A stretch of 49,105 bases of DNA from the IMG/VR virus record IMGVR_UViG_3300003323_000621, positions 72,153 to 121,257 of that record. The stretch is one strand, 5' to 3'. Source of the DNA: a virus. Positions 1 to 49,105 of this stretch are shown here, one piece after another. Both the position numbers and the translations under genes were made by a program. Numbering within the stretch: position 1 is the stretch's first letter; every line of letters begins with the position of its first letter. Below the pieces are notes generated by a model. It worked only from the letters and a program-made list of their open reading frames with translations. It had not been told where the DNA came from and did no database searches.

Positions 1-2
1 CT

Positions 3-980
3 TTTTGGCAATCATGTAAATCTGGTAAATGGAATATATCAGCTTCTTTTAGAAAAAAGAAATTAGATGAAAATCTTGAATTACAAAAGAATATAATTCT
101 TGATGAATTGAAGAAATATTCTCCTGATGCAAGTATTATTAAAAAATATAAACCTTTACAACATATAATTAATGCTAATGTTTCTTCTAATATAAAAAAG
201 AATAATCTATTAGAAATATCAGTATTTGATTTACATATAGGTAAATTATCTTGGGATGAAGAAACAGGAGAAAATTATGATTCATATATTGCATGTGAAA
301 GATATAAAGCAGCTGTAAGAGATCTTGTAAGTAGAGTGTACAAAGGATCTATAAGTAAGATATTACTACCTATAGGAAATGATATGATTAATGTAGATAA
401 TAAGGCACATACTACAACTGCAGGTACTCCTCAGCATTGTGACTCAAGGTTTACTAAAATGATAAGAACAGCTAAGGATCTTTTAATAGAAGTTATAGAT
501 GAATTATCTTTAATAGCACCAGTAGATGTATTAGTAGTTCCAGGAAATCATGATAATGTAACAATGTTTACACTTGGTGAAATACTAGATGCTTTTTACA
601 GTAAAAATCCTTTAGTATCAATAATTAATGATCCTAAACAGAGAAAATACTATCAATTTGGAGTAAATGGAATTATGTTTACTCATGGTAATGAAGAAAA
701 GCATAATGATTTAGGATTAATATTTGCTACTGAACAACCTCAATTATGGGCAGATACTAAGTTTAGAGAAGCTCATTTAGGACATTTTCATAAAGTAAAA
801 TCTACTAAATATGTAAATATTAATGAAGAAACTGGATTTAAAGTAAGAGTTCTTCCTTCATTAAGTGGTACTGATGCATGGCATCATAGTAAAGGATATA
901 TTTCCAACAAATCAGCAGAAGCTTATTTATGGAATTATGATAGAGGATTAGAAGCTACATTTATACACAATTCAATATAA
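3..980 (+). CDS. Calcineurin-like metallophosphoesterase, 5' end cut by window edge
   Basis: The reading frame is open from base 3 with no stop, so the true start lies left of the window; a TTG at 108 is not a convincing start because in-frame codons continue upstream through a basic stretch (RKKK). All metallophosphoesterase motifs are present: D-x-H (DLHIGK, about base 228), GND (about 375), GNHD (about 543), a later H (THGN, about 684) and GHFH (about 780). This family uses two metal ions to cut phosphodiesters or phosphomonoesters; SbcD/Mre11-type nucleases belong to it. The gene overlaps the next start by one base, so it is probably co-transcribed with the virion block. The substrate cannot be told; a nuclease acting on DNA is the most natural guess in a phage. 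The fold is quite certain, the role is not. Confidence 0.85.
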   Translation, partial: FWQSCKSGKWNISASFRKKKLDENLELQKNIILDELKKYSPDASIIKKYKPLQHIINANVSSNIKKNNLLEISVFDLHIGKLSWDEETGENYDSYIACERYKAAVRDLVSRVYKGSISKILLPIGNDMINVDNKAHTTTAGTPQHCDSRFTKMIRTAKDLLIEVIDELSLIAPVDVLVVPGNHDNVTMFTLGEILDAFYSKNPLVSIINDPKQRKYYQFGVNGIMFTHGNEEKHNDLGLIFATEQPQLWADTKFREAHLGHFHKVKSTKYVNINEETGFKVRVLPSLSGTDAWHHSKGYISNKSAEAYLWNYDRGLEATFIHNSI

Positions 981-1663
981 TGACAAATAGAGATATAGTA
1001 AGTAGAGTAAGATCTATGAATAAATTTGTATCAGCAGATAACCTTATCAATGATAGGGTTATTCTTGCTGAACTAAAATCTAAGTCTTCTTTACTAATAA
1101 AGAGAGAAACAAATCTTAGGAGATTATGGCAATCTCCTAATATGTTTACTCCATTTTTATGTATAGAAATGGAAGTAGTTCCATTAGCTGAATGTTGTGA
1201 TTATAAATCACCTTGTAATATAGCTAAATCAAAGAAAAAATTACCTAAGATAGCTGAAGGGATATTTGGATTATTAATTCAAGGAGTATTTAATATAGAT
1301 ACTTCAGAAGAATTTAAATTTACTACAGCAAGAAGATATGCTAACTTACTAAAGTTAAATCTTCCAGGAAGACAAGGATATTATTGGATACAAAATGATC
1401 ACTTATATGCAAGTGATGAAGATGTACAAATGGTATCTATGTTTGCTTATCCTGATGAAGATGTTAATGCTAAAGAATGGAATAAATGTAAAGACAATTC
1501 TGAAGACAATTGTCCTTTAAATCCATTAGATGCTGAATTTAGATGTCCTTCTTATTTAATAGATTCAGTTGTTACTATGACATATGATTCTTTAATGAAA
1601 ACATATTTCAGAATAATTGATGATAAAACTTCAAATAATAAAGATGAACAACTTGCAAGGTAA
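980..1663 (+). CDS. Putative virion connector/neck protein, family not recognised
   Basis: A 227-residue protein whose ATG overlaps the upstream TAA by one base, which suggests translational coupling. It has a basic N-terminal third (SKSSLLIKRETNLRRLW), four cysteines around residues 73-80 (ECC..SPC), and a middle part with ARRYANLLKLNLPGRQGYYW and FAYPDED. No signal peptide or membrane segment is seen. Because it sits just before the IHF-like and tail tubular genes, where crAss-like genomes carry ring/adaptor genes, a head-tail connector role is inferred from position only. It could equally be another structural protein. Confidence 0.5.
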   Translation: MTNRDIVSRVRSMNKFVSADNLINDRVILAELKSKSSLLIKRETNLRRLWQSPNMFTPFLCIEMEVVPLAECCDYKSPCNIAKSKKKLPKIAEGIFGLLIQGVFNIDTSEEFKFTTARRYANLLKLNLPGRQGYYWIQNDHLYASDEDVQMVSMFAYPDEDVNAKEWNKCKDNSEDNCPLNPLDAEFRCPSYLIDSVVTMTYDSLMKTYFRIIDDKTSNNKDEQLAR

Positions 1664-2012
1664 CAATAAATTAACTAATGGTATATATATTACTAGTAAA
1701 ACTAAAGGTATAGAAAGAGCAGAATGGGTTTCTGATGGATTAGCAGAGTATATAAGATATAGACAATCTAAATTTGGATATATAGATAAATTTCTTTTTG
1801 AAGAAAAAGAAGGAATAATGTTTATATCTTTGAATCCTGATTATAAAAGTTATATTGATTCAGAAATAGAATTAGAAGTGGAAAATTCTATTCATGATAA
1901 TTATTATACTGGATTAAGACATTATAATATAGTAGATCCAGGATCTACTCATATGTATCCCCTAGTTACACAAAACAAAAACATAAATTCATATAAATTA
2001 TTTATGAAATAA
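1644..2012 (+). CDS. Small protein of the neck gene cluster, unknown
   Basis: A 122-residue protein. I chose the ATG at 1644 because it leaves a 20-base overlap with the previous gene; an ATG at 1617 would overlap by 47 bases. The sequence begins MNNLQGNNKLTNG and has a middle rich in aromatic and acidic residues, with no recognisable domain. The hexapeptide NLQGNN near its N-terminus recurs at the N-terminus of the tail stabilization protein starting at 3398. It lies between a putative connector and an IHF-like gene, so a virion role is likely but unproven. Confidence 0.55.
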   Translation: MNNLQGNNKLTNGIYITSKTKGIERAEWVSDGLAEYIRYRQSKFGYIDKFLFEEKEGIMFISLNPDYKSYIDSEIELEVENSIHDNYYTGLRHYNIVDPGSTHMYPLVTQNKNINSYKLFMK

Positions 2013-2014
2013 TA

Positions 2015-2488
2015 ATGAGACCAAAAGTAGATTATAGAACTACATCCAAAGATAATTATGAAAAATTCTGTTTAGAGAATTCTAATATAGAAATATCATT
2101 TAAACAATGGAAAGATATATTAGAAAAGTTTTCTGAGAATATTATTGATTATATACTAGAGACAGGTGAAAAAATAAAGCTTCCTTATGGATTGGGTGAT
2201 CTTAGTATAAATAAAAAGAAGCCAAAAAGAACAAAATATTTTCAAGGTAAAGAGTATATAAATTTTGCAATAGATTGGAAGAAAACCAGAGAATTAGGTA
2301 AATATGTATATCACATGAATTATCATTCAGATGGTTTTACATATAGTTGGATATGGTTTAAAGCTAATTGTAGATTTTACCAAAGTGAATTATGGTGGTT
2401 TAGAGCATGTAGGAAAGCTAGTAGGAGTATTAAACCTCAAGTAACAAATAATTCTTATTATGCTCAATTATATAACCAGTGGAAATAA
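2015..2488 (+). CDS. IHF/HU-like DNA-binding protein in the neck cluster
   Basis: A 157-residue protein. Residues about 28-75 resemble the IHF/HU fold: a helical segment (FKQWKDILEKFSENIIDYIL), then the turn ETGEKIKLPYGLGDLSINKKK, which parallels the HU pattern of Ge.v.LpgfG.f.v..r..R, followed by KPKRT. The C-terminal half (about 85-157) is rich in Trp, Tyr and Phe and is not part of the HU family, so it is an added domain. IHF-like genes next to the tail tubular gene are a known feature of crAss-like phages, which supports the call. It may bend phage DNA or have become a structural part of the neck. The full HU DNA-binding arm with its Pro tip is not clearly visible. Confidence 0.6.
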   Translation: MRPKVDYRTTSKDNYEKFCLENSNIEISFKQWKDILEKFSENIIDYILETGEKIKLPYGLGDLSINKKKPKRTKYFQGKEYINFAIDWKKTRELGKYVYHMNYHSDGFTYSWIWFKANCRFYQSELWWFRACRKASRSIKPQVTNNSYYAQLYNQWK

Positions 2489-2497
2489 ATAAATAAA

Positions 2498-3367
2498 ATG
2501 TCATATTATTACAAATATAAATTCATATCTCCAGAAGCTGTATATGCAAGGGTAAAAGAAGATCTTCAATCATACTTTGATACAGGTATAATTGATGATG
2601 TTCTTTTCCCTAAATATACAGAGTACTGCTTAAAAAAATTAGGAAGAGTTACTTATAAAGTAGTTGATATTCCATTGGAAATTCAAAACTTTCAAGCAAC
2701 ACTTCCTGAAGATTTTGTAGGAGTAAGAGAACTATTTGCTTGTGTAAATATAACCAGATGGCATCAAAATCCTTCAGCTACTTATACACAAATAACTTCT
2801 CAAGTAACTCCAGTATTAGATGCTTGTACTGATTGTGAGTTTGTGGATGAAGTAGTTACAATGAAAACTACTGGACAATGGAATTGGAGTTATCAAATAG
2901 GAGGTTTATTAAAACCAGCTAATATTGGAGCTATAGGTGAATGTAAAGATAATTGTGGTAATCTTTATTCTAATTCTCCAGACTCATATGATATTCATGG
3001 AAATAAGTTAGTTGTTAATTTTGAACATGGGGCTGTACATTTAGTTTATTACAAGAGGGAAGTTGATGAAAATGAGTATCAATTAATTCCTGATGTTGAA
3101 GAATTTATAGATTGGCTTGAACATTATATTAAGTTCAAATGTTTTGAAACTATATTTAATAAAGTTACTGATGAAAGTTTTAATCAAGTAAATGTTAAAT
3201 ATCAAATGTATAAACAGCTTCAAGCTGTAAAAAAAGTTATTGCTGAAACTGAATTTAAGAAACAAAATATATATGATGTAAGAAGAAGTATTCTTAAAAG
3301 CTACAATAGTTTTAATCATTATGATAGAATGCTTTGGGGAAGAAGATCTTATAAAAGAGGTTGGTAA
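2498..3367 (+). CDS. Tail tubular / ring protein (P22 gp4-like)
   Basis: A 289-residue protein starting MSYYYKYKF. Its opening pattern (AVYARVKEDLQSYFDTGIIDD, then a helix ending CLKKLGRV) followed by beta-rich sequence (PLEIQNFQATLPEDFVGVREL) resembles head-tail adaptor proteins of the P22 gp4 / T7 gp11 type. The C-terminal third (about 200-289) is helical and basic (KQLQAVKKVIAETEFKKQN, RRSILKSYN, GRRSYKRGW). It sits between the IHF-like gene and the stabilization/muzzle gene, the order known from crAss-like genomes. It probably forms one ring of the neck. Family assignment rests on pattern and order, not on an alignment. Confidence 0.65.
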   Translation: MSYYYKYKFISPEAVYARVKEDLQSYFDTGIIDDVLFPKYTEYCLKKLGRVTYKVVDIPLEIQNFQATLPEDFVGVRELFACVNITRWHQNPSATYTQITSQVTPVLDACTDCEFVDEVVTMKTTGQWNWSYQIGGLLKPANIGAIGECKDNCGNLYSNSPDSYDIHGNKLVVNFEHGAVHLVYYKREVDENEYQLIPDVEEFIDWLEHYIKFKCFETIFNKVTDESFNQVNVKYQMYKQLQAVKKVIAETEFKKQNIYDVRRSILKSYNSFNHYDRMLWGRRSYKRGW

Positions 3368-3397
3368 TATTTTGTTTTATTTATAATATTAAATATA

Positions 3398-6300
3398 ATG
3401 GCTGAAGAAAGAAGCAATTTACAAGGAAATAATAGTAATACAGTTGTTTCTGCTATTTTTGGTTTGAATTTAGATAATGTTAATCTACAAATCAAAGATG
3501 GACAGCTTACTTATGCACTTAATGCTACTATAGAAGGATTTGATGGTAACATGGTTACTTATCAAAATGAAGAATCTAATATAAAGTGTACAGATTTTCC
3601 TGCTGGATTTAAAGTGATAGGACACTTAATTTTAAGTGAGCAAGATAAAATAGTATTCTTTATTTTTAATGAAGAAACTAAATCTTCTGAAATAGGATTT
3701 GTTGATATTAATACTTGTAAATATTCTAAACTAATTAATGCTGATTGTTTAAATTTTTCAATGCTTCATCCTATACAAGCAAAGTATAGGACTACAGATT
3801 GTACTACACAAATATTTTTTACAGATTTTTACAATCCAAGAAGGTATATTGATCTTAATGAGTTACCTTATAAAAAAGAAGGAGAAAATTGTGATGAACA
3901 AGTTACAAACATAATTGATTGTAATTTAATGCTTGTTCAAAGACAATTCAGTATACCTAATTTATTTGTTACTGAAGTAGTAGGAGAAGGATCTTTAGTA
4001 GAAGGTACTTATCAGTTTACTATTCAATATGCAGATGAATTAGGTAATGGGTTTAGTGATTACCATAGTGTAACTAATCCAGCTTCTATTTTTGCTGGAG
4101 TACAATCAAATAATTTTGATAATATTACATCCAAGGCTGTAAATATTCTTATTGATGGATTAGATAGGACATTTGAATATTATAATTTAGCTGTTATAAA
4201 AACAATTAATAATATTCCTAGTGTGGAGTTAATAGGTACATTTCCTATTAATTCTACCAGAGAAGAATATTTATATACAGGAGTAACTTCTACACAAGAA
4301 CCTCTATCTATAGATGAAATACTCTTAAAAAGAGCTATTTATCCTTATGCAAAGGAAATAGCTACTGTAGATAATGTATTGGTATATGGTAATTTAATTT
4401 CTGATAAAAGAATAAATTATCAAAGTATAGCTAATCAAATAGAACTTCAATGGGAAACATGGAAAGTTCCAGATAATATTTACTCTAAAGGAGAAAGTTC
4501 TGCTAATTTAAGAGGATATATGAGAGATGAAGTATATGCTTTTGAAATAGCATTCTTATTAAGAAGTGGTAAACAAACAGATGGTTTTCATATTCCAGGT
4601 AGAAAATCTAAGGCTTCTGATTTAGAAGTTGTAAACAATGATGATGTTATTTATGAAGAAGACAGTAAATGTGAAATAATTCAAAGAGTAGGTTTACCCA
4701 GATGGAAAGTATATAATACTGGATGTAGGATTGATTATTCTAAACAGTATAAAGACTTTATAAATAGAAATAGTCCTACAACTAATTTAGCTGTTGAATA
4801 TTCATATCACCCTGGACCTTTTCCTAATGATCCAGGTAATCCTCCTGAAGAACCAAACAATACTGATCCTTCTTGTTATACAGGTCCATATGAATATGGA
4901 TGTATGGGATATTATGAGTCTACTGAAGAGTATTCTTGTAATACAGAAATATGGGGAGATTTAGCTGGTGAAAAACAAAGATTTCATAAATTTCCTGATT
5001 GCCTTATATCTCCAATTCATGATGAAAATGGAAGCATATATCCTATAGGTATAAGGATAGATAGTACACAAATTAAAACATTAATTGATAATAGTAACTT
5101 AACTCAAGAAGAAAAAGATAACATAGTAGGATATAAAATTCTTAGAGGTAATAGAGCTAATAATAAATCAGTAGTTGCAAAAGGACTGTTATTTAATGTA
5201 GGAAAATATAATAAAGATACTTCTACTTATTTTTATCCAAATTATCCTTATAATGATTTAAGACCAGATCCTTTCCTAACTAATAAAGATATTAGTAGTG
5301 GTGTTGATTTAGGAGAAGAATTAAATTCTTCTTTTGAAGAAGTAGGTACTGAAGGTTCTAATTTAACTACATTTTATGATGCAGTTATACCAGCTTTTTC
5401 ATGGAAAAATAATAATGATACTATTGTGATACAGTACAATGGTACCTTTAATGGTGATCCTAAGCATTTTAAAAGTTTATATTTATTATTTAATAATATA
5501 GAAATATTTAATAGTAATATATTTTCTACTGATCCCAATGATTCATTTACTCTTATAACAGAATTAAAAAGAGTTGATAGTGCAGCAACTATTCTTATAA
5601 AAAATACTTTAAATATAATAGGTGCTAATCCTAAAACAATTAAGAAAACAATTACAATAAATTCTGTAGCTTTAAATACTCCTAATACAGTAACCTTAAA
5701 AGGTAAGGTTGTAAGAGGATCTTTACTTACTTCTCCTCCACCAGTAGAGGATGGTGAAATAACAGCTCAAGGTTATATAATGGGTTATAGAGCAGCTCCT
5801 AGTATAGCAGAAGATCCTGGGTTATTAAATGGTTTTATTTCTACAGATAGTAAAAAAAGATTTACTTTACATTCACCAGATACTTCATTTTATCAACCAT
5901 TTTTAGGAAATGTTCTTAAGATAGAATCTATAGAACAAGGTAAAAGTATCTCACATTTTGCACAGGTACAAAATCATGCAAGATATAAAATATATACAGA
6001 TAGCTTATTTTTAACTGCAATTGGTGCAGCTGCAGTAATTACTGGTTTATCAAGATGGGTATTAGTAGGTGTATCTAGTGGAGGTACATTAATTGATGGT
6101 AATGCTGCTATTAATACTTATCAAACATTAACATCTATATTCCAGAATCTTGTTCCATATATAAACTATGCTTATCAATTTAACTCTATAGGAAACTATA
6201 ATAAATCTATTAATGTTGATAATAATGGTTCTAAACAAAGATTAATTGATTTATCTTCTTATTTAATCCCAGGTATAGTTGGAGTAGGAGATACTAATTT

Positions 6301-8467
6301 GATTAATAACTATCAAAGAGAATCTTCTGTATATATAAGAACAAATAAATCACTTCCTTTTACACATGAACAAGGAGGGGTTTTAGATGAATCCAGATGG
6401 AATTTAGGATGTCAAGGATTAGGAACTACAAGAGAAACTAATATATCATCTTATTATGCTTCTATAAAAAGAAATATAGCTAATCAATATGGTAGGATGT
6501 ATTCTTATGAAACTATAGATACTGGATTTCAGTATCCTATTAGTTTTACTGGAGTATCCACAGTATTTGGTGGTGATATATTTATTAATAGATTTGGATT
6601 AAAAAGAAAATTACCATTCTTCACTTATAATGGAGTTGGATTAAATGATGGAGCAGATATAGAATATAACAATATATCTAATGTAGGAAATGCTAAGTAT
6701 TGGTATAGTTCTCAAACAAAAGCTGATGGTGGAAGTGGATTTTTATCCAGGTTAGCTGGTATATTATTTGGTACTAAAGTACATGAACTTGATTGTGATA
6801 GATCTTCTTTCTTTTATAGAACAGGTAAGATGTATTTATTTGCTTATGGGTTACCCTATTTTTATACAGAATCTGAAGTTAATGTAGATTTCAGACATGC
6901 AGCTGATTCTCAAATAAGAGACTTTTATCCAAAGAATAATCAATTAGTTATTCCTGATGATTGGTTTCAAGAGAAAAATGTCTCTATTATAAATGATAAT
7001 AGTTATATTTATAACAAAACATATTCTAAACAAAATAAAGAGAACTTATTTACTCATTTAAGAGAAGATTTTAAAGAAGATGAAAGCTGTTATGTTTATT
7101 ATCCTACTAGATTAATATACTCTGATAGAATAACAAATACTAAGAAATCTACTTGGTTATTCTCTAAACCAGCCAACTTCTATGATTTACCTAATATCTA
7201 TGGTAGATTAAGAGGATTAGATGGTCTTGAAAATAATCAGTTATTAGTAAGATTTGAGAATAAAACTCAGATGTATAATGCAATGGTATCTATAGATACT
7301 ACTAATGGTAAATCAGCTTATGTAGGAGGTAATGAATTATTTAGGAATATACCACTTGATTTCTTTGATACAGATGAAGGATATTCTGGATCTAATAATA
7401 GAATGTTACTTAAATCTGAGTTAGGACACCTTTTTGTAGATGAGAAAAGAGGTAATGTATATTTATTAAGTGCAAGTGGTCAAGTAGGATTACAAGATAT
7501 AACTAATGGTTTATCTAAGTGGTTTACACAGAATATGCCATTTGTAATTAATAAGTATTTCCCTAATATAGATATTGATAACTCTTATAATGGAATTGGA
7601 ATTACTGGTGTATGGGATAGTAAATATAATAGATTTATAATAACTAAACTTGATTATGAACCTATAGTAGATAATATAGTATATAATGAAGATACTGGTA
7701 AATTTACTTTAAATGGAAATGTAATAGAGTTATCTGATAGAAGATATTTTTGTAATAAGTCATTTACTTTATCTTATTGTCCAGATACAAAATCTTGGAT
7801 TTCATTTCATTCTTACATACCTAATTTCTATACTCCATATATAGGATCTTTCTTTTCTGGAGTAAATAGTAATATATCTAATATATGGCAACATAATATA
7901 TCTCCTACTAATTATCAAAGATTCTATGGTAAATTGGAACCTTATATATTAGAATATCCAATTAAGTTTGGTTTAGATGATGAAATATTATCTTCTGTAA
8001 AGGATTATGTTACTATATTAGAATACAAAAATGATCAAGATTTCTATGAAGTAAATTATGGAGTATATTTTAATAAAGCAATTATATATAATAATCAACA
8101 GTGCTCAGGAACATTAAATCTTATTCCTAAACCTTTAAATTCTTTAAAAGCTTATTCTACTTATCCAAAGTTAAATACTAATTCTAAGGATATATTAGTT
8201 ACTAAATCTGATAATTTATTTAACTATAATACATTCTGGGATTTAAAGAATGATAATGTAAATGATACTTTCTTTAAGAAGTCTTGTGTAAACAGAACTA
8301 TAGATAAAGAGCTTGATAATTCTGTATTAGACTATTCAAGAATGTCTCATAAAAAAGGTAGAATAAGAGCAAAGAATTTAAGGATAAGACATATACAAGA
8401 TGCTACTGATAAATATAAGTTTGTATCTAAGTATCTTACTATTAGTACTCAAAAATCTATAAAATAA
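3398..8467 (+). CDS. Tail stabilization / muzzle protein (P22 gp10-like)
   Basis: A 1689-residue protein. Residues about 20-170 contain NVNLQIKDGQLTYALNATIE, TYQNEESN, FPAGFKVIGH and NPRRYIDL, a start typical of the crAss-like stabilization/muzzle proteins, whose N-terminal part resembles P22 gp10. It is mostly beta-rich, with a proline-rich linker at about residues 468-486 (HPGPFPNDPGNPPEEPNN) next to a Cys-containing segment. A hydrophobic Ala/Gly-rich stretch around residues 870-885 (TAIGAAAVITGL) is odd for a tail protein. The basic C-terminus (MSHKKGRIRAKNLRIRHI) is near 1655. The TAA overlaps the next ATG by one base. Its role is to close the tail end of the portal channel and hold the packaged DNA. 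Confidence 0.75.
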   Translation: MAEERSNLQGNNSNTVVSAIFGLNLDNVNLQIKDGQLTYALNATIEGFDGNMVTYQNEESNIKCTDFPAGFKVIGHLILSEQDKIVFFIFNEETKSSEIGFVDINTCKYSKLINADCLNFSMLHPIQAKYRTTDCTTQIFFTDFYNPRRYIDLNELPYKKEGENCDEQVTNIIDCNLMLVQRQFSIPNLFVTEVVGEGSLVEGTYQFTIQYADELGNGFSDYHSVTNPASIFAGVQSNNFDNITSKAVNILIDGLDRTFEYYNLAVIKTINNIPSVELIGTFPINSTREEYLYTGVTSTQEPLSIDEILLKRAIYPYAKEIATVDNVLVYGNLISDKRINYQSIANQIELQWETWKVPDNIYSKGESSANLRGYMRDEVYAFEIAFLLRSGKQTDGFHIPGRKSKASDLEVVNNDDVIYEEDSKCEIIQRVGLPRWKVYNTGCRIDYSKQYKDFINRNSPTTNLAVEYSYHPGPFPNDPGNPPEEPNNTDPSCYTGPYEYGCMGYYESTEEYSCNTEIWGDLAGEKQRFHKFPDCLISPIHDENGSIYPIGIRIDSTQIKTLIDNSNLTQEEKDNIVGYKILRGNRANNKSVVAKGLLFNVGKYNKDTSTYFYPNYPYNDLRPDPFLTNKDISSGVDLGEELNSSFEEVGTEGSNLTTFYDAVIPAFSWKNNNDTIVIQYNGTFNGDPKHFKSLYLLFNNIEIFNSNIFSTDPNDSFTLITELKRVDSAATILIKNTLNIIGANPKTIKKTITINSVALNTPNTVTLKGKVVRGSLLTSPPPVEDGEITAQGYIMGYRAAPSIAEDPGLLNGFISTDSKKRFTLHSPDTSFYQPFLGNVLKIESIEQGKSISHFAQVQNHARYKIYTDSLFLTAIGAAAVITGLSRWVLVGVSSGGTLIDGNAAINTYQTLTSIFQNLVPYINYAYQFNSIGNYNKSINVDNNGSKQRLIDLSSYLIPGIVGVGDTNLINNYQRESSVYIRTNKSLPFTHEQGGVLDESRWNLGCQGLGTTRETNISSYYASIKRNIANQYGRMYSYETIDTGFQYPISFTGVSTVFGGDIFINRFGLKRKLPFFTYNGVGLNDGADIEYNNISNVGNAKYWYSSQTKADGGSGFLSRLAGILFGTKVHELDCDRSSFFYRTGKMYLFAYGLPYFYTESEVNVDFRHAADSQIRDFYPKNNQLVIPDDWFQEKNVSIINDNSYIYNKTYSKQNKENLFTHLREDFKEDESCYVYYPTRLIYSDRITNTKKSTWLFSKPANFYDLPNIYGRLRGLDGLENNQLLVRFENKTQMYNAMVSIDTTNGKSAYVGGNELFRNIPLDFFDTDEGYSGSNNRMLLKSELGHLFVDEKRGNVYLLSASGQVGLQDITNGLSKWFTQNMPFVINKYFPNIDIDNSYNGIGITGVWDSKYNRFIITKLDYEPIVDNIVYNEDTGKFTLNGNVIELSDRRYFCNKSFTLSYCPDTKSWISFHSYIPNFYTPYIGSFFSGVNSNISNIWQHNISPTNYQRFYGKLEPYILEYPIKFGLDDEILSSVKDYVTILEYKNDQDFYEVNYGVYFNKAIIYNNQQCSGTLNLIPKPLNSLKAYSTYPKLNTNSKDILVTKSDNLFNYNTFWDLKNDNVNDTFFKKSCVNRTIDKELDNSVLDYSRMSHKKGRIRAKNLRIRHIQDATDKYKFVSKYLTISTQKSIK

Positions 8468-11400
8468 TGCCTGGAGATAAAAAGAAGAAAAATTATAATT
8501 CTAGAGATCCTAGAACAATGGCAGAGATACAGAAAGAAAATATAAATTCTATTCCAAATTCTCAATGGAAAAATGCTATTCCTGTATATTTACCTAATGA
8601 TGTAGTAGTTAAAAAAGGAAAAGCAGTAAAGGTTCCTGCACCAAAACCAAATGAATATTCTCCTGGTAGTTCAGAAACCTTGGATAATTTATCTTCAAAT
8701 GTATTTTCATATTTTCTAGGAGTTAAAAATGATGGATTAATTCCTTCTCCTTATAGGCCAACTAATGCTAAGGATCCAAAAAGTAAATACTATACTTATA
8801 AAAACATAAAAAATGACATAAAAGAAGATTTAATAGGAGATTCTTATAATGAAAGAATAGCTAATGCTGAGAAAGTATATGCTTCTGGAAATCCAAACTA
8901 TAATCCAATTGTTATATCCAAGAATAGATCTTTTGATGATTACTATAATTATTTAAGTAATAGTAAAAGAAAGGTTAAAATGTCAGGAAATAGTATTAAT
9001 TTAGGACATTATAATCTTTCAGCAGGAGAAGATGAAAGAGGAAGGTACATAAGTGCATATGATAAATATGATTGGAACTTATTAGAAGGTGCTGGATTTA
9101 ATGGTAATAGTTGGGAAACATATGATAGAATATATGATGATGAATGGGATAAAATTCAAAAACCTACTAAAAAAGAAGATGGAGGAGCTGTAGGAGATCC
9201 TATTAAAAAATCTAAAGGAAATACTTCTACAAGTGTTCCTATAACCCTTTATGGTCCTACTGATACTGTTAAGAAAGGAAATAAAACAGTAAAAGTAAAA
9301 AGACCCAGTATTATTGGATCTCTTCCTGTTCAACCTTCTATAAATAATCCTATAGAATTTTTAAATTCATATTATAATAGTGATGAATTTAAAAGAAAAT
9401 CTGGATCATTTTATGATGCTAATATGTCCTATTATAAAGCAGGAGATAGAAGCTATGATGTAGAATATGTAGATAGTAGTAATGAAGGAAGCAATGCTGT
9501 ACCTGCTACAAAACTTGTTACATCAGATATGTTTGGAAAAGGTAGGGGTAAAGATCCTAGTATTATATTAGATAGAAGTCAGGCAAAAAGAAGAGGAATG
9601 AATCTTGAGAATGATATTCTTCCACATGAATATTCTCATACTACCAGAGAATTAAGTGCTGATGATGAAGCAAAGTTTATAGAAAAAAATAGAGATTTTT
9701 TAGTTAAAGATTTTTATAGAAGATATTTAGAAGATATAAATACAACACCTACTGAACATAATTTTTCAAGATGGTCTCAGTCTGTTCTTAATCATGAACA
9801 ACTTCCTAGTGAGAACTATTCTGATATGAATACTCTTAGATGGATTCTGTATAAGAACAATATATATGATGCCAGAAAGGGACCTTTGACTAAGGAACAA
9901 TTACAGAAAGCTATTGAAGATCCTAATATAAAAGATAATTTCATGTTTAAAAGATTATTAAAATCTTTTTCAATTGATGATATTGTAGAACTTAATAATA
10001 CAATAGCTTATAACAATCAAAAAAATAATACACCAATGGCAAGAAATGGATTATCTATGAAAAGAAAAAATTATATGAGTTTTGACCCTGGTGGTAATCC
10101 TAGTCCACAGGAAAAGTATTATCAATCAAGTGCTAGATTAAGTCATTATAAAAATATTCTTAATGATAAATTAAAAGCTAAAAATCCAGAAGCTTTTAGT
10201 AATTACTTTAAAGGACTTGTAGATCTTAGAAGATCAGGTAAAACTAATGAAGCTGATAAGTATGTTCAATCTACAGCATATAATGAATATTTAACTCCTC
10301 AAGAAGTTAAATCTACATTAGGAGATAATGATTATAATGATTATTTATCTAGTATTAGAGAAGTAAATGCTTATGATGTAGCTCAAGGTAAACAACCATT
10401 ATATGGTAATGTAGAAGGAGAAACAAATCTTAATGCATTAAATTATGGTAGAAGGTTTGCTTCTTTACAAATAACTCCTAGTTTATCTGTTTTTAATAAA
10501 GCTTCAGGTAAAAACTATAAGAGGAATTATACATATAATCCTGTAACAAGACAAGTAGATGTTAAAGAAGAAGGAGATGTATCATTAAGACCCAACTATG
10601 TTTCTTCAATAACCCCTACTAATGAAGTAGTAAATAACATGGATGATGGTGGTGTACTTGCATTTAAAGTACCACAAATTCCTATACACACAGAAATGAT
10701 GGAAGGTCCTTTAGATGGACTTGAAAAAGATGGTATTGATTATTATGCTAAATCAGGTATACATATTAAACCTGAAAATAGAGGTAAGTTTAATGCTCTT
10801 AAAAAAAGAACTGGTAAAACTACAGAAGAACTTACTCATTCTAAAAATCCTTTAACTAGAAAAAGAGCTATATTTGCTCAGAATGCTAAAAAGTGGAATA
10901 AGGGTAAGAAAAAAGATGATGGTGGTATTATAGAAGATACATATTTAAATCCTCTTAATTATGATCCTACATTAGATTATTATGAAGAGTATGCAAATAA
11001 TCCTAATCTAATGTTAGATGAAGAAGCTGAATTTGGTACTTCATTACCTGATCCTACAAAACCTAAAATAGATGGAAGTATAACTAATCCTAATAATGTA
11101 GGAGGTTATTTATGGGATCCAATGTCACAAGCAGTTCCTACTCCTTTTGAACAAAATAATTCTGGAGTTATAGATACCAGAACTAATCAACAATTCTTTA
11201 CTGTAGATCCTAATCAACAAGGACCTCAGTTTAATGGAGATTTAAATCAAGATAGTAATCAGCAAAATAATCCTTTATTTAGAATAGGAGAAGAAGATAT
11301 ACAAAATGGATTATTAGGATTAGCTTATGCTACAGGAAATCTTAATAGACCAAGGTCTAATAGAATGCCTTTATTAACATCTTATAATCCTTATGCTCAA

Positions 11401-13653
11401 GGAACAGGTTCTCAAGCTATAATGAAGCATGGTGGAAGATTTAAAGCTAACTCAGGAGTAAATATTAACTCAGGTGGAAGTATGTCTCAAATATCAAATC
11501 CTGATGAGTCTAATCCAGTATTTAAATTTAATGGTAATAGTCATGAACAAGGAGGTATCAAGATAGACTATAATGGTAATCCTGTAGAAGTAGAAGGTGG
11601 TGAAACTGCTTATATGGATAATGGTGGTAACTTCAATGTATTTGGTAATATGAGAGTTCCAGGTACAAAGATGAACTTTGATACTATGGGAGAGAAGTTA
11701 GCTAAAGAAGAGCAAAAATATAACAAAGGAAAATATAAAGGAGCTGATATAGTTAATGAAGCTGATTTAGAATCTAAAAATCTTTATGAGAGATATAGAT
11801 TTAATGCTGGAAAAGTAATGTTAGAATCTAATGAGCAGGCTGAAAGAAATATTGGTGAAAGAAAAGAAAATTTAGTAGCTCTTCAAAATGCAATGTTACT
11901 TACAGCAAATACATTTGGAGAAGATCCTAAAAAAATGTTCAATGGTAAAGCAAAGAATGGAGCATCTTTTGGAGCTTATGATCCTTATAAGAGAGTACCT
12001 TATGATGCAGCTAAACCTATGCCTAAAGATCCTTATAAACCTAACTTTCCAATAGCCAAGTTTGATAATGGTGGTAGAACTAACAATTATACTGGAAGTA
12101 ATAAATCAAGTGATTTTATGCAACCTTTATTTACACAACAATCATTAAATTCTGAAGCTTCTTTTGTAGATCCTATGCCAATTACATTGGATAATGGTGG
12201 AGGAATAAAAGATAAATTTGCTAAGTTAAAACAACAAACAGAAGCAGCTTTAGCTAAAAAATATCCTGGTAAGAAGATAACTGTAGTTCCTTCTTATGAT
12301 AGAGATATATCTACACAAAGAGGATTAATGGCTTCAAAGAAATCTAAAACTCCTGTATCACTTCATAACCTTGGAGCAGCTGGAGACTATAATATATATG
12401 TTGATGGAAAGTTAGTACAAGACCCTCAAGTATATAAAGATACCTTATGGAAAGAAGCTAATAATCTTGGATTACATTCTTTAGGAGATTGGGATCCTGC
12501 TCATATATCAGCAGTAAAAGAAGGTAAAGGTACAGCATTTAGTACTTTATTAAGTGCAAATCCAGAGATAAGAGATACAGATCAGTATAAAAATACAGTT
12601 TCTTATCTTAAAGATCTTATTGATAAAAAGCAAGCTACTAACAGAGAAATATCTGCTTATAATCAATTAACAGGATCTAAAATAGCTATTCCTAAAGGAA
12701 GAGGATATATAGATAATACAAGAGTATTAGATACTAGTATTCCCAGTGGACAGGTAGCTTTTGGTGAAACTTATATTAATCAAAATCTTACAGATCTCCC
12801 TAATATAGAACAATTACAGGAGACTAATATTCCTAATATTAGTACTAATATAGAAGCTAATGTTCCTAATACTAATAGTTCTACAATAAATAATTCTATT
12901 CCAGACTTTAAAAAACCTGTACCTGGAAAATCAAGAGATATAAGAAATCCTTTATCAATTGATCAATATTTTCCAGAAGCTTATGTATTAGCTACTAATA
13001 GAGAACAACCTGTTCAGGCACAGTATTACACTCCAGAGTTATTCCAACCTTATGAAGTATCTTTCCAAGATTTAAGAAATCAAAATCAAGCTGATTTTAA
13101 TGCTACTACAAGACAATTGGTTAATGCTGGAAGATATGATTTATTATCTACTGTAGCTGCTGATAAGTATAGAGCTAATGAATCTATAACTGCAGGTCAG
13201 GAATTTAGAACTAATCAAGGAATAGCTAATGATGTATATAATAAAAATATAGGATTATTAAATCAAGCAGAGCTTACTAACTTACAAATAGCAGATTTAC
13301 AAGCTGATAGACAAGCTCAAGCTTATGCTAATACTCAGGATAGAACTATAGATGCTATAACTTCATTATCTGCTAAATCTGCTCAGAATAAATTAGAGAC
13401 TAAAACAGCTAATTTATACTCACAAATGATGAAAAACTTTAGCTATAATGAAAAGAATGGAAAAATAGAGTTTAATCCTGATAGTATAACAGGACCTGTT
13501 ATAACTAATCCTAATGGAACTACAACTGAATATATAGATCCTAATAAGAAAATCATAGATTATGAGTATGATTCTAAAGGAAGAAGAACTAGAAAAGTTG
13601 AAACAGAACCTCAATATAAAGTTCAAAAAGCTAGATGGAGATTATTTGGATAA
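8467..13653 (+). CDS. Large multidomain virion protein with zincin motif and M15-type peptidase domain
   Basis: A 1728-residue mosaic. A zinc-protease motif HEYSH is at residues 387-391. A peptidase M15-like domain (about 1245-1370) has SLHNLGAAGD with His1300 and Asp1307, and WDPAH with His1346, the expected SxHxxGxAxD and late His zinc ligands; this family cleaves peptidoglycan peptides. Between domains are repeated (D/N)GG signatures near bases 9175, 10643, 10916, 11617, 12065 and 12190, and a segment (about 11530-11680) with EQGGIKIDYNG and VEVEGGETAYMDNGG. The C-terminal 200 residues are helical and rich in Gln and Asn. It begins one base inside the upstream stop. It probably belongs to the tail or the ejected set and may locally open the cell wall. 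No separate endolysin was seen in this window, so this domain may be important for entry. Confidence 0.65.
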   Translation: MPGDKKKKNYNSRDPRTMAEIQKENINSIPNSQWKNAIPVYLPNDVVVKKGKAVKVPAPKPNEYSPGSSETLDNLSSNVFSYFLGVKNDGLIPSPYRPTNAKDPKSKYYTYKNIKNDIKEDLIGDSYNERIANAEKVYASGNPNYNPIVISKNRSFDDYYNYLSNSKRKVKMSGNSINLGHYNLSAGEDERGRYISAYDKYDWNLLEGAGFNGNSWETYDRIYDDEWDKIQKPTKKEDGGAVGDPIKKSKGNTSTSVPITLYGPTDTVKKGNKTVKVKRPSIIGSLPVQPSINNPIEFLNSYYNSDEFKRKSGSFYDANMSYYKAGDRSYDVEYVDSSNEGSNAVPATKLVTSDMFGKGRGKDPSIILDRSQAKRRGMNLENDILPHEYSHTTRELSADDEAKFIEKNRDFLVKDFYRRYLEDINTTPTEHNFSRWSQSVLNHEQLPSENYSDMNTLRWILYKNNIYDARKGPLTKEQLQKAIEDPNIKDNFMFKRLLKSFSIDDIVELNNTIAYNNQKNNTPMARNGLSMKRKNYMSFDPGGNPSPQEKYYQSSARLSHYKNILNDKLKAKNPEAFSNYFKGLVDLRRSGKTNEADKYVQSTAYNEYLTPQEVKSTLGDNDYNDYLSSIREVNAYDVAQGKQPLYGNVEGETNLNALNYGRRFASLQITPSLSVFNKASGKNYKRNYTYNPVTRQVDVKEEGDVSLRPNYVSSITPTNEVVNNMDDGGVLAFKVPQIPIHTEMMEGPLDGLEKDGIDYYAKSGIHIKPENRGKFNALKKRTGKTTEELTHSKNPLTRKRAIFAQNAKKWNKGKKKDDGGIIEDTYLNPLNYDPTLDYYEEYANNPNLMLDEEAEFGTSLPDPTKPKIDGSITNPNNVGGYLWDPMSQAVPTPFEQNNSGVIDTRTNQQFFTVDPNQQGPQFNGDLNQDSNQQNNPLFRIGEEDIQNGLLGLAYATGNLNRPRSNRMPLLTSYNPYAQGTGSQAIMKHGGRFKANSGVNINSGGSMSQISNPDESNPVFKFNGNSHEQGGIKIDYNGNPVEVEGGETAYMDNGGNFNVFGNMRVPGTKMNFDTMGEKLAKEEQKYNKGKYKGADIVNEADLESKNLYERYRFNAGKVMLESNEQAERNIGERKENLVALQNAMLLTANTFGEDPKKMFNGKAKNGASFGAYDPYKRVPYDAAKPMPKDPYKPNFPIAKFDNGGRTNNYTGSNKSSDFMQPLFTQQSLNSEASFVDPMPITLDNGGGIKDKFAKLKQQTEAALAKKYPGKKITVVPSYDRDISTQRGLMASKKSKTPVSLHNLGAAGDYNIYVDGKLVQDPQVYKDTLWKEANNLGLHSLGDWDPAHISAVKEGKGTAFSTLLSANPEIRDTDQYKNTVSYLKDLIDKKQATNREISAYNQLTGSKIAIPKGRGYIDNTRVLDTSIPSGQVAFGETYINQNLTDLPNIEQLQETNIPNISTNIEANVPNTNSSTINNSIPDFKKPVPGKSRDIRNPLSIDQYFPEAYVLATNREQPVQAQYYTPELFQPYEVSFQDLRNQNQADFNATTRQLVNAGRYDLLSTVAADKYRANESITAGQEFRTNQGIANDVYNKNIGLLNQAELTNLQIADLQADRQAQAYANTQDRTIDAITSLSAKSAQNKLETKTANLYSQMMKNFSYNEKNGKIEFNPDSITGPVITNPNGTTTEYIDPNKKIIDYEYDSKGRRTRKVETEPQYKVQKARWRLFG

Positions 13654-13687
13654 TACATTCTAACTTAATAAATTAATAATTTCTAAT

Positions 13688-13730
13688 AAGATTTGTCAGT
13701 ATTTAATTAAAGTATTGACAAATCTTTTAT
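13688..13730 (+). terminator. Hairpin terminator after the 1728-residue gene
   Basis: A 14-base left arm (13688-13701, AAGATTTGTCAGTA) pairs with 13713-13726 (TATTGACAAATCTT) with a single G.T wobble and an 11-base loop. The right arm runs into a T-rich tract (TTTTAT). It lies 35 bases after the upstream stop and 56 bases before the next ATG. The stem is AT-rich, so strength is uncertain, but length and near-perfect pairing are striking. Confidence 0.65.
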
Positions 13731-13735
13731 CTTTG
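13728..13735 (+). promoter_or_regulatory. Bacteroidota -7-like element
   Basis: TATCTTTG fits the Bacteroidota -7 consensus TAnnTTTG and lies directly behind the hairpin, 20 bases before the ATG at 13756. The only TTG nearby (13715-13717) is too close, about 10 bases instead of about 20, so the -33 element is missing or degenerate. It could restart transcription for the giant virion genes. Confidence 0.45.
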
Positions 13736-13755
13736 TATTCTATAACATAATTTAG

Positions 13756-16425
13756 ATGGCAAATTATAGACAAACTAGACCTATAAATTACTCACCATAC
13801 ATTAGTCAAATTCCTTTACAACCAATGTTACAAGTTGGTAGTCAAGAGCAATTAAATTATAATGTAGCTGTAGACAAAATACAATCTCAAGTAAATCAAT
13901 TGGGAGCTTTAGATATAGCCAGGTCTCAAGGAAGAGCTTATGTTAATCAGAGATTAAATGATCTGGTTAATAAGATAAATGTAGCAGCAGGATCAAATTT
14001 TTCTGATCCTAATGTATTTAATCAGTTAACAGCTATGGCAGGTACAATAGGTAATGATCAAACTATTGTTAATGAAGTTGTAGGTACTCAGATGATGAGG
14101 TCTAAACAAAAAGAGATTACTACTCTTAAGGAAAAGAATCCAGAATTATATTCTCAAAAAAATGAAGAATATGCAATGATGGATATAAATAAATGGTTAT
14201 CTGATGGATCACCTGCAGGTACTAAACTTAATGATAGAAGATCTTTCTCTCCATGGTATGATTCTGAAAAAGAAGCTACAGATTTAACAAAAGATTTCTT
14301 ATCAAGACCAGATGAATTTACTACAGAAACTTTAGATCCTAATACAGGACAAATTATAAAGAAAACTTATAAAGGTAAAACAGCTGATCAAATAAAACAA
14401 TTCTTAAATGCCAATTTATCTAGCAAAGCTAAGAATCAATTTATAATTGATGGTACAGTTAATGGACAGTATATATCAGATCAGGAGTTTTTAAGACAGT
14501 ATCAAGAAGATAAAAACAATCAGATTAGATCATTAATAAATGATGGTAATCAATTAACACAAGCTTATCATAGTAGCTCATTAACTACAGAAGAAAGAAA
14601 TAAAATATCATTACAGGTTAATGATATTAATAAACAAATTCAAGCTTTAAATGCAGATAAAGGTAATGTTGATTATATGAGAGCAGCATTAGCTCAAAAA
14701 CCAGATTATTTTGGTCAAATGTATGCTAATCAGAAAATTAATGCAATGGCTATTACTAGAGAATTTTCTGAAAATGCAGTAACATATGGAACTAATGAAG
14801 CTACAGTTTCTCAGCTAAATAGAATAGCTACCAGAGAAAATATGATGTATACTCAAGCTCAAGAGAATGCCAGAGCTTCTATGGCTAACAAATTAGCTTA
14901 TGATAGATTAGCTGTTGATTCTGGGTTTAAAGAACAGGAACTTGAATTAAAAAGAATTGAGTTAGGTCTTAAATCAGGATTGCAACCTGGAATGGCTCCA
15001 TTTAATCCTAATTCTCCTTCCAGTAGATATGATATTCAAACTACAGGAAAGCAGGATATTACAGAACAAATAACTGGACAGAATGCTTATCAAAAATATC
15101 AAACAGAAACTTTTGGTAAGATAAATAATTATAATGCTAGTAAAGGAGCATTATATGATAATTTATCTAAGATAAAATCTTATCAAGATGATTTAGCTAA
15201 ATCTGTAGGAAAGGTATGGAGTAACATGACAGAACCTGAAAGAAGAAATGCTTTTGATCAATATTTAATAGCAAAGAATTCTGATTGGAATAAAGGTAAT
15301 CAAATGCCTAAAGAATTAGATGATTTCTTTAATGCTTCTACAGAGTTATTAAGAGATGTTACTGTAAGAAGAAACTTTGGTAATAATGCTAATGAAAAGG
15401 TCTTAAAAGATATGCAATCATTAGGAGTATCTAGTGTAACTATAGATGGTAAAACATTTACTCCAGAAGATATTCTTAGATATGTAACTACAGGATTTGG
15501 TCCAATAAAAGATCTTCCAGATGGTTCTGTAGCAGGATATGAAAATGTAGAATATATAGATCCTAAATCAGGATTAAGAGGAACCAGAGTAGTTTATACT
15601 GGAGGTTTAAACAAGTATGCTCCTCTTAGAGAAATGGTTGAAAAATTTAAACAATCTGCTGCCCTTAAAGAATATTACAATCAGTTTAATATGTCTTCAG
15701 GACAGGAGTTATATAAAACTACAAGAACTTTTGATCCTAATAATAAAGCTCAACAAGCAGATTTTACTAAGATGAAAGGTCTTGTTATGGGATTATTACA
15801 ACAACAAGATCAATCAAAAGCTCAAAGTATAAATCCTAATGATATATCTCCAGTATTTCATATTAATAATTCTACTGGAGAAATAGAAGGTACTATCATA
15901 TCTAAAGGTAAAGCAGGTAGAGATGTAATAACTCCATTTAAGGTACAGAATGATGCAATGAAATTTAATAATGCAAGAGATCTTGAGTTACAACAAGAAA
16001 TGTTTTTTAATAATGGAGCTACAGGTTCTATTTTAATAAGAGGACCAAAGCCATTTAATGTAGTGATTAAATCTAACTCTACAGATGCAGCATCTAAATT
16101 TACTGTAGGTCCAGGATTATCAGCAGCTAAGTATACTATATATGATTTAAATAATAATCAAATAAAAGATCCTTATGGTGGATTTGATTCACCCACTGCT
16201 GCAGAAGATTGGATAAAAGGTATGGGTAATGCAATTACTCAACAAGAAGCATCTAAATGGTATAATAGTGTAAAAGATACACCACAATTTAAATCAATGT
16301 CTGATAGACAACAAGCTGATGCTTTAAGTAAACATCTTGAAAACATTGATCCTTCAAATAATATGCAGTTCCAAAGTAATAATGTAATGATGAACATTTT
16401 ACAAGGACTTAAAAATACCAAATAA
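13756..16425 (+). CDS. Putative internal (cargo/ejection) virion protein, helical
   Basis: An 889-residue protein starting MANYRQTRPINYSPYISQIP. It is rich in Gln and Asn and largely predicted helical by eye (VDKIQSQVNQLGALDIARSQ, REFSENAV, NARASMANKLAYDRLAVDSG, EQELELKRIELGLKSG), with a mixed C-terminal half (DPKSGLRGTRVVYTGG; TIYDLNNNQIKDPYGGFDSP). No catalytic motif or membrane segment was recognised. It follows its own -7-like element and precedes the RNA-polymerase gene by 14 bases. In crAss-like phages, helical proteins in this position are packed in the head as cargo. The call is by position and composition. Confidence 0.55.
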   Translation: MANYRQTRPINYSPYISQIPLQPMLQVGSQEQLNYNVAVDKIQSQVNQLGALDIARSQGRAYVNQRLNDLVNKINVAAGSNFSDPNVFNQLTAMAGTIGNDQTIVNEVVGTQMMRSKQKEITTLKEKNPELYSQKNEEYAMMDINKWLSDGSPAGTKLNDRRSFSPWYDSEKEATDLTKDFLSRPDEFTTETLDPNTGQIIKKTYKGKTADQIKQFLNANLSSKAKNQFIIDGTVNGQYISDQEFLRQYQEDKNNQIRSLINDGNQLTQAYHSSSLTTEERNKISLQVNDINKQIQALNADKGNVDYMRAALAQKPDYFGQMYANQKINAMAITREFSENAVTYGTNEATVSQLNRIATRENMMYTQAQENARASMANKLAYDRLAVDSGFKEQELELKRIELGLKSGLQPGMAPFNPNSPSSRYDIQTTGKQDITEQITGQNAYQKYQTETFGKINNYNASKGALYDNLSKIKSYQDDLAKSVGKVWSNMTEPERRNAFDQYLIAKNSDWNKGNQMPKELDDFFNASTELLRDVTVRRNFGNNANEKVLKDMQSLGVSSVTIDGKTFTPEDILRYVTTGFGPIKDLPDGSVAGYENVEYIDPKSGLRGTRVVYTGGLNKYAPLREMVEKFKQSAALKEYYNQFNMSSGQELYKTTRTFDPNNKAQQADFTKMKGLVMGLLQQQDQSKAQSINPNDISPVFHINNSTGEIEGTIISKGKAGRDVITPFKVQNDAMKFNNARDLELQQEMFFNNGATGSILIRGPKPFNVVIKSNSTDAASKFTVGPGLSAAKYTIYDLNNNQIKDPYGGFDSPTAAEDWIKGMGNAITQQEASKWYNSVKDTPQFKSMSDRQQADALSKHLENIDPSNNMQFQSNNVMMNILQGLKNTK

Positions 16426-16439
16426 TAATTAAAAGATTT

Positions 16440-19400
16440 ATGCCAGATAACAATACACAACAACCTAATGTATCAGGAACTCCAACTCCTCAACAGATTT
16501 CTCCTTTATCACAAAGAGATTTCTATACATTAGATAATGTGCATCAGAGTGTTGGTTCTCAATTACAGAAGACTTTATTCTGGGATTATGCAAGAAATGC
16601 AGCTCCTGTAGCTCTTGCTAAAATGCCAACTTTATCTACTAACTATCCTAATTTAATTAATAATAGTGGAGTAATATATCAAGCAGGAGTTCCTAAAGCT
16701 ACAAAGACTTGGGATCAAATGAGTATTGAAGTAGCTAATAATTTAAAAGCTACTAATCCTTATTTTAATACTCCTACAGTACAGAATTCTTATCAAGAAG
16801 CTGGTAGATATTCTACTAATATTCATGGTAATGCTCATGGTTATATTAGAGGAAGAAATAATGAAGATTATGAAGCTTCTAAACAATCAGGATGGGAACT
16901 TGTTCCTATTGGTGTAATTAACTTTCTTGAAAAAACAGGTAGTGTTGCTTTATCATCTATTGGTATGATAGGCAATTTACCTAATGCTTTATTATCAGGA
17001 GATATGTCTAAAGCTGCTGATAACTGGTTATCTAAATGGGCAGATCAAATTTATGAAGATAGATCTAATGTTGTATTTAGATCTGATGAATATAATCAAA
17101 AAGGAGCTTTAGCTAAATTAGGTACTGGAACCTGGTGGGCAGATCAAGGAGCAGATATGGCTGGTTTTGTTGCTGGTAATATTCTTCCTGCTGCAGGTAT
17201 TGCTAAAGTTGGTGTTTTAACAAGAGGATCTAAATATCTTGGTAATGCTATATGGTCTTCTAAAGCAGCAGAATCTTTTGTTGCTGCTACAGAAGCTGGA
17301 CAATTAGCAGCTACTTCTGTTCCTACTGTATTACAAGCTGGTAACTTTTTAGCTAAAAATAATAGATGGTTAAATGGATTAACTACTTTAGAAACTAGTG
17401 CTGCTTCTGCTTATACAGAATCAGTATTTGAAGCTGCTGATACTAAAAAGAGAATTTATCAACAAATGTTAGATGCTGGTAAAGCACCAGATGAAGCTGC
17501 TTCAATAGCTAATACTAATGCTAATAGAACTTTTGGTCTTAATATGATGGTATTACTTCCCTCAGCTTTTTGGGAAGTTAATGCTTTATTGAAAGGTAGA
17601 GAAAATTTAAAACAAGCTGTAAAATATATAAGGAATGGAGAATTAGTATCTCCAGAAATGAAATCTTATATTGCTTCTTTAGGTAAAGGTGCAGCAGAAG
17701 GTGCTTTAGTAGAAGGTTTATGGGAAGAGAATGTTCAACATTCTATACAGGAACTAGCAGATAAAATCTCTTCTGAAAAAATATCTACTTCTTTTTCTGA
17801 TATTGGATCTTCTATAATTTCAGATACATTTGTAAATAACTTTACTACTGATGAAGGTTTAGAAAATATTGTTGGTGGTGTAGTTATGGGTATTTTAATG
17901 GGAGGTAAAAAAGGATACTCTAATGTAAAAGATAATTATAAATTAGCTAAAGTAGCTTCTGAGAAGTATAATAAATCTTATACAGATGAATATAAACTAG
18001 CAAAAGATATAATGAAATTATCTGATTATCAGAAAAATACTGATGATTATATAATGAGAGATGCTAGTGGTAATATTATACTTGAAGATAATGTTGCTAA
18101 AATAAATCATTCTAAGCTTATACAAGATGTTAAATCACTTGGATTACAAGTAGATTTAGGATCTACAATGGCTAGTGCAGCTAATAATAATCTTGATGAT
18201 GTATTTGAAACTGCAAAAAATCAACTTATAGGAGAATATGTTTATAACCACATGAATAATGGTCTTGAAGAAAGAATGTGGGATAAACTTAATTCTTGGC
18301 AAAATCTTAATCAAACTGAAAAAGACCAATTGGGAATCTTCTTTGAAGAAAAAGATTCTGAAGGAAATCCTATATCCTTACAAGACCAATTGAATGATGT
18401 TAAAATTAAGACTGCCAAATATAAAAGATTATATAATCATATAGAATCTATGTATCCTGAAGTATTATATACTGATAAGGAAGGTAGAGAATATGGATAT
18501 AATACAAGAGGTATATTTAGAGAATCAATTTTAAATCAATCTTTATCTGATCAATTAGATAATATTAGAAATGATATATCTAGTCTTAGTTCAGAAATAG
18601 TTGAAGCTTTTGAACAACAACTTTCTTATGGAAGTTATTCTGATAGGAATGAAAAATTGTTATGGGAGGAAAATCAAAAGATAAAATCTTTTATTGCAGA
18701 TAATCCCAACTCTACTTTTAGTATACAATTTAATAAATTAAATTCTTCAGAGAAAGAGACTATTAGTGAACTTAAAAAATCTAATGAAAGATATAAAGAT
18801 CTTACTAATAGAGATAATACTTTACAAGAGATTCAATCTACTGTAGAATCAAGAGATAAAAATGAAACTATTGTAAAAGAGAAATTAAAGAATTTACCAA
18901 AGGATATAGAAGCTGAAAATGAAAGATCTGCTAAAGATGCTAATGATGTATTTGATACTGATACTTTACCAGAACCTCCAGAAGATGTAACTATTGAACC
19001 TGTAAGTGATGATATAGATGCTTTTGAGTCTGCTGTAGCTAGTAATACTACTAAACCTTCAGATAGTATTCCAGGTAAAGATGAAGATATGGCATATAGA
19101 GTAAGTGTAGCTAAACAAGCTATATTAAATCATTATGCAGGTAATAAAACACTTCAGCAACAAGCTAGTGATAAACTTGATCAAATGGATGATCAACAAG
19201 TATTCCAAGCTTATGATGCTGTATTTAAAGATCAAGCTAAGACTTTTAATTTTAAAGGAAAGACTATAACTGTAGGAGATATATATAAAGATAATACAGA
19301 AGTTTCCAGACAATGGAAAGTAGTTGGACAAAACACTTTACCAGGAGCACAAGGAGCTGTAATGTTACAAGATATATCTGATCCTACAAATAAATATGAG

Positions 19401-22400
19401 ATAAGTGAACTATCTCAGTTAGATGCTTTAACTCTTGTAGAATCTAAACCTAAAACTAGTAAAGAGAAAACAGAAGAAAAGAAAGATAATATTAAAAAAT
19501 CTCAACAACCATCTCTTACAGAGGATGGAAATCCTATTGTTAATGAAGATACTCCTAAAATCTGGAGAATTCCTAATGGAAATGTATTTGTTGAAGTATT
19601 TCAACAAATACCTTATTCCTTAAATAAAGCTGCTATAACTTCTGTATTATCATCTACCCCTAAAATAGCTGTTACATCAGGTTTAAGAATAAGATTTAAA
19701 AGAGTTACTGATCCTAATAGGATAGCTAAATATAATGATTTAAGAAATCCAGCAGGTCAGGATTTAATGCCTAATACTAATATAAAACAACATATGGGTG
19801 TTTTATATGATGCTGAAATTATACTTGGTGATCAAGTAATAGGATATTTAACTGACCCTAATAAATACATATTCTATAGTTCTACTGGAGAAATCATCCC
19901 AGTAGAATCTATGACTGAAGAATATTTCTCTACTATATATAATACTAATCAAAAGTATCCAATATCTTTAGAACAATTTAAGAATTATCATTCTCAATCT
20001 ACAAATCTTTATAATGAATTAATAACAAGGTTAGGTAATGAAGATGAAATAATTCTTGAACCATCAGATATAAGTTCATTACTGAGTTGGAATATTAATA
20101 ATGGAGAATATGATTATTCTGATAATAAAGAATATTCCCTTGATCAGTTACAGTTTAATACTGTAATGGGAGAAACTTATATAATAGATTCTCAAAATGT
20201 ATTTGATAGTAATGGATTATTACAATCCAGAACACAAAATGTAATTATATCTGATCCTACAAGATATAATGAGATAGATAAAGTAGTACAAGATTCTTTG
20301 TCTAAACTTAATACAGGTATAAATAATTATGGTAGATATGTAGCTGCTGTACAATTAGGTAATGGGGATATAAAATTTGTAGAACTTACTACTCCAGTAT
20401 TAAGTAATACTGAATTAGAATCTATTATAGATTCAATATTTGAAAGAAGATCTCAGTCTGCTAGTCAAACTAATATAGCAGAAGATAGATCTAAAATACC
20501 TAATGATTATTCATTTAATGATCAGTTTAATAAAGATCTTAATGATTTATTGTTTATATCTTTAGATCAAAAAGGTTGGAAAGCAAAATTAGAAGTATCT
20601 CCTACAGGAAGTTTTAGATTAGTAGTTACTGATTATAGAAATGATGGTAAGCCAATATCAGCTAAAATAAATATTAGTTTAACTACATCTAAGAACATTG
20701 ATGATATAATTAAATCAATCAATAACTCTATAGTAGAATATAATAAAGCTGATATTAAGGATAAATCAATTGCTAAAATTCCATTTAAATTAAACAGATC
20801 TAACTTTAAAAAATCTTTATCTAGAAATCCAACAATAGATGAATTAAGACTTCTTTCTACTTCAGTAAATCCTGGAATAGTAAAGAATGCTTCATTAAGT
20901 ATAGATGTAAAGCAATTTACTCCTACACCTACTTTAGTAACAACTAATGAAGTTATAAGAGAGCCACAATTACCTTCAGAAACTAATGTAACTGTTACTC
21001 TTCCTATAGAAGATGAATCAGGTCAGCCTACAGAAGCTATGATTGGTTCAGGTTCTTATCAAGAAATATCTGAGCAAATTAATAATCTTCAAATACAAAT
21101 TCAAACTATTCTTTCTGAAATAAAAACAAGAAAGGATAAAGAATTTAATAAAGTAGCTAATGAAAATATTAAGAATATTAAAGCTCAAATAGCTGACTTA
21201 ATGACTAGATTACCTAAGACTGAAATAACTCTTAAGGTAATAAACTCTAAAGAGTCTAGAGAAGGTACTATAAGACTTAATGAATTTAAAAAGTTTTTAC
21301 AAAAGAATCTTCCTAGTTATATTAATGTAGCTGATATTAACAATCTTTCTAAGAATTTAATGACTACTGGAACTACAGTAGGTGCATTCCAGAATAACTT
21401 AGAAATATTAGGTAATGGAAAGTTTAAAGTAACAGGTGGTACTATATTTACTGCAGATAATAATTCATTTAAATATCATGAAGCATTCCATGCTGTATTT
21501 AGATTATTATTAGATAACAAACAAATAAAACAATTACTTGATCAGGCAAGCAAAGAAGTAAAAATAAATGATCAATCTATAAATGAGTTTAGAAATTCTT
21601 CTTCTTTATATTCTAATTTAGGTGATTCTCAAATTAGAGAAAGAATATTAGAAGAATATATGGCTGATAAGTTTGAAGAGTGGAAATCTAATAAAGCAAC
21701 AAAAACTGATTCCAGGATAAAAGAGTTTTTTAAACAATTATTGCTTTGGATAAAATCTTTCTCACAAAGAATAGGTTTATCCAAACAGGATCTCTATGTC
21801 CTTTTTGATGATATTAATACTGGTAAATACAAGAATAAAGTAATTCAACAAAACAAATTTACTAATTATGGAGAATATGATCCTCAGAGTGAGGTATTCT
21901 CTACTGATCCTGTACTTAAATTAATTAAGATAGGAGAGGAAATAACTACAGATGAAAATGGTAATAAGCTGGTTACAGCAAAATACTTATCTCAATCTAA
22001 GTCTACTCAAATAGTAAATACTGTTACTTCTGTGTTCTTAAACAGAAGAGAAAATTATAGAGGAAAAATATCTGATCTTATTAATGAAATAATGAATGAT
22101 TATGCTACATTGTATGATCCTTCAAGAGATATATATCTAGAAAGAGAAGATTATTCAGATATTATAGAAGATTTATATGATATTCAAGCTGCTTATTCAG
22201 ATCCTTCTGCAAGAGAATCTATAATTGAAGCTATCAATTATAATCTTAATCAGATGGGCTTTAAACAAGCTTTATTAGAAGATGAAAATGAATCTGTAGA
22301 AGATAATTTTGGTCCTAAAACTACATCTGATTATTCTTTATCTCAAGAGAATATAGACTCACATGAAAATATACCTGCTCTTGTTAGAAGACATATAGGT

Positions 22401-25400
22401 ACAGCTTCTAAACAAATTATAGATGAATTTGGTAATACTGAATTAAGAGATGGTGAACCTCTTATTCAAGCAGTAGATGTTAATGTAGTTTATAATGGAT
22501 TATTAAAAGCTCTTGCTAATATTCCAGATTCTAAAACATTTATAAGAAGATTACAACAGTATGGAAAAGGTAATTCTGAATCTTCTATTTACATTAGTAA
22601 ATTCTTTAATGATACTGGATTAGTAATTAATAATGATGGTACTTATAATGTAACTAAGAATTATCAATTATTCAATGCAGCTGTTAAAGGGTTTAATCAA
22701 TATAGAATTAATTATTTATTTAGTAGAAAAGATGCTAATAAACAACATCTTGATATATTTAATGCTAACCAAAAAGATGTAGCACAAACACAGGTTACTC
22801 AATGGTATAATGCATTTACTACTAACTACCAGGATATAGTTGATAATTTTACTAAAGAACAGAATTCAGAAAGAAATAAATTTGTTGATAATAGAAAGAA
22901 AGTTCTTGATAGAATTAATTCTTTCTTGTTATTAACTAAATCTTATTCTGATACTGATCTTAATAAACATGCAGAAGATCTTACATTAGATCTTAATGTA
23001 GCATATGGTATATCATTGTCTAAGAATTATATGTATTATTCAATGATAGCTAATATGACTGCTGAAAGAACTAGTGAGCAGGAAAACTATTATCAAGCAT
23101 TTAAAGATATTCAGCCTTTAACACAGGAAGATATATCTCAACTATCAAAGATTATACAAAAAGGTTTTAATCCTTTTGTAAAAGAGACAAAAGATGTAGA
23201 GATTACTGATGATGCTAGTGGAGAAACTACTACAGATGCTGTAGAAACAGATACTGCAGCTATTGGTAGATTAACTAAGATAGCTGCTAATAATGCAATT
23301 TTTGATGAAACAGTAGGTACTTCATCATTTAAGAATGCTAATAATAAGATGGTATATGGACATCAAAGTCCTACATTTGATCTTATTAAAACTACTCAAT
23401 TACAATCTCAAGATTTTAGGGATAATTTAAGAAAAGATAGTTATCTTAATAATAACTTCTTATTAAATAATTCTAAGTTTAATTGGATTGCTAATATAGG
23501 AAAGTTAATTATTGATAGAATTGATGGTTTAAGACAAGTATCTTTATCAGAGAATTCAGAAGGTCAATTATTTGAAAATAGAACTCTTGATGTAAATAAG
23601 AAAGAAGGTGTTGTATATGGTGATTATAATACCAGGGATTTTGTAGTTCAGTTATATGATCTTTATTTTACTAATATAACTAAAACTAATTCTGGTAATT
23701 CTATAAGAGCTATAGAATACCTTGATGATAATAATGCTAAAAAACAATTAGTATTATCTAACCATCTTATTAGAGTAATTGAAGCTTCTAATACTGGGGA
23801 TACAATTGCTTTACCTATAAATTATTCTTATTCTAAAGAAGGAATAACAGAAGAAGCTATTGATATACTTACTAATGAAGTTATAAATGAATATAATAGA
23901 ATTATAGTAGCAAAAGCAGAAATTGATCAGATTAACCAGGGTATAAAGACTTCTGGAATTATCAAAGGTTATCATACAAAAGAAAAAGGTAAGAAAGAAA
24001 GAGGATTAACATTCTTTAACATGGCTAATTCTCTTGGAAATCTTAGAACTTCTCTTGAAGAATCTGCTTTTAATGGAGTTCCCTTCTTAGAAAATAAAGA
24101 TGTTATTAATAATGTAAGGAAACAACTTAAAGATTATTGGAATAATCAAGTAGAACTTGAAGTTCAATACATGATTAATTCTAATATCATTAAAAGGAAT
24201 GCTAATGGTAAATTACATAATTTATTATTGGCAAGAGAATTAGCAGAGGGATTAACAACAAATAAAAAGTTTGATAAAGGATTATCTGATAAAGTATTTT
24301 TTACAAATGATTTAAAAACTAACATAGGTCAAGTATTTATTAATGATTTTATAAATACATTATCTTATAATCAATTATTAGCTGGAGATGAATCTAAACA
24401 AGTAGATGGTCCTGTTAACCAGGTTAAAAGAGCTAAAAGCAGAAACAATGCTGGTGCTTCTTTATATACAGAAGTAATTGCTCCTGAATTAGGTATTAAT
24501 CATACATTCACTCAGTCTCATATTCTTACTATTAAAGAACCTGAGTTTGTAAATAATTTAGGAGAAGTTAAGAGAGCTGATGCTCAAATGTGGGGAACAT
24601 TAAAAGGTATTAGATATACTTTATTTGGTCTTGGTAAACTTAATACTAAAGTAGCTGAATTCTTAGATAAGATAGAAGCAGGAATTCCTGTTACCAAAGA
24701 AGATGTATTTGGTAATGGAGAATTGGAAGGTTCTATTGATTTTAATGGACAAACAAGTGTACTTAAATTAGCTTATGCAGATGGAATAAAGAATGTCAAA
24801 ATCTCTATGGTAGTACTTACTAAACAATTAACTTCTTATTTCAATGAAGAATCTGGAGAGTGGGAAGCATTACCTCAAATGCAAGAGCTTCATGAAAAAA
24901 GAGTTAAATTAGAGGATTTTGAATCTAGAAATAATACTGTAGCATTTATGATTCCAGAATCAGGATCTAAAATGCTAACAGAAGATATTATTGATGATTT
25001 TAGAAATGCACAAGATATACATTTCAAAGTTCTTGATAATAATTTCTGGAAGTTACAATCAGAAAATCCTTCTAATAAAGTAGTAATTACTGATCCTACA
25101 CAAGCTAAACAGATTATAGATTCTGAACAAAATGATATTGTAGAAGTATCTGTTGAAGGATTTCCTGCTTTAAAATCTCTCTTTGGTAAAGATAAAATAA
25201 CAGTTAAAGAATTAAGAGAAATTTATCAAGAATCTTCTTCTAGAAGAGTAGAACAAAATTATTTAAAAGCTAGAAACTTAATATTTAAAATAACTGGAAA
25301 TAAAAAGGGATTATCTGATAGCATAGATACATCAAGAATAACTCCTGATTTAACTGCTTTTATCAAAAGAGCAAAAGAAACTTTGGAAGCTTCAGGTGCA

Positions 25401-28400
25401 GATTCTCAATTATTAGGATTCTTTGAATTGGATGAGAATAATAAACCTAAGTATGATCTTAATCTTCCAATGACTCTTGATAAATATACTCAGCTATTTT
25501 TGGCTTATTTCTCTAAAGGAGTAATACAAGAAAAAACTCCAGGTCATGCTATTACTTTAGCTTCTGATCAGGGAGTTAGAATACTTAGACAAGTAGTATC
25601 TTTAAATGAAGATGGTTCTGTTAAACAGTTTAAAACTGTAAGAATGGATGAATTTAAAAGTAATCCTTATAGATTCAGAAATATAATAGAGGATGGTTCA
25701 GAACAAGGATTATCTGTAGGAGAATTATATCTTACAGATCTTAAGCATAAGGTTCCTGAGTATAATGAAAAAGGAGAAATAATAGGATATTATTCAGAAG
25801 GTATGATAGCTCCACATTTTGCAGAATTAATGGATATTAAACCAGGAGAAAATATTCCTGAAGCTGTATCTAAGAATTTTGGTGTGAGAATTCCTTCTGA
25901 TGATAAACACTCTTTTATTGCAATTAAAATAGTAGATTTTCTACCAGCTAACTATGGTTCTACTGGTATATTTGCTAAGGAACTTATACAAATTTCTGGA
26001 GCTGACTTTGATGTGGATAAAATGTATATGTCTATAGCTTCATGGTATAAAAATAAACAAGGAGATATTGTTAAATATGGAAATGTATCTTCCCAAGAAG
26101 AAAGATTTGCAGAGTTTATTCATTATGAAGTAAATAATAATAAGGATCTTAAAAAGTTAATAGCAGAGAAACTTCAAGCTAATAAGGATTATAATACTAT
26201 GGATAAAATATTATCTGTAAGTAAACTTAGTAATCCCTGGGTTAATGAAGATTTAGAGAATTTAGTTTCTGAAACTTCTTTCTCTCAAGTTATTTCTTTT
26301 GGAGATACTGATGCTCTTATTAAATATACTAAAGCTGAAAAACAATCTCTTAAAGACACAGCTATTATAGAATCTTTACAACAGTTAGGATTACCTTCTT
26401 CATTAGAAGAATATAACAATTATACTAATAATGGAGAAATAGAAATTAACAATGGAGTACTTAATAATAGAATTTTAGAAGCTAAGATAGGTCTTCTTAC
26501 TAATGAGTTTGTTAATACTTATAATGATACTACAGCTGGTCCTGATGCATTAAAAGATCTTACTAAGGATGAAGATCTCAGACCTTCTCTTAATCTTCCT
26601 GATGGTTATGATACAAATACTATTACTGGTAAAAGAATAGGTTTTACTAATAATAAAGAAGGAGCTAATGGTATTGGACCTGCAGTTAACTTCTCTCTTG
26701 TTTATTCTTTATTAAATAAATATGGAATTAAATTAAGGTCATCAGAGGAATCTAATAATGATGATAGTTTCTTTAAATTAAGGATAGATAATCATATTTA
26801 TGATGGTTATGATAGAAGGATAGCTGATGATGGAGAAAGGATAATGCAGAATATAGCAGTACTTGAAGCTGCTATGACAGATAATGCTAAGGAACAATTA
26901 GCATCCATCTTTAATATTCCTACTCATGCTGTATCTGTATTAGCAAATATGTTCTCTCAAGGTATAGATATGAAAACTGCAGTATCTATATTACTTCAAC
27001 CTTCTATTAAAGAATATTTTAACTCTATTAAAGAATTTGAAGCAAACTTTAAATCAGCAGAAGATGGTAAGATAGATGGTAAAAAAGTAAGTAGAAGAGA
27101 TGTAGGACAAGCTTTATTAGATAAAATAAAAGGTACTATTCCTAATGGACAATTTAATGAAGAATATGAAATAACCAGAGAAGGGTTATTTAGTTCTACA
27201 AGAGGAGAATCTTTAGATTCTATGTTACAATGGAAAGTTCTTGATAGTTATATTAGACTTCAAAAACAAACCAGTTCTGTAGCTTCTATAGCTAATGTAA
27301 TAAAACTCAGTAAGGGATTAGGAACTAGTTTTGAATATATTGATGATATTCAAAATACCTTAAGAGAATTAGGAATATATGAAAATGAAGAAGAATTTAA
27401 AGAAAATCCTTCAGCAGTAGATGTTAGAGAAGTGTTAACTAAGCTTCATAAAATATCATCTACTAATATTAAAGTAATGAATCAAATATTTCAATTATCA
27501 AAAACAATGTTCATTGAAAGAACAGATACTTTTGATAGAATATCTGATATTGTTATGGGTAATATGGATTTCTCTAAAGACATGTATAACTTTGAAGAGG
27601 AAAAGATAAAACTCAAGAGAAATCTTATTTCATATTTGACATTCAAAGCTTATATGAAAGATATGGTTGCTAATAACAAATCTGGAAGATTAACTACATT
27701 AACTAATAAATTATTATATGACAAGTTAAATGAAAATGATAACTTCTTAAATATAGTAGAAATAGTTAAATTAGCTAGGAAAAATGCTCCAAATAATTAC
27801 TTCTTAAATAAATTCTTAAACATGGTTCCTACTTCAAGAATACAGAAAGATGGTTCTGTAGTAGCTAATCAGAATAATAAGGATCAAATTAACAAGATAG
27901 AAGCTAATACTTGGGCTAAAGTATCTAATACCAGAGCAGAGTTATTACAAGATAGCTTTAGAGAGTTGTATTCTAATCCAGATACTAAAGATTATGCTGT
28001 AGCAATATTTAACTATCTTATAGTTAAAGATGGTTTACAGTATAAATCTGGCTCATTTATTAAATACATTCCTAATGCTGTATTTTATGATATTTTACAA
28101 TCAGCATCTAAAGTTAATGATTTAATGAAGTTACAGGTATCTGATTCCTTAACTCAGGAAGAACTTACTAAGAAATATGAAAGTGCTTTTGGGTTAGATC
28201 AAAAGGGTATATTTAATGAGTTTACTAAAGTATATCTTTCTAACATAAATAATGCCTTCCATATTCCACAGGTAACTAATATTGTTAAAAATAATAGTCC
28301 TAAATCAGCAATTAATTTTACATCTGATTTAAAAAATCAAATAAATATTGATATATTTGCAAATACAAAATCTCAAGATTTTGAGAATTATTTTACTGGT

Positions 28401-29207
28401 AAATATTCCAATGAAGAGTTAGGACAAGGAGAAGGTTCTTTACAGATAATAGCTACTCCAACAGGTCAATCTGATTTTTCTAAGGACAGCTTTATAACTA
28501 ATATTGAAGATCTTAATGAATCTGGATTTACCTTTGCTTTTGAAAAAGGTAAAAATAAGAAGGGTGAAGATATAGTTAGAAGATTAGTTAAGTTTCCTTA
28601 TGTAATAAAAGTAAGAGATGGAGCTATAGATAGGTATTATAGATTAAATTCTGTAGGTAAAAAGACTTCTAAAGAGGATGTTACTGATAGTTTAGCATCT
28701 AATTTTATTGAGCCAGGAAATACTATGGCTCAAGGAACTAAAGCTGTATATATTGAATTTCAGCTTAAAGGTGTTAGAAATCAAACTCCTATAGCAGAAA
28801 TGTTTGGAGAGATTCCAGATGCTAAGAATTTCATTAAGAAACCTAGAAATATTCTAGGTATGTCTTTAAAAGATTACATGGAAATGTCAAAAAATCCTAC
28901 CATGTTAAGATCTCTTGGTATGGCAGATACTGCTGATGTTTTAGATGTAATGGGATATGGTACTACAGATATAATAGTAAAAGAAAATGATATTCCAGAT
29001 ATTTCTTTTGAGGGAGAAGCTTTTGCTTTTGATAAAGCTATAGCTGATATTAAAGCTAATCAAGAAATTCCTGCTGTAGAAATAGAAGAGATAGAACAAG
29101 AAGCTTTAGGAATTATAGATGTAGATATGCTTAATGAAATGTTAGCTAAAGATGAAGAAATGAGAAAGAACATGGATGAAATGGACTCAGAATCAGGAAC
29201 ATGTTAA
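16440..29207 (+). CDS. Giant virion protein: ejection region + zincin + crAss-type RNA polymerase
   Basis: A 4255-residue single polypeptide. Residues about 150-500 carry several hydrophobic Gly/Ala-rich stretches (GSVALSSIGMIGNLPNALL; AGFVAGNILPAAGIAKVGVL; NIVGGVVMGILMGG at about 475-488), suggesting membrane interaction during ejection. Acidic and Lys-rich linkers lie near 845-880 and 1005-1030. A coiled coil is at about 1537-1600. A zincin is at 1680-1684 (HEAFH), with EEYMADKF at 1738-1745 as the likely third-ligand helix. RNA polymerase: GVRIPSDDKHSF, then VDFLPANYG, then ELIQISGADFDVDKM with Asp3189, Asp3191 and Asp3193 match the beta-prime double-psi barrel and metal-binding DxDxD loop, as in phi14:2 gp66. 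The usual Gly of DxDGD is Val3192. A beta-like barrel probably lies upstream, but its two catalytic Lys residues were not located. It likely transcribes early phage genes after ejection. Confidence 0.8.
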   Translation: MPDNNTQQPNVSGTPTPQQISPLSQRDFYTLDNVHQSVGSQLQKTLFWDYARNAAPVALAKMPTLSTNYPNLINNSGVIYQAGVPKATKTWDQMSIEVANNLKATNPYFNTPTVQNSYQEAGRYSTNIHGNAHGYIRGRNNEDYEASKQSGWELVPIGVINFLEKTGSVALSSIGMIGNLPNALLSGDMSKAADNWLSKWADQIYEDRSNVVFRSDEYNQKGALAKLGTGTWWADQGADMAGFVAGNILPAAGIAKVGVLTRGSKYLGNAIWSSKAAESFVAATEAGQLAATSVPTVLQAGNFLAKNNRWLNGLTTLETSAASAYTESVFEAADTKKRIYQQMLDAGKAPDEAASIANTNANRTFGLNMMVLLPSAFWEVNALLKGRENLKQAVKYIRNGELVSPEMKSYIASLGKGAAEGALVEGLWEENVQHSIQELADKISSEKISTSFSDIGSSIISDTFVNNFTTDEGLENIVGGVVMGILMGGKKGYSNVKDNYKLAKVASEKYNKSYTDEYKLAKDIMKLSDYQKNTDDYIMRDASGNIILEDNVAKINHSKLIQDVKSLGLQVDLGSTMASAANNNLDDVFETAKNQLIGEYVYNHMNNGLEERMWDKLNSWQNLNQTEKDQLGIFFEEKDSEGNPISLQDQLNDVKIKTAKYKRLYNHIESMYPEVLYTDKEGREYGYNTRGIFRESILNQSLSDQLDNIRNDISSLSSEIVEAFEQQLSYGSYSDRNEKLLWEENQKIKSFIADNPNSTFSIQFNKLNSSEKETISELKKSNERYKDLTNRDNTLQEIQSTVESRDKNETIVKEKLKNLPKDIEAENERSAKDANDVFDTDTLPEPPEDVTIEPVSDDIDAFESAVASNTTKPSDSIPGKDEDMAYRVSVAKQAILNHYAGNKTLQQQASDKLDQMDDQQVFQAYDAVFKDQAKTFNFKGKTITVGDIYKDNTEVSRQWKVVGQNTLPGAQGAVMLQDISDPTNKYEISELSQLDALTLVESKPKTSKEKTEEKKDNIKKSQQPSLTEDGNPIVNEDTPKIWRIPNGNVFVEVFQQIPYSLNKAAITSVLSSTPKIAVTSGLRIRFKRVTDPNRIAKYNDLRNPAGQDLMPNTNIKQHMGVLYDAEIILGDQVIGYLTDPNKYIFYSSTGEIIPVESMTEEYFSTIYNTNQKYPISLEQFKNYHSQSTNLYNELITRLGNEDEIILEPSDISSLLSWNINNGEYDYSDNKEYSLDQLQFNTVMGETYIIDSQNVFDSNGLLQSRTQNVIISDPTRYNEIDKVVQDSLSKLNTGINNYGRYVAAVQLGNGDIKFVELTTPVLSNTELESIIDSIFERRSQSASQTNIAEDRSKIPNDYSFNDQFNKDLNDLLFISLDQKGWKAKLEVSPTGSFRLVVTDYRNDGKPISAKINISLTTSKNIDDIIKSINNSIVEYNKADIKDKSIAKIPFKLNRSNFKKSLSRNPTIDELRLLSTSVNPGIVKNASLSIDVKQFTPTPTLVTTNEVIREPQLPSETNVTVTLPIEDESGQPTEAMIGSGSYQEISEQINNLQIQIQTILSEIKTRKDKEFNKVANENIKNIKAQIADLMTRLPKTEITLKVINSKESREGTIRLNEFKKFLQKNLPSYINVADINNLSKNLMTTGTTVGAFQNNLEILGNGKFKVTGGTIFTADNNSFKYHEAFHAVFRLLLDNKQIKQLLDQASKEVKINDQSINEFRNSSSLYSNLGDSQIRERILEEYMADKFEEWKSNKATKTDSRIKEFFKQLLLWIKSFSQRIGLSKQDLYVLFDDINTGKYKNKVIQQNKFTNYGEYDPQSEVFSTDPVLKLIKIGEEITTDENGNKLVTAKYLSQSKSTQIVNTVTSVFLNRRENYRGKISDLINEIMNDYATLYDPSRDIYLEREDYSDIIEDLYDIQAAYSDPSARESIIEAINYNLNQMGFKQALLEDENESVEDNFGPKTTSDYSLSQENIDSHENIPALVRRHIGTASKQIIDEFGNTELRDGEPLIQAVDVNVVYNGLLKALANIPDSKTFIRRLQQYGKGNSESSIYISKFFNDTGLVINNDGTYNVTKNYQLFNAAVKGFNQYRINYLFSRKDANKQHLDIFNANQKDVAQTQVTQWYNAFTTNYQDIVDNFTKEQNSERNKFVDNRKKVLDRINSFLLLTKSYSDTDLNKHAEDLTLDLNVAYGISLSKNYMYYSMIANMTAERTSEQENYYQAFKDIQPLTQEDISQLSKIIQKGFNPFVKETKDVEITDDASGETTTDAVETDTAAIGRLTKIAANNAIFDETVGTSSFKNANNKMVYGHQSPTFDLIKTTQLQSQDFRDNLRKDSYLNNNFLLNNSKFNWIANIGKLIIDRIDGLRQVSLSENSEGQLFENRTLDVNKKEGVVYGDYNTRDFVVQLYDLYFTNITKTNSGNSIRAIEYLDDNNAKKQLVLSNHLIRVIEASNTGDTIALPINYSYSKEGITEEAIDILTNEVINEYNRIIVAKAEIDQINQGIKTSGIIKGYHTKEKGKKERGLTFFNMANSLGNLRTSLEESAFNGVPFLENKDVINNVRKQLKDYWNNQVELEVQYMINSNIIKRNANGKLHNLLLARELAEGLTTNKKFDKGLSDKVFFTNDLKTNIGQVFINDFINTLSYNQLLAGDESKQVDGPVNQVKRAKSRNNAGASLYTEVIAPELGINHTFTQSHILTIKEPEFVNNLGEVKRADAQMWGTLKGIRYTLFGLGKLNTKVAEFLDKIEAGIPVTKEDVFGNGELEGSIDFNGQTSVLKLAYADGIKNVKISMVVLTKQLTSYFNEESGEWEALPQMQELHEKRVKLEDFESRNNTVAFMIPESGSKMLTEDIIDDFRNAQDIHFKVLDNNFWKLQSENPSNKVVITDPTQAKQIIDSEQNDIVEVSVEGFPALKSLFGKDKITVKELREIYQESSSRRVEQNYLKARNLIFKITGNKKGLSDSIDTSRITPDLTAFIKRAKETLEASGADSQLLGFFELDENNKPKYDLNLPMTLDKYTQLFLAYFSKGVIQEKTPGHAITLASDQGVRILRQVVSLNEDGSVKQFKTVRMDEFKSNPYRFRNIIEDGSEQGLSVGELYLTDLKHKVPEYNEKGEIIGYYSEGMIAPHFAELMDIKPGENIPEAVSKNFGVRIPSDDKHSFIAIKIVDFLPANYGSTGIFAKELIQISGADFDVDKMYMSIASWYKNKQGDIVKYGNVSSQEERFAEFIHYEVNNNKDLKKLIAEKLQANKDYNTMDKILSVSKLSNPWVNEDLENLVSETSFSQVISFGDTDALIKYTKAEKQSLKDTAIIESLQQLGLPSSLEEYNNYTNNGEIEINNGVLNNRILEAKIGLLTNEFVNTYNDTTAGPDALKDLTKDEDLRPSLNLPDGYDTNTITGKRIGFTNNKEGANGIGPAVNFSLVYSLLNKYGIKLRSSEESNNDDSFFKLRIDNHIYDGYDRRIADDGERIMQNIAVLEAAMTDNAKEQLASIFNIPTHAVSVLANMFSQGIDMKTAVSILLQPSIKEYFNSIKEFEANFKSAEDGKIDGKKVSRRDVGQALLDKIKGTIPNGQFNEEYEITREGLFSSTRGESLDSMLQWKVLDSYIRLQKQTSSVASIANVIKLSKGLGTSFEYIDDIQNTLRELGIYENEEEFKENPSAVDVREVLTKLHKISSTNIKVMNQIFQLSKTMFIERTDTFDRISDIVMGNMDFSKDMYNFEEEKIKLKRNLISYLTFKAYMKDMVANNKSGRLTTLTNKLLYDKLNENDNFLNIVEIVKLARKNAPNNYFLNKFLNMVPTSRIQKDGSVVANQNNKDQINKIEANTWAKVSNTRAELLQDSFRELYSNPDTKDYAVAIFNYLIVKDGLQYKSGSFIKYIPNAVFYDILQSASKVNDLMKLQVSDSLTQEELTKKYESAFGLDQKGIFNEFTKVYLSNINNAFHIPQVTNIVKNNSPKSAINFTSDLKNQINIDIFANTKSQDFENYFTGKYSNEELGQGEGSLQIIATPTGQSDFSKDSFITNIEDLNESGFTFAFEKGKNKKGEDIVRRLVKFPYVIKVRDGAIDRYYRLNSVGKKTSKEDVTDSLASNFIEPGNTMAQGTKAVYIEFQLKGVRNQTPIAEMFGEIPDAKNFIKKPRNILGMSLKDYMEMSKNPTMLRSLGMADTADVLDVMGYGTTDIIVKENDIPDISFEGEAFAFDKAIADIKANQEIPAVEIEEIEQEALGIIDVDMLNEMLAKDEEMRKNMDEMDSESGTC

Positions 29208-29219
29208 AATTATAACTTA

Positions 29220-32200
29220 ATGTCATATTGTAGATTAATAGTTCCAAAGGTAGGAAACAATAAAGGTGTAAAAACTAAATCTGTTTTATATTCAAATATA
29301 CTTGATACAGTTAAGGATCCTAAAAAGGCAACTAAACTGTATCAAGTTGCCTTTACAAGTGATTTTATAAATAATTTTGGGGATTGGATAAATAATCCTC
29401 AAGATAAAAATATTATATCTAAATTAGATAGTAATGGAGAACCTAAATTATCTGAGTTAAAAGATTATATAACCAGTGCTAACTTTAGGATTAAATCTAA
29501 TAGAAATATAGAATACTTCAAGAAAAGATATGGAATAGATAAAGTAATGAGTCTTGGAGAAGCTCAATTATTATCTGAAAAGATCAATAAATTATATCCT
29601 AATGTTCAAGCATCTTGGGATGCAAGAACAGATAATAAAGGAGTAGTTAATCTTCATTTTAATACTTCTGAGTATTTAGCAGATAAAAATTCTGATGGAG
29701 AAGTTAATAGATTACTAGTATCTAAATTACTTGACAAGTTTCCAAAACTTAATGTGAAGTATATAAATCAAACAGATATTGAATCTATAATAGGATCAAG
29801 AAATTTATTAAAAGCTGGTAATGCTGATAACATCAGATCTTTCTTTCATGGAGGAACAGTATATATAATAGATGGAAGAACAGATAATGAAATGGTTATA
29901 GAGGAGTTTTTACATCCTTTTGTAGCTAATATAGCAAAAGATAATCCTGAAGCTATGTTAGGATTATTCAATGATGCAAAGAAAAATTATCCTCAGCTTT
30001 GGAATTATATTCAAAGAGAGTATAATTCTGAAAGAGGATATTCTAATGCTGACAGAGCTAAAGAACTAGTTACTCAATCTATAGCTAAAGTAGCTAATAA
30101 TGAATTTGAAGAAAATGGTTTAGATGAAATATCTAAAAATGATTTCTTATCTAAAATAGAAACCTTTTGGAATAAGCTTAGAGATCTTATTAGATCTTTA
30201 ATAAATAATTCAGATAATAGAATATTTGCAGATGATATAGTTCCAGGTACTAAAATAGATGATATTGCTAAGTTACTTGGAGTAAAGGATATATCATTCA
30301 ATACTTATATTTCTGATCCATTAGAAATATATTTTAATTTAACAGAAGAAGAACAAAAAGGAGAAAATCCTCCTTTACCTACAGATACTGAAGCTGATTT
30401 AGTAGAAAAAATGCTAAATGGTCTTTATAATTATCAAAAGATATTAGTTGATAGAAAAAACTTTTTTAAAGAATCTAATACTAATAGAAGATCTAAGTTT
30501 CAATTCCAGGGTAAAACTATTAATGGATTAGAAGCACTAATTGCTGAATTAGGAACTGATATAGATAATCTTAAATTAGAATATTCTAAAGGAGAGTTAA
30601 TTAGGATATTTAGTAAAATGTTAGATAATATCCAGCATGATGCTGAAAGTATATCTAAATATATTAACAATAAGAAAAATGTAAGTACTGATCCTTATAT
30701 ATCTGTTGTATTAGAAGCTCAAAAAATGATTGATAGTTATAGTAATCTTAGATTAGCAGTAGATATTGGTATGACTAATACTAATATTGAATCCAAGATG
30801 AATAAAACTATTGATCAGCTTAATACTCTTAAAGATGATCTTCTTGATGCAGTAAATGATTATGTAGTACATGTAGTTAAAAATACTACTAACAATGATA
30901 GTTTAACTGAAGAAGAGATTAAAAAAATTCTTAAAGAGAGTTATGACATTCCTGATGCAGATTATTTATTTGGAGACATGTCTACTTCAAAAGATACTTT
31001 ATTAGCTATAGCAGATATTCAATATAAGAATGCTATGATAGCTGTAAAAGATAGAGTAGATGAAAGAAAGGAACAATTAAATACATTAGGAAAGAATCTT
31101 ATAAATGCTACTGGAGGTAAAACTAAAAAAGGATTATTTAACTTCATGATTGATTTTGATGATAAAGGTAATCCTACAGGAAGGTTAGTACAAAAGATAG
31201 GTAAGCAATATTATAATAAGAAGAAAGCAGTAATGGATCCTTTGTTTAATGAAAAAGGAGAGAAAATAGAATACTTTGAAATAAAGAATGTATTAACAGC
31301 AGATCCTGCTCAAGTAAGACATAATCAAGAATTATATGCAAAGAAAAAGGTAGCAAGAATGTTTAGATCTGCTGAGATTATAGAAGATGGTCAAATTTAT
31401 GATGGTACTTATCATGCATATACAGAAGAGTTTTTAAGAGATAGAGCTAAGTATGAAATATTTGATGGAGCAATGTGGAGAGTAAGTCCTGAGTATGAAA
31501 ATACTCCAGAGTATTCTCAGTATAGAAACAAATATTATACTGATCCAATAGAAGTATTAGTAGGATCTCCAAATGGCTCTGCTCAATTAATGAAGATGTC
31601 ATTTCCTAAGAATGAATATGTATATATTAAAGATATTGCATCAACAGGAGAGGATATGAGAGATTCTAAATGGGTTAAACTTCATAACCCTTTAACTAAC
31701 CTTGAAAGAGCTCAATTAGAATTTTATAATGGATACTTAGAAATATATAATGATCTTCTTAACAGACTTCCTGAAAAATATAGGAAGGAAATGGAAGGAA
31801 AGATGATTAAGGTTAAGATGGGTCTGTATAATAATATTATGGAACATAAAGAATCCATGTTCAAAATTATTGCCAGGTCTTTTAGACAATGGACTAAAGC
31901 TCCTGAATATTCTGCACAAAGAGTTACTGATGAAACAGGAATGATTTCTGATGAAGTTCCATTATTTTATGGTGGAGATTTCCAATCTCAGAAAAGGATT
32001 GATTCTCTTCAAAATGAAATTGATAAATTAAAAGCAGATTATTCTGCTAATAAAATCAAACAAGAAGAATATCTTGAACAGAGAAAACAATTAACATCCA
32101 GACTTAACTTTGAAATGGGTAAAGTAAGAGCTGATGAAGCTAGTCTTGATTTGTTAGATGGTCTTAGTAAGTTTGTTAATATGGCTGAGAACTATGATGT

Positions 32201-33677
32201 AATGAGTGAGTTAGAAGATATGTTTAAAACTATATCTGTAACATTACAAAATAGAAGAATAAAAAGAAAAGATTTTAAAGGTAATGATTTGTATACTACT
32301 AATGAAAAAGGAGAAAGGTCTCCAGTATATAAATCAGGTAAAGAATCTAATTCTTACAAAAGATTTAGTGCTTGGATGAAAATGGTGTTTTATGATAATC
32401 AGGATATAGATAATTCTACTGCAGCTACTGTAGCAAGAAAAGCACAAACACTAACTTCAATATCTAAGATTGGTCTTAATATCTTCTCTGGTATAAATAA
32501 CTATGTAATGGGTAGAATAAACTCTACTATAGAAGGTGTTGGAGGTCAACATTATGGGTTTAAAGAATTATCCAGAGCTACTAAAGAATTTAATAAGCAA
32601 TTATTACCTGGAGTTTTAGAAAAACTTGGTCAATTAGGTAAATCAAAAGATCCTTACAAAGATGCTAAACCTTATAGTAAATTTGAAGCTTTAGTAGAAA
32701 GTTATAAAATAGTAAGAGATCAAGCTTCTGGACAAGGAAATCCTCATACAGCAATAACTGATTGGTTATATTTACAACAAAAAGGTGGTGAATATGTAGT
32801 ACAATCTAAACCTGGGATTGCTATACTTATGAGACAAAAACTTACTAATTCTATTACTGGAGAACAAGTTAGTGTATATGATGCTTATGACTTTAATAAA
32901 CAAACTGGTAAATTAACACTTAAAGAAGGATTTGATTTATCTCCTGCAGAAAAAAGTAAGTTAATTAATAAGATTTGGGAAGTTAATAAATTAATACATG
33001 GAAACTGGGAAGATGTTGATAGAATGGTAATTCAACAACACTGGTTAGGTCAATTAGGAGCACAGTTTCACAAATGGTTATATCCAGCTTATAAAGCAAG
33101 ATTCAAGAAGAGATATTTTGATGAAAACTTAGGTAGTATGGAAGGTAGATATTTGACTATTATATCTTTTATGAAACATGCTAATAAGTTAAGTTGGAAT
33201 ATTAAGAATACTTATGCAGCATTAGATGAAAATCAAAAAGCTAATATGAGGAAGAATGCTGCTGAAATAGGATTCATTATGGCTTCTTTTGCTATGTGGG
33301 CTGTGTTTAAAGCATTAGCTGCTAATATTCCTCCAGAAGATGAATTTCTTACTAAGTTTGTTAACTTTTTACAATATCAGGAAAGTAGACAAGTAAATGA
33401 ACTAATTACATTAGTACCTATTGCTGGTATTAATGAGCAATGGCAATTGGTTTCTTCTCCAATAGCTGCTGCTAATACTATAAAAGATTTTGGACAAGCT
33501 ATATGGCAAACAATTAAGATCCCATATGATTTTATGAGTGATTCTATGTATTATGAAAGAGGACCTTTTGAAGGTGATTTAAAATACATGAAAGAATGGA
33601 GAGATGTTATTCCTGGATTATATGCTCTTAATAGATGGGATTCTTATGAAACAATTAAAACTTTTTATATAAAATAA
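29220..33677 (+). CDS. Large virion protein with degenerate zincin site; RNA polymerase partner
   Basis: A 1485-residue protein, 12 bases after the polymerase gene. Near the N-terminus it has FTSDFINNFGDW. At 228-232 it reads EEFLH, a zincin-like helix in which the first His of HExxH is Glu; Glu282 (RAKELVTQ), 50 residues on, keeps the spacing of the third ligand. The middle is helical. Residues about 915-980 contain coiled coil (RIDSLQNEIDKLKADYSANK). A hydrophobic segment at about 1350-1365 (IGFIMASFAMWAVFKALAAN) is a probable membrane helix near the C-terminus. Context suggests it is packaged and ejected with the polymerase. The exact function is unknown. Confidence 0.6.
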   Translation: MSYCRLIVPKVGNNKGVKTKSVLYSNILDTVKDPKKATKLYQVAFTSDFINNFGDWINNPQDKNIISKLDSNGEPKLSELKDYITSANFRIKSNRNIEYFKKRYGIDKVMSLGEAQLLSEKINKLYPNVQASWDARTDNKGVVNLHFNTSEYLADKNSDGEVNRLLVSKLLDKFPKLNVKYINQTDIESIIGSRNLLKAGNADNIRSFFHGGTVYIIDGRTDNEMVIEEFLHPFVANIAKDNPEAMLGLFNDAKKNYPQLWNYIQREYNSERGYSNADRAKELVTQSIAKVANNEFEENGLDEISKNDFLSKIETFWNKLRDLIRSLINNSDNRIFADDIVPGTKIDDIAKLLGVKDISFNTYISDPLEIYFNLTEEEQKGENPPLPTDTEADLVEKMLNGLYNYQKILVDRKNFFKESNTNRRSKFQFQGKTINGLEALIAELGTDIDNLKLEYSKGELIRIFSKMLDNIQHDAESISKYINNKKNVSTDPYISVVLEAQKMIDSYSNLRLAVDIGMTNTNIESKMNKTIDQLNTLKDDLLDAVNDYVVHVVKNTTNNDSLTEEEIKKILKESYDIPDADYLFGDMSTSKDTLLAIADIQYKNAMIAVKDRVDERKEQLNTLGKNLINATGGKTKKGLFNFMIDFDDKGNPTGRLVQKIGKQYYNKKKAVMDPLFNEKGEKIEYFEIKNVLTADPAQVRHNQELYAKKKVARMFRSAEIIEDGQIYDGTYHAYTEEFLRDRAKYEIFDGAMWRVSPEYENTPEYSQYRNKYYTDPIEVLVGSPNGSAQLMKMSFPKNEYVYIKDIASTGEDMRDSKWVKLHNPLTNLERAQLEFYNGYLEIYNDLLNRLPEKYRKEMEGKMIKVKMGLYNNIMEHKESMFKIIARSFRQWTKAPEYSAQRVTDETGMISDEVPLFYGGDFQSQKRIDSLQNEIDKLKADYSANKIKQEEYLEQRKQLTSRLNFEMGKVRADEASLDLLDGLSKFVNMAENYDVMSELEDMFKTISVTLQNRRIKRKDFKGNDLYTTNEKGERSPVYKSGKESNSYKRFSAWMKMVFYDNQDIDNSTAATVARKAQTLTSISKIGLNIFSGINNYVMGRINSTIEGVGGQHYGFKELSRATKEFNKQLLPGVLEKLGQLGKSKDPYKDAKPYSKFEALVESYKIVRDQASGQGNPHTAITDWLYLQQKGGEYVVQSKPGIAILMRQKLTNSITGEQVSVYDAYDFNKQTGKLTLKEGFDLSPAEKSKLINKIWEVNKLIHGNWEDVDRMVIQQHWLGQLGAQFHKWLYPAYKARFKKRYFDENLGSMEGRYLTIISFMKHANKLSWNIKNTYAALDENQKANMRKNAAEIGFIMASFAMWAVFKALAANIPPEDEFLTKFVNFLQYQESRQVNELITLVPIAGINEQWQLVSSPIAAANTIKDFGQAIWQTIKIPYDFMSDSMYYERGPFEGDLKYMKEWRDVIPGLYALNRWDSYETIKTFYIK

Positions 33678-33718
33678 AAGGTAAATAATAATAGATAATA
33701 CAATTTAAAATATTTTTA

Positions 33719-36700
33719 ATGCCAATCAAGAAGTGTTCTCCTGCTAAGGTAAAGTGTCCTGCATGTACTGGTTCCAGTACTAATCCTTCTTGTCCTATAA
33801 CTCTTCCTGGTACTTGTGTTAATTATACAGGAAGTCCTATAACAGGTCCTGGAATTAATGTAAATGATAACTTTAATACAGTTACAAATAAACTTGCTAA
33901 TTATTCTTTAAATAATCAGAAGGTTATTGATGCTAATAGTGGTGTATTTTTAAATGATACTACAAAGACTATTAAATTAGGTTTAAATACTGCTGATCCT
34001 TTATTACAAGAAGGTTCCATTGAATTAGGTAGACTTTGTTATATTACACAAGGTGAAGATATTGCTGCTGGAAAGCAGATTGGTGTTTTATTTCAAGGAA
34101 CTGGTAAAAAACTTGATATAATAGGACTTAGAGGTATGGGCTTACCTGCTGCTGGCTATAGTATTGAAGTTGAGGATACTGGAGCATTGGTATCAATGGT
34201 AGCTAATGATAATAATACTGGTGTACCTACTACAGGAGGTATGCAAATGGTTTTTAGTACTGTAGGTGACATGGAAGTAACTGATGGTATAAATAGTAAA
34301 GGTTTACAATATAGTGGTGATTATGAATCTAACTTTGTTCCAAGAAGTTTAGTAACTAAACAGTATGTAGATGCTATTGTTGGTGGAGGTGCTAATGCTA
34401 ATAATGGTTTATCTTTAAATTCTGGATTTGTACAATTAGGACAATTAGTTAATACCATAGGTAATCCTGCATTAGTTACTAATAATAGAGAGATTCCCAT
34501 GAATAATGGGCTTACAGTATCATTCAAAAATATTAGTAACTCATTTACTACAAGTATAAATCCTGGTAATATTTCTGTTACTAAGGATACTACTGTTTCT
34601 AATCCCTCTTTAGAATTTTATGATAGTAATATAGGAACTGTATTTAGCCAATATTTAACAAGTACAGGATTTGTATTTGATTATGATACTTTACCTGTAA
34701 TAACTCTAGATGCATTTAATAATATACAATTTCATGGTTATCCAAATACAAGAAATAATGGTACAGCTACCAAAGCTCTTTACACTGGTAGTTCTGGAGA
34801 ACTTTTATTAGGTAATTTTCCAGTTGAATCAGCTAATAATGGATTAAGTGTTAGTAGTAATATTGCTGTGTTAGGTCAAACTATAGGAGCTGTGGGTAAT
34901 CCTGCTATATTAACATCAAATAGAGAAATACCTACAGGTGGATTTAATACAGTATTTACAGGAAATGGTAGAATTGGTATAGGAACATCTTCACCTTCTA
35001 CAACTTTACATGTAGAAACTACTAGTAATACTTCAGGAGTACTAATAACATCAACAAGTTCTACACCTTCTTTCTTGTTAAAAGTAAGATCTTATTATCA
35101 AGGAATTGTTAATCAAGCTATCAATAATGCAGGTCTTTCAGGATTAACTCTTAGAGATGCTGCTGATGATCCAAATACTGATTTTAACTTGATGTTTCAA
35201 CCTTCAGGTAAATCATTATATTATCAATTAGCACCTGGAGTAAGTGCTACTGGATATAGTATGCTATGGTGTAAAAATGATCAAAACTTATATGGTAGAT
35301 TATTAATAGATACTGGTAGATGGCAGTTTGGTACTTTAGGTCCAGTAGGTTTTACTTTTGCAGATAATGGTTACACTTTACAAGTAGTTGGAAATCTATT
35401 TGTAAATACTTTTATGAGATTAAATCCTCAAGCTTCTGCACCAGCTTCTCCTACAAAAGGTATGTTGTATGTTAATAATAGTACAAATCAATTCTTAGGC
35501 TATGATGGAACTACTTGGGTAGATTTAGGAGCTACAGGAGGTGGAGGAAGTGTAACAAATGTTTCTGGTACAACTAATAGAATTACTGTTACCAGTCCAA
35601 CTACAACTCCAGTAATAGATATTGCATCTACTTATGTAGGACAAAATTCTATAACAACTCTTGGAACTATTAGTACTGGTGTATGGCAAGGTACAGCTAT
35701 AGCTACTACTTATGGTGGTATACCTACAGCTGGTACAACAGGTCAAGTTCTTACTAAAAATAGTAATACAAACTATGATGTTTCATGGACTACTGTAACT
35801 GGAACTGGTACTGTAACTAACTTTATATTTACTAATGGTAATGGATTTAGTGGATCAGTTTCTTCATCTACTACAACTCCTACATTATCATTAACAACTT
35901 CTCTTACAACAGGAAGTGTTCCATTTATAGCTGCTGGTGGTGCATTATCTCAAGATAATAATAACTTATTCTGGGATTCTACTAATAATAGATTAGGAAT
36001 TGGAACAAATACACCAATAAGTAGAGAAACAGTAAGAACTGATGGATTAGGTGCTTATACAACTACAACTACTCAAAATAGTTCTGGTTTAAGTTTAGTA
36101 AATAATACTGCAGCAATATCAGGAACTCAACAAGCAAGTCCTGCTTTATTATTAAGAGGATTTGGTTGGGGAACTACAGCAGCTACTTCTCAATCAGTAG
36201 ATTGGAGACTTGTTAATTTACCAACACAAGGTACAGTACCAGCTTCTTCCCTAAGATTACAATTTAGTCTTAATGGAGCTACTTATAGTGAGCCATTTTT
36301 GTTTAATAGTACTGGGCAGTTTAATGCAACTGGTAATATAGTAGCAGGAGCTTCTAGTACTTTTGCTTTTACTACAAGAACTAATTTAAGTGCTCCTGTA
36401 GATGGTAATCTATTATTAAGAAATAATGCAAATACTAACTTTGGTCTTATCCAACTTGGTGGAAGTACAAGTGCTTTTCCTGCAATAAAAAGAAATACTA
36501 CAGGTATTGATATAAGATTAGCTGATGATAGTGCTTATACAAGTATAACCTCTTCTAATATCACATTAGATTCTCAATCAGGAGCTGCTACAAGATTATC
36601 TACTATATCTACTACAGGACAAGTACAAGCATTAGCTAATGGTACTGATACTCAAATAATGGCTATAGTAGGTGGTACACCTACATGGTCTACTTTAAGA

Positions 36701-36955
36701 TTAACTAATTCAGCTACATTAAACTTTCCTAGTACACCAGGTGGTGATGATGCTGACTTAACTATTACAGTTACAGGAGCTGCTGATGGAGATCCTGTTG
36801 CTCTTGGTATTCCAAATGCTGCTGTATTACCAGAATCTATGTATATGGCATGGGTTTCTGCTGCTAATACTGTAACTGTAAGATTTATAAATTTCTCTTT
36901 ATCTGCTCAAGATCCTCCAAGTGCAGTTTTTAAAGTAAGTGTGTCCAAATTTTAA
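33719..36955 (+). CDS. Tail fibre / receptor-binding protein
   Basis: A 1078-residue fibre. The N-terminus is Cys-rich (Cys6, 13, 16, 25 and 33), perhaps an anchor to the virion. Two copies of an NGLS...LGQ...GNPA...REIP module lie at 34391-34500 and 34829-34933. Fibre signatures GIGTSSPSTTLHVE (about 34977) and LGIGTNTP (about 35995), a GGGGSVTNVSG hinge (about 35540) and a TISTGVWQGTAIATTYGG stretch follow. The C-terminal domain (about 36700-36952; LNFPSTPGGDDADLTITV, GAADGDPVALGIPNAAV, FINFSLSAQDPPSAVF) is of the type shared by many Bacteroidota phage fibres. It starts a four-gene receptor-binding cluster. Which surface sugar or protein it binds cannot be read from sequence. Confidence 0.75.
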   Translation: MPIKKCSPAKVKCPACTGSSTNPSCPITLPGTCVNYTGSPITGPGINVNDNFNTVTNKLANYSLNNQKVIDANSGVFLNDTTKTIKLGLNTADPLLQEGSIELGRLCYITQGEDIAAGKQIGVLFQGTGKKLDIIGLRGMGLPAAGYSIEVEDTGALVSMVANDNNTGVPTTGGMQMVFSTVGDMEVTDGINSKGLQYSGDYESNFVPRSLVTKQYVDAIVGGGANANNGLSLNSGFVQLGQLVNTIGNPALVTNNREIPMNNGLTVSFKNISNSFTTSINPGNISVTKDTTVSNPSLEFYDSNIGTVFSQYLTSTGFVFDYDTLPVITLDAFNNIQFHGYPNTRNNGTATKALYTGSSGELLLGNFPVESANNGLSVSSNIAVLGQTIGAVGNPAILTSNREIPTGGFNTVFTGNGRIGIGTSSPSTTLHVETTSNTSGVLITSTSSTPSFLLKVRSYYQGIVNQAINNAGLSGLTLRDAADDPNTDFNLMFQPSGKSLYYQLAPGVSATGYSMLWCKNDQNLYGRLLIDTGRWQFGTLGPVGFTFADNGYTLQVVGNLFVNTFMRLNPQASAPASPTKGMLYVNNSTNQFLGYDGTTWVDLGATGGGGSVTNVSGTTNRITVTSPTTTPVIDIASTYVGQNSITTLGTISTGVWQGTAIATTYGGIPTAGTTGQVLTKNSNTNYDVSWTTVTGTGTVTNFIFTNGNGFSGSVSSSTTTPTLSLTTSLTTGSVPFIAAGGALSQDNNNLFWDSTNNRLGIGTNTPISRETVRTDGLGAYTTTTTQNSSGLSLVNNTAAISGTQQASPALLLRGFGWGTTAATSQSVDWRLVNLPTQGTVPASSLRLQFSLNGATYSEPFLFNSTGQFNATGNIVAGASSTFAFTTRTNLSAPVDGNLLLRNNANTNFGLIQLGGSTSAFPAIKRNTTGIDIRLADDSAYTSITSSNITLDSQSGAATRLSTISTTGQVQALANGTDTQIMAIVGGTPTWSTLRLTNSATLNFPSTPGGDDADLTITVTGAADGDPVALGIPNAAVLPESMYMAWVSAANTVTVRFINFSLSAQDPPSAVFKVSVSKF
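34391..34500 (+). repeat. Fibre module copy 1 (NGLS...LGQ...REIP)
   Basis: About 35 residues: NNGLSLNSG, VQLGQLVNTIGNPAL, NREIP. It is related to the copies at 34829-34933 in the same gene and 39136-39239 in another fibre gene. Confidence 0.7.
34829..34933 (+). repeat. Fibre module copy 2 (NGLS...LGQ...REIP)
   Basis: About 35 residues: NNGLSVSSN, AVLGQTIGAVGNPAIL, NREIP. It is the copy closest to the one at 39136-39239 in the LGQT core. Confidence 0.7.
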
Positions 36956-36985
36956 TATATAAACAAAAATCCCCTTTTTTCAAGC

Positions 36986-38095
36986 ATGGCTTTAAGAGAT
37001 TACTTAAATGTTTCTACAAGATCAGAATTGTACAATTTTGTAATGCAGTCTGATCAATGTCTTTTGGTATTAGGTATTTCAGTAGCTGGTGATATTCCAG
37101 CAGAAGTTTGGTATTTTGCTGCAGGTTCTACAGCTGTAGATGATGGAGTAACTGTTATTAGACCTACAAGTATTCCTGTAGGTAATCCTGGAAGGTATTT
37201 AAGAGCAATTCAAGAATCAAGTTGGAGTACTACAACAGGTAAACCCTCTTTTTCTACTGTAGCTAGTTCAGGAGATTATAATGATCTAAACAATAAACCA
37301 ACAATTCCAGCAGCTCAGGTAAATTCTGATTGGAATTCAGTATCAGGAGTTTCTCAAGTATTAAACAAACCAACTAATGTATCTTCTTTTAGTAATGATG
37401 TAGGATACTTAACTAGTATTACTTCATTACAAATTACAGCTGCTCTTGGATTTACTCCTTATAGTGCAGCTAATCCAGCTGGTTATATAACTGGAATAAA
37501 TTCAGCACTGATAGCTGCTGCATTAGGGTATACACCTTATAATGGAACAGCTAATCCTAATGGATATATTAACACAGTTACATCATCAAATGTAACTACA
37601 GCATTAGGATTTACTCCAGTAAACCCTAATGGAACTACATCTCAATACATTAGAGGAGATGGTTCTAAGGTTACTTTTCCTACTATTCCTGCTGCACAGA
37701 TTAACTGTGATTGGAATGCTACTTCAGGTTTAGCACAATTATTGAATAAGCCTTCTTTAGCTACAGTAGCAACTAGTGGTTCTTATAATGATTTATCTAA
37801 TAAGCCTACTATCCCTACAGTAAAAAGAACAGAAACTTATTTAGGAACTACAAATGCAAGTGGTGATTATACAGTTACTTATTCTACAGCTTTTTCTGTA
37901 ACTCCTGATATTCAACCTCAATTACAATCAGGTACTCCTGCTCAAGTAGTAAGAATAACATCAAGTACTACTACAGGATTTACAGTGAATGTTACTAATA
38001 GAGCTTCAGTAGTTATACTTGGTATAGAAGTATTACTTGCAGCTACAACTCCAGTATCAGGAGCTTCTGTAGGTGTTTTGGTAACAGCCAGATAA
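36986..38095 (+). CDS. Tail fibre protein with NKP and ALGFTP repeats
   Basis: A 369-residue fibre. The N-terminus (MALRDYLNVSTRSELYNFVM, then PAEVWYFAAGST) resembles a virion-attachment domain common in Bacteroidota phages. The shaft repeats are (a) YNDL-NKPTIP...W---SG--Q-LNKP at about 37270-37380, repeated inverted in order at 37684-37815, and (b) ALGFTPYSAANPAGYI, ALGYTPYNGTANPNGYI and ALGFTPVNPNG at about 37441, 37519 and 37600. The C-terminal domain (about residues 270-369) is beta-rich and ends VGVLVTAR. It lies 30 bases after the larger fibre and before an esterase. It probably forms a second, trimeric fibre or a branch of the first. Confidence 0.75.
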   Translation: MALRDYLNVSTRSELYNFVMQSDQCLLVLGISVAGDIPAEVWYFAAGSTAVDDGVTVIRPTSIPVGNPGRYLRAIQESSWSTTTGKPSFSTVASSGDYNDLNNKPTIPAAQVNSDWNSVSGVSQVLNKPTNVSSFSNDVGYLTSITSLQITAALGFTPYSAANPAGYITGINSALIAAALGYTPYNGTANPNGYINTVTSSNVTTALGFTPVNPNGTTSQYIRGDGSKVTFPTIPAAQINCDWNATSGLAQLLNKPSLATVATSGSYNDLSNKPTIPTVKRTETYLGTTNASGDYTVTYSTAFSVTPDIQPQLQSGTPAQVVRITSSTTTGFTVNVTNRASVVILGIEVLLAATTPVSGASVGVLVTAR

Positions 38096-38117
38096 TAAAA
38101 TTAAAAACAATTTATTT

Positions 38118-38978
38118 ATGACTAACAAAGTATATAGATTTACTAATGGATTAGGAGCTTCTGTTCCAATAGTAGTATATACTCCAAACAACATGGATAG
38201 TTCTAAAAAGGACTATCCAGTTGTTATATTCTTAAGTGGTTCAGGAGAATTTTCTGATGATCCTAATATTGTAAAAGTTCAGAATAATTCTAATCATGCT
38301 AACTTACTTAAGTTTGGAGATTTAAGAGGATTTATAGTAGTAGCTCCACAATTTGTACCTTCACAGAATTATATAATTAAAGATAAATTTCCAGTACAAA
38401 CATGGCATCCTAATTTCCAGGATGGATTTTATATGAGAGATGTTATTAATTGGGTAAAAAGTAATCTTCCAATTAATACTAAAAGAATTTATCTTACAGG
38501 ATTAAGTGCAGGTGGTAATGGAACATGGGATACTATAATTAAATGGGAAGAATTAACTAATGAAATAGCAGCAGCTGTACCTTTATGTGCAGGATACCAA
38601 GATGGAGATTGGACTTTACCAGTAAAAAGTAAAGTTCCTATATGGGCTTTTCATGGATTAAAAGATGTTAATACTTCTCCTAACTCTACTATACAACAAG
38701 TAAACAAACTTAATAATGAGTTAGATATTAATCCTAAAGCAAGGATAACTTTATATCCCACTATGGATCATTATATTTGGAGTACTGTTTATAATACTCC
38801 AGAGTTATATGATTGGATGTTATCTCAAACAAATGATGGTACAACTATCCCTGAAGAACCTCCAGTAAAACAAGTAAAGGATAAATTATCATCTTCTGTA
38901 GTATTAAATGGAATAAGAGTAGACTTTACTATTACTACTTATAGTGATGGTTCTTCTACTGTAGAAAAAATAAACTAA
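38118..38978 (+). CDS. Alpha/beta-hydrolase esterase within the tail fibre cluster
   Basis: A 286-residue protein. The alpha/beta-hydrolase core is clear: strand and oxyanion turn VVIFLSGSGEF (about 35-45), nucleophile elbow GLSAGG with Ser130, acid Asp183 in HGLKDVN, and His218 in MDHYIW. Spacing fits a Ser-Asp-His triad of polyester depolymerase or carbohydrate-esterase relatives. Residues about 246-286 form a small extra domain (KQVKDKLSSSVVLNGIRVDF, TYSDGSSTVEKIN) that may attach it to the virion. No signal peptide is present, so it is not exported by the host pathway. Flanked by fibre genes, it is probably a virion-borne enzyme that removes acetyl or other ester groups from the host capsule. 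The substrate is inferred. Confidence 0.75.
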   Translation: MTNKVYRFTNGLGASVPIVVYTPNNMDSSKKDYPVVIFLSGSGEFSDDPNIVKVQNNSNHANLLKFGDLRGFIVVAPQFVPSQNYIIKDKFPVQTWHPNFQDGFYMRDVINWVKSNLPINTKRIYLTGLSAGGNGTWDTIIKWEELTNEIAAAVPLCAGYQDGDWTLPVKSKVPIWAFHGLKDVNTSPNSTIQQVNKLNNELDINPKARITLYPTMDHYIWSTVYNTPELYDWMLSQTNDGTTIPEEPPVKQVKDKLSSSVVLNGIRVDFTITTYSDGSSTVEKIN

Positions 38979-38999
38979 TAATTTAAAAAATAAAATAAG

Positions 39000-39926
39000 A
39001 TGGGCTGTAATATAACAGGAAATATACAGGGATCAGTAGTAGATAACATATTACTTCTTAATAAGAAGATGGATAAGGTATGGAAAAGAATATCTTATAT
39101 ACAGAATCATTCTGGTGGTGGTGGAACTGTAACAGGAGCTAATCAAGGTCTTTCTTTATCAGGTACAAATGTTGTATTAGGACAAACTTTAGGTGATATT
39201 AATAATCCTGCAATGATTAGTGGAGCAAAGGAAATTCCTTTTGATACAACAGGTCTTTCTTATTTAACATTTAATTATGCAGGAGCTTTTCCAGGTCAAA
39301 CAATAATACAACCAGCTGTTATACAAATACAAGGAAATTCAGAACAAAGTTCAATTCCTGCTTTAAGATTAATAGATAGTGCAAATTTATCTACATTTCT
39401 TACTTTATCTATAAGTGGTGATACAGCTTCTATATCTAAAAGTGGAGGATCTCCTGTGCTTCTTTTTCATGATGAAGGTACTATAACAATATCTCCTTCA
39501 TTTGGTCCTAGTGATGTAGGATTATGGATTCAAAATAGAAAAATAAGAATTGATGAAGGTAATGGAGGAGTAGGAAAAGTACTTATGTCTGATGCTGATG
39601 GTATAGGTACTTGGGCAAATCCTAATATAAATGTACTTTCTAGTAACAATTCTTTACCTTTACCTACTACTACTAATACATATCACACTTACACAGGTAC
39701 GGGATCAGGAACTTGGACATTACCTTTAATAACAATAGGATTAGAAGGATATAAAGTAACTATTATAAATGCATCTTCTGATATATTAATAGTAGCTACT
39801 TCAGGATCTGATATGATAATAGATCCTACAGGAACTTCTACTAATAGTTATACAATAGCATCTAAAGGTGTAATTACATTGTATAATAACTCTCTTAACT
39901 ATGTAGTTATACCAACTACTCCTTAA
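39000..39926 (+). CDS. Short tail fibre / fibre-tip protein
   Basis: A 308-residue protein. The N-terminus MGCNITGNIQG is followed by a helix (VVDNILLLNKKMDKVWKRIS), a Gly hinge (SGGGGTVTGANQ) and a module shared with the 1078-residue fibre (39136-39239). The rest is beta-rich with repeating Ser/Thr. The C-terminal part (GSGTWTLPLITIGLEGYKVT, SDMIIDPTGT) looks like the end domain of phage fibres. One of the only three CG dinucleotides in the window lies in its Thr codon at 39700-39701. It is the last gene of the receptor-binding cluster. Confidence 0.65.
   Translation: MGCNITGNIQGSVVDNILLLNKKMDKVWKRISYIQNHSGGGGTVTGANQGLSLSGTNVVLGQTLGDINNPAMISGAKEIPFDTTGLSYLTFNYAGAFPGQTIIQPAVIQIQGNSEQSSIPALRLIDSANLSTFLTLSISGDTASISKSGGSPVLLFHDEGTITISPSFGPSDVGLWIQNRKIRIDEGNGGVGKVLMSDADGIGTWANPNINVLSSNNSLPLPTTTNTYHTYTGTGSGTWTLPLITIGLEGYKVTIINASSDILIVATSGSDMIIDPTGTSTNSYTIASKGVITLYNNSLNYVVIPTTP
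39136..39239 (+). repeat. Fibre module copy 3, in a different fibre gene
   Basis: About 35 residues: NQGLSLSGTN, VVLGQTLGDINNPAM, KEIP. It shares its pattern with 34391-34500 and 34829-34933, which suggests module exchange between fibre genes. Confidence 0.65.
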
Positions 39927-39934
39927 TTGAATAT

Positions 39935-39984
39935 ATCTAACTAATTATTACAATAATATAAACTGTTAACTAAATAAGTTAGAT
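39935..39984. repeat. 8-base inverted repeat pairing upstream segment with a hairpin loop
   Basis: ATCTAACT at 39935-39942 is the exact reverse complement of AGTTAGAT at 39977-39984. The right copy is inside the 12-base loop of the 39961-40004 hairpin, so in RNA the two pairings together would form a pseudoknot-like fold. Confidence 0.5.
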
Positions 39985-40004
39985 TATATATTTGGTTAAT
40001 AGTT
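39961..40004 (+). other. 16-base-pair hairpin in the fibre/40090 intergenic region
   Basis: 39961-39976 (AACTGTTAACTAAATA) pairs along its full length with 39989-40004 (TATTTGGTTAATAGTT), with two G.U wobbles, around a 12-base loop. No T tract follows, so it is not a classic terminator. The right arm overlaps a TATATTTG box (39987-39994) and the TTTG (39991-39994) of the next promoter, so it may be an operator or an RNA switch. Confidence 0.6.
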
Positions 40005-40022
40005 CATATTTAGATATATTTG
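39991..40022 (+). promoter_or_regulatory. Bacteroidota-type promoter, TTTG-N20-TATATTTG
   Basis: TTTG at 39991-39994, a 20-base gap, then TATATTTG at 40015-40022, which matches the -33/-7 layout of Bacteroidota sigma-ABfr promoters. Transcription would begin near 40029, 60 bases before the ATG at 40090. A second TATATTTG at 39987-39994 overlaps the -33 box but has no good TTG about 20 bases before it. Confidence 0.65.
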
Positions 40023-40088
40023 TACAATACATATTTTATTAACTTACAGAGATAGGAAAGGATCCTATTCATGTTTCAAACTATTAAC
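39995..40088. repeat. 10-base inverted repeat reaching the start codon region
   Basis: GTTAATAGTT at 39995-40004 is the exact reverse complement of AACTATTAAC at 40079-40088, which ends one base before the ATG at 40090. The left copy can instead pair with AACTGTTAAC at 39961-39970, so two folds compete. Confidence 0.5.
40051..40069 (+). other. Small stem-loop in the leader of the gene at 40090
   Basis: GATAGGA (40051-40057) pairs with TCCTATT (40063-40069) around a five-base loop. It would be in the 5' leader of transcripts from the promoter at 39991-40022 and could affect RNA stability or initiation. Confidence 0.4.
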
Positions 40089-40089
40089 A

Positions 40090-40500
40090 ATGAGTACCAG
40101 AAGATTAAGGTATTTTGTAAGATTAGATGGAAGAGGGAATATTGTCCCAGGTTCTTTAGTAGCCAGAAGAAAAGGTCAGGGTCATCCTGGAAGGCCAGGA
40201 ACTCATGCAGTAACAGGGTCATGGATGGAAATAACTAATCCTAAATGCTGCCCTGATACAGTAGTAACTGTAACTCCAACAGGAACTCCTAGTGGAACTT
40301 CTACAGTAACAGTAGTAGGTTCTTGTGATGGTACACAATTATTTACTTATAGTGCTACTTCAGCTTCTATAGCTGATACTGTATCAAAATTAAATACTAA
40401 TTTTCCAGCAATAGCTACTTGGGCAGTAGTAGGATCTACTATTACAGCAACAAGTCCTATTTGTCCAGATTTTACATTTACTGTAGCTTATGCAGGGTAA
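40090..40500 (+). CDS. Small virion-associated protein, Bacteroidota phage type
   Basis: A 136-residue protein. Its start, RRLRYFVRLDGRGNIVPGSL, then VARRKGQ and WMEITNPKCC, has the look of a small protein family that I recall from Bacteroidota phages, where a short RldG..ipGslv.R motif precedes a Cys pair. Residues about 55-136 are Thr/Ser/Val-rich and beta-like, with a Cys at about 79 and another near the end. No signal peptide or membrane helix. It is transcribed from its own promoter and followed at once by a strong terminator, so it is a monocistronic unit, which suggests high expression. A decoration or minor structural role is a guess. Confidence 0.6.
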   Translation: MSTRRLRYFVRLDGRGNIVPGSLVARRKGQGHPGRPGTHAVTGSWMEITNPKCCPDTVVTVTPTGTPSGTSTVTVVGSCDGTQLFTYSATSASIADTVSKLNTNFPAIATWAVVGSTITATSPICPDFTFTVAYAG

Positions 40501-40506
40501 TATTAT

Positions 40507-40546
40507 AGCTCATAGAGATTAAGTTCTCTATGGGCTTTTCTTGTTT
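40507..40546 (+). terminator. Strong rho-independent terminator
   Basis: An 11-base stem, GCTCATAGAGA (40508-40518) with TCTCTATGGGC (40525-40535) and one G.U pair, with a six-base loop and then TTTTCTTGTTT. It lies eight bases after the TAA of the gene at 40090. It is among the most GC-rich short segments in this AT-rich window. Confidence 0.85.
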
Positions 40547-40562
40547 AAATATTAATATGAAT

Positions 40563-40943
40563 ATGGCTACTATAAATAAAAGTGCTAAAAAGAAGGTTAT
40601 TAGTAAAGGAAATAAACCAGCAAGACCCAAAAAGAAAGATAACTGTGTTAATGTAAATAAATTAACTTGGTATGAAAGGTTAAAATCTCCTTCACCAACA
40701 TTCTTCAAAAGAATAAAGCAAGTAGGTATTGTACTTACTTCTGTAAGTATAATGTTATTGGCTGCAAATACTAATTTTAACTTAGGTTTGCCAGAAAGTG
40801 TAAATCAATTAGGAAGATACTTAGGATATGGAGGATTTATAGCAGCAGCTATAGCTTCTTTCACTGTAGATCCTGAAAAATTACAGGATAAAATAGATAA
40901 ATCTGCTAGTCTTTCTAGGGGAGAAACAACTTCTGGTGAATAA
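40563..40943 (+). CDS. Holin-like membrane protein
   Basis: A 126-residue protein. I chose the ATG at 40563 (MATINKSAKKK); an ATG at 40557 is two codons upstream and an in-frame ATG at 40530 lies inside the terminator stem, so it is unlikely. The basic N-terminus (about 35 residues, Lys-rich) is followed by two probable membrane helices (about 50-70, QVGIVLTSVSIMLLAAN; about 85-103, GYGGFIAAAIASF) and an acidic-basic tail. Short protein, two helices, charged ends and the neighbouring spanin-like genes fit a holin that opens the inner membrane at lysis. The preceding terminator means it must use another promoter or read-through. None was recognised. Confidence 0.55.
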   Translation: MATINKSAKKKVISKGNKPARPKKKDNCVNVNKLTWYERLKSPSPTFFKRIKQVGIVLTSVSIMLLAANTNFNLGLPESVNQLGRYLGYGGFIAAAIASFTVDPEKLQDKIDKSASLSRGETTSGE

Positions 40944-40959
40944 ATAAGAGGAATATTTT

Positions 40960-41250
40960 ATGTTCAAAGTTTTACAGGGGATCTTTGACAGAAATATATT
41001 AGAGTGGATATCAAGAAATAGAAGTACATTTGTATTAATTGTTCTATTTTTTGGTAATATATATCAATTCTATATTGGTTCTGAGAAGGATAAAAGATAT
41101 GAAGAAAACATGATGAAAATGAATGATAAACTTGAAGAAGCAAATAAGCTTTCTCTTCATTATGAGAGAGATAGATCTAATACACTAGAATCATTATTAC
41201 ATGAACTAGTTATAAAATATAATAATCGTGATTCACTATCTAAAAAATAA
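40960..41250 (+). CDS. Single-pass membrane protein with coiled coil, lysis cassette
   Basis: A 96-residue protein. An AGAGG stretch ten bases before the ATG is one of the few Shine-Dalgarno-like sites in the window. One membrane helix at about residues 25-42 (FVLIVLFFGNIYQFYIG) is followed by a coiled coil (about 48-85; MMKMNDKLEEANKLSLHYER). The layout resembles an inner-membrane spanin or an accessory lysis protein. Its Arg codon CGT at 41227-41229 contains one of only three CG dinucleotides in the window, and it is the only CGN Arg codon I saw. Confidence 0.5.
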   Translation: MFKVLQGIFDRNILEWISRNRSTFVLIVLFFGNIYQFYIGSEKDKRYEENMMKMNDKLEEANKLSLHYERDRSNTLESLLHELVIKYNNRDSLSKK

Positions 41251-41258
41251 AAGGTTCC

Positions 41259-41483
41259 ATGAAATCTGTTTATATTTTATTGACTATGGCAATACTATTA
41301 TTATCTGCTGATAAATCAGGTAGTAATACTATTATGAATTCAAAAAAATCAGGTTCAATTACTACTGATACTTTACTTGAAATGGAAAGAAGACATAATC
41401 AAGAAAGATTAAAGATAATTGAGTACTCAATAAAAACTATTGATGATGAATATACTTACAAAGATAGTTCAGAAATTAAGTAA
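41259..41483 (+). CDS. Small exported protein with signal peptide, lysis cassette
   Basis: A 74-residue protein. AAAGG five bases before the ATG looks like a ribosome binding site. The N-terminus MKSVYILLTMAILLLSADKS is a signal peptide or signal anchor. There is no Cys, so it is not a lipoprotein and not a classic outer-membrane spanin. The rest is charged and helical (LLEMERRHNQERLKIIEYS). The next gene starts inside its 3' end. It could be a partner of the 41440 membrane protein. Function unknown. Confidence 0.5.
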   Translation: MKSVYILLTMAILLLSADKSGSNTIMNSKKSGSITTDTLLEMERRHNQERLKIIEYSIKTIDDEYTYKDSSEIK

Positions 41484-42189
41484 GAGTTTAATTTCTATAT
41501 GGACATGGATAAAGAATCATCCAAAAGATACTCTATATATACTTTCTACTATAATAGTTGCAATAATAGTACTATATCCTAGAAAAAAAGATCCTATTTT
41601 TATTACTAAAAACAATGAAGATTTAATTCAGAAAGTAAAATACTATGAAGATAAAAATGGTAAATTAGTTGCTCAGTTAGAACAAAAAAGTATAAGTGAA
41701 GATGAAGCTAAGAAAAGAGTAGCTGAATTAGCATTATTATTAAAAGTAAAGCCAAAGAACATAAAAGATGTGGACAAATATATTTCTAAGACAGAAGTTA
41801 AGTTTGTTGAAAAACCAGTATATGTTCCTATAGTACTGGATAATGATTCTAATAAAGTAAAAGAGGGATATTATGTAGTAGAAAAAAAAGATGATTATAT
41901 TAATGTTAGAGCTGTAGCAGGACCAGATACTGGGTCTATAAGTATATCTTCTGTAGATACTTTAACTAGAGTAGTTACAAGAAAAAATAAGTTATTTAAA
42001 CCAGATGAATATGATGTATTACTAACAAATGCTTCTCCTTATAATAAGATAGAATCAGGATATAGTTTTACAATTAAAGAAAGACCAGTATTATTTGATG
42101 TATCTTTACAAGCAGGATATAATCCTTTTACCAGAAAACCTTATGTAGGTATAGGCATATCTAAATCAATTTTTAAAATAAAAAAGTAA
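41440..42189 (+). CDS. Spanin-like protein: membrane helix, coiled coil, C-terminal beta segment
   Basis: A 249-residue protein starting with three consecutive in-frame ATGs (41440, 41443 and 41446), 44 bases inside the previous gene. The order is a helix with a membrane segment (about 30-47; LYILSTIIVAIIVLYP), a coiled coil (about 55-95; KVKYYEDKNGKLVAQLEQKS) and a beta-rich tail ending VSLQAGYNPFTRKPYVGIGI. This pattern occurs in Bacteroidota phages near lysis genes. It may link inner and outer membranes. I am unsure whether it is a true spanin or a structural membrane protein. Confidence 0.5.
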   Translation: MMMNILTKIVQKLSKSLISIWTWIKNHPKDTLYILSTIIVAIIVLYPRKKDPIFITKNNEDLIQKVKYYEDKNGKLVAQLEQKSISEDEAKKRVAELALLLKVKPKNIKDVDKYISKTEVKFVEKPVYVPIVLDNDSNKVKEGYYVVEKKDDYINVRAVAGPDTGSISISSVDTLTRVVTRKNKLFKPDEYDVLLTNASPYNKIESGYSFTIKERPVLFDVSLQAGYNPFTRKPYVGIGISKSIFKIKK

Positions 42190-42197
42190 GTTGGGCA

Positions 42198-42620
42198 ATG
42201 GCAACAAAAACATTATTTAAAAACAACTCTGTATTAAAAGAAGAGAAAGGACTAACTCCAGAAATTATAATTGGTAAATTATTTTGGTTTCATTCACAAG
42301 CACATTTTTTACATTTACAAACTAAATCTTTTGCAGAACATAAAGCTTTAGATGAATTATATAAAAGTCTTGTAGATATGAAAGATGAAATTTCAGAGCA
42401 GTTACTAGGGTATATAAATAGAAGATTAAATGACTTACCTTCTTATCCCTTCATAGCTTATTCAGAAGGTGAATCTAGTAAATTATGTGATAATATAATG
42501 GAATTTGCAGTTACTTTAAGAGAATGGGCAGAAAATAATGGATATGAAAATATTGGAAATTTAGCACAAGAACTTTCTGGATTAGGAGCTAGTATAAAGT
42601 ATTTACTAACATTGAAATAA
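42198..42620 (+). CDS. Ferritin/Dps-like four-helix protein
   Basis: A 140-residue protein with no signal peptide. Residues 30-70 read FWFHSQAHFLHLQTKSFAEH followed by a LYKSLVDMKDEISEQL helix. The H-x-x-x-H-x-x-H cluster, the AEHKALDELY stretch and a later acidic pair resemble the metal-site helices of Dps/ferritin-like proteins. A second helical pair is at about 95-138 (IMEFAVTLREWAENNGYENI). Such proteins are found in crAss-like phages with unknown role. Iron binding or protection of DNA from oxidants are possible. It comes right after the lysis-like genes, with a nine-base gap. Confidence 0.55.
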   Translation: MATKTLFKNNSVLKEEKGLTPEIIIGKLFWFHSQAHFLHLQTKSFAEHKALDELYKSLVDMKDEISEQLLGYINRRLNDLPSYPFIAYSEGESSKLCDNIMEFAVTLREWAENNGYENIGNLAQELSGLGASIKYLLTLK

Positions 42621-42645
42621 TAACCAATAATATACAATTATTTAT

Positions 42646-42918
42646 ATGGACATAAGAATTCCAGGAATTCTAAGAGACAATGATCTTACATATTTAAACT
42701 TTCTAAATAAATCAATAAAAGATATTGATCCTAATTGTGAAATAACAGTAAGAGACTCTATTGATGGATTAATGATAAATATTTTATCAAAGATTCCTCA
42801 ATTAAAAGATCAGATAGTTAGGACTATAAGGAAGGTACATTATTCTTTAAATATAAATGTAGAATTTTCTAAGTCTTTGTTAATTTCAAAATATATAACA
42901 TTTAAAGTAAAAATATAA
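42646..42918 (+). CDS. Small basic protein, unknown
   Basis: A 90-residue protein with no recognisable domain, signal or membrane segment. It is basic and mixed alpha/beta by eye (DIRIPGILRDNDL; GLMINILSKIPQLKDQIVRT). It is the last gene of the transcription unit before the promoter at 42927-42957. Confidence 0.5.
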   Translation: MDIRIPGILRDNDLTYLNFLNKSIKDIDPNCEITVRDSIDGLMINILSKIPQLKDQIVRTIRKVHYSLNINVEFSKSLLISKYITFKVKI

Positions 42919-42926
42919 AATTTTTG

Positions 42927-42957
42927 TTGGTATATAATATATAATGTACTATATTTG
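42927..42957 (+). promoter_or_regulatory. Bacteroidota-type promoter, TTG-N20-TATATTTG
   Basis: TTG at 42927-42929 (inside a TTTTTGTTGG run), a 20-base gap, then TATATTTG at 42950-42957. The layout is that of the Bacteroidota -33/-7 consensus. It lies just after the stop at 42918 and 28 bases before the ATG at 42985, so it serves the last forward gene. Confidence 0.7.
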
Positions 42958-42984
42958 CATTATAATTAATTATAAAAGTATTTT

Positions 42985-43266
42985 ATGGCAAAAGTTGAAA
43001 AGAATAACAAAAAAAAGGAAGTTCCTGTATTTGATCCATCTAAACAGTATATATGGAAACCAGAAGATGAATTTGTAATTGATGGTAAACAGTTACAACA
43101 ATTATATAATACTCTTTTAGGTAAAGCTCAAGACCCAGCATGGGTACAAGTAGTTAATGAGTATGAGTCATTAAAAATAATGCATGAGTTATTTGCCAGA
43201 GGTGTAGAACAAGGAATTATAGTTGAAAAAGAAGAAACTGAAACCCAGACAGGAGAAAAACAGTAA
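42985..43266 (+). CDS. Small acidic/basic protein with its own promoter, unknown
   Basis: A 93-residue protein. It has a Lys-rich head (KVEKNNKKKEVPVFDP), a middle PEDEFVIDGKQLQQLYNTLL, a helical core and an acidic end (VEKEETETQTGEKQ). There is no membrane segment. With its own promoter and terminator it forms a one-gene unit, which points to a product made separately from the virion genes. Function unknown. Confidence 0.6.
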   Translation: MAKVEKNNKKKEVPVFDPSKQYIWKPEDEFVIDGKQLQQLYNTLLGKAQDPAWVQVVNEYESLKIMHELFARGVEQGIIVEKEETETQTGEKQ

Positions 43267-43297
43267 AAAATAAAGTAGGTTGGGTCATAAAAAAGAG

Positions 43298-43327
43298 AAG
43301 AGTAAGGAAGTAAAATCCCTTACTCTT
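43298..43327. terminator. Bidirectional terminator between converging blocks
   Basis: AAGAGTAAGG (43298-43307) and CCTTACTCTT (43318-43327) form a perfect ten-base stem with a ten-base loop. T7 follows on the plus side and, on the minus side, a T-rich tract is made by the A run at 43289-43294. It ends the forward block at 43266 and the reverse block at 43339. Confidence 0.85.
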
Positions 43328-43338
43328 TTTTTATTCAC

Positions 43339-43617
43339 CTAACTCTCACCCTCAATCAACTTAAAATACTTCTCTATATCTTCACCTACTAATTCTATTT
43401 GAGAAGCTAAGTGAATTCTTTGCTTAATTATATTTCCTTTGTTATCCTTTCCTACTGGGACACTCTCTTCATGCCCATCATCTAATAATATAGTATATAC
43501 ACTACCATCCTTATTCCAATCTCCTCTAATTACTCTCTTCATATTAAAGTCCTGCTTTCTTACTACTCCATCTTCACAAACTTTATTATAAATAAAGTGT
43601 TCAATATATATACTCAT
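43339..43617 (-). CDS. Small protein, unknown, last gene of the reverse block
   Basis: A 92-residue protein, beta-rich and charged (RVIRGDWNKDGSVYTILLDD, GHEESVPVGKDNKGN). It stops with TAG; read-through would run only 18 codons into the terminator, so the TAG is a real stop. No known family. It ends 12 bases before the terminator stem. Confidence 0.55.
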   Translation of the reverse strand: MSIYIEHFIYNKVCEDGVVRKQDFNMKRVIRGDWNKDGSVYTILLDDGHEESVPVGKDNKGNIIKQRIHLASQIELVGEDIEKYFKLIEGES

Positions 43618-43618
43618 A

Positions 43619-44044
43619 TTATACTAGTACTCCTTGTTTGTTTTTTATTTTATTATTAGTTCTATTATACTCTTGAATTCTTTTATTATATTTTCCAAGT
43701 GAAAAATATACACTCTTGGTAAGAGAGTTTAAAAGCTTAAGTGCCAATTCATCCATAGATAAATTTGGAAATACATGTTGAATTTTACTAACTTCAATAA
43801 ATCCAAACCCACCCATCATTCTTTCATAAGCTAGTGTTCTTCCTAAAGTTTTATCAAAGGAATCATTTTCATTACATATAGATACTCCATATTTAAGATG
43901 ACTTCCTACCATAGAAGCACAAATGGTAGCTCTATCTCCAAATTTAACTTGCTTAGTTTCTACTCCTTCTTTTCTACTATTCACTACATGAATAACTTTG
44001 TAATCTTGTGGAGTGTAGCTATAAAATACTCTATTATTTTTCAT
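43619..44044 (-). CDS. Unknown protein of the reverse block
   Basis: A 141-residue protein one base upstream of the next gene. A central segment with SICNENDSFDKTLGRTLAYER is followed by MMGGFGF and a helical, basic C-terminus (GKYNKRIQEYNRTNNKIKNK). The D-x-F-x-x-x-x-GR-x-x-A pattern looks like a conserved motif, but I cannot name a family. Confidence 0.55.
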   Translation of the reverse strand: MKNNRVFYSYTPQDYKVIHVVNSRKEGVETKQVKFGDRATICASMVGSHLKYGVSICNENDSFDKTLGRTLAYERMMGGFGFIEVSKIQHVFPNLSMDELALKLLNSLTKSVYFSLGKYNKRIQEYNRTNNKIKNKQGVLV

Positions 44045-44054
44045 TATTTTTAAT

Positions 44055-44477
44055 TTAAAAATCTACAAATTTCTCTTGTAATTCTGGAGGTGAAATGGGT
44101 TCTATCTGAACAGAATTTAAACTTTCAAAGTATCCACACCATGGAGCAAGAATTTGATATTCTTGTCCATTATCTGCTAATAATACTATAGTTTCATTCT
44201 CTGATCCCCACCCTTTTCTATTCTTAGTATACCATCTTTGTTTTTTAGCCTCTTCTAAAATCTTTTCATTTTCTTTTTGAGAATTATAATGTTTATTAAG
44301 ATTCTTATAGAATTTATAATGTTCTAATATCCTCTTAACATTTTCATCAGCTATTGCAAGATTTTCATATTCACCATCTAAATAATCAATCTGGTTTTCA
44401 TATTGATTAAAACTATCTCCAGTATTATAATTATATTTTATCCTGTATTTATACTTTAATGAGTTCATCTTTTTCAA
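44055..44477 (-). CDS. Unknown protein of the reverse block
   Basis: A 140-residue protein. An ATG at 44468 (MNSLKYKYR) is an alternative start that would reduce overlap with the upstream gene from 29 to 20 bases. Tyr-rich N-terminus, a helical middle (RILEHYKFYKNLNKHYNSQK) and a beta-like end with VLLADNGQEYQILAPWCGYF. No membrane segment or known domain. Confidence 0.55.
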   Translation of the reverse strand: MKKMNSLKYKYRIKYNYNTGDSFNQYENQIDYLDGEYENLAIADENVKRILEHYKFYKNLNKHYNSQKENEKILEEAKKQRWYTKNRKGWGSENETIVLLADNGQEYQILAPWCGYFESLNSVQIEPISPPELQEKFVDF

Positions 44478-44694
44478 TAGCTTTTCTTATCCACCTCATT
44501 AGAGTAATAGATTTTTCATGTTGACAAAGTAAAGAATTACTAATATCATCTAATGGAACATCAAATACATATAATTCATCATTATATACAAGATGGTAAG
44601 TAGCATAGCTTTTACTAACACATTTAAGTGAACAATAACTATTTTTAATTATATCTTTTAAATCTCTTATAGAGATATTACTCTGTTGTTCCAT
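44449..44694 (-). CDS. Small protein, unknown
   Basis: An 81-residue protein with mixed alpha/beta pattern (SIRDLKDIIKNSYCSLKCV, YHLVYNDELYVFDVPLDDI) and a basic C-terminal helix. It overlaps both neighbours, which indicates coupled translation in one operon. No family recognised. Confidence 0.5.
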   Translation of the reverse strand: MEQQSNISIRDLKDIIKNSYCSLKCVSKSYATYHLVYNDELYVFDVPLDDISNSLLCQHEKSITLMRWIRKAIEKDELIKV

Positions 44695-44977
44695 TATTAT
44701 ATAATTCTAAATATTTATTTCTAACTTCTAATGCTCTTCTTCTACTAGAGAAACTTGATCCCTCACTTAATATGAGGGAATCAAGATCTTCATCAGAAGC
44801 ATTTTCACAGATAAAGTCATATTCTTCATCTGTAATATTAAATCCAAATTTCATGGAATCATCAAATAAATCAAATATTCCTGAACTACCAATTTTAGTT
44901 TTTTCACCATTAGGTAATGTTACCTCTTTTGGTGGTCTGGGAACATTTGATTTAACTTCTGGTCTACATTTTTTCAT
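44678..44977 (-). CDS. Small acidic protein, unknown
   Basis: A 99-residue protein. It begins MKKCRPEVKSNVPRPPKEVT and continues with an acidic region (FDLFDDSMKFGFNITDEEYD, ENASDEDLDSLILSE). The C-terminal helix SSRRRALEVRNKYLELYN is basic. It has no known domain. The end overlaps the next start by 17 bases. An open frame on the plus strand at 44772-44996 is a shadow. Confidence 0.5.
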   Translation of the reverse strand: MKKCRPEVKSNVPRPPKEVTLPNGEKTKIGSSGIFDLFDDSMKFGFNITDEEYDFICENASDEDLDSLILSEGSSFSSRRRALEVRNKYLELYNNGTTE

Positions 44978-44992
44978 TATAACTAATAATTA

Positions 44993-46132
44993 TTAGAATA
45001 CCAAATGTCCTTTAAATGATCTGTGATAAGCATTATCTTCAGAAATTTTGTAATGTTTTACTACAGTAATTTCATAAGGTTCATCCTCACTATTCTCATT
45101 ATATTTAGGATTTTCTACCCTCATAGAACATTTAAATTCATCTTCAGTAATTACTTCAGTAATCACACCAAGATCAAAGTACTCATCTTCTGAATTATCT
45201 ATACATCTAATATAATTTCCAACAGAATTCTTCTTAATTTTTCTACTAAGAGTAACATCTTTATATCTCAACAAATCTTTGTATACAAGAGAATTATTTT
45301 CTGTACTAGAAACAACTTCAAATATACTATATCTCTTGTCAAGAGTTTTAGTGTTAAATACATCCTTAAACATTTCAGGACTCTCATGATGTATATTTAC
45401 TTCTTCTACTACAGCTTTAACAATATCTATTGTTATAGTTTCTAACATAGAAATAAATCTAATAGTATCTTCTTTGAATTCAGGATATTTAAGAAGATCA
45501 TCTACAACTTCTGTAATTACATCCAATGAAAGATCATCAAATAACTTTAAATATCTAATTCTACCAGGTCTTTGAAGAAGATTTTTATTAACATATAACT
45601 CATTAGTTGTAAGGAGAAATATTTTCCTATATTTAGAAGTCATTACTCCATCCATTAATGTTAAAATATCTCCTCTATCTGAATCACTACCATCATTAGA
45701 GTTATTATTAGAATAGATCTTTTCATATTCATCTATAAATACAACAACATCATAATCAATACTGTTGATAAATGAATTAAATGCAGATCCAAAATTATTT
45801 TGTACAATAATAACAGGAAGATTCAATTCATTAGATATTAATTTAGCAGTTACTGTTTTACCAGTTCCTTTTACTCCATTCAATAAACATCCAAGATTAC
45901 CTATAGTATTATCATAAGTTTTCTTTACTCTATCAATAAAGGAACTTTCTTTACCATATATTTTATATGGAAATAAAAATTTATCTCCAGTTTTTTCAAG
46001 ATATAATTCTCCTGTTTGAGGATTTTTCATTAATTCATATACTCCAGGCATTAAGTCTTCATTAGTTCCTGGATCTCTTAATACAAAACTATTCCCATAT
46101 ACAGCAAATTGCTTATTACCCTGACCATTCAT
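44993..46132 (-). CDS. AAA+ ATPase
   Basis: A 379-residue protein. Walker A GVKGTGKT at 86-93, Walker B DVVVFIDE at 128-135 (Asp134, Glu135), sensor region LLTTNELY (about 173-180) and an RPGR finger at 188-191 give a complete AAA+ core of the BCS1/FtsH-like branch. The first 80 residues are a small N-domain; residues about 225-379 are a helical lid and a beta-rich C-terminal part. Its ATG overlaps the TGA of the upstream coiled-coil gene (ATGA), suggesting the two act together. Possible jobs are protein remodelling or helping DNA replication; no substrate can be seen. Confidence 0.85.
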   Translation of the reverse strand: MNGQGNKQFAVYGNSFVLRDPGTNEDLMPGVYELMKNPQTGELYLEKTGDKFLFPYKIYGKESSFIDRVKKTYDNTIGNLGCLLNGVKGTGKTVTAKLISNELNLPVIIVQNNFGSAFNSFINSIDYDVVVFIDEYEKIYSNNNSNDGSDSDRGDILTLMDGVMTSKYRKIFLLTTNELYVNKNLLQRPGRIRYLKLFDDLSLDVITEVVDDLLKYPEFKEDTIRFISMLETITIDIVKAVVEEVNIHHESPEMFKDVFNTKTLDKRYSIFEVVSSTENNSLVYKDLLRYKDVTLSRKIKKNSVGNYIRCIDNSEDEYFDLGVITEVITEDEFKCSMRVENPKYNENSEDEPYEITVVKHYKISEDNAYHRSFKGHLVF

Positions 46133-46467
46133 ATTATTCTATCTTTAATTTTATTGAAAATTATTTCGATCTGTGGATATATATCCCTTAAAATTTTATT
46201 TGATTTTGATAAATTTATTTCTTTATTATGTATTCTTTCTCTTACTATCTTATTTACTTCATGATGGAGTTCTTCTAATTCTTCTTCTATAAAGTCATCA
46301 TTAGGATTAATACCATGTACAGATAATAATTTATCCTCCATAACCTTTATCTTCTCCATTAAAAAGTAATTTCTCTCACTAATACTTTTTATTTCTTGTT
46401 GTCTCCATTTAAGATGACATTTAGCTTTATCTAGTTTTGCTTTTTTTATTAAAGTATATCCAAACAT
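46129..46467 (-). CDS. Small coiled-coil protein coupled to the AAA+ ATPase
   Basis: A 112-residue protein, almost all helix: basic start (IKKAKLDKAKCHLKWRQQE), a coiled coil around residues 20-50 and another at 60-105 (EEELEELHHEVNKIVRERIH). No membrane segment. It ends with TGA inside an ATGA overlap with the ATPase start. It contains, at a codon junction (46167-46168), one of the three CG dinucleotides of the window. It may be an adaptor of the ATPase; this is inferred from coupling only. Confidence 0.55.
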   Translation of the reverse strand: MFGYTLIKKAKLDKAKCHLKWRQQEIKSISERNYFLMEKIKVMEDKLLSVHGINPNDDFIEEELEELHHEVNKIVRERIHNKEINLSKSNKILRDIYPQIEIIFNKIKDRII

Positions 46468-46469
46468 AT

Positions 46470-46904
46470 TTATTTGTTTGTGGATCCAAATCCTCCTGAT
46501 CCTCTTTCAGTATTAGATAATTCTTCTATTTCAGTAAAAGGTATCTGTTCTACTTTAAGTAATACTCCTTGAGCAATTCTATCTCCATTATGTATAATAA
46601 AGGAATTAGAACTATCTGTATTGTATAATATAACTCCAATTTCTCCTCTATAATCAGAATCTATAGTACCAGGACTATTAAGAACCATAATACCATTTTT
46701 AAGAGCTAATCCACTTCTTGATCTAATATCAAGTTCATATCCAACAGGTATTTCCATACTTAATCCTGTTTTTATTAACTTTCTTTCTCCTGGAGCTACA
46801 ATATAACTTCCTACTGCATGAAAATCAAACCCTGCAGATCCTTTAGTTTGATATGTTGGAATTATAGCTTCTTCAGTTAATTTTTTAATATATATATTCA
46901 TCAT
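46470..46904 (-). CDS. dut: Trimeric dUTPase
   Basis: A 144-residue protein, normal length for the homotrimeric dUTPase family. All five motifs are present: I GSAGFDFHAV (22-31), II RSRSGLALKNG (61-71), III SPGTIDSDYRGEIGVILYN (77-95) with the likely catalytic Asp82 and Tyr85, IV GDRIAQG (107-113) and V ERGSGGFGST (133-142). It hydrolyses dUTP to dUMP and pyrophosphate, which keeps uracil out of phage DNA and feeds dTMP synthesis. It is an intact enzyme. MMN gives a choice of two start codons, two bases from the next gene on either side. Confidence 0.93.
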   Translation of the reverse strand: MMNIYIKKLTEEAIIPTYQTKGSAGFDFHAVGSYIVAPGERKLIKTGLSMEIPVGYELDIRSRSGLALKNGIMVLNSPGTIDSDYRGEIGVILYNTDSSNSFIIHNGDRIAQGVLLKVEQIPFTEIEELSNTERGSGGFGSTNK

Positions 46905-46913
46905 TTTATCTTA

Positions 46914-47327
46914 TTAATATACTATATTAGGATCATATTTATCTATATTTCCAGTAGAAACAGCAAGCTTTCTAAGAACTAATATAGAATATCTTCTATA
47001 ATTTTCTACTTCAGTTTGTTCAACACTTTGTGTAAGATTTTTAAATATATGATCTAATATACCTGCTTTAATTATATCAGGAACTGCCTCTTTTGAAAAG
47101 TTAAACTTATATGGGGATGATCCTACAAATACAAAACATTCATCTTGTTCTTTTACAGTAAATTCTCCTAAATCTTCTCCAGTTTCTGTTATTACAGATA
47201 CAGAATTATCATCATTTTTTCTTGCATATACATAACCACTGCAAGCATCTTGCATAAATCCTCTATTAGCAGTACTTTTAACTAATACAATATCCCCCTG
47301 CACATATACTTTTCTTTCCTCTTTCAT
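46914..47327 (-). CDS. Unknown protein of the reverse block
   Basis: A 137-residue protein. The first half is beta-rich (VYVQGDIVLVKSTANRGFMQ, GYVYARKNDDNSVSV) and could be a small SH3/OB-like barrel; the second half is helical (VPDIIKAGILDHIFKNL, ENYRRYSILVLRKLA). Located next to dUTPase. No family recognised. Confidence 0.55.
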   Translation of the reverse strand: MKEERKVYVQGDIVLVKSTANRGFMQDACSGYVYARKNDDNSVSVITETGEDLGEFTVKEQDECFVFVGSSPYKFNFSKEAVPDIIKAGILDHIFKNLTQSVEQTEVENYRRYSILVLRKLAVSTGNIDKYDPNIVY

Positions 47328-47555
47328 TTATATATATTTTGATTCCTGTAAATATAGTTCATATATTGTTAAACAGAACTCTTTAGTTTTATTTATACTT
47401 CTAAATGGAGAAGAGTTAGCTTTAATACTAAAGTTAAACTCTTCAGATATTAAATATACATCTGAACCTATATGTCCTCCATTAGTATGTTGTCCTCCAA
47501 GAGGAGGTGATATAATCTTCCACTTTATCTCATCTAGTATTTCCTGTGGTATCAT
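47328..47555 (-). CDS. Small protein, unknown
   Basis: A 75-residue protein adjoining its neighbours without gap (its ATG overlaps the TAA of the upstream gene by one base). Contains GGQHTNGGHIGSDVYLI, then SIKANSSPFRSINKTKEF. No known domain. Confidence 0.5.
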   Translation of the reverse strand: MIPQEILDEIKWKIISPPLGGQHTNGGHIGSDVYLISEEFNFSIKANSSPFRSINKTKEFCLTIYELYLQESKYI

Positions 47556-47758
47556 TACTTAATATTTTTGTAAATATATACTGTATCACATACACCATTT
47601 ATACAAGTTTCTTTTATTTGTGGAATTAATGGTGTTTTAGTGATAACATCATCTGATATAAATAACAAATCTACTAAGCCATATCCTACAAAAGCTACTA
47701 TTATTCCAAGTATTAAAAAAGCTATAAATGCTTCAGTAAAATTAAAACTTCCCATCAT
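47555..47758 (-). CDS. Small single-pass membrane protein
   Basis: A 67-residue protein. One hydrophobic helix at about residues 8-32 (TEAFIAFLILGIIVAFVGYG) is followed by an acidic linker and a short polar end with two Cys (ETCINGVCDTVY). The Cys pair four residues apart could form a disulfide if the tail is outside the membrane. Role unknown. Confidence 0.55.
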   Translation of the reverse strand: MMGSFNFTEAFIAFLILGIIVAFVGYGLVDLLFISDDVITKTPLIPQIKETCINGVCDTVYIYKNIK

Positions 47759-47764
47759 AATTTT

Positions 47765-48031
47765 CTATTTAATATTTTCTTCTGGATAAGCTGAAAGAAT
47801 TGATTCTTTATCTATAAAAGCATCCATTGCTCCATAATCTGGTTGATAAGCTTCAGCTACAGCTCTTTTAGTAGCAGCTTCAAGAGCAGCTTTTACATGA
47901 AGTTTGGTAAATTCTGTTAATGCTGTCATAAAATCTTCTCTATCTATAAGATATTTAGGATCACCCTCTTCAAATTGATAAAGATTAGAATATTTATTAA
48001 ATAACTCTTTTATTGTAGGTATCTTTTCCAT
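47765..48031 (-). CDS. Tandem paralogue A of a small helical family (KLHVKAA)
   Basis: An 88-residue protein with MEKIPT at the start, FTKLHVKAALEAATKRAVAE in the middle and ILSAYPEENIK at the end. It is a paralogue of the next gene (48031-48315), which has the same start, core and end. It stops with TAG exactly where the other stops with TAA. Such small proteins are frequent in Bacteroidota phages; the function is unknown. Confidence 0.7.
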   Translation of the reverse strand: MEKIPTIKELFNKYSNLYQFEEGDPKYLIDREDFMTALTEFTKLHVKAALEAATKRAVAEAYQPDYGAMDAFIDKESILSAYPEENIK

Positions 48032-48315
48032 TATTTTATATTTTCTTCAGGATATGCAGTTAAAATGAATTCTCTAGGTGCTACAAAGTAGAATCCTGCT
48101 TTTAAATCTTCATAATCATGTGATAATTTGTATGTAAAGACAGTTTTCTCAGCTACTGATTTGATAGCTGCCTTTACATGGAGTTTAGCAAATTTTATCA
48201 TTATTTTAGAAATATCTTCTTTTAGAATACAAGCTTCCATATTTCCAGGAAGAGTTTCTATAAAAGAGTAATTATTATTAGATATAAAATCTTCAGCTGT
48301 TGGAATTTTTTCCAT
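48031..48315 (-). CDS. Tandem paralogue B of a small helical family (KLHVKAA)
   Basis: A 94-residue protein: MEKIPTAEDF, FAKLHVKAAIKSVAEKTV, ILTAYPEENIK. Its ATG is 23 bases inside the upstream gene and its TAA overlaps the ATG of paralogue A by one base. Between the conserved start and core, and between core and end, the two copies differ strongly, so the duplication is old. Function unknown. Confidence 0.7.
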   Translation of the reverse strand: MEKIPTAEDFISNNNYSFIETLPGNMEACILKEDISKIMIKFAKLHVKAAIKSVAEKTVFTYKLSHDYEDLKAGFYFVAPREFILTAYPEENIK

Positions 48316-48478
48316 CTTCTAAATTTTTAAAGGCTGTTTTAAGCATCTCAATATACCATTCTGCTCTTTCTTTAGTATCTACAGGATGTAATCTAAATGT
48401 TTGTACTCCTATAGTAAAGGTAGGTATAAAAGGATATTCTTCATCTAATCCTTTCTTTATATTATATATTATTTCCAT
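48293..48478 (-). CDS. Small protein, unknown
   Basis: A 61-residue protein (IGVQTFRLHPVDTKERAEWY, IEMLKTAFKNLEDGKN) that ends with TGA inside the next gene. Amphipathic C-terminal helix, no membrane segment. The plus-strand frame at 48300-48494 is a shadow of it. Confidence 0.5.
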   Translation of the reverse strand: MEIIYNIKKGLDEEYPFIPTFTIGVQTFRLHPVDTKERAEWYIEMLKTAFKNLEDGKNSNS

Positions 48479-48783
48479 TATAATAAGTCTCTAACTTTTG
48501 TTACATCAAATAGTCTAATACAACTAATAGTATGAATTCCACCTTCAAAATAAGGACACAAGTTATTAAACAAATCTATTTGATCTTCTGTTAAAAGATC
48601 TTTATATAGTTCATTTACATTTCCATCAACAAAATCTGATGCAGGCCAATTATGTTTAGACTTACACTTTTTAATAATTTTTATTATAGGTTTTAACTTT
48701 TCTAATTGAGCATCTGATATTTTATTAACTGAATGTACATAATCAGCATCATTTGTATCTGCTTCTATAATTAAATAGTTCAT
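48478..48783 (-). CDS. Small conserved-looking phage protein, unknown
   Basis: A 101-residue protein. I chose the ATG at 48783 (MNYLIIEADTNDADYVHS) over one at 48813 because it avoids overlap with the gene upstream and because MNYLIIEADTNDADY looks like a natural start. The C-terminus (GIHTISCIRLFDV) is also typical of proteins seen in Bacteroides phages. Mixed alpha/beta with a Lys-rich centre. Function unknown. Confidence 0.6.
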   Translation of the reverse strand: MNYLIIEADTNDADYVHSVNKISDAQLEKLKPIIKIIKKCKSKHNWPASDFVDGNVNELYKDLLTEDQIDLFNNLCPYFEGGIHTISCIRLFDVTKVRDLL

Positions 48784-48794
48784 ATATGTATCTT

Positions 48795-49105
48795 TTAATG
48801 AAAATGTCCACAAGGACCTTTTATTGCAATTCCATAATTACTTTTTTGAACTCCTCTTCCTGCATAAGCCCATTGATCCTCCTCAAACTCATCTCCTTCT
48901 TTCACATATCCAAGAGCATCAGGAGATATTTCACCAATTTTCTTATAGCACTCTTCCAATGGGAACCAGAAATTTATACCATCATCATGAAACCAAATCA
49001 ACATTTTCTTAGGAAAATAGTTTTCACCTGATCCCATTTCAATCTTTGTACATATATGCTCTTTCCACTCATTCAAATTCCCTACCTGTATATCTCTACT
49101 ACAGA
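48795..49105 (-). CDS. Unknown protein, 5' end cut by window edge
   Basis: The frame is open to the last base (a TTG at 49074-49076 is not a necessary start), so the gene begins right of the window. The visible 103 residues contain KKMLIWFHDDGINFWFPLEE, DALGYVKEGDEFEEDQWAYA and an end GPCGHFH. The Trp/Phe-rich acidic pattern suggests a small globular protein; no family recognised. Confidence 0.5.
   Translation of the reverse strand, partial: CSRDIQVGNLNEWKEHICTKIEMGSGENYFPKKMLIWFHDDGINFWFPLEECYKKIGEISPDALGYVKEGDEFEEDQWAYAGRGVQKSNYGIAIKGPCGHFH

Follow-up and report, generated by a model that had tools for sequence, protein, structure and literature searches.

A fused virion RNA polymerase and its neighbours

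The window, by which we mean the whole 49,105-nucleotide stretch of DNA analysed here, occupies the 3′ portion of a virus record of 121,257 bp and carries on its + strand a single uninterrupted open reading frame (ORF; 16440..29207) with an ATG start and zero internal stops, encoding a giant protein of 4255 aa. By ORF reading and homology, this protein combines a module resembling phi14:2 gp67 and crAss001 gp47 with a virion RNA polymerase of the gp66/gp50 kind. A sequence-only reading of the locus had pointed to three motifs in the translation, HEAFH (residues 1680-1684), EEYMADKF (1738-1745) and GADFDVDKM (3187-3195), and each lies at exactly the residues it gave. The giant protein has zero matches in PHROGs and Pfam and no meaningful phmmer match in the PDB, and megablast against phages returned no match.

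The flanking genes described here lie on the same strand. The next ORF (29220..33677) encodes a 1485-aa gp65/gp49-like partner, predicted to be the next chain link, which is similar over its C-terminal part to phi14:2 gp65 (E = 3e-8), cr1_429 (1e-25) and the C-terminal part of p-crAss gp44 (5e-23). Upstream lie two cargo-like proteins without any cysteine: one of 889 aa (13756..16425), classed by gene order and cysteine lack and related to an 845-aa protein of Leptolyngbya phage Lbo-JY46 (E = 6e-21), and one of 1728 aa (8467..13653). In contrast, the 1689-aa stabilization/muzzle-type structural protein (3398..8467), which matches phrog_37948 (E = 4e-127) and a 1654-aa Lbo-JY46 protein (E = 5e-148), is not ejected and contains 19 cysteines. 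Along the window, the gene order is stabilization/muzzle, cargo proteins, gp67-like, polymerase and gp65-like.

As for affiliation, TerL shares ~28-31% identity with crAss-like phages and 38% with Lbo-JY46, MCP and portal match phrog_11589 and phrog_6547, respectively, and a tblastn search with MCP returned Lbo-JY46 and one fecal contig only, with no named Crassvirales genome. Lbo-JY46 (L016:2355-15261) is a cyanobacterial phage whose TerL, MCP and structural proteins are related to those of the window; it has a chain of two proteins that shows the Cys pair described below, and two HExxH sites, and the DxDxD polymerase motif was not found in it. Side observations include a 286-aa alpha/beta-hydrolase esterase-like ORF (GLSAGG, DHYIW) amid tail-fibre-like genes of the window (38118-38978), as well as GNAT acetyltransferase-like motifs (RRKGIAS, YRGKGVGTSA) in the C-terminal part of phi14:2 gp67 (L014) and in the 2748-aa protein of Lbo-JY46 (L016).

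The RNA polymerase core spans residues 2600-3640 (24237..27359, + strand). Our structure model of this segment (pLDDT 80.8, pTM 0.81) has as its top Foldseek match 6vr4_A, the structure of phi14:2 gp66 (E = 6.4e-24, probability 1.00, TMq 0.58), with an rmsd of 10.8 over 1135 columns in which domain placement is rough; the second match, far behind, is QDE-1, the known relative of this polymerase class. The match to 6vr4_A extends to the overall polymerase-core fold, with both barrels in one chain, and confirms the polymerase identity proposed earlier, including a double-psi barrel around residues 3120-3200. By conservation and alignment, DFDVD (residues 3189-3193; 26004..26018, + strand) is the metal-binding motif of this beta-prime-like barrel: it aligns with phi14:2 gp66 1361-1365 as a DxDxD motif, and D3189, F3190, D3191 and D3193 are invariant among 46 aligned relatives. 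A second aligned stretch (residues 2776-2787; 24765..24800, + strand) holds the invariant K2776 and K2787, candidate lysines of the beta-like barrel. The blocks RIP...S...LP...GSDFDVDKMY and DAQ...LK...K align across phi14:2, p-crAssphage, cr11, cr1 and the window, the former reading RIP...S...LP...GSDFDIDKMY in gp66, and tblastn with the polymerase part matched crAss-like RNA polymerases. A more distant likeness is offered by the long-tailed phage P23-45, where a cellular-type polymerase is fused to the tape-measure protein in a giant virion protein (PMC10770324); its polymerase relative gp96 gave only a weak fold match to our core model (E = 0.016).

Two phi14:2 proteins line up in order along the giant protein, its leading residues 85-560 (16692..18119, + strand) corresponding to gp67 16-460 (blastp, E = 3e-8) and residues 3099-3202 to gp66, and the next ORF corresponds to gp65. 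The giant ORF is thus a Crassvirales virion RNA polymerase (phi14:2 gp66-like) fused to the preceding gp67/gp47-like protein. Residues 85-560 may act in ejection, as their alignment with gp67 suggests; the hydrophobic ejection-type segments described from the sequence reduce to one, residues 241-262, which alone exceeds the Kyte-Doolittle cut-off in a 19-residue window. The protein was also said to be almost twice as long as a virion polymerase with only the catalytic part, which is correct (4255 aa vs 2180 aa for gp66) because it is fused to its gp67-like partner. Its description as a virion protein finds good support by homology: crAss001 gp47, gp49 and gp50 were detected in virions by mass spectrometry (PMC10172136), and the phi14:2 gp65-67 records bear MS/MS annotations. 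For relatives of the giant polymerase, both virion presence and early-gene transcription are known (PMC10172136, PMC10136315).

The zincin domain and the fused state across relatives

The zincin-type domain, delimited by conservation and modelling, occupies residues 1666-1810 (21435..21869, + strand), with HEAFH at 21477-21491 and EE, the candidate third ligand, at 21651-21656. In an alignment of 54 relatives, invariance within this stretch is confined to H1680, E1681, H1684, E1738, E1739, F1745 and N1805, which include both the HExxH and the candidate downstream Glu ligand of a gluzincin; with its putative ligands invariant here and the DFDVD aspartates invariant in the polymerase, chance is excluded as the source of the motifs. 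Conservation peaks locally at residues 1601-1800 (majority fraction 0.55-0.57, with flanks at 0.26 and 0.36), about as high as in the polymerase core, and in the model the putative ligands lie in helices of pLDDT 85-96. By tblastn, this part matches crAss proteins annotated as 'RNAP associated protein fused to zincin' or 'RNA-polymerase subunit'. The modelled domain had no PDB fold match at E<=0.001, and BFVD gave nothing significant, other giant crAss proteins matching it weakly there. The zincin motif itself is strongly conserved.

The sequence-only reading further proposed that the zincin cleaves the giant chain after entry, releasing the polymerase. Such a role would suit the invariance of HExxH and EE and the position of the domain directly before the gp67-like/gp66-like joint, but the motif is equally intact in genomes whose polymerase is a separate protein (crAss001, cr128, cr85, cr112, cr3, crAss002), and therefore release by self-cutting is neither needed nor supported. 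Moreover, phi14:2 gp67, unlike the giant protein with its HEAFH, contains no HExxH, and a second site downstream is degenerate in the window: EEFLH in the 1485-aa protein (29901..29915, + strand) has lost its first His where Lbo-JY46 has HEFMH, and the comparable regions of phi14:2 gp65 (HEIMH) and cr1_429 also contain HExxH. We consider self-cleavage improbable; the zincin probably, if we may hazard a substrate, acts on something else during entry. Two relatives vary in this region. In the giant ORF of L080, zincin and polymerase are set apart by ~1,200 additional residues, among them a second HExxH (HEYAH 2419), and L068, whose polymerase half is 78% identical to L059, has an upstream part unlike that of L059 in which HEYQH replaces HEAFH, either through a domain swap or through chimeric assembly.

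The three-part design is not confined to the window: single proteins of 4328-4946 aa show it in cr1_1, cr50_1, cr118_1 and cr109_1, and the fused state is thus already in public records, annotated without remark. The earlier observation was accurate, and the giant ORF is an ordinary family member, a fused form of known kind. Scanning IMG/VR with the core alignment, we took the 80 best loci from 529 hits, which are mutually related and whose counts are not independent; with the window included, zincin and polymerase share one ORF in 75/81 sequences, and the other 6 comprise 4 cut by a contig end, 1 interrupted and 1 with an unrelated upstream part. In cr1_1, the fused protein is gp_19430 (4551 aa; about 25% core identity to the window), and here as in other Suoliviridae fusions a gp65-like ORF comes next with the same Cys pair, the cr1_1 type differing from the window in a few internal cysteines. 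A 5443-aa fused zincin-polymerase that ends in Cys was also seen in cr7_1 (L119:12027-28358), with TAG read as Gln. Taken as a whole, the first reading stands as to polymerase, motifs and virion protein, and is unsupported as to self-cleavage for polymerase release.

Paired cysteines at the junctions between giant proteins

The first reading missed a pattern of cysteines at the ends of consecutive giant proteins. The only cysteine of the giant protein is its last residue, Cys4255 (29202..29204, + strand), and the only cysteine of the 1485-aa partner is Cys4 (29229..29231, + strand), which ORF translation and relatives mark as its predicted disulfide mate. Together, the cargo-block ORFs (1728, 889, 4255 and 1485 aa) contain 2 Cys, whereas ~110 would follow from the genome rate of 1.32%; it looks as though selection had kept stray thiols out of these large proteins. 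Among relatives of the window, a Cys near the C-end occurs in every giant ORF whose stop is visible (78/78; in the last 5 residues, with one at -14) and in 56/56 non-redundant ones, and it is the only cysteine in 72 of the 78; at the family's own cysteine frequency, 0.4% of tails would be expected to have such a Cys. In 75/75 relatives, the next ORF carries its Cys within residues 3-5 (starts are predicted, and in two the Cys would fall at residue 8 if an upstream ATG were used), with no further Cys seen in 72 of them. In this lineage, the C-end resembles a short acidic-hydrophobic helix ending K-K-C-x-L, and the N-end of the partner reads M-A-K-C-x-N.

The same arrangement is found where the modules are encoded separately. 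For instance, phi14:2 (Crassvirales, Steigviridae; gp66 = PDB 6VR4) shares the three-module order and the polymerase fold with the window but uses three polypeptides rather than two, and the sole cysteines of its gp67, gp66 and gp65 are gp67 C1797 (last residue), gp66 C3 and C2179 (second last) and gp65 C3. In crAss001, the HEAFH zincin protein gp47 (ending ...RCNS) has its Cys at -3, gp50 (with DxDxD, beginning MSKRC...) has one internal Cys besides those at 5 and -9, and gp49 has Cys5 only; unlike in the window, these are all separate proteins, with the gp47 gene on the strand opposite gp50 and gp49. Overall, both sides carry Cys at 37/37 chain junctions drawn from a wide range of crAss-like phages and outgroups, a set that includes related, non-independent genomes and counts crAss002 after start correction and csAssE across a frameshift; in named genomes, the rule holds at 23 junctions in 17 genomes. 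Middle proteins have both Cys, first proteins the C-end Cys only and last proteins the N-end Cys only. Control ORFs from the same genomes had Cys at residues 2-6 in 7/228 cases, in the last 5 residues in 7/228 and at both ends in 0/228.

Parity is kept across fusions and fissions. Fusions of gp66 to gp65 keep the front Cys only (p-crAssphage, cr11, cr3, cr271, crAss002, cr8_1, jaberico, ctbg_1), such as in p-crAssphage, where the zincin protein gp45 ends in Cys and the polymerase protein gp44 begins MSC, but where, unlike in the window, the polymerase is fused to the gp65-like part rather than the zincin part. Fusions of gp67 to gp66 (window, Suoliviridae) keep the rear Cys only. Conversely, an extra split within the polymerase of L033 leaves a 3782-aa protein with Cys as its last residue, an 859-aa protein with Cys both at residue 3 and at the end, and a 1318-aa protein with Cys3. 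The 859-aa piece matches residues 3595-4139 of the window's giant protein (E = 3e-46), the 3782-aa piece aligning up to residue 3528, and this is therefore a true fission that gained a new Cys pair. An additional 384-aa link in L030 likewise has Cys3 and Cys -2, and the partner after it begins at a GTG codon and also has Cys3.

Some of these cases were predicted before they were read, namely six further genomes, the missing partner in L010, and phi17:2 (from csAssE). All six further Crassvirales genomes (6/6) obey the rule, three of them reading TAG as Gln. The L010 polymerase has Cys at both ends and its upstream partner is absent from the locus; the chain model therefore called for a gp67-like protein of its own with Cys at its end, and one was then found elsewhere in the contig as a 2944-aa zincin protein (HEYTH) that ends ...RDYC across the circular joint. 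It came from reading the ORFs, a zincin profile search of the L010, L012 and L013 contigs having returned nothing. In phi17:2, gp39, gp38 and gp36 have a C-end Cys, both and an N-end Cys, respectively, and no other Cys, and csAssE has the same three-protein signature, with its last link apparently frameshifted (a 281-aa ORF overlaps a 1885-aa ORF). No polymerase DxDxD motif was recognised in either of these distant phages; the cysteine chain is thus wider than the polymerase, and may be unrelated to transcription.

The rule also bears on annotation: the annotated start of crAss002 gp33 (L102:16243-16339) is probably 32 codons too early, as a start at its second Met yields MSC, in line with all relatives. 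Exceptions comprise L025, split without cysteines by what looks like a frameshift, L078, with an interrupted frame, and L068, in which the upstream part bears no relation to that of its relatives. Away from the junction ends, the chain proteins have lost most of their cysteines, to the greatest extent in the window lineage. Cysteine loss as such is not universal, since L010 and cr271_1 keep many internal cysteines. It may nonetheless be general in ejected giant proteins: phage N4 gp50 (L100), a giant ejected polymerase, has 0 cysteines in 3500 aa and an HExxH string. N4 gp50 is a T7-type polymerase, and differs from the window in being a single chain with no terminal cysteines.

A predicted disulfide-linked chain of ejected proteins

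One C-end and one N-end Cys at each split, with none at the chain ends, fit a linear covalent chain, and we propose that consecutive ejected proteins are probably linked by disulfides, C-end to N-end, into one covalent string. As read from the sequences, the ejected giant proteins would form an ordered linear chain of gp67/gp47, gp66/gp50 and gp65/gp49, in which, wherever neighbours are separate, the C-end Cys of the upstream protein and the N-end Cys of the downstream one would already be joined by an interchain disulfide in the virion. The string would exit the capsid N-terminus first, each protein pulling the next through the narrow tail, and reduction in the host cytoplasm would free the polymerase and its partner. 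In the window, the first joint is a peptide bond and the second is predicted to be Cys4255-S-S-Cys4. Peptide bond and disulfide would be interchangeable, since threading would require only that the string be unbroken. The crAss001 virion tail does contain disulfides, and its cargo has been argued to need partial unfolding for tail passage (PMC10172136); for these virions, data sets taken with and without reduction are available from the same study.

A different bonding of the same ends deserves the most attention among the alternatives. Terminal Cys could join neighbours non-covalently or via a shared metal (zinc, iron-sulfur), stabilising the stored complex with no covalent string; this follows the same pairing logic, and the several stored copies estimated for the virion (PMC10172136) could supply four ligands. 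However, only the Cys is invariant near the C-end, its flanks offering no constant extra ligand, and a single Cys at each end is just enough for a disulfide but few for a metal site, leaving this reading rather unlikely. Somewhat less likely still, the Cys at each terminus could be an independent capsid-loading signal or carry an unknown modification. The K-K-C-x-L and M-A-K-C-x-N ends of the window lineage do look signal-like, but independent signals would not explain that the N-end Cys never occurs in the first protein nor the C-end Cys in the last, that new fissions gain both and fusions lose both, or that both Cys are absent from the cargo-like proteins of 889 and 1728 aa.

That translation or DNA structure at gene junctions gives rise to the pattern as a by-product is very improbable: most junctions do lie between adjacent co-directed genes and TGT accounts for 142/153 terminal Cys codons, but TGC is used too, the distance to the stop ranges from 1 to 14 codons, L010 keeps the pair though its partner gene lies elsewhere in the contig, and crAss001, cr128, cr85 and cr112 keep it with gp47 and gp50 on opposite strands, and therefore no effect of the DNA junction is at work. 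Equally hard to credit is a C-terminal cysteine switch holding the zincin inactive, as in matrix metalloproteinases, which would suit a zincin and a lone Cys in one protein of the window lineage but leaves the N-end Cys of the next protein unexplained and meets C-end Cys without HExxH in phi14:2 gp67 and gp66, the L033 859-aa protein and phi17:2 gp39/gp38. Two other candidates were rejected along the way. A shared N-terminal docking domain of gp66- and gp65-like proteins, searched for with an HMM, was not general (some Steigviridae gp50-type termini scored E about 2e-4 to 1e-3, and the best decoys about 0.02), and for intein or ligation chemistry no intein family was found and the thioester logic is absent.

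The disulfide-linked string remains the reading we prefer, and in its broad form we lean toward the view that Crassvirales and their relatives chain giant ejected proteins by disulfides, that peptide bond and disulfide are evolutionarily interchangeable, and that cytoplasmic reduction frees the polymerase. As far as the open literature shows, the cysteine chain is unreported: we found there no report of terminal cysteines or disulfides in crAss cargo, and Drobysheva et al. 2021 could mention them. Crass-like phages are the most abundant human gut viruses, and the problem addressed is how folded polymerase in megadalton quantities passes a tail channel of <50 A and the envelope in the right order. 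The cysteine rule makes chain order readable from sequence, aids gene-start correction such as that of crAss002 gp33, and names the residues predicted to be bonded, which makes it testable on cultured crAss001, phi14:2 and phi17:2. If true, it would describe a new modular covalent polyprotein, a disulfide-linked tandem cargo with redox-triggered release.
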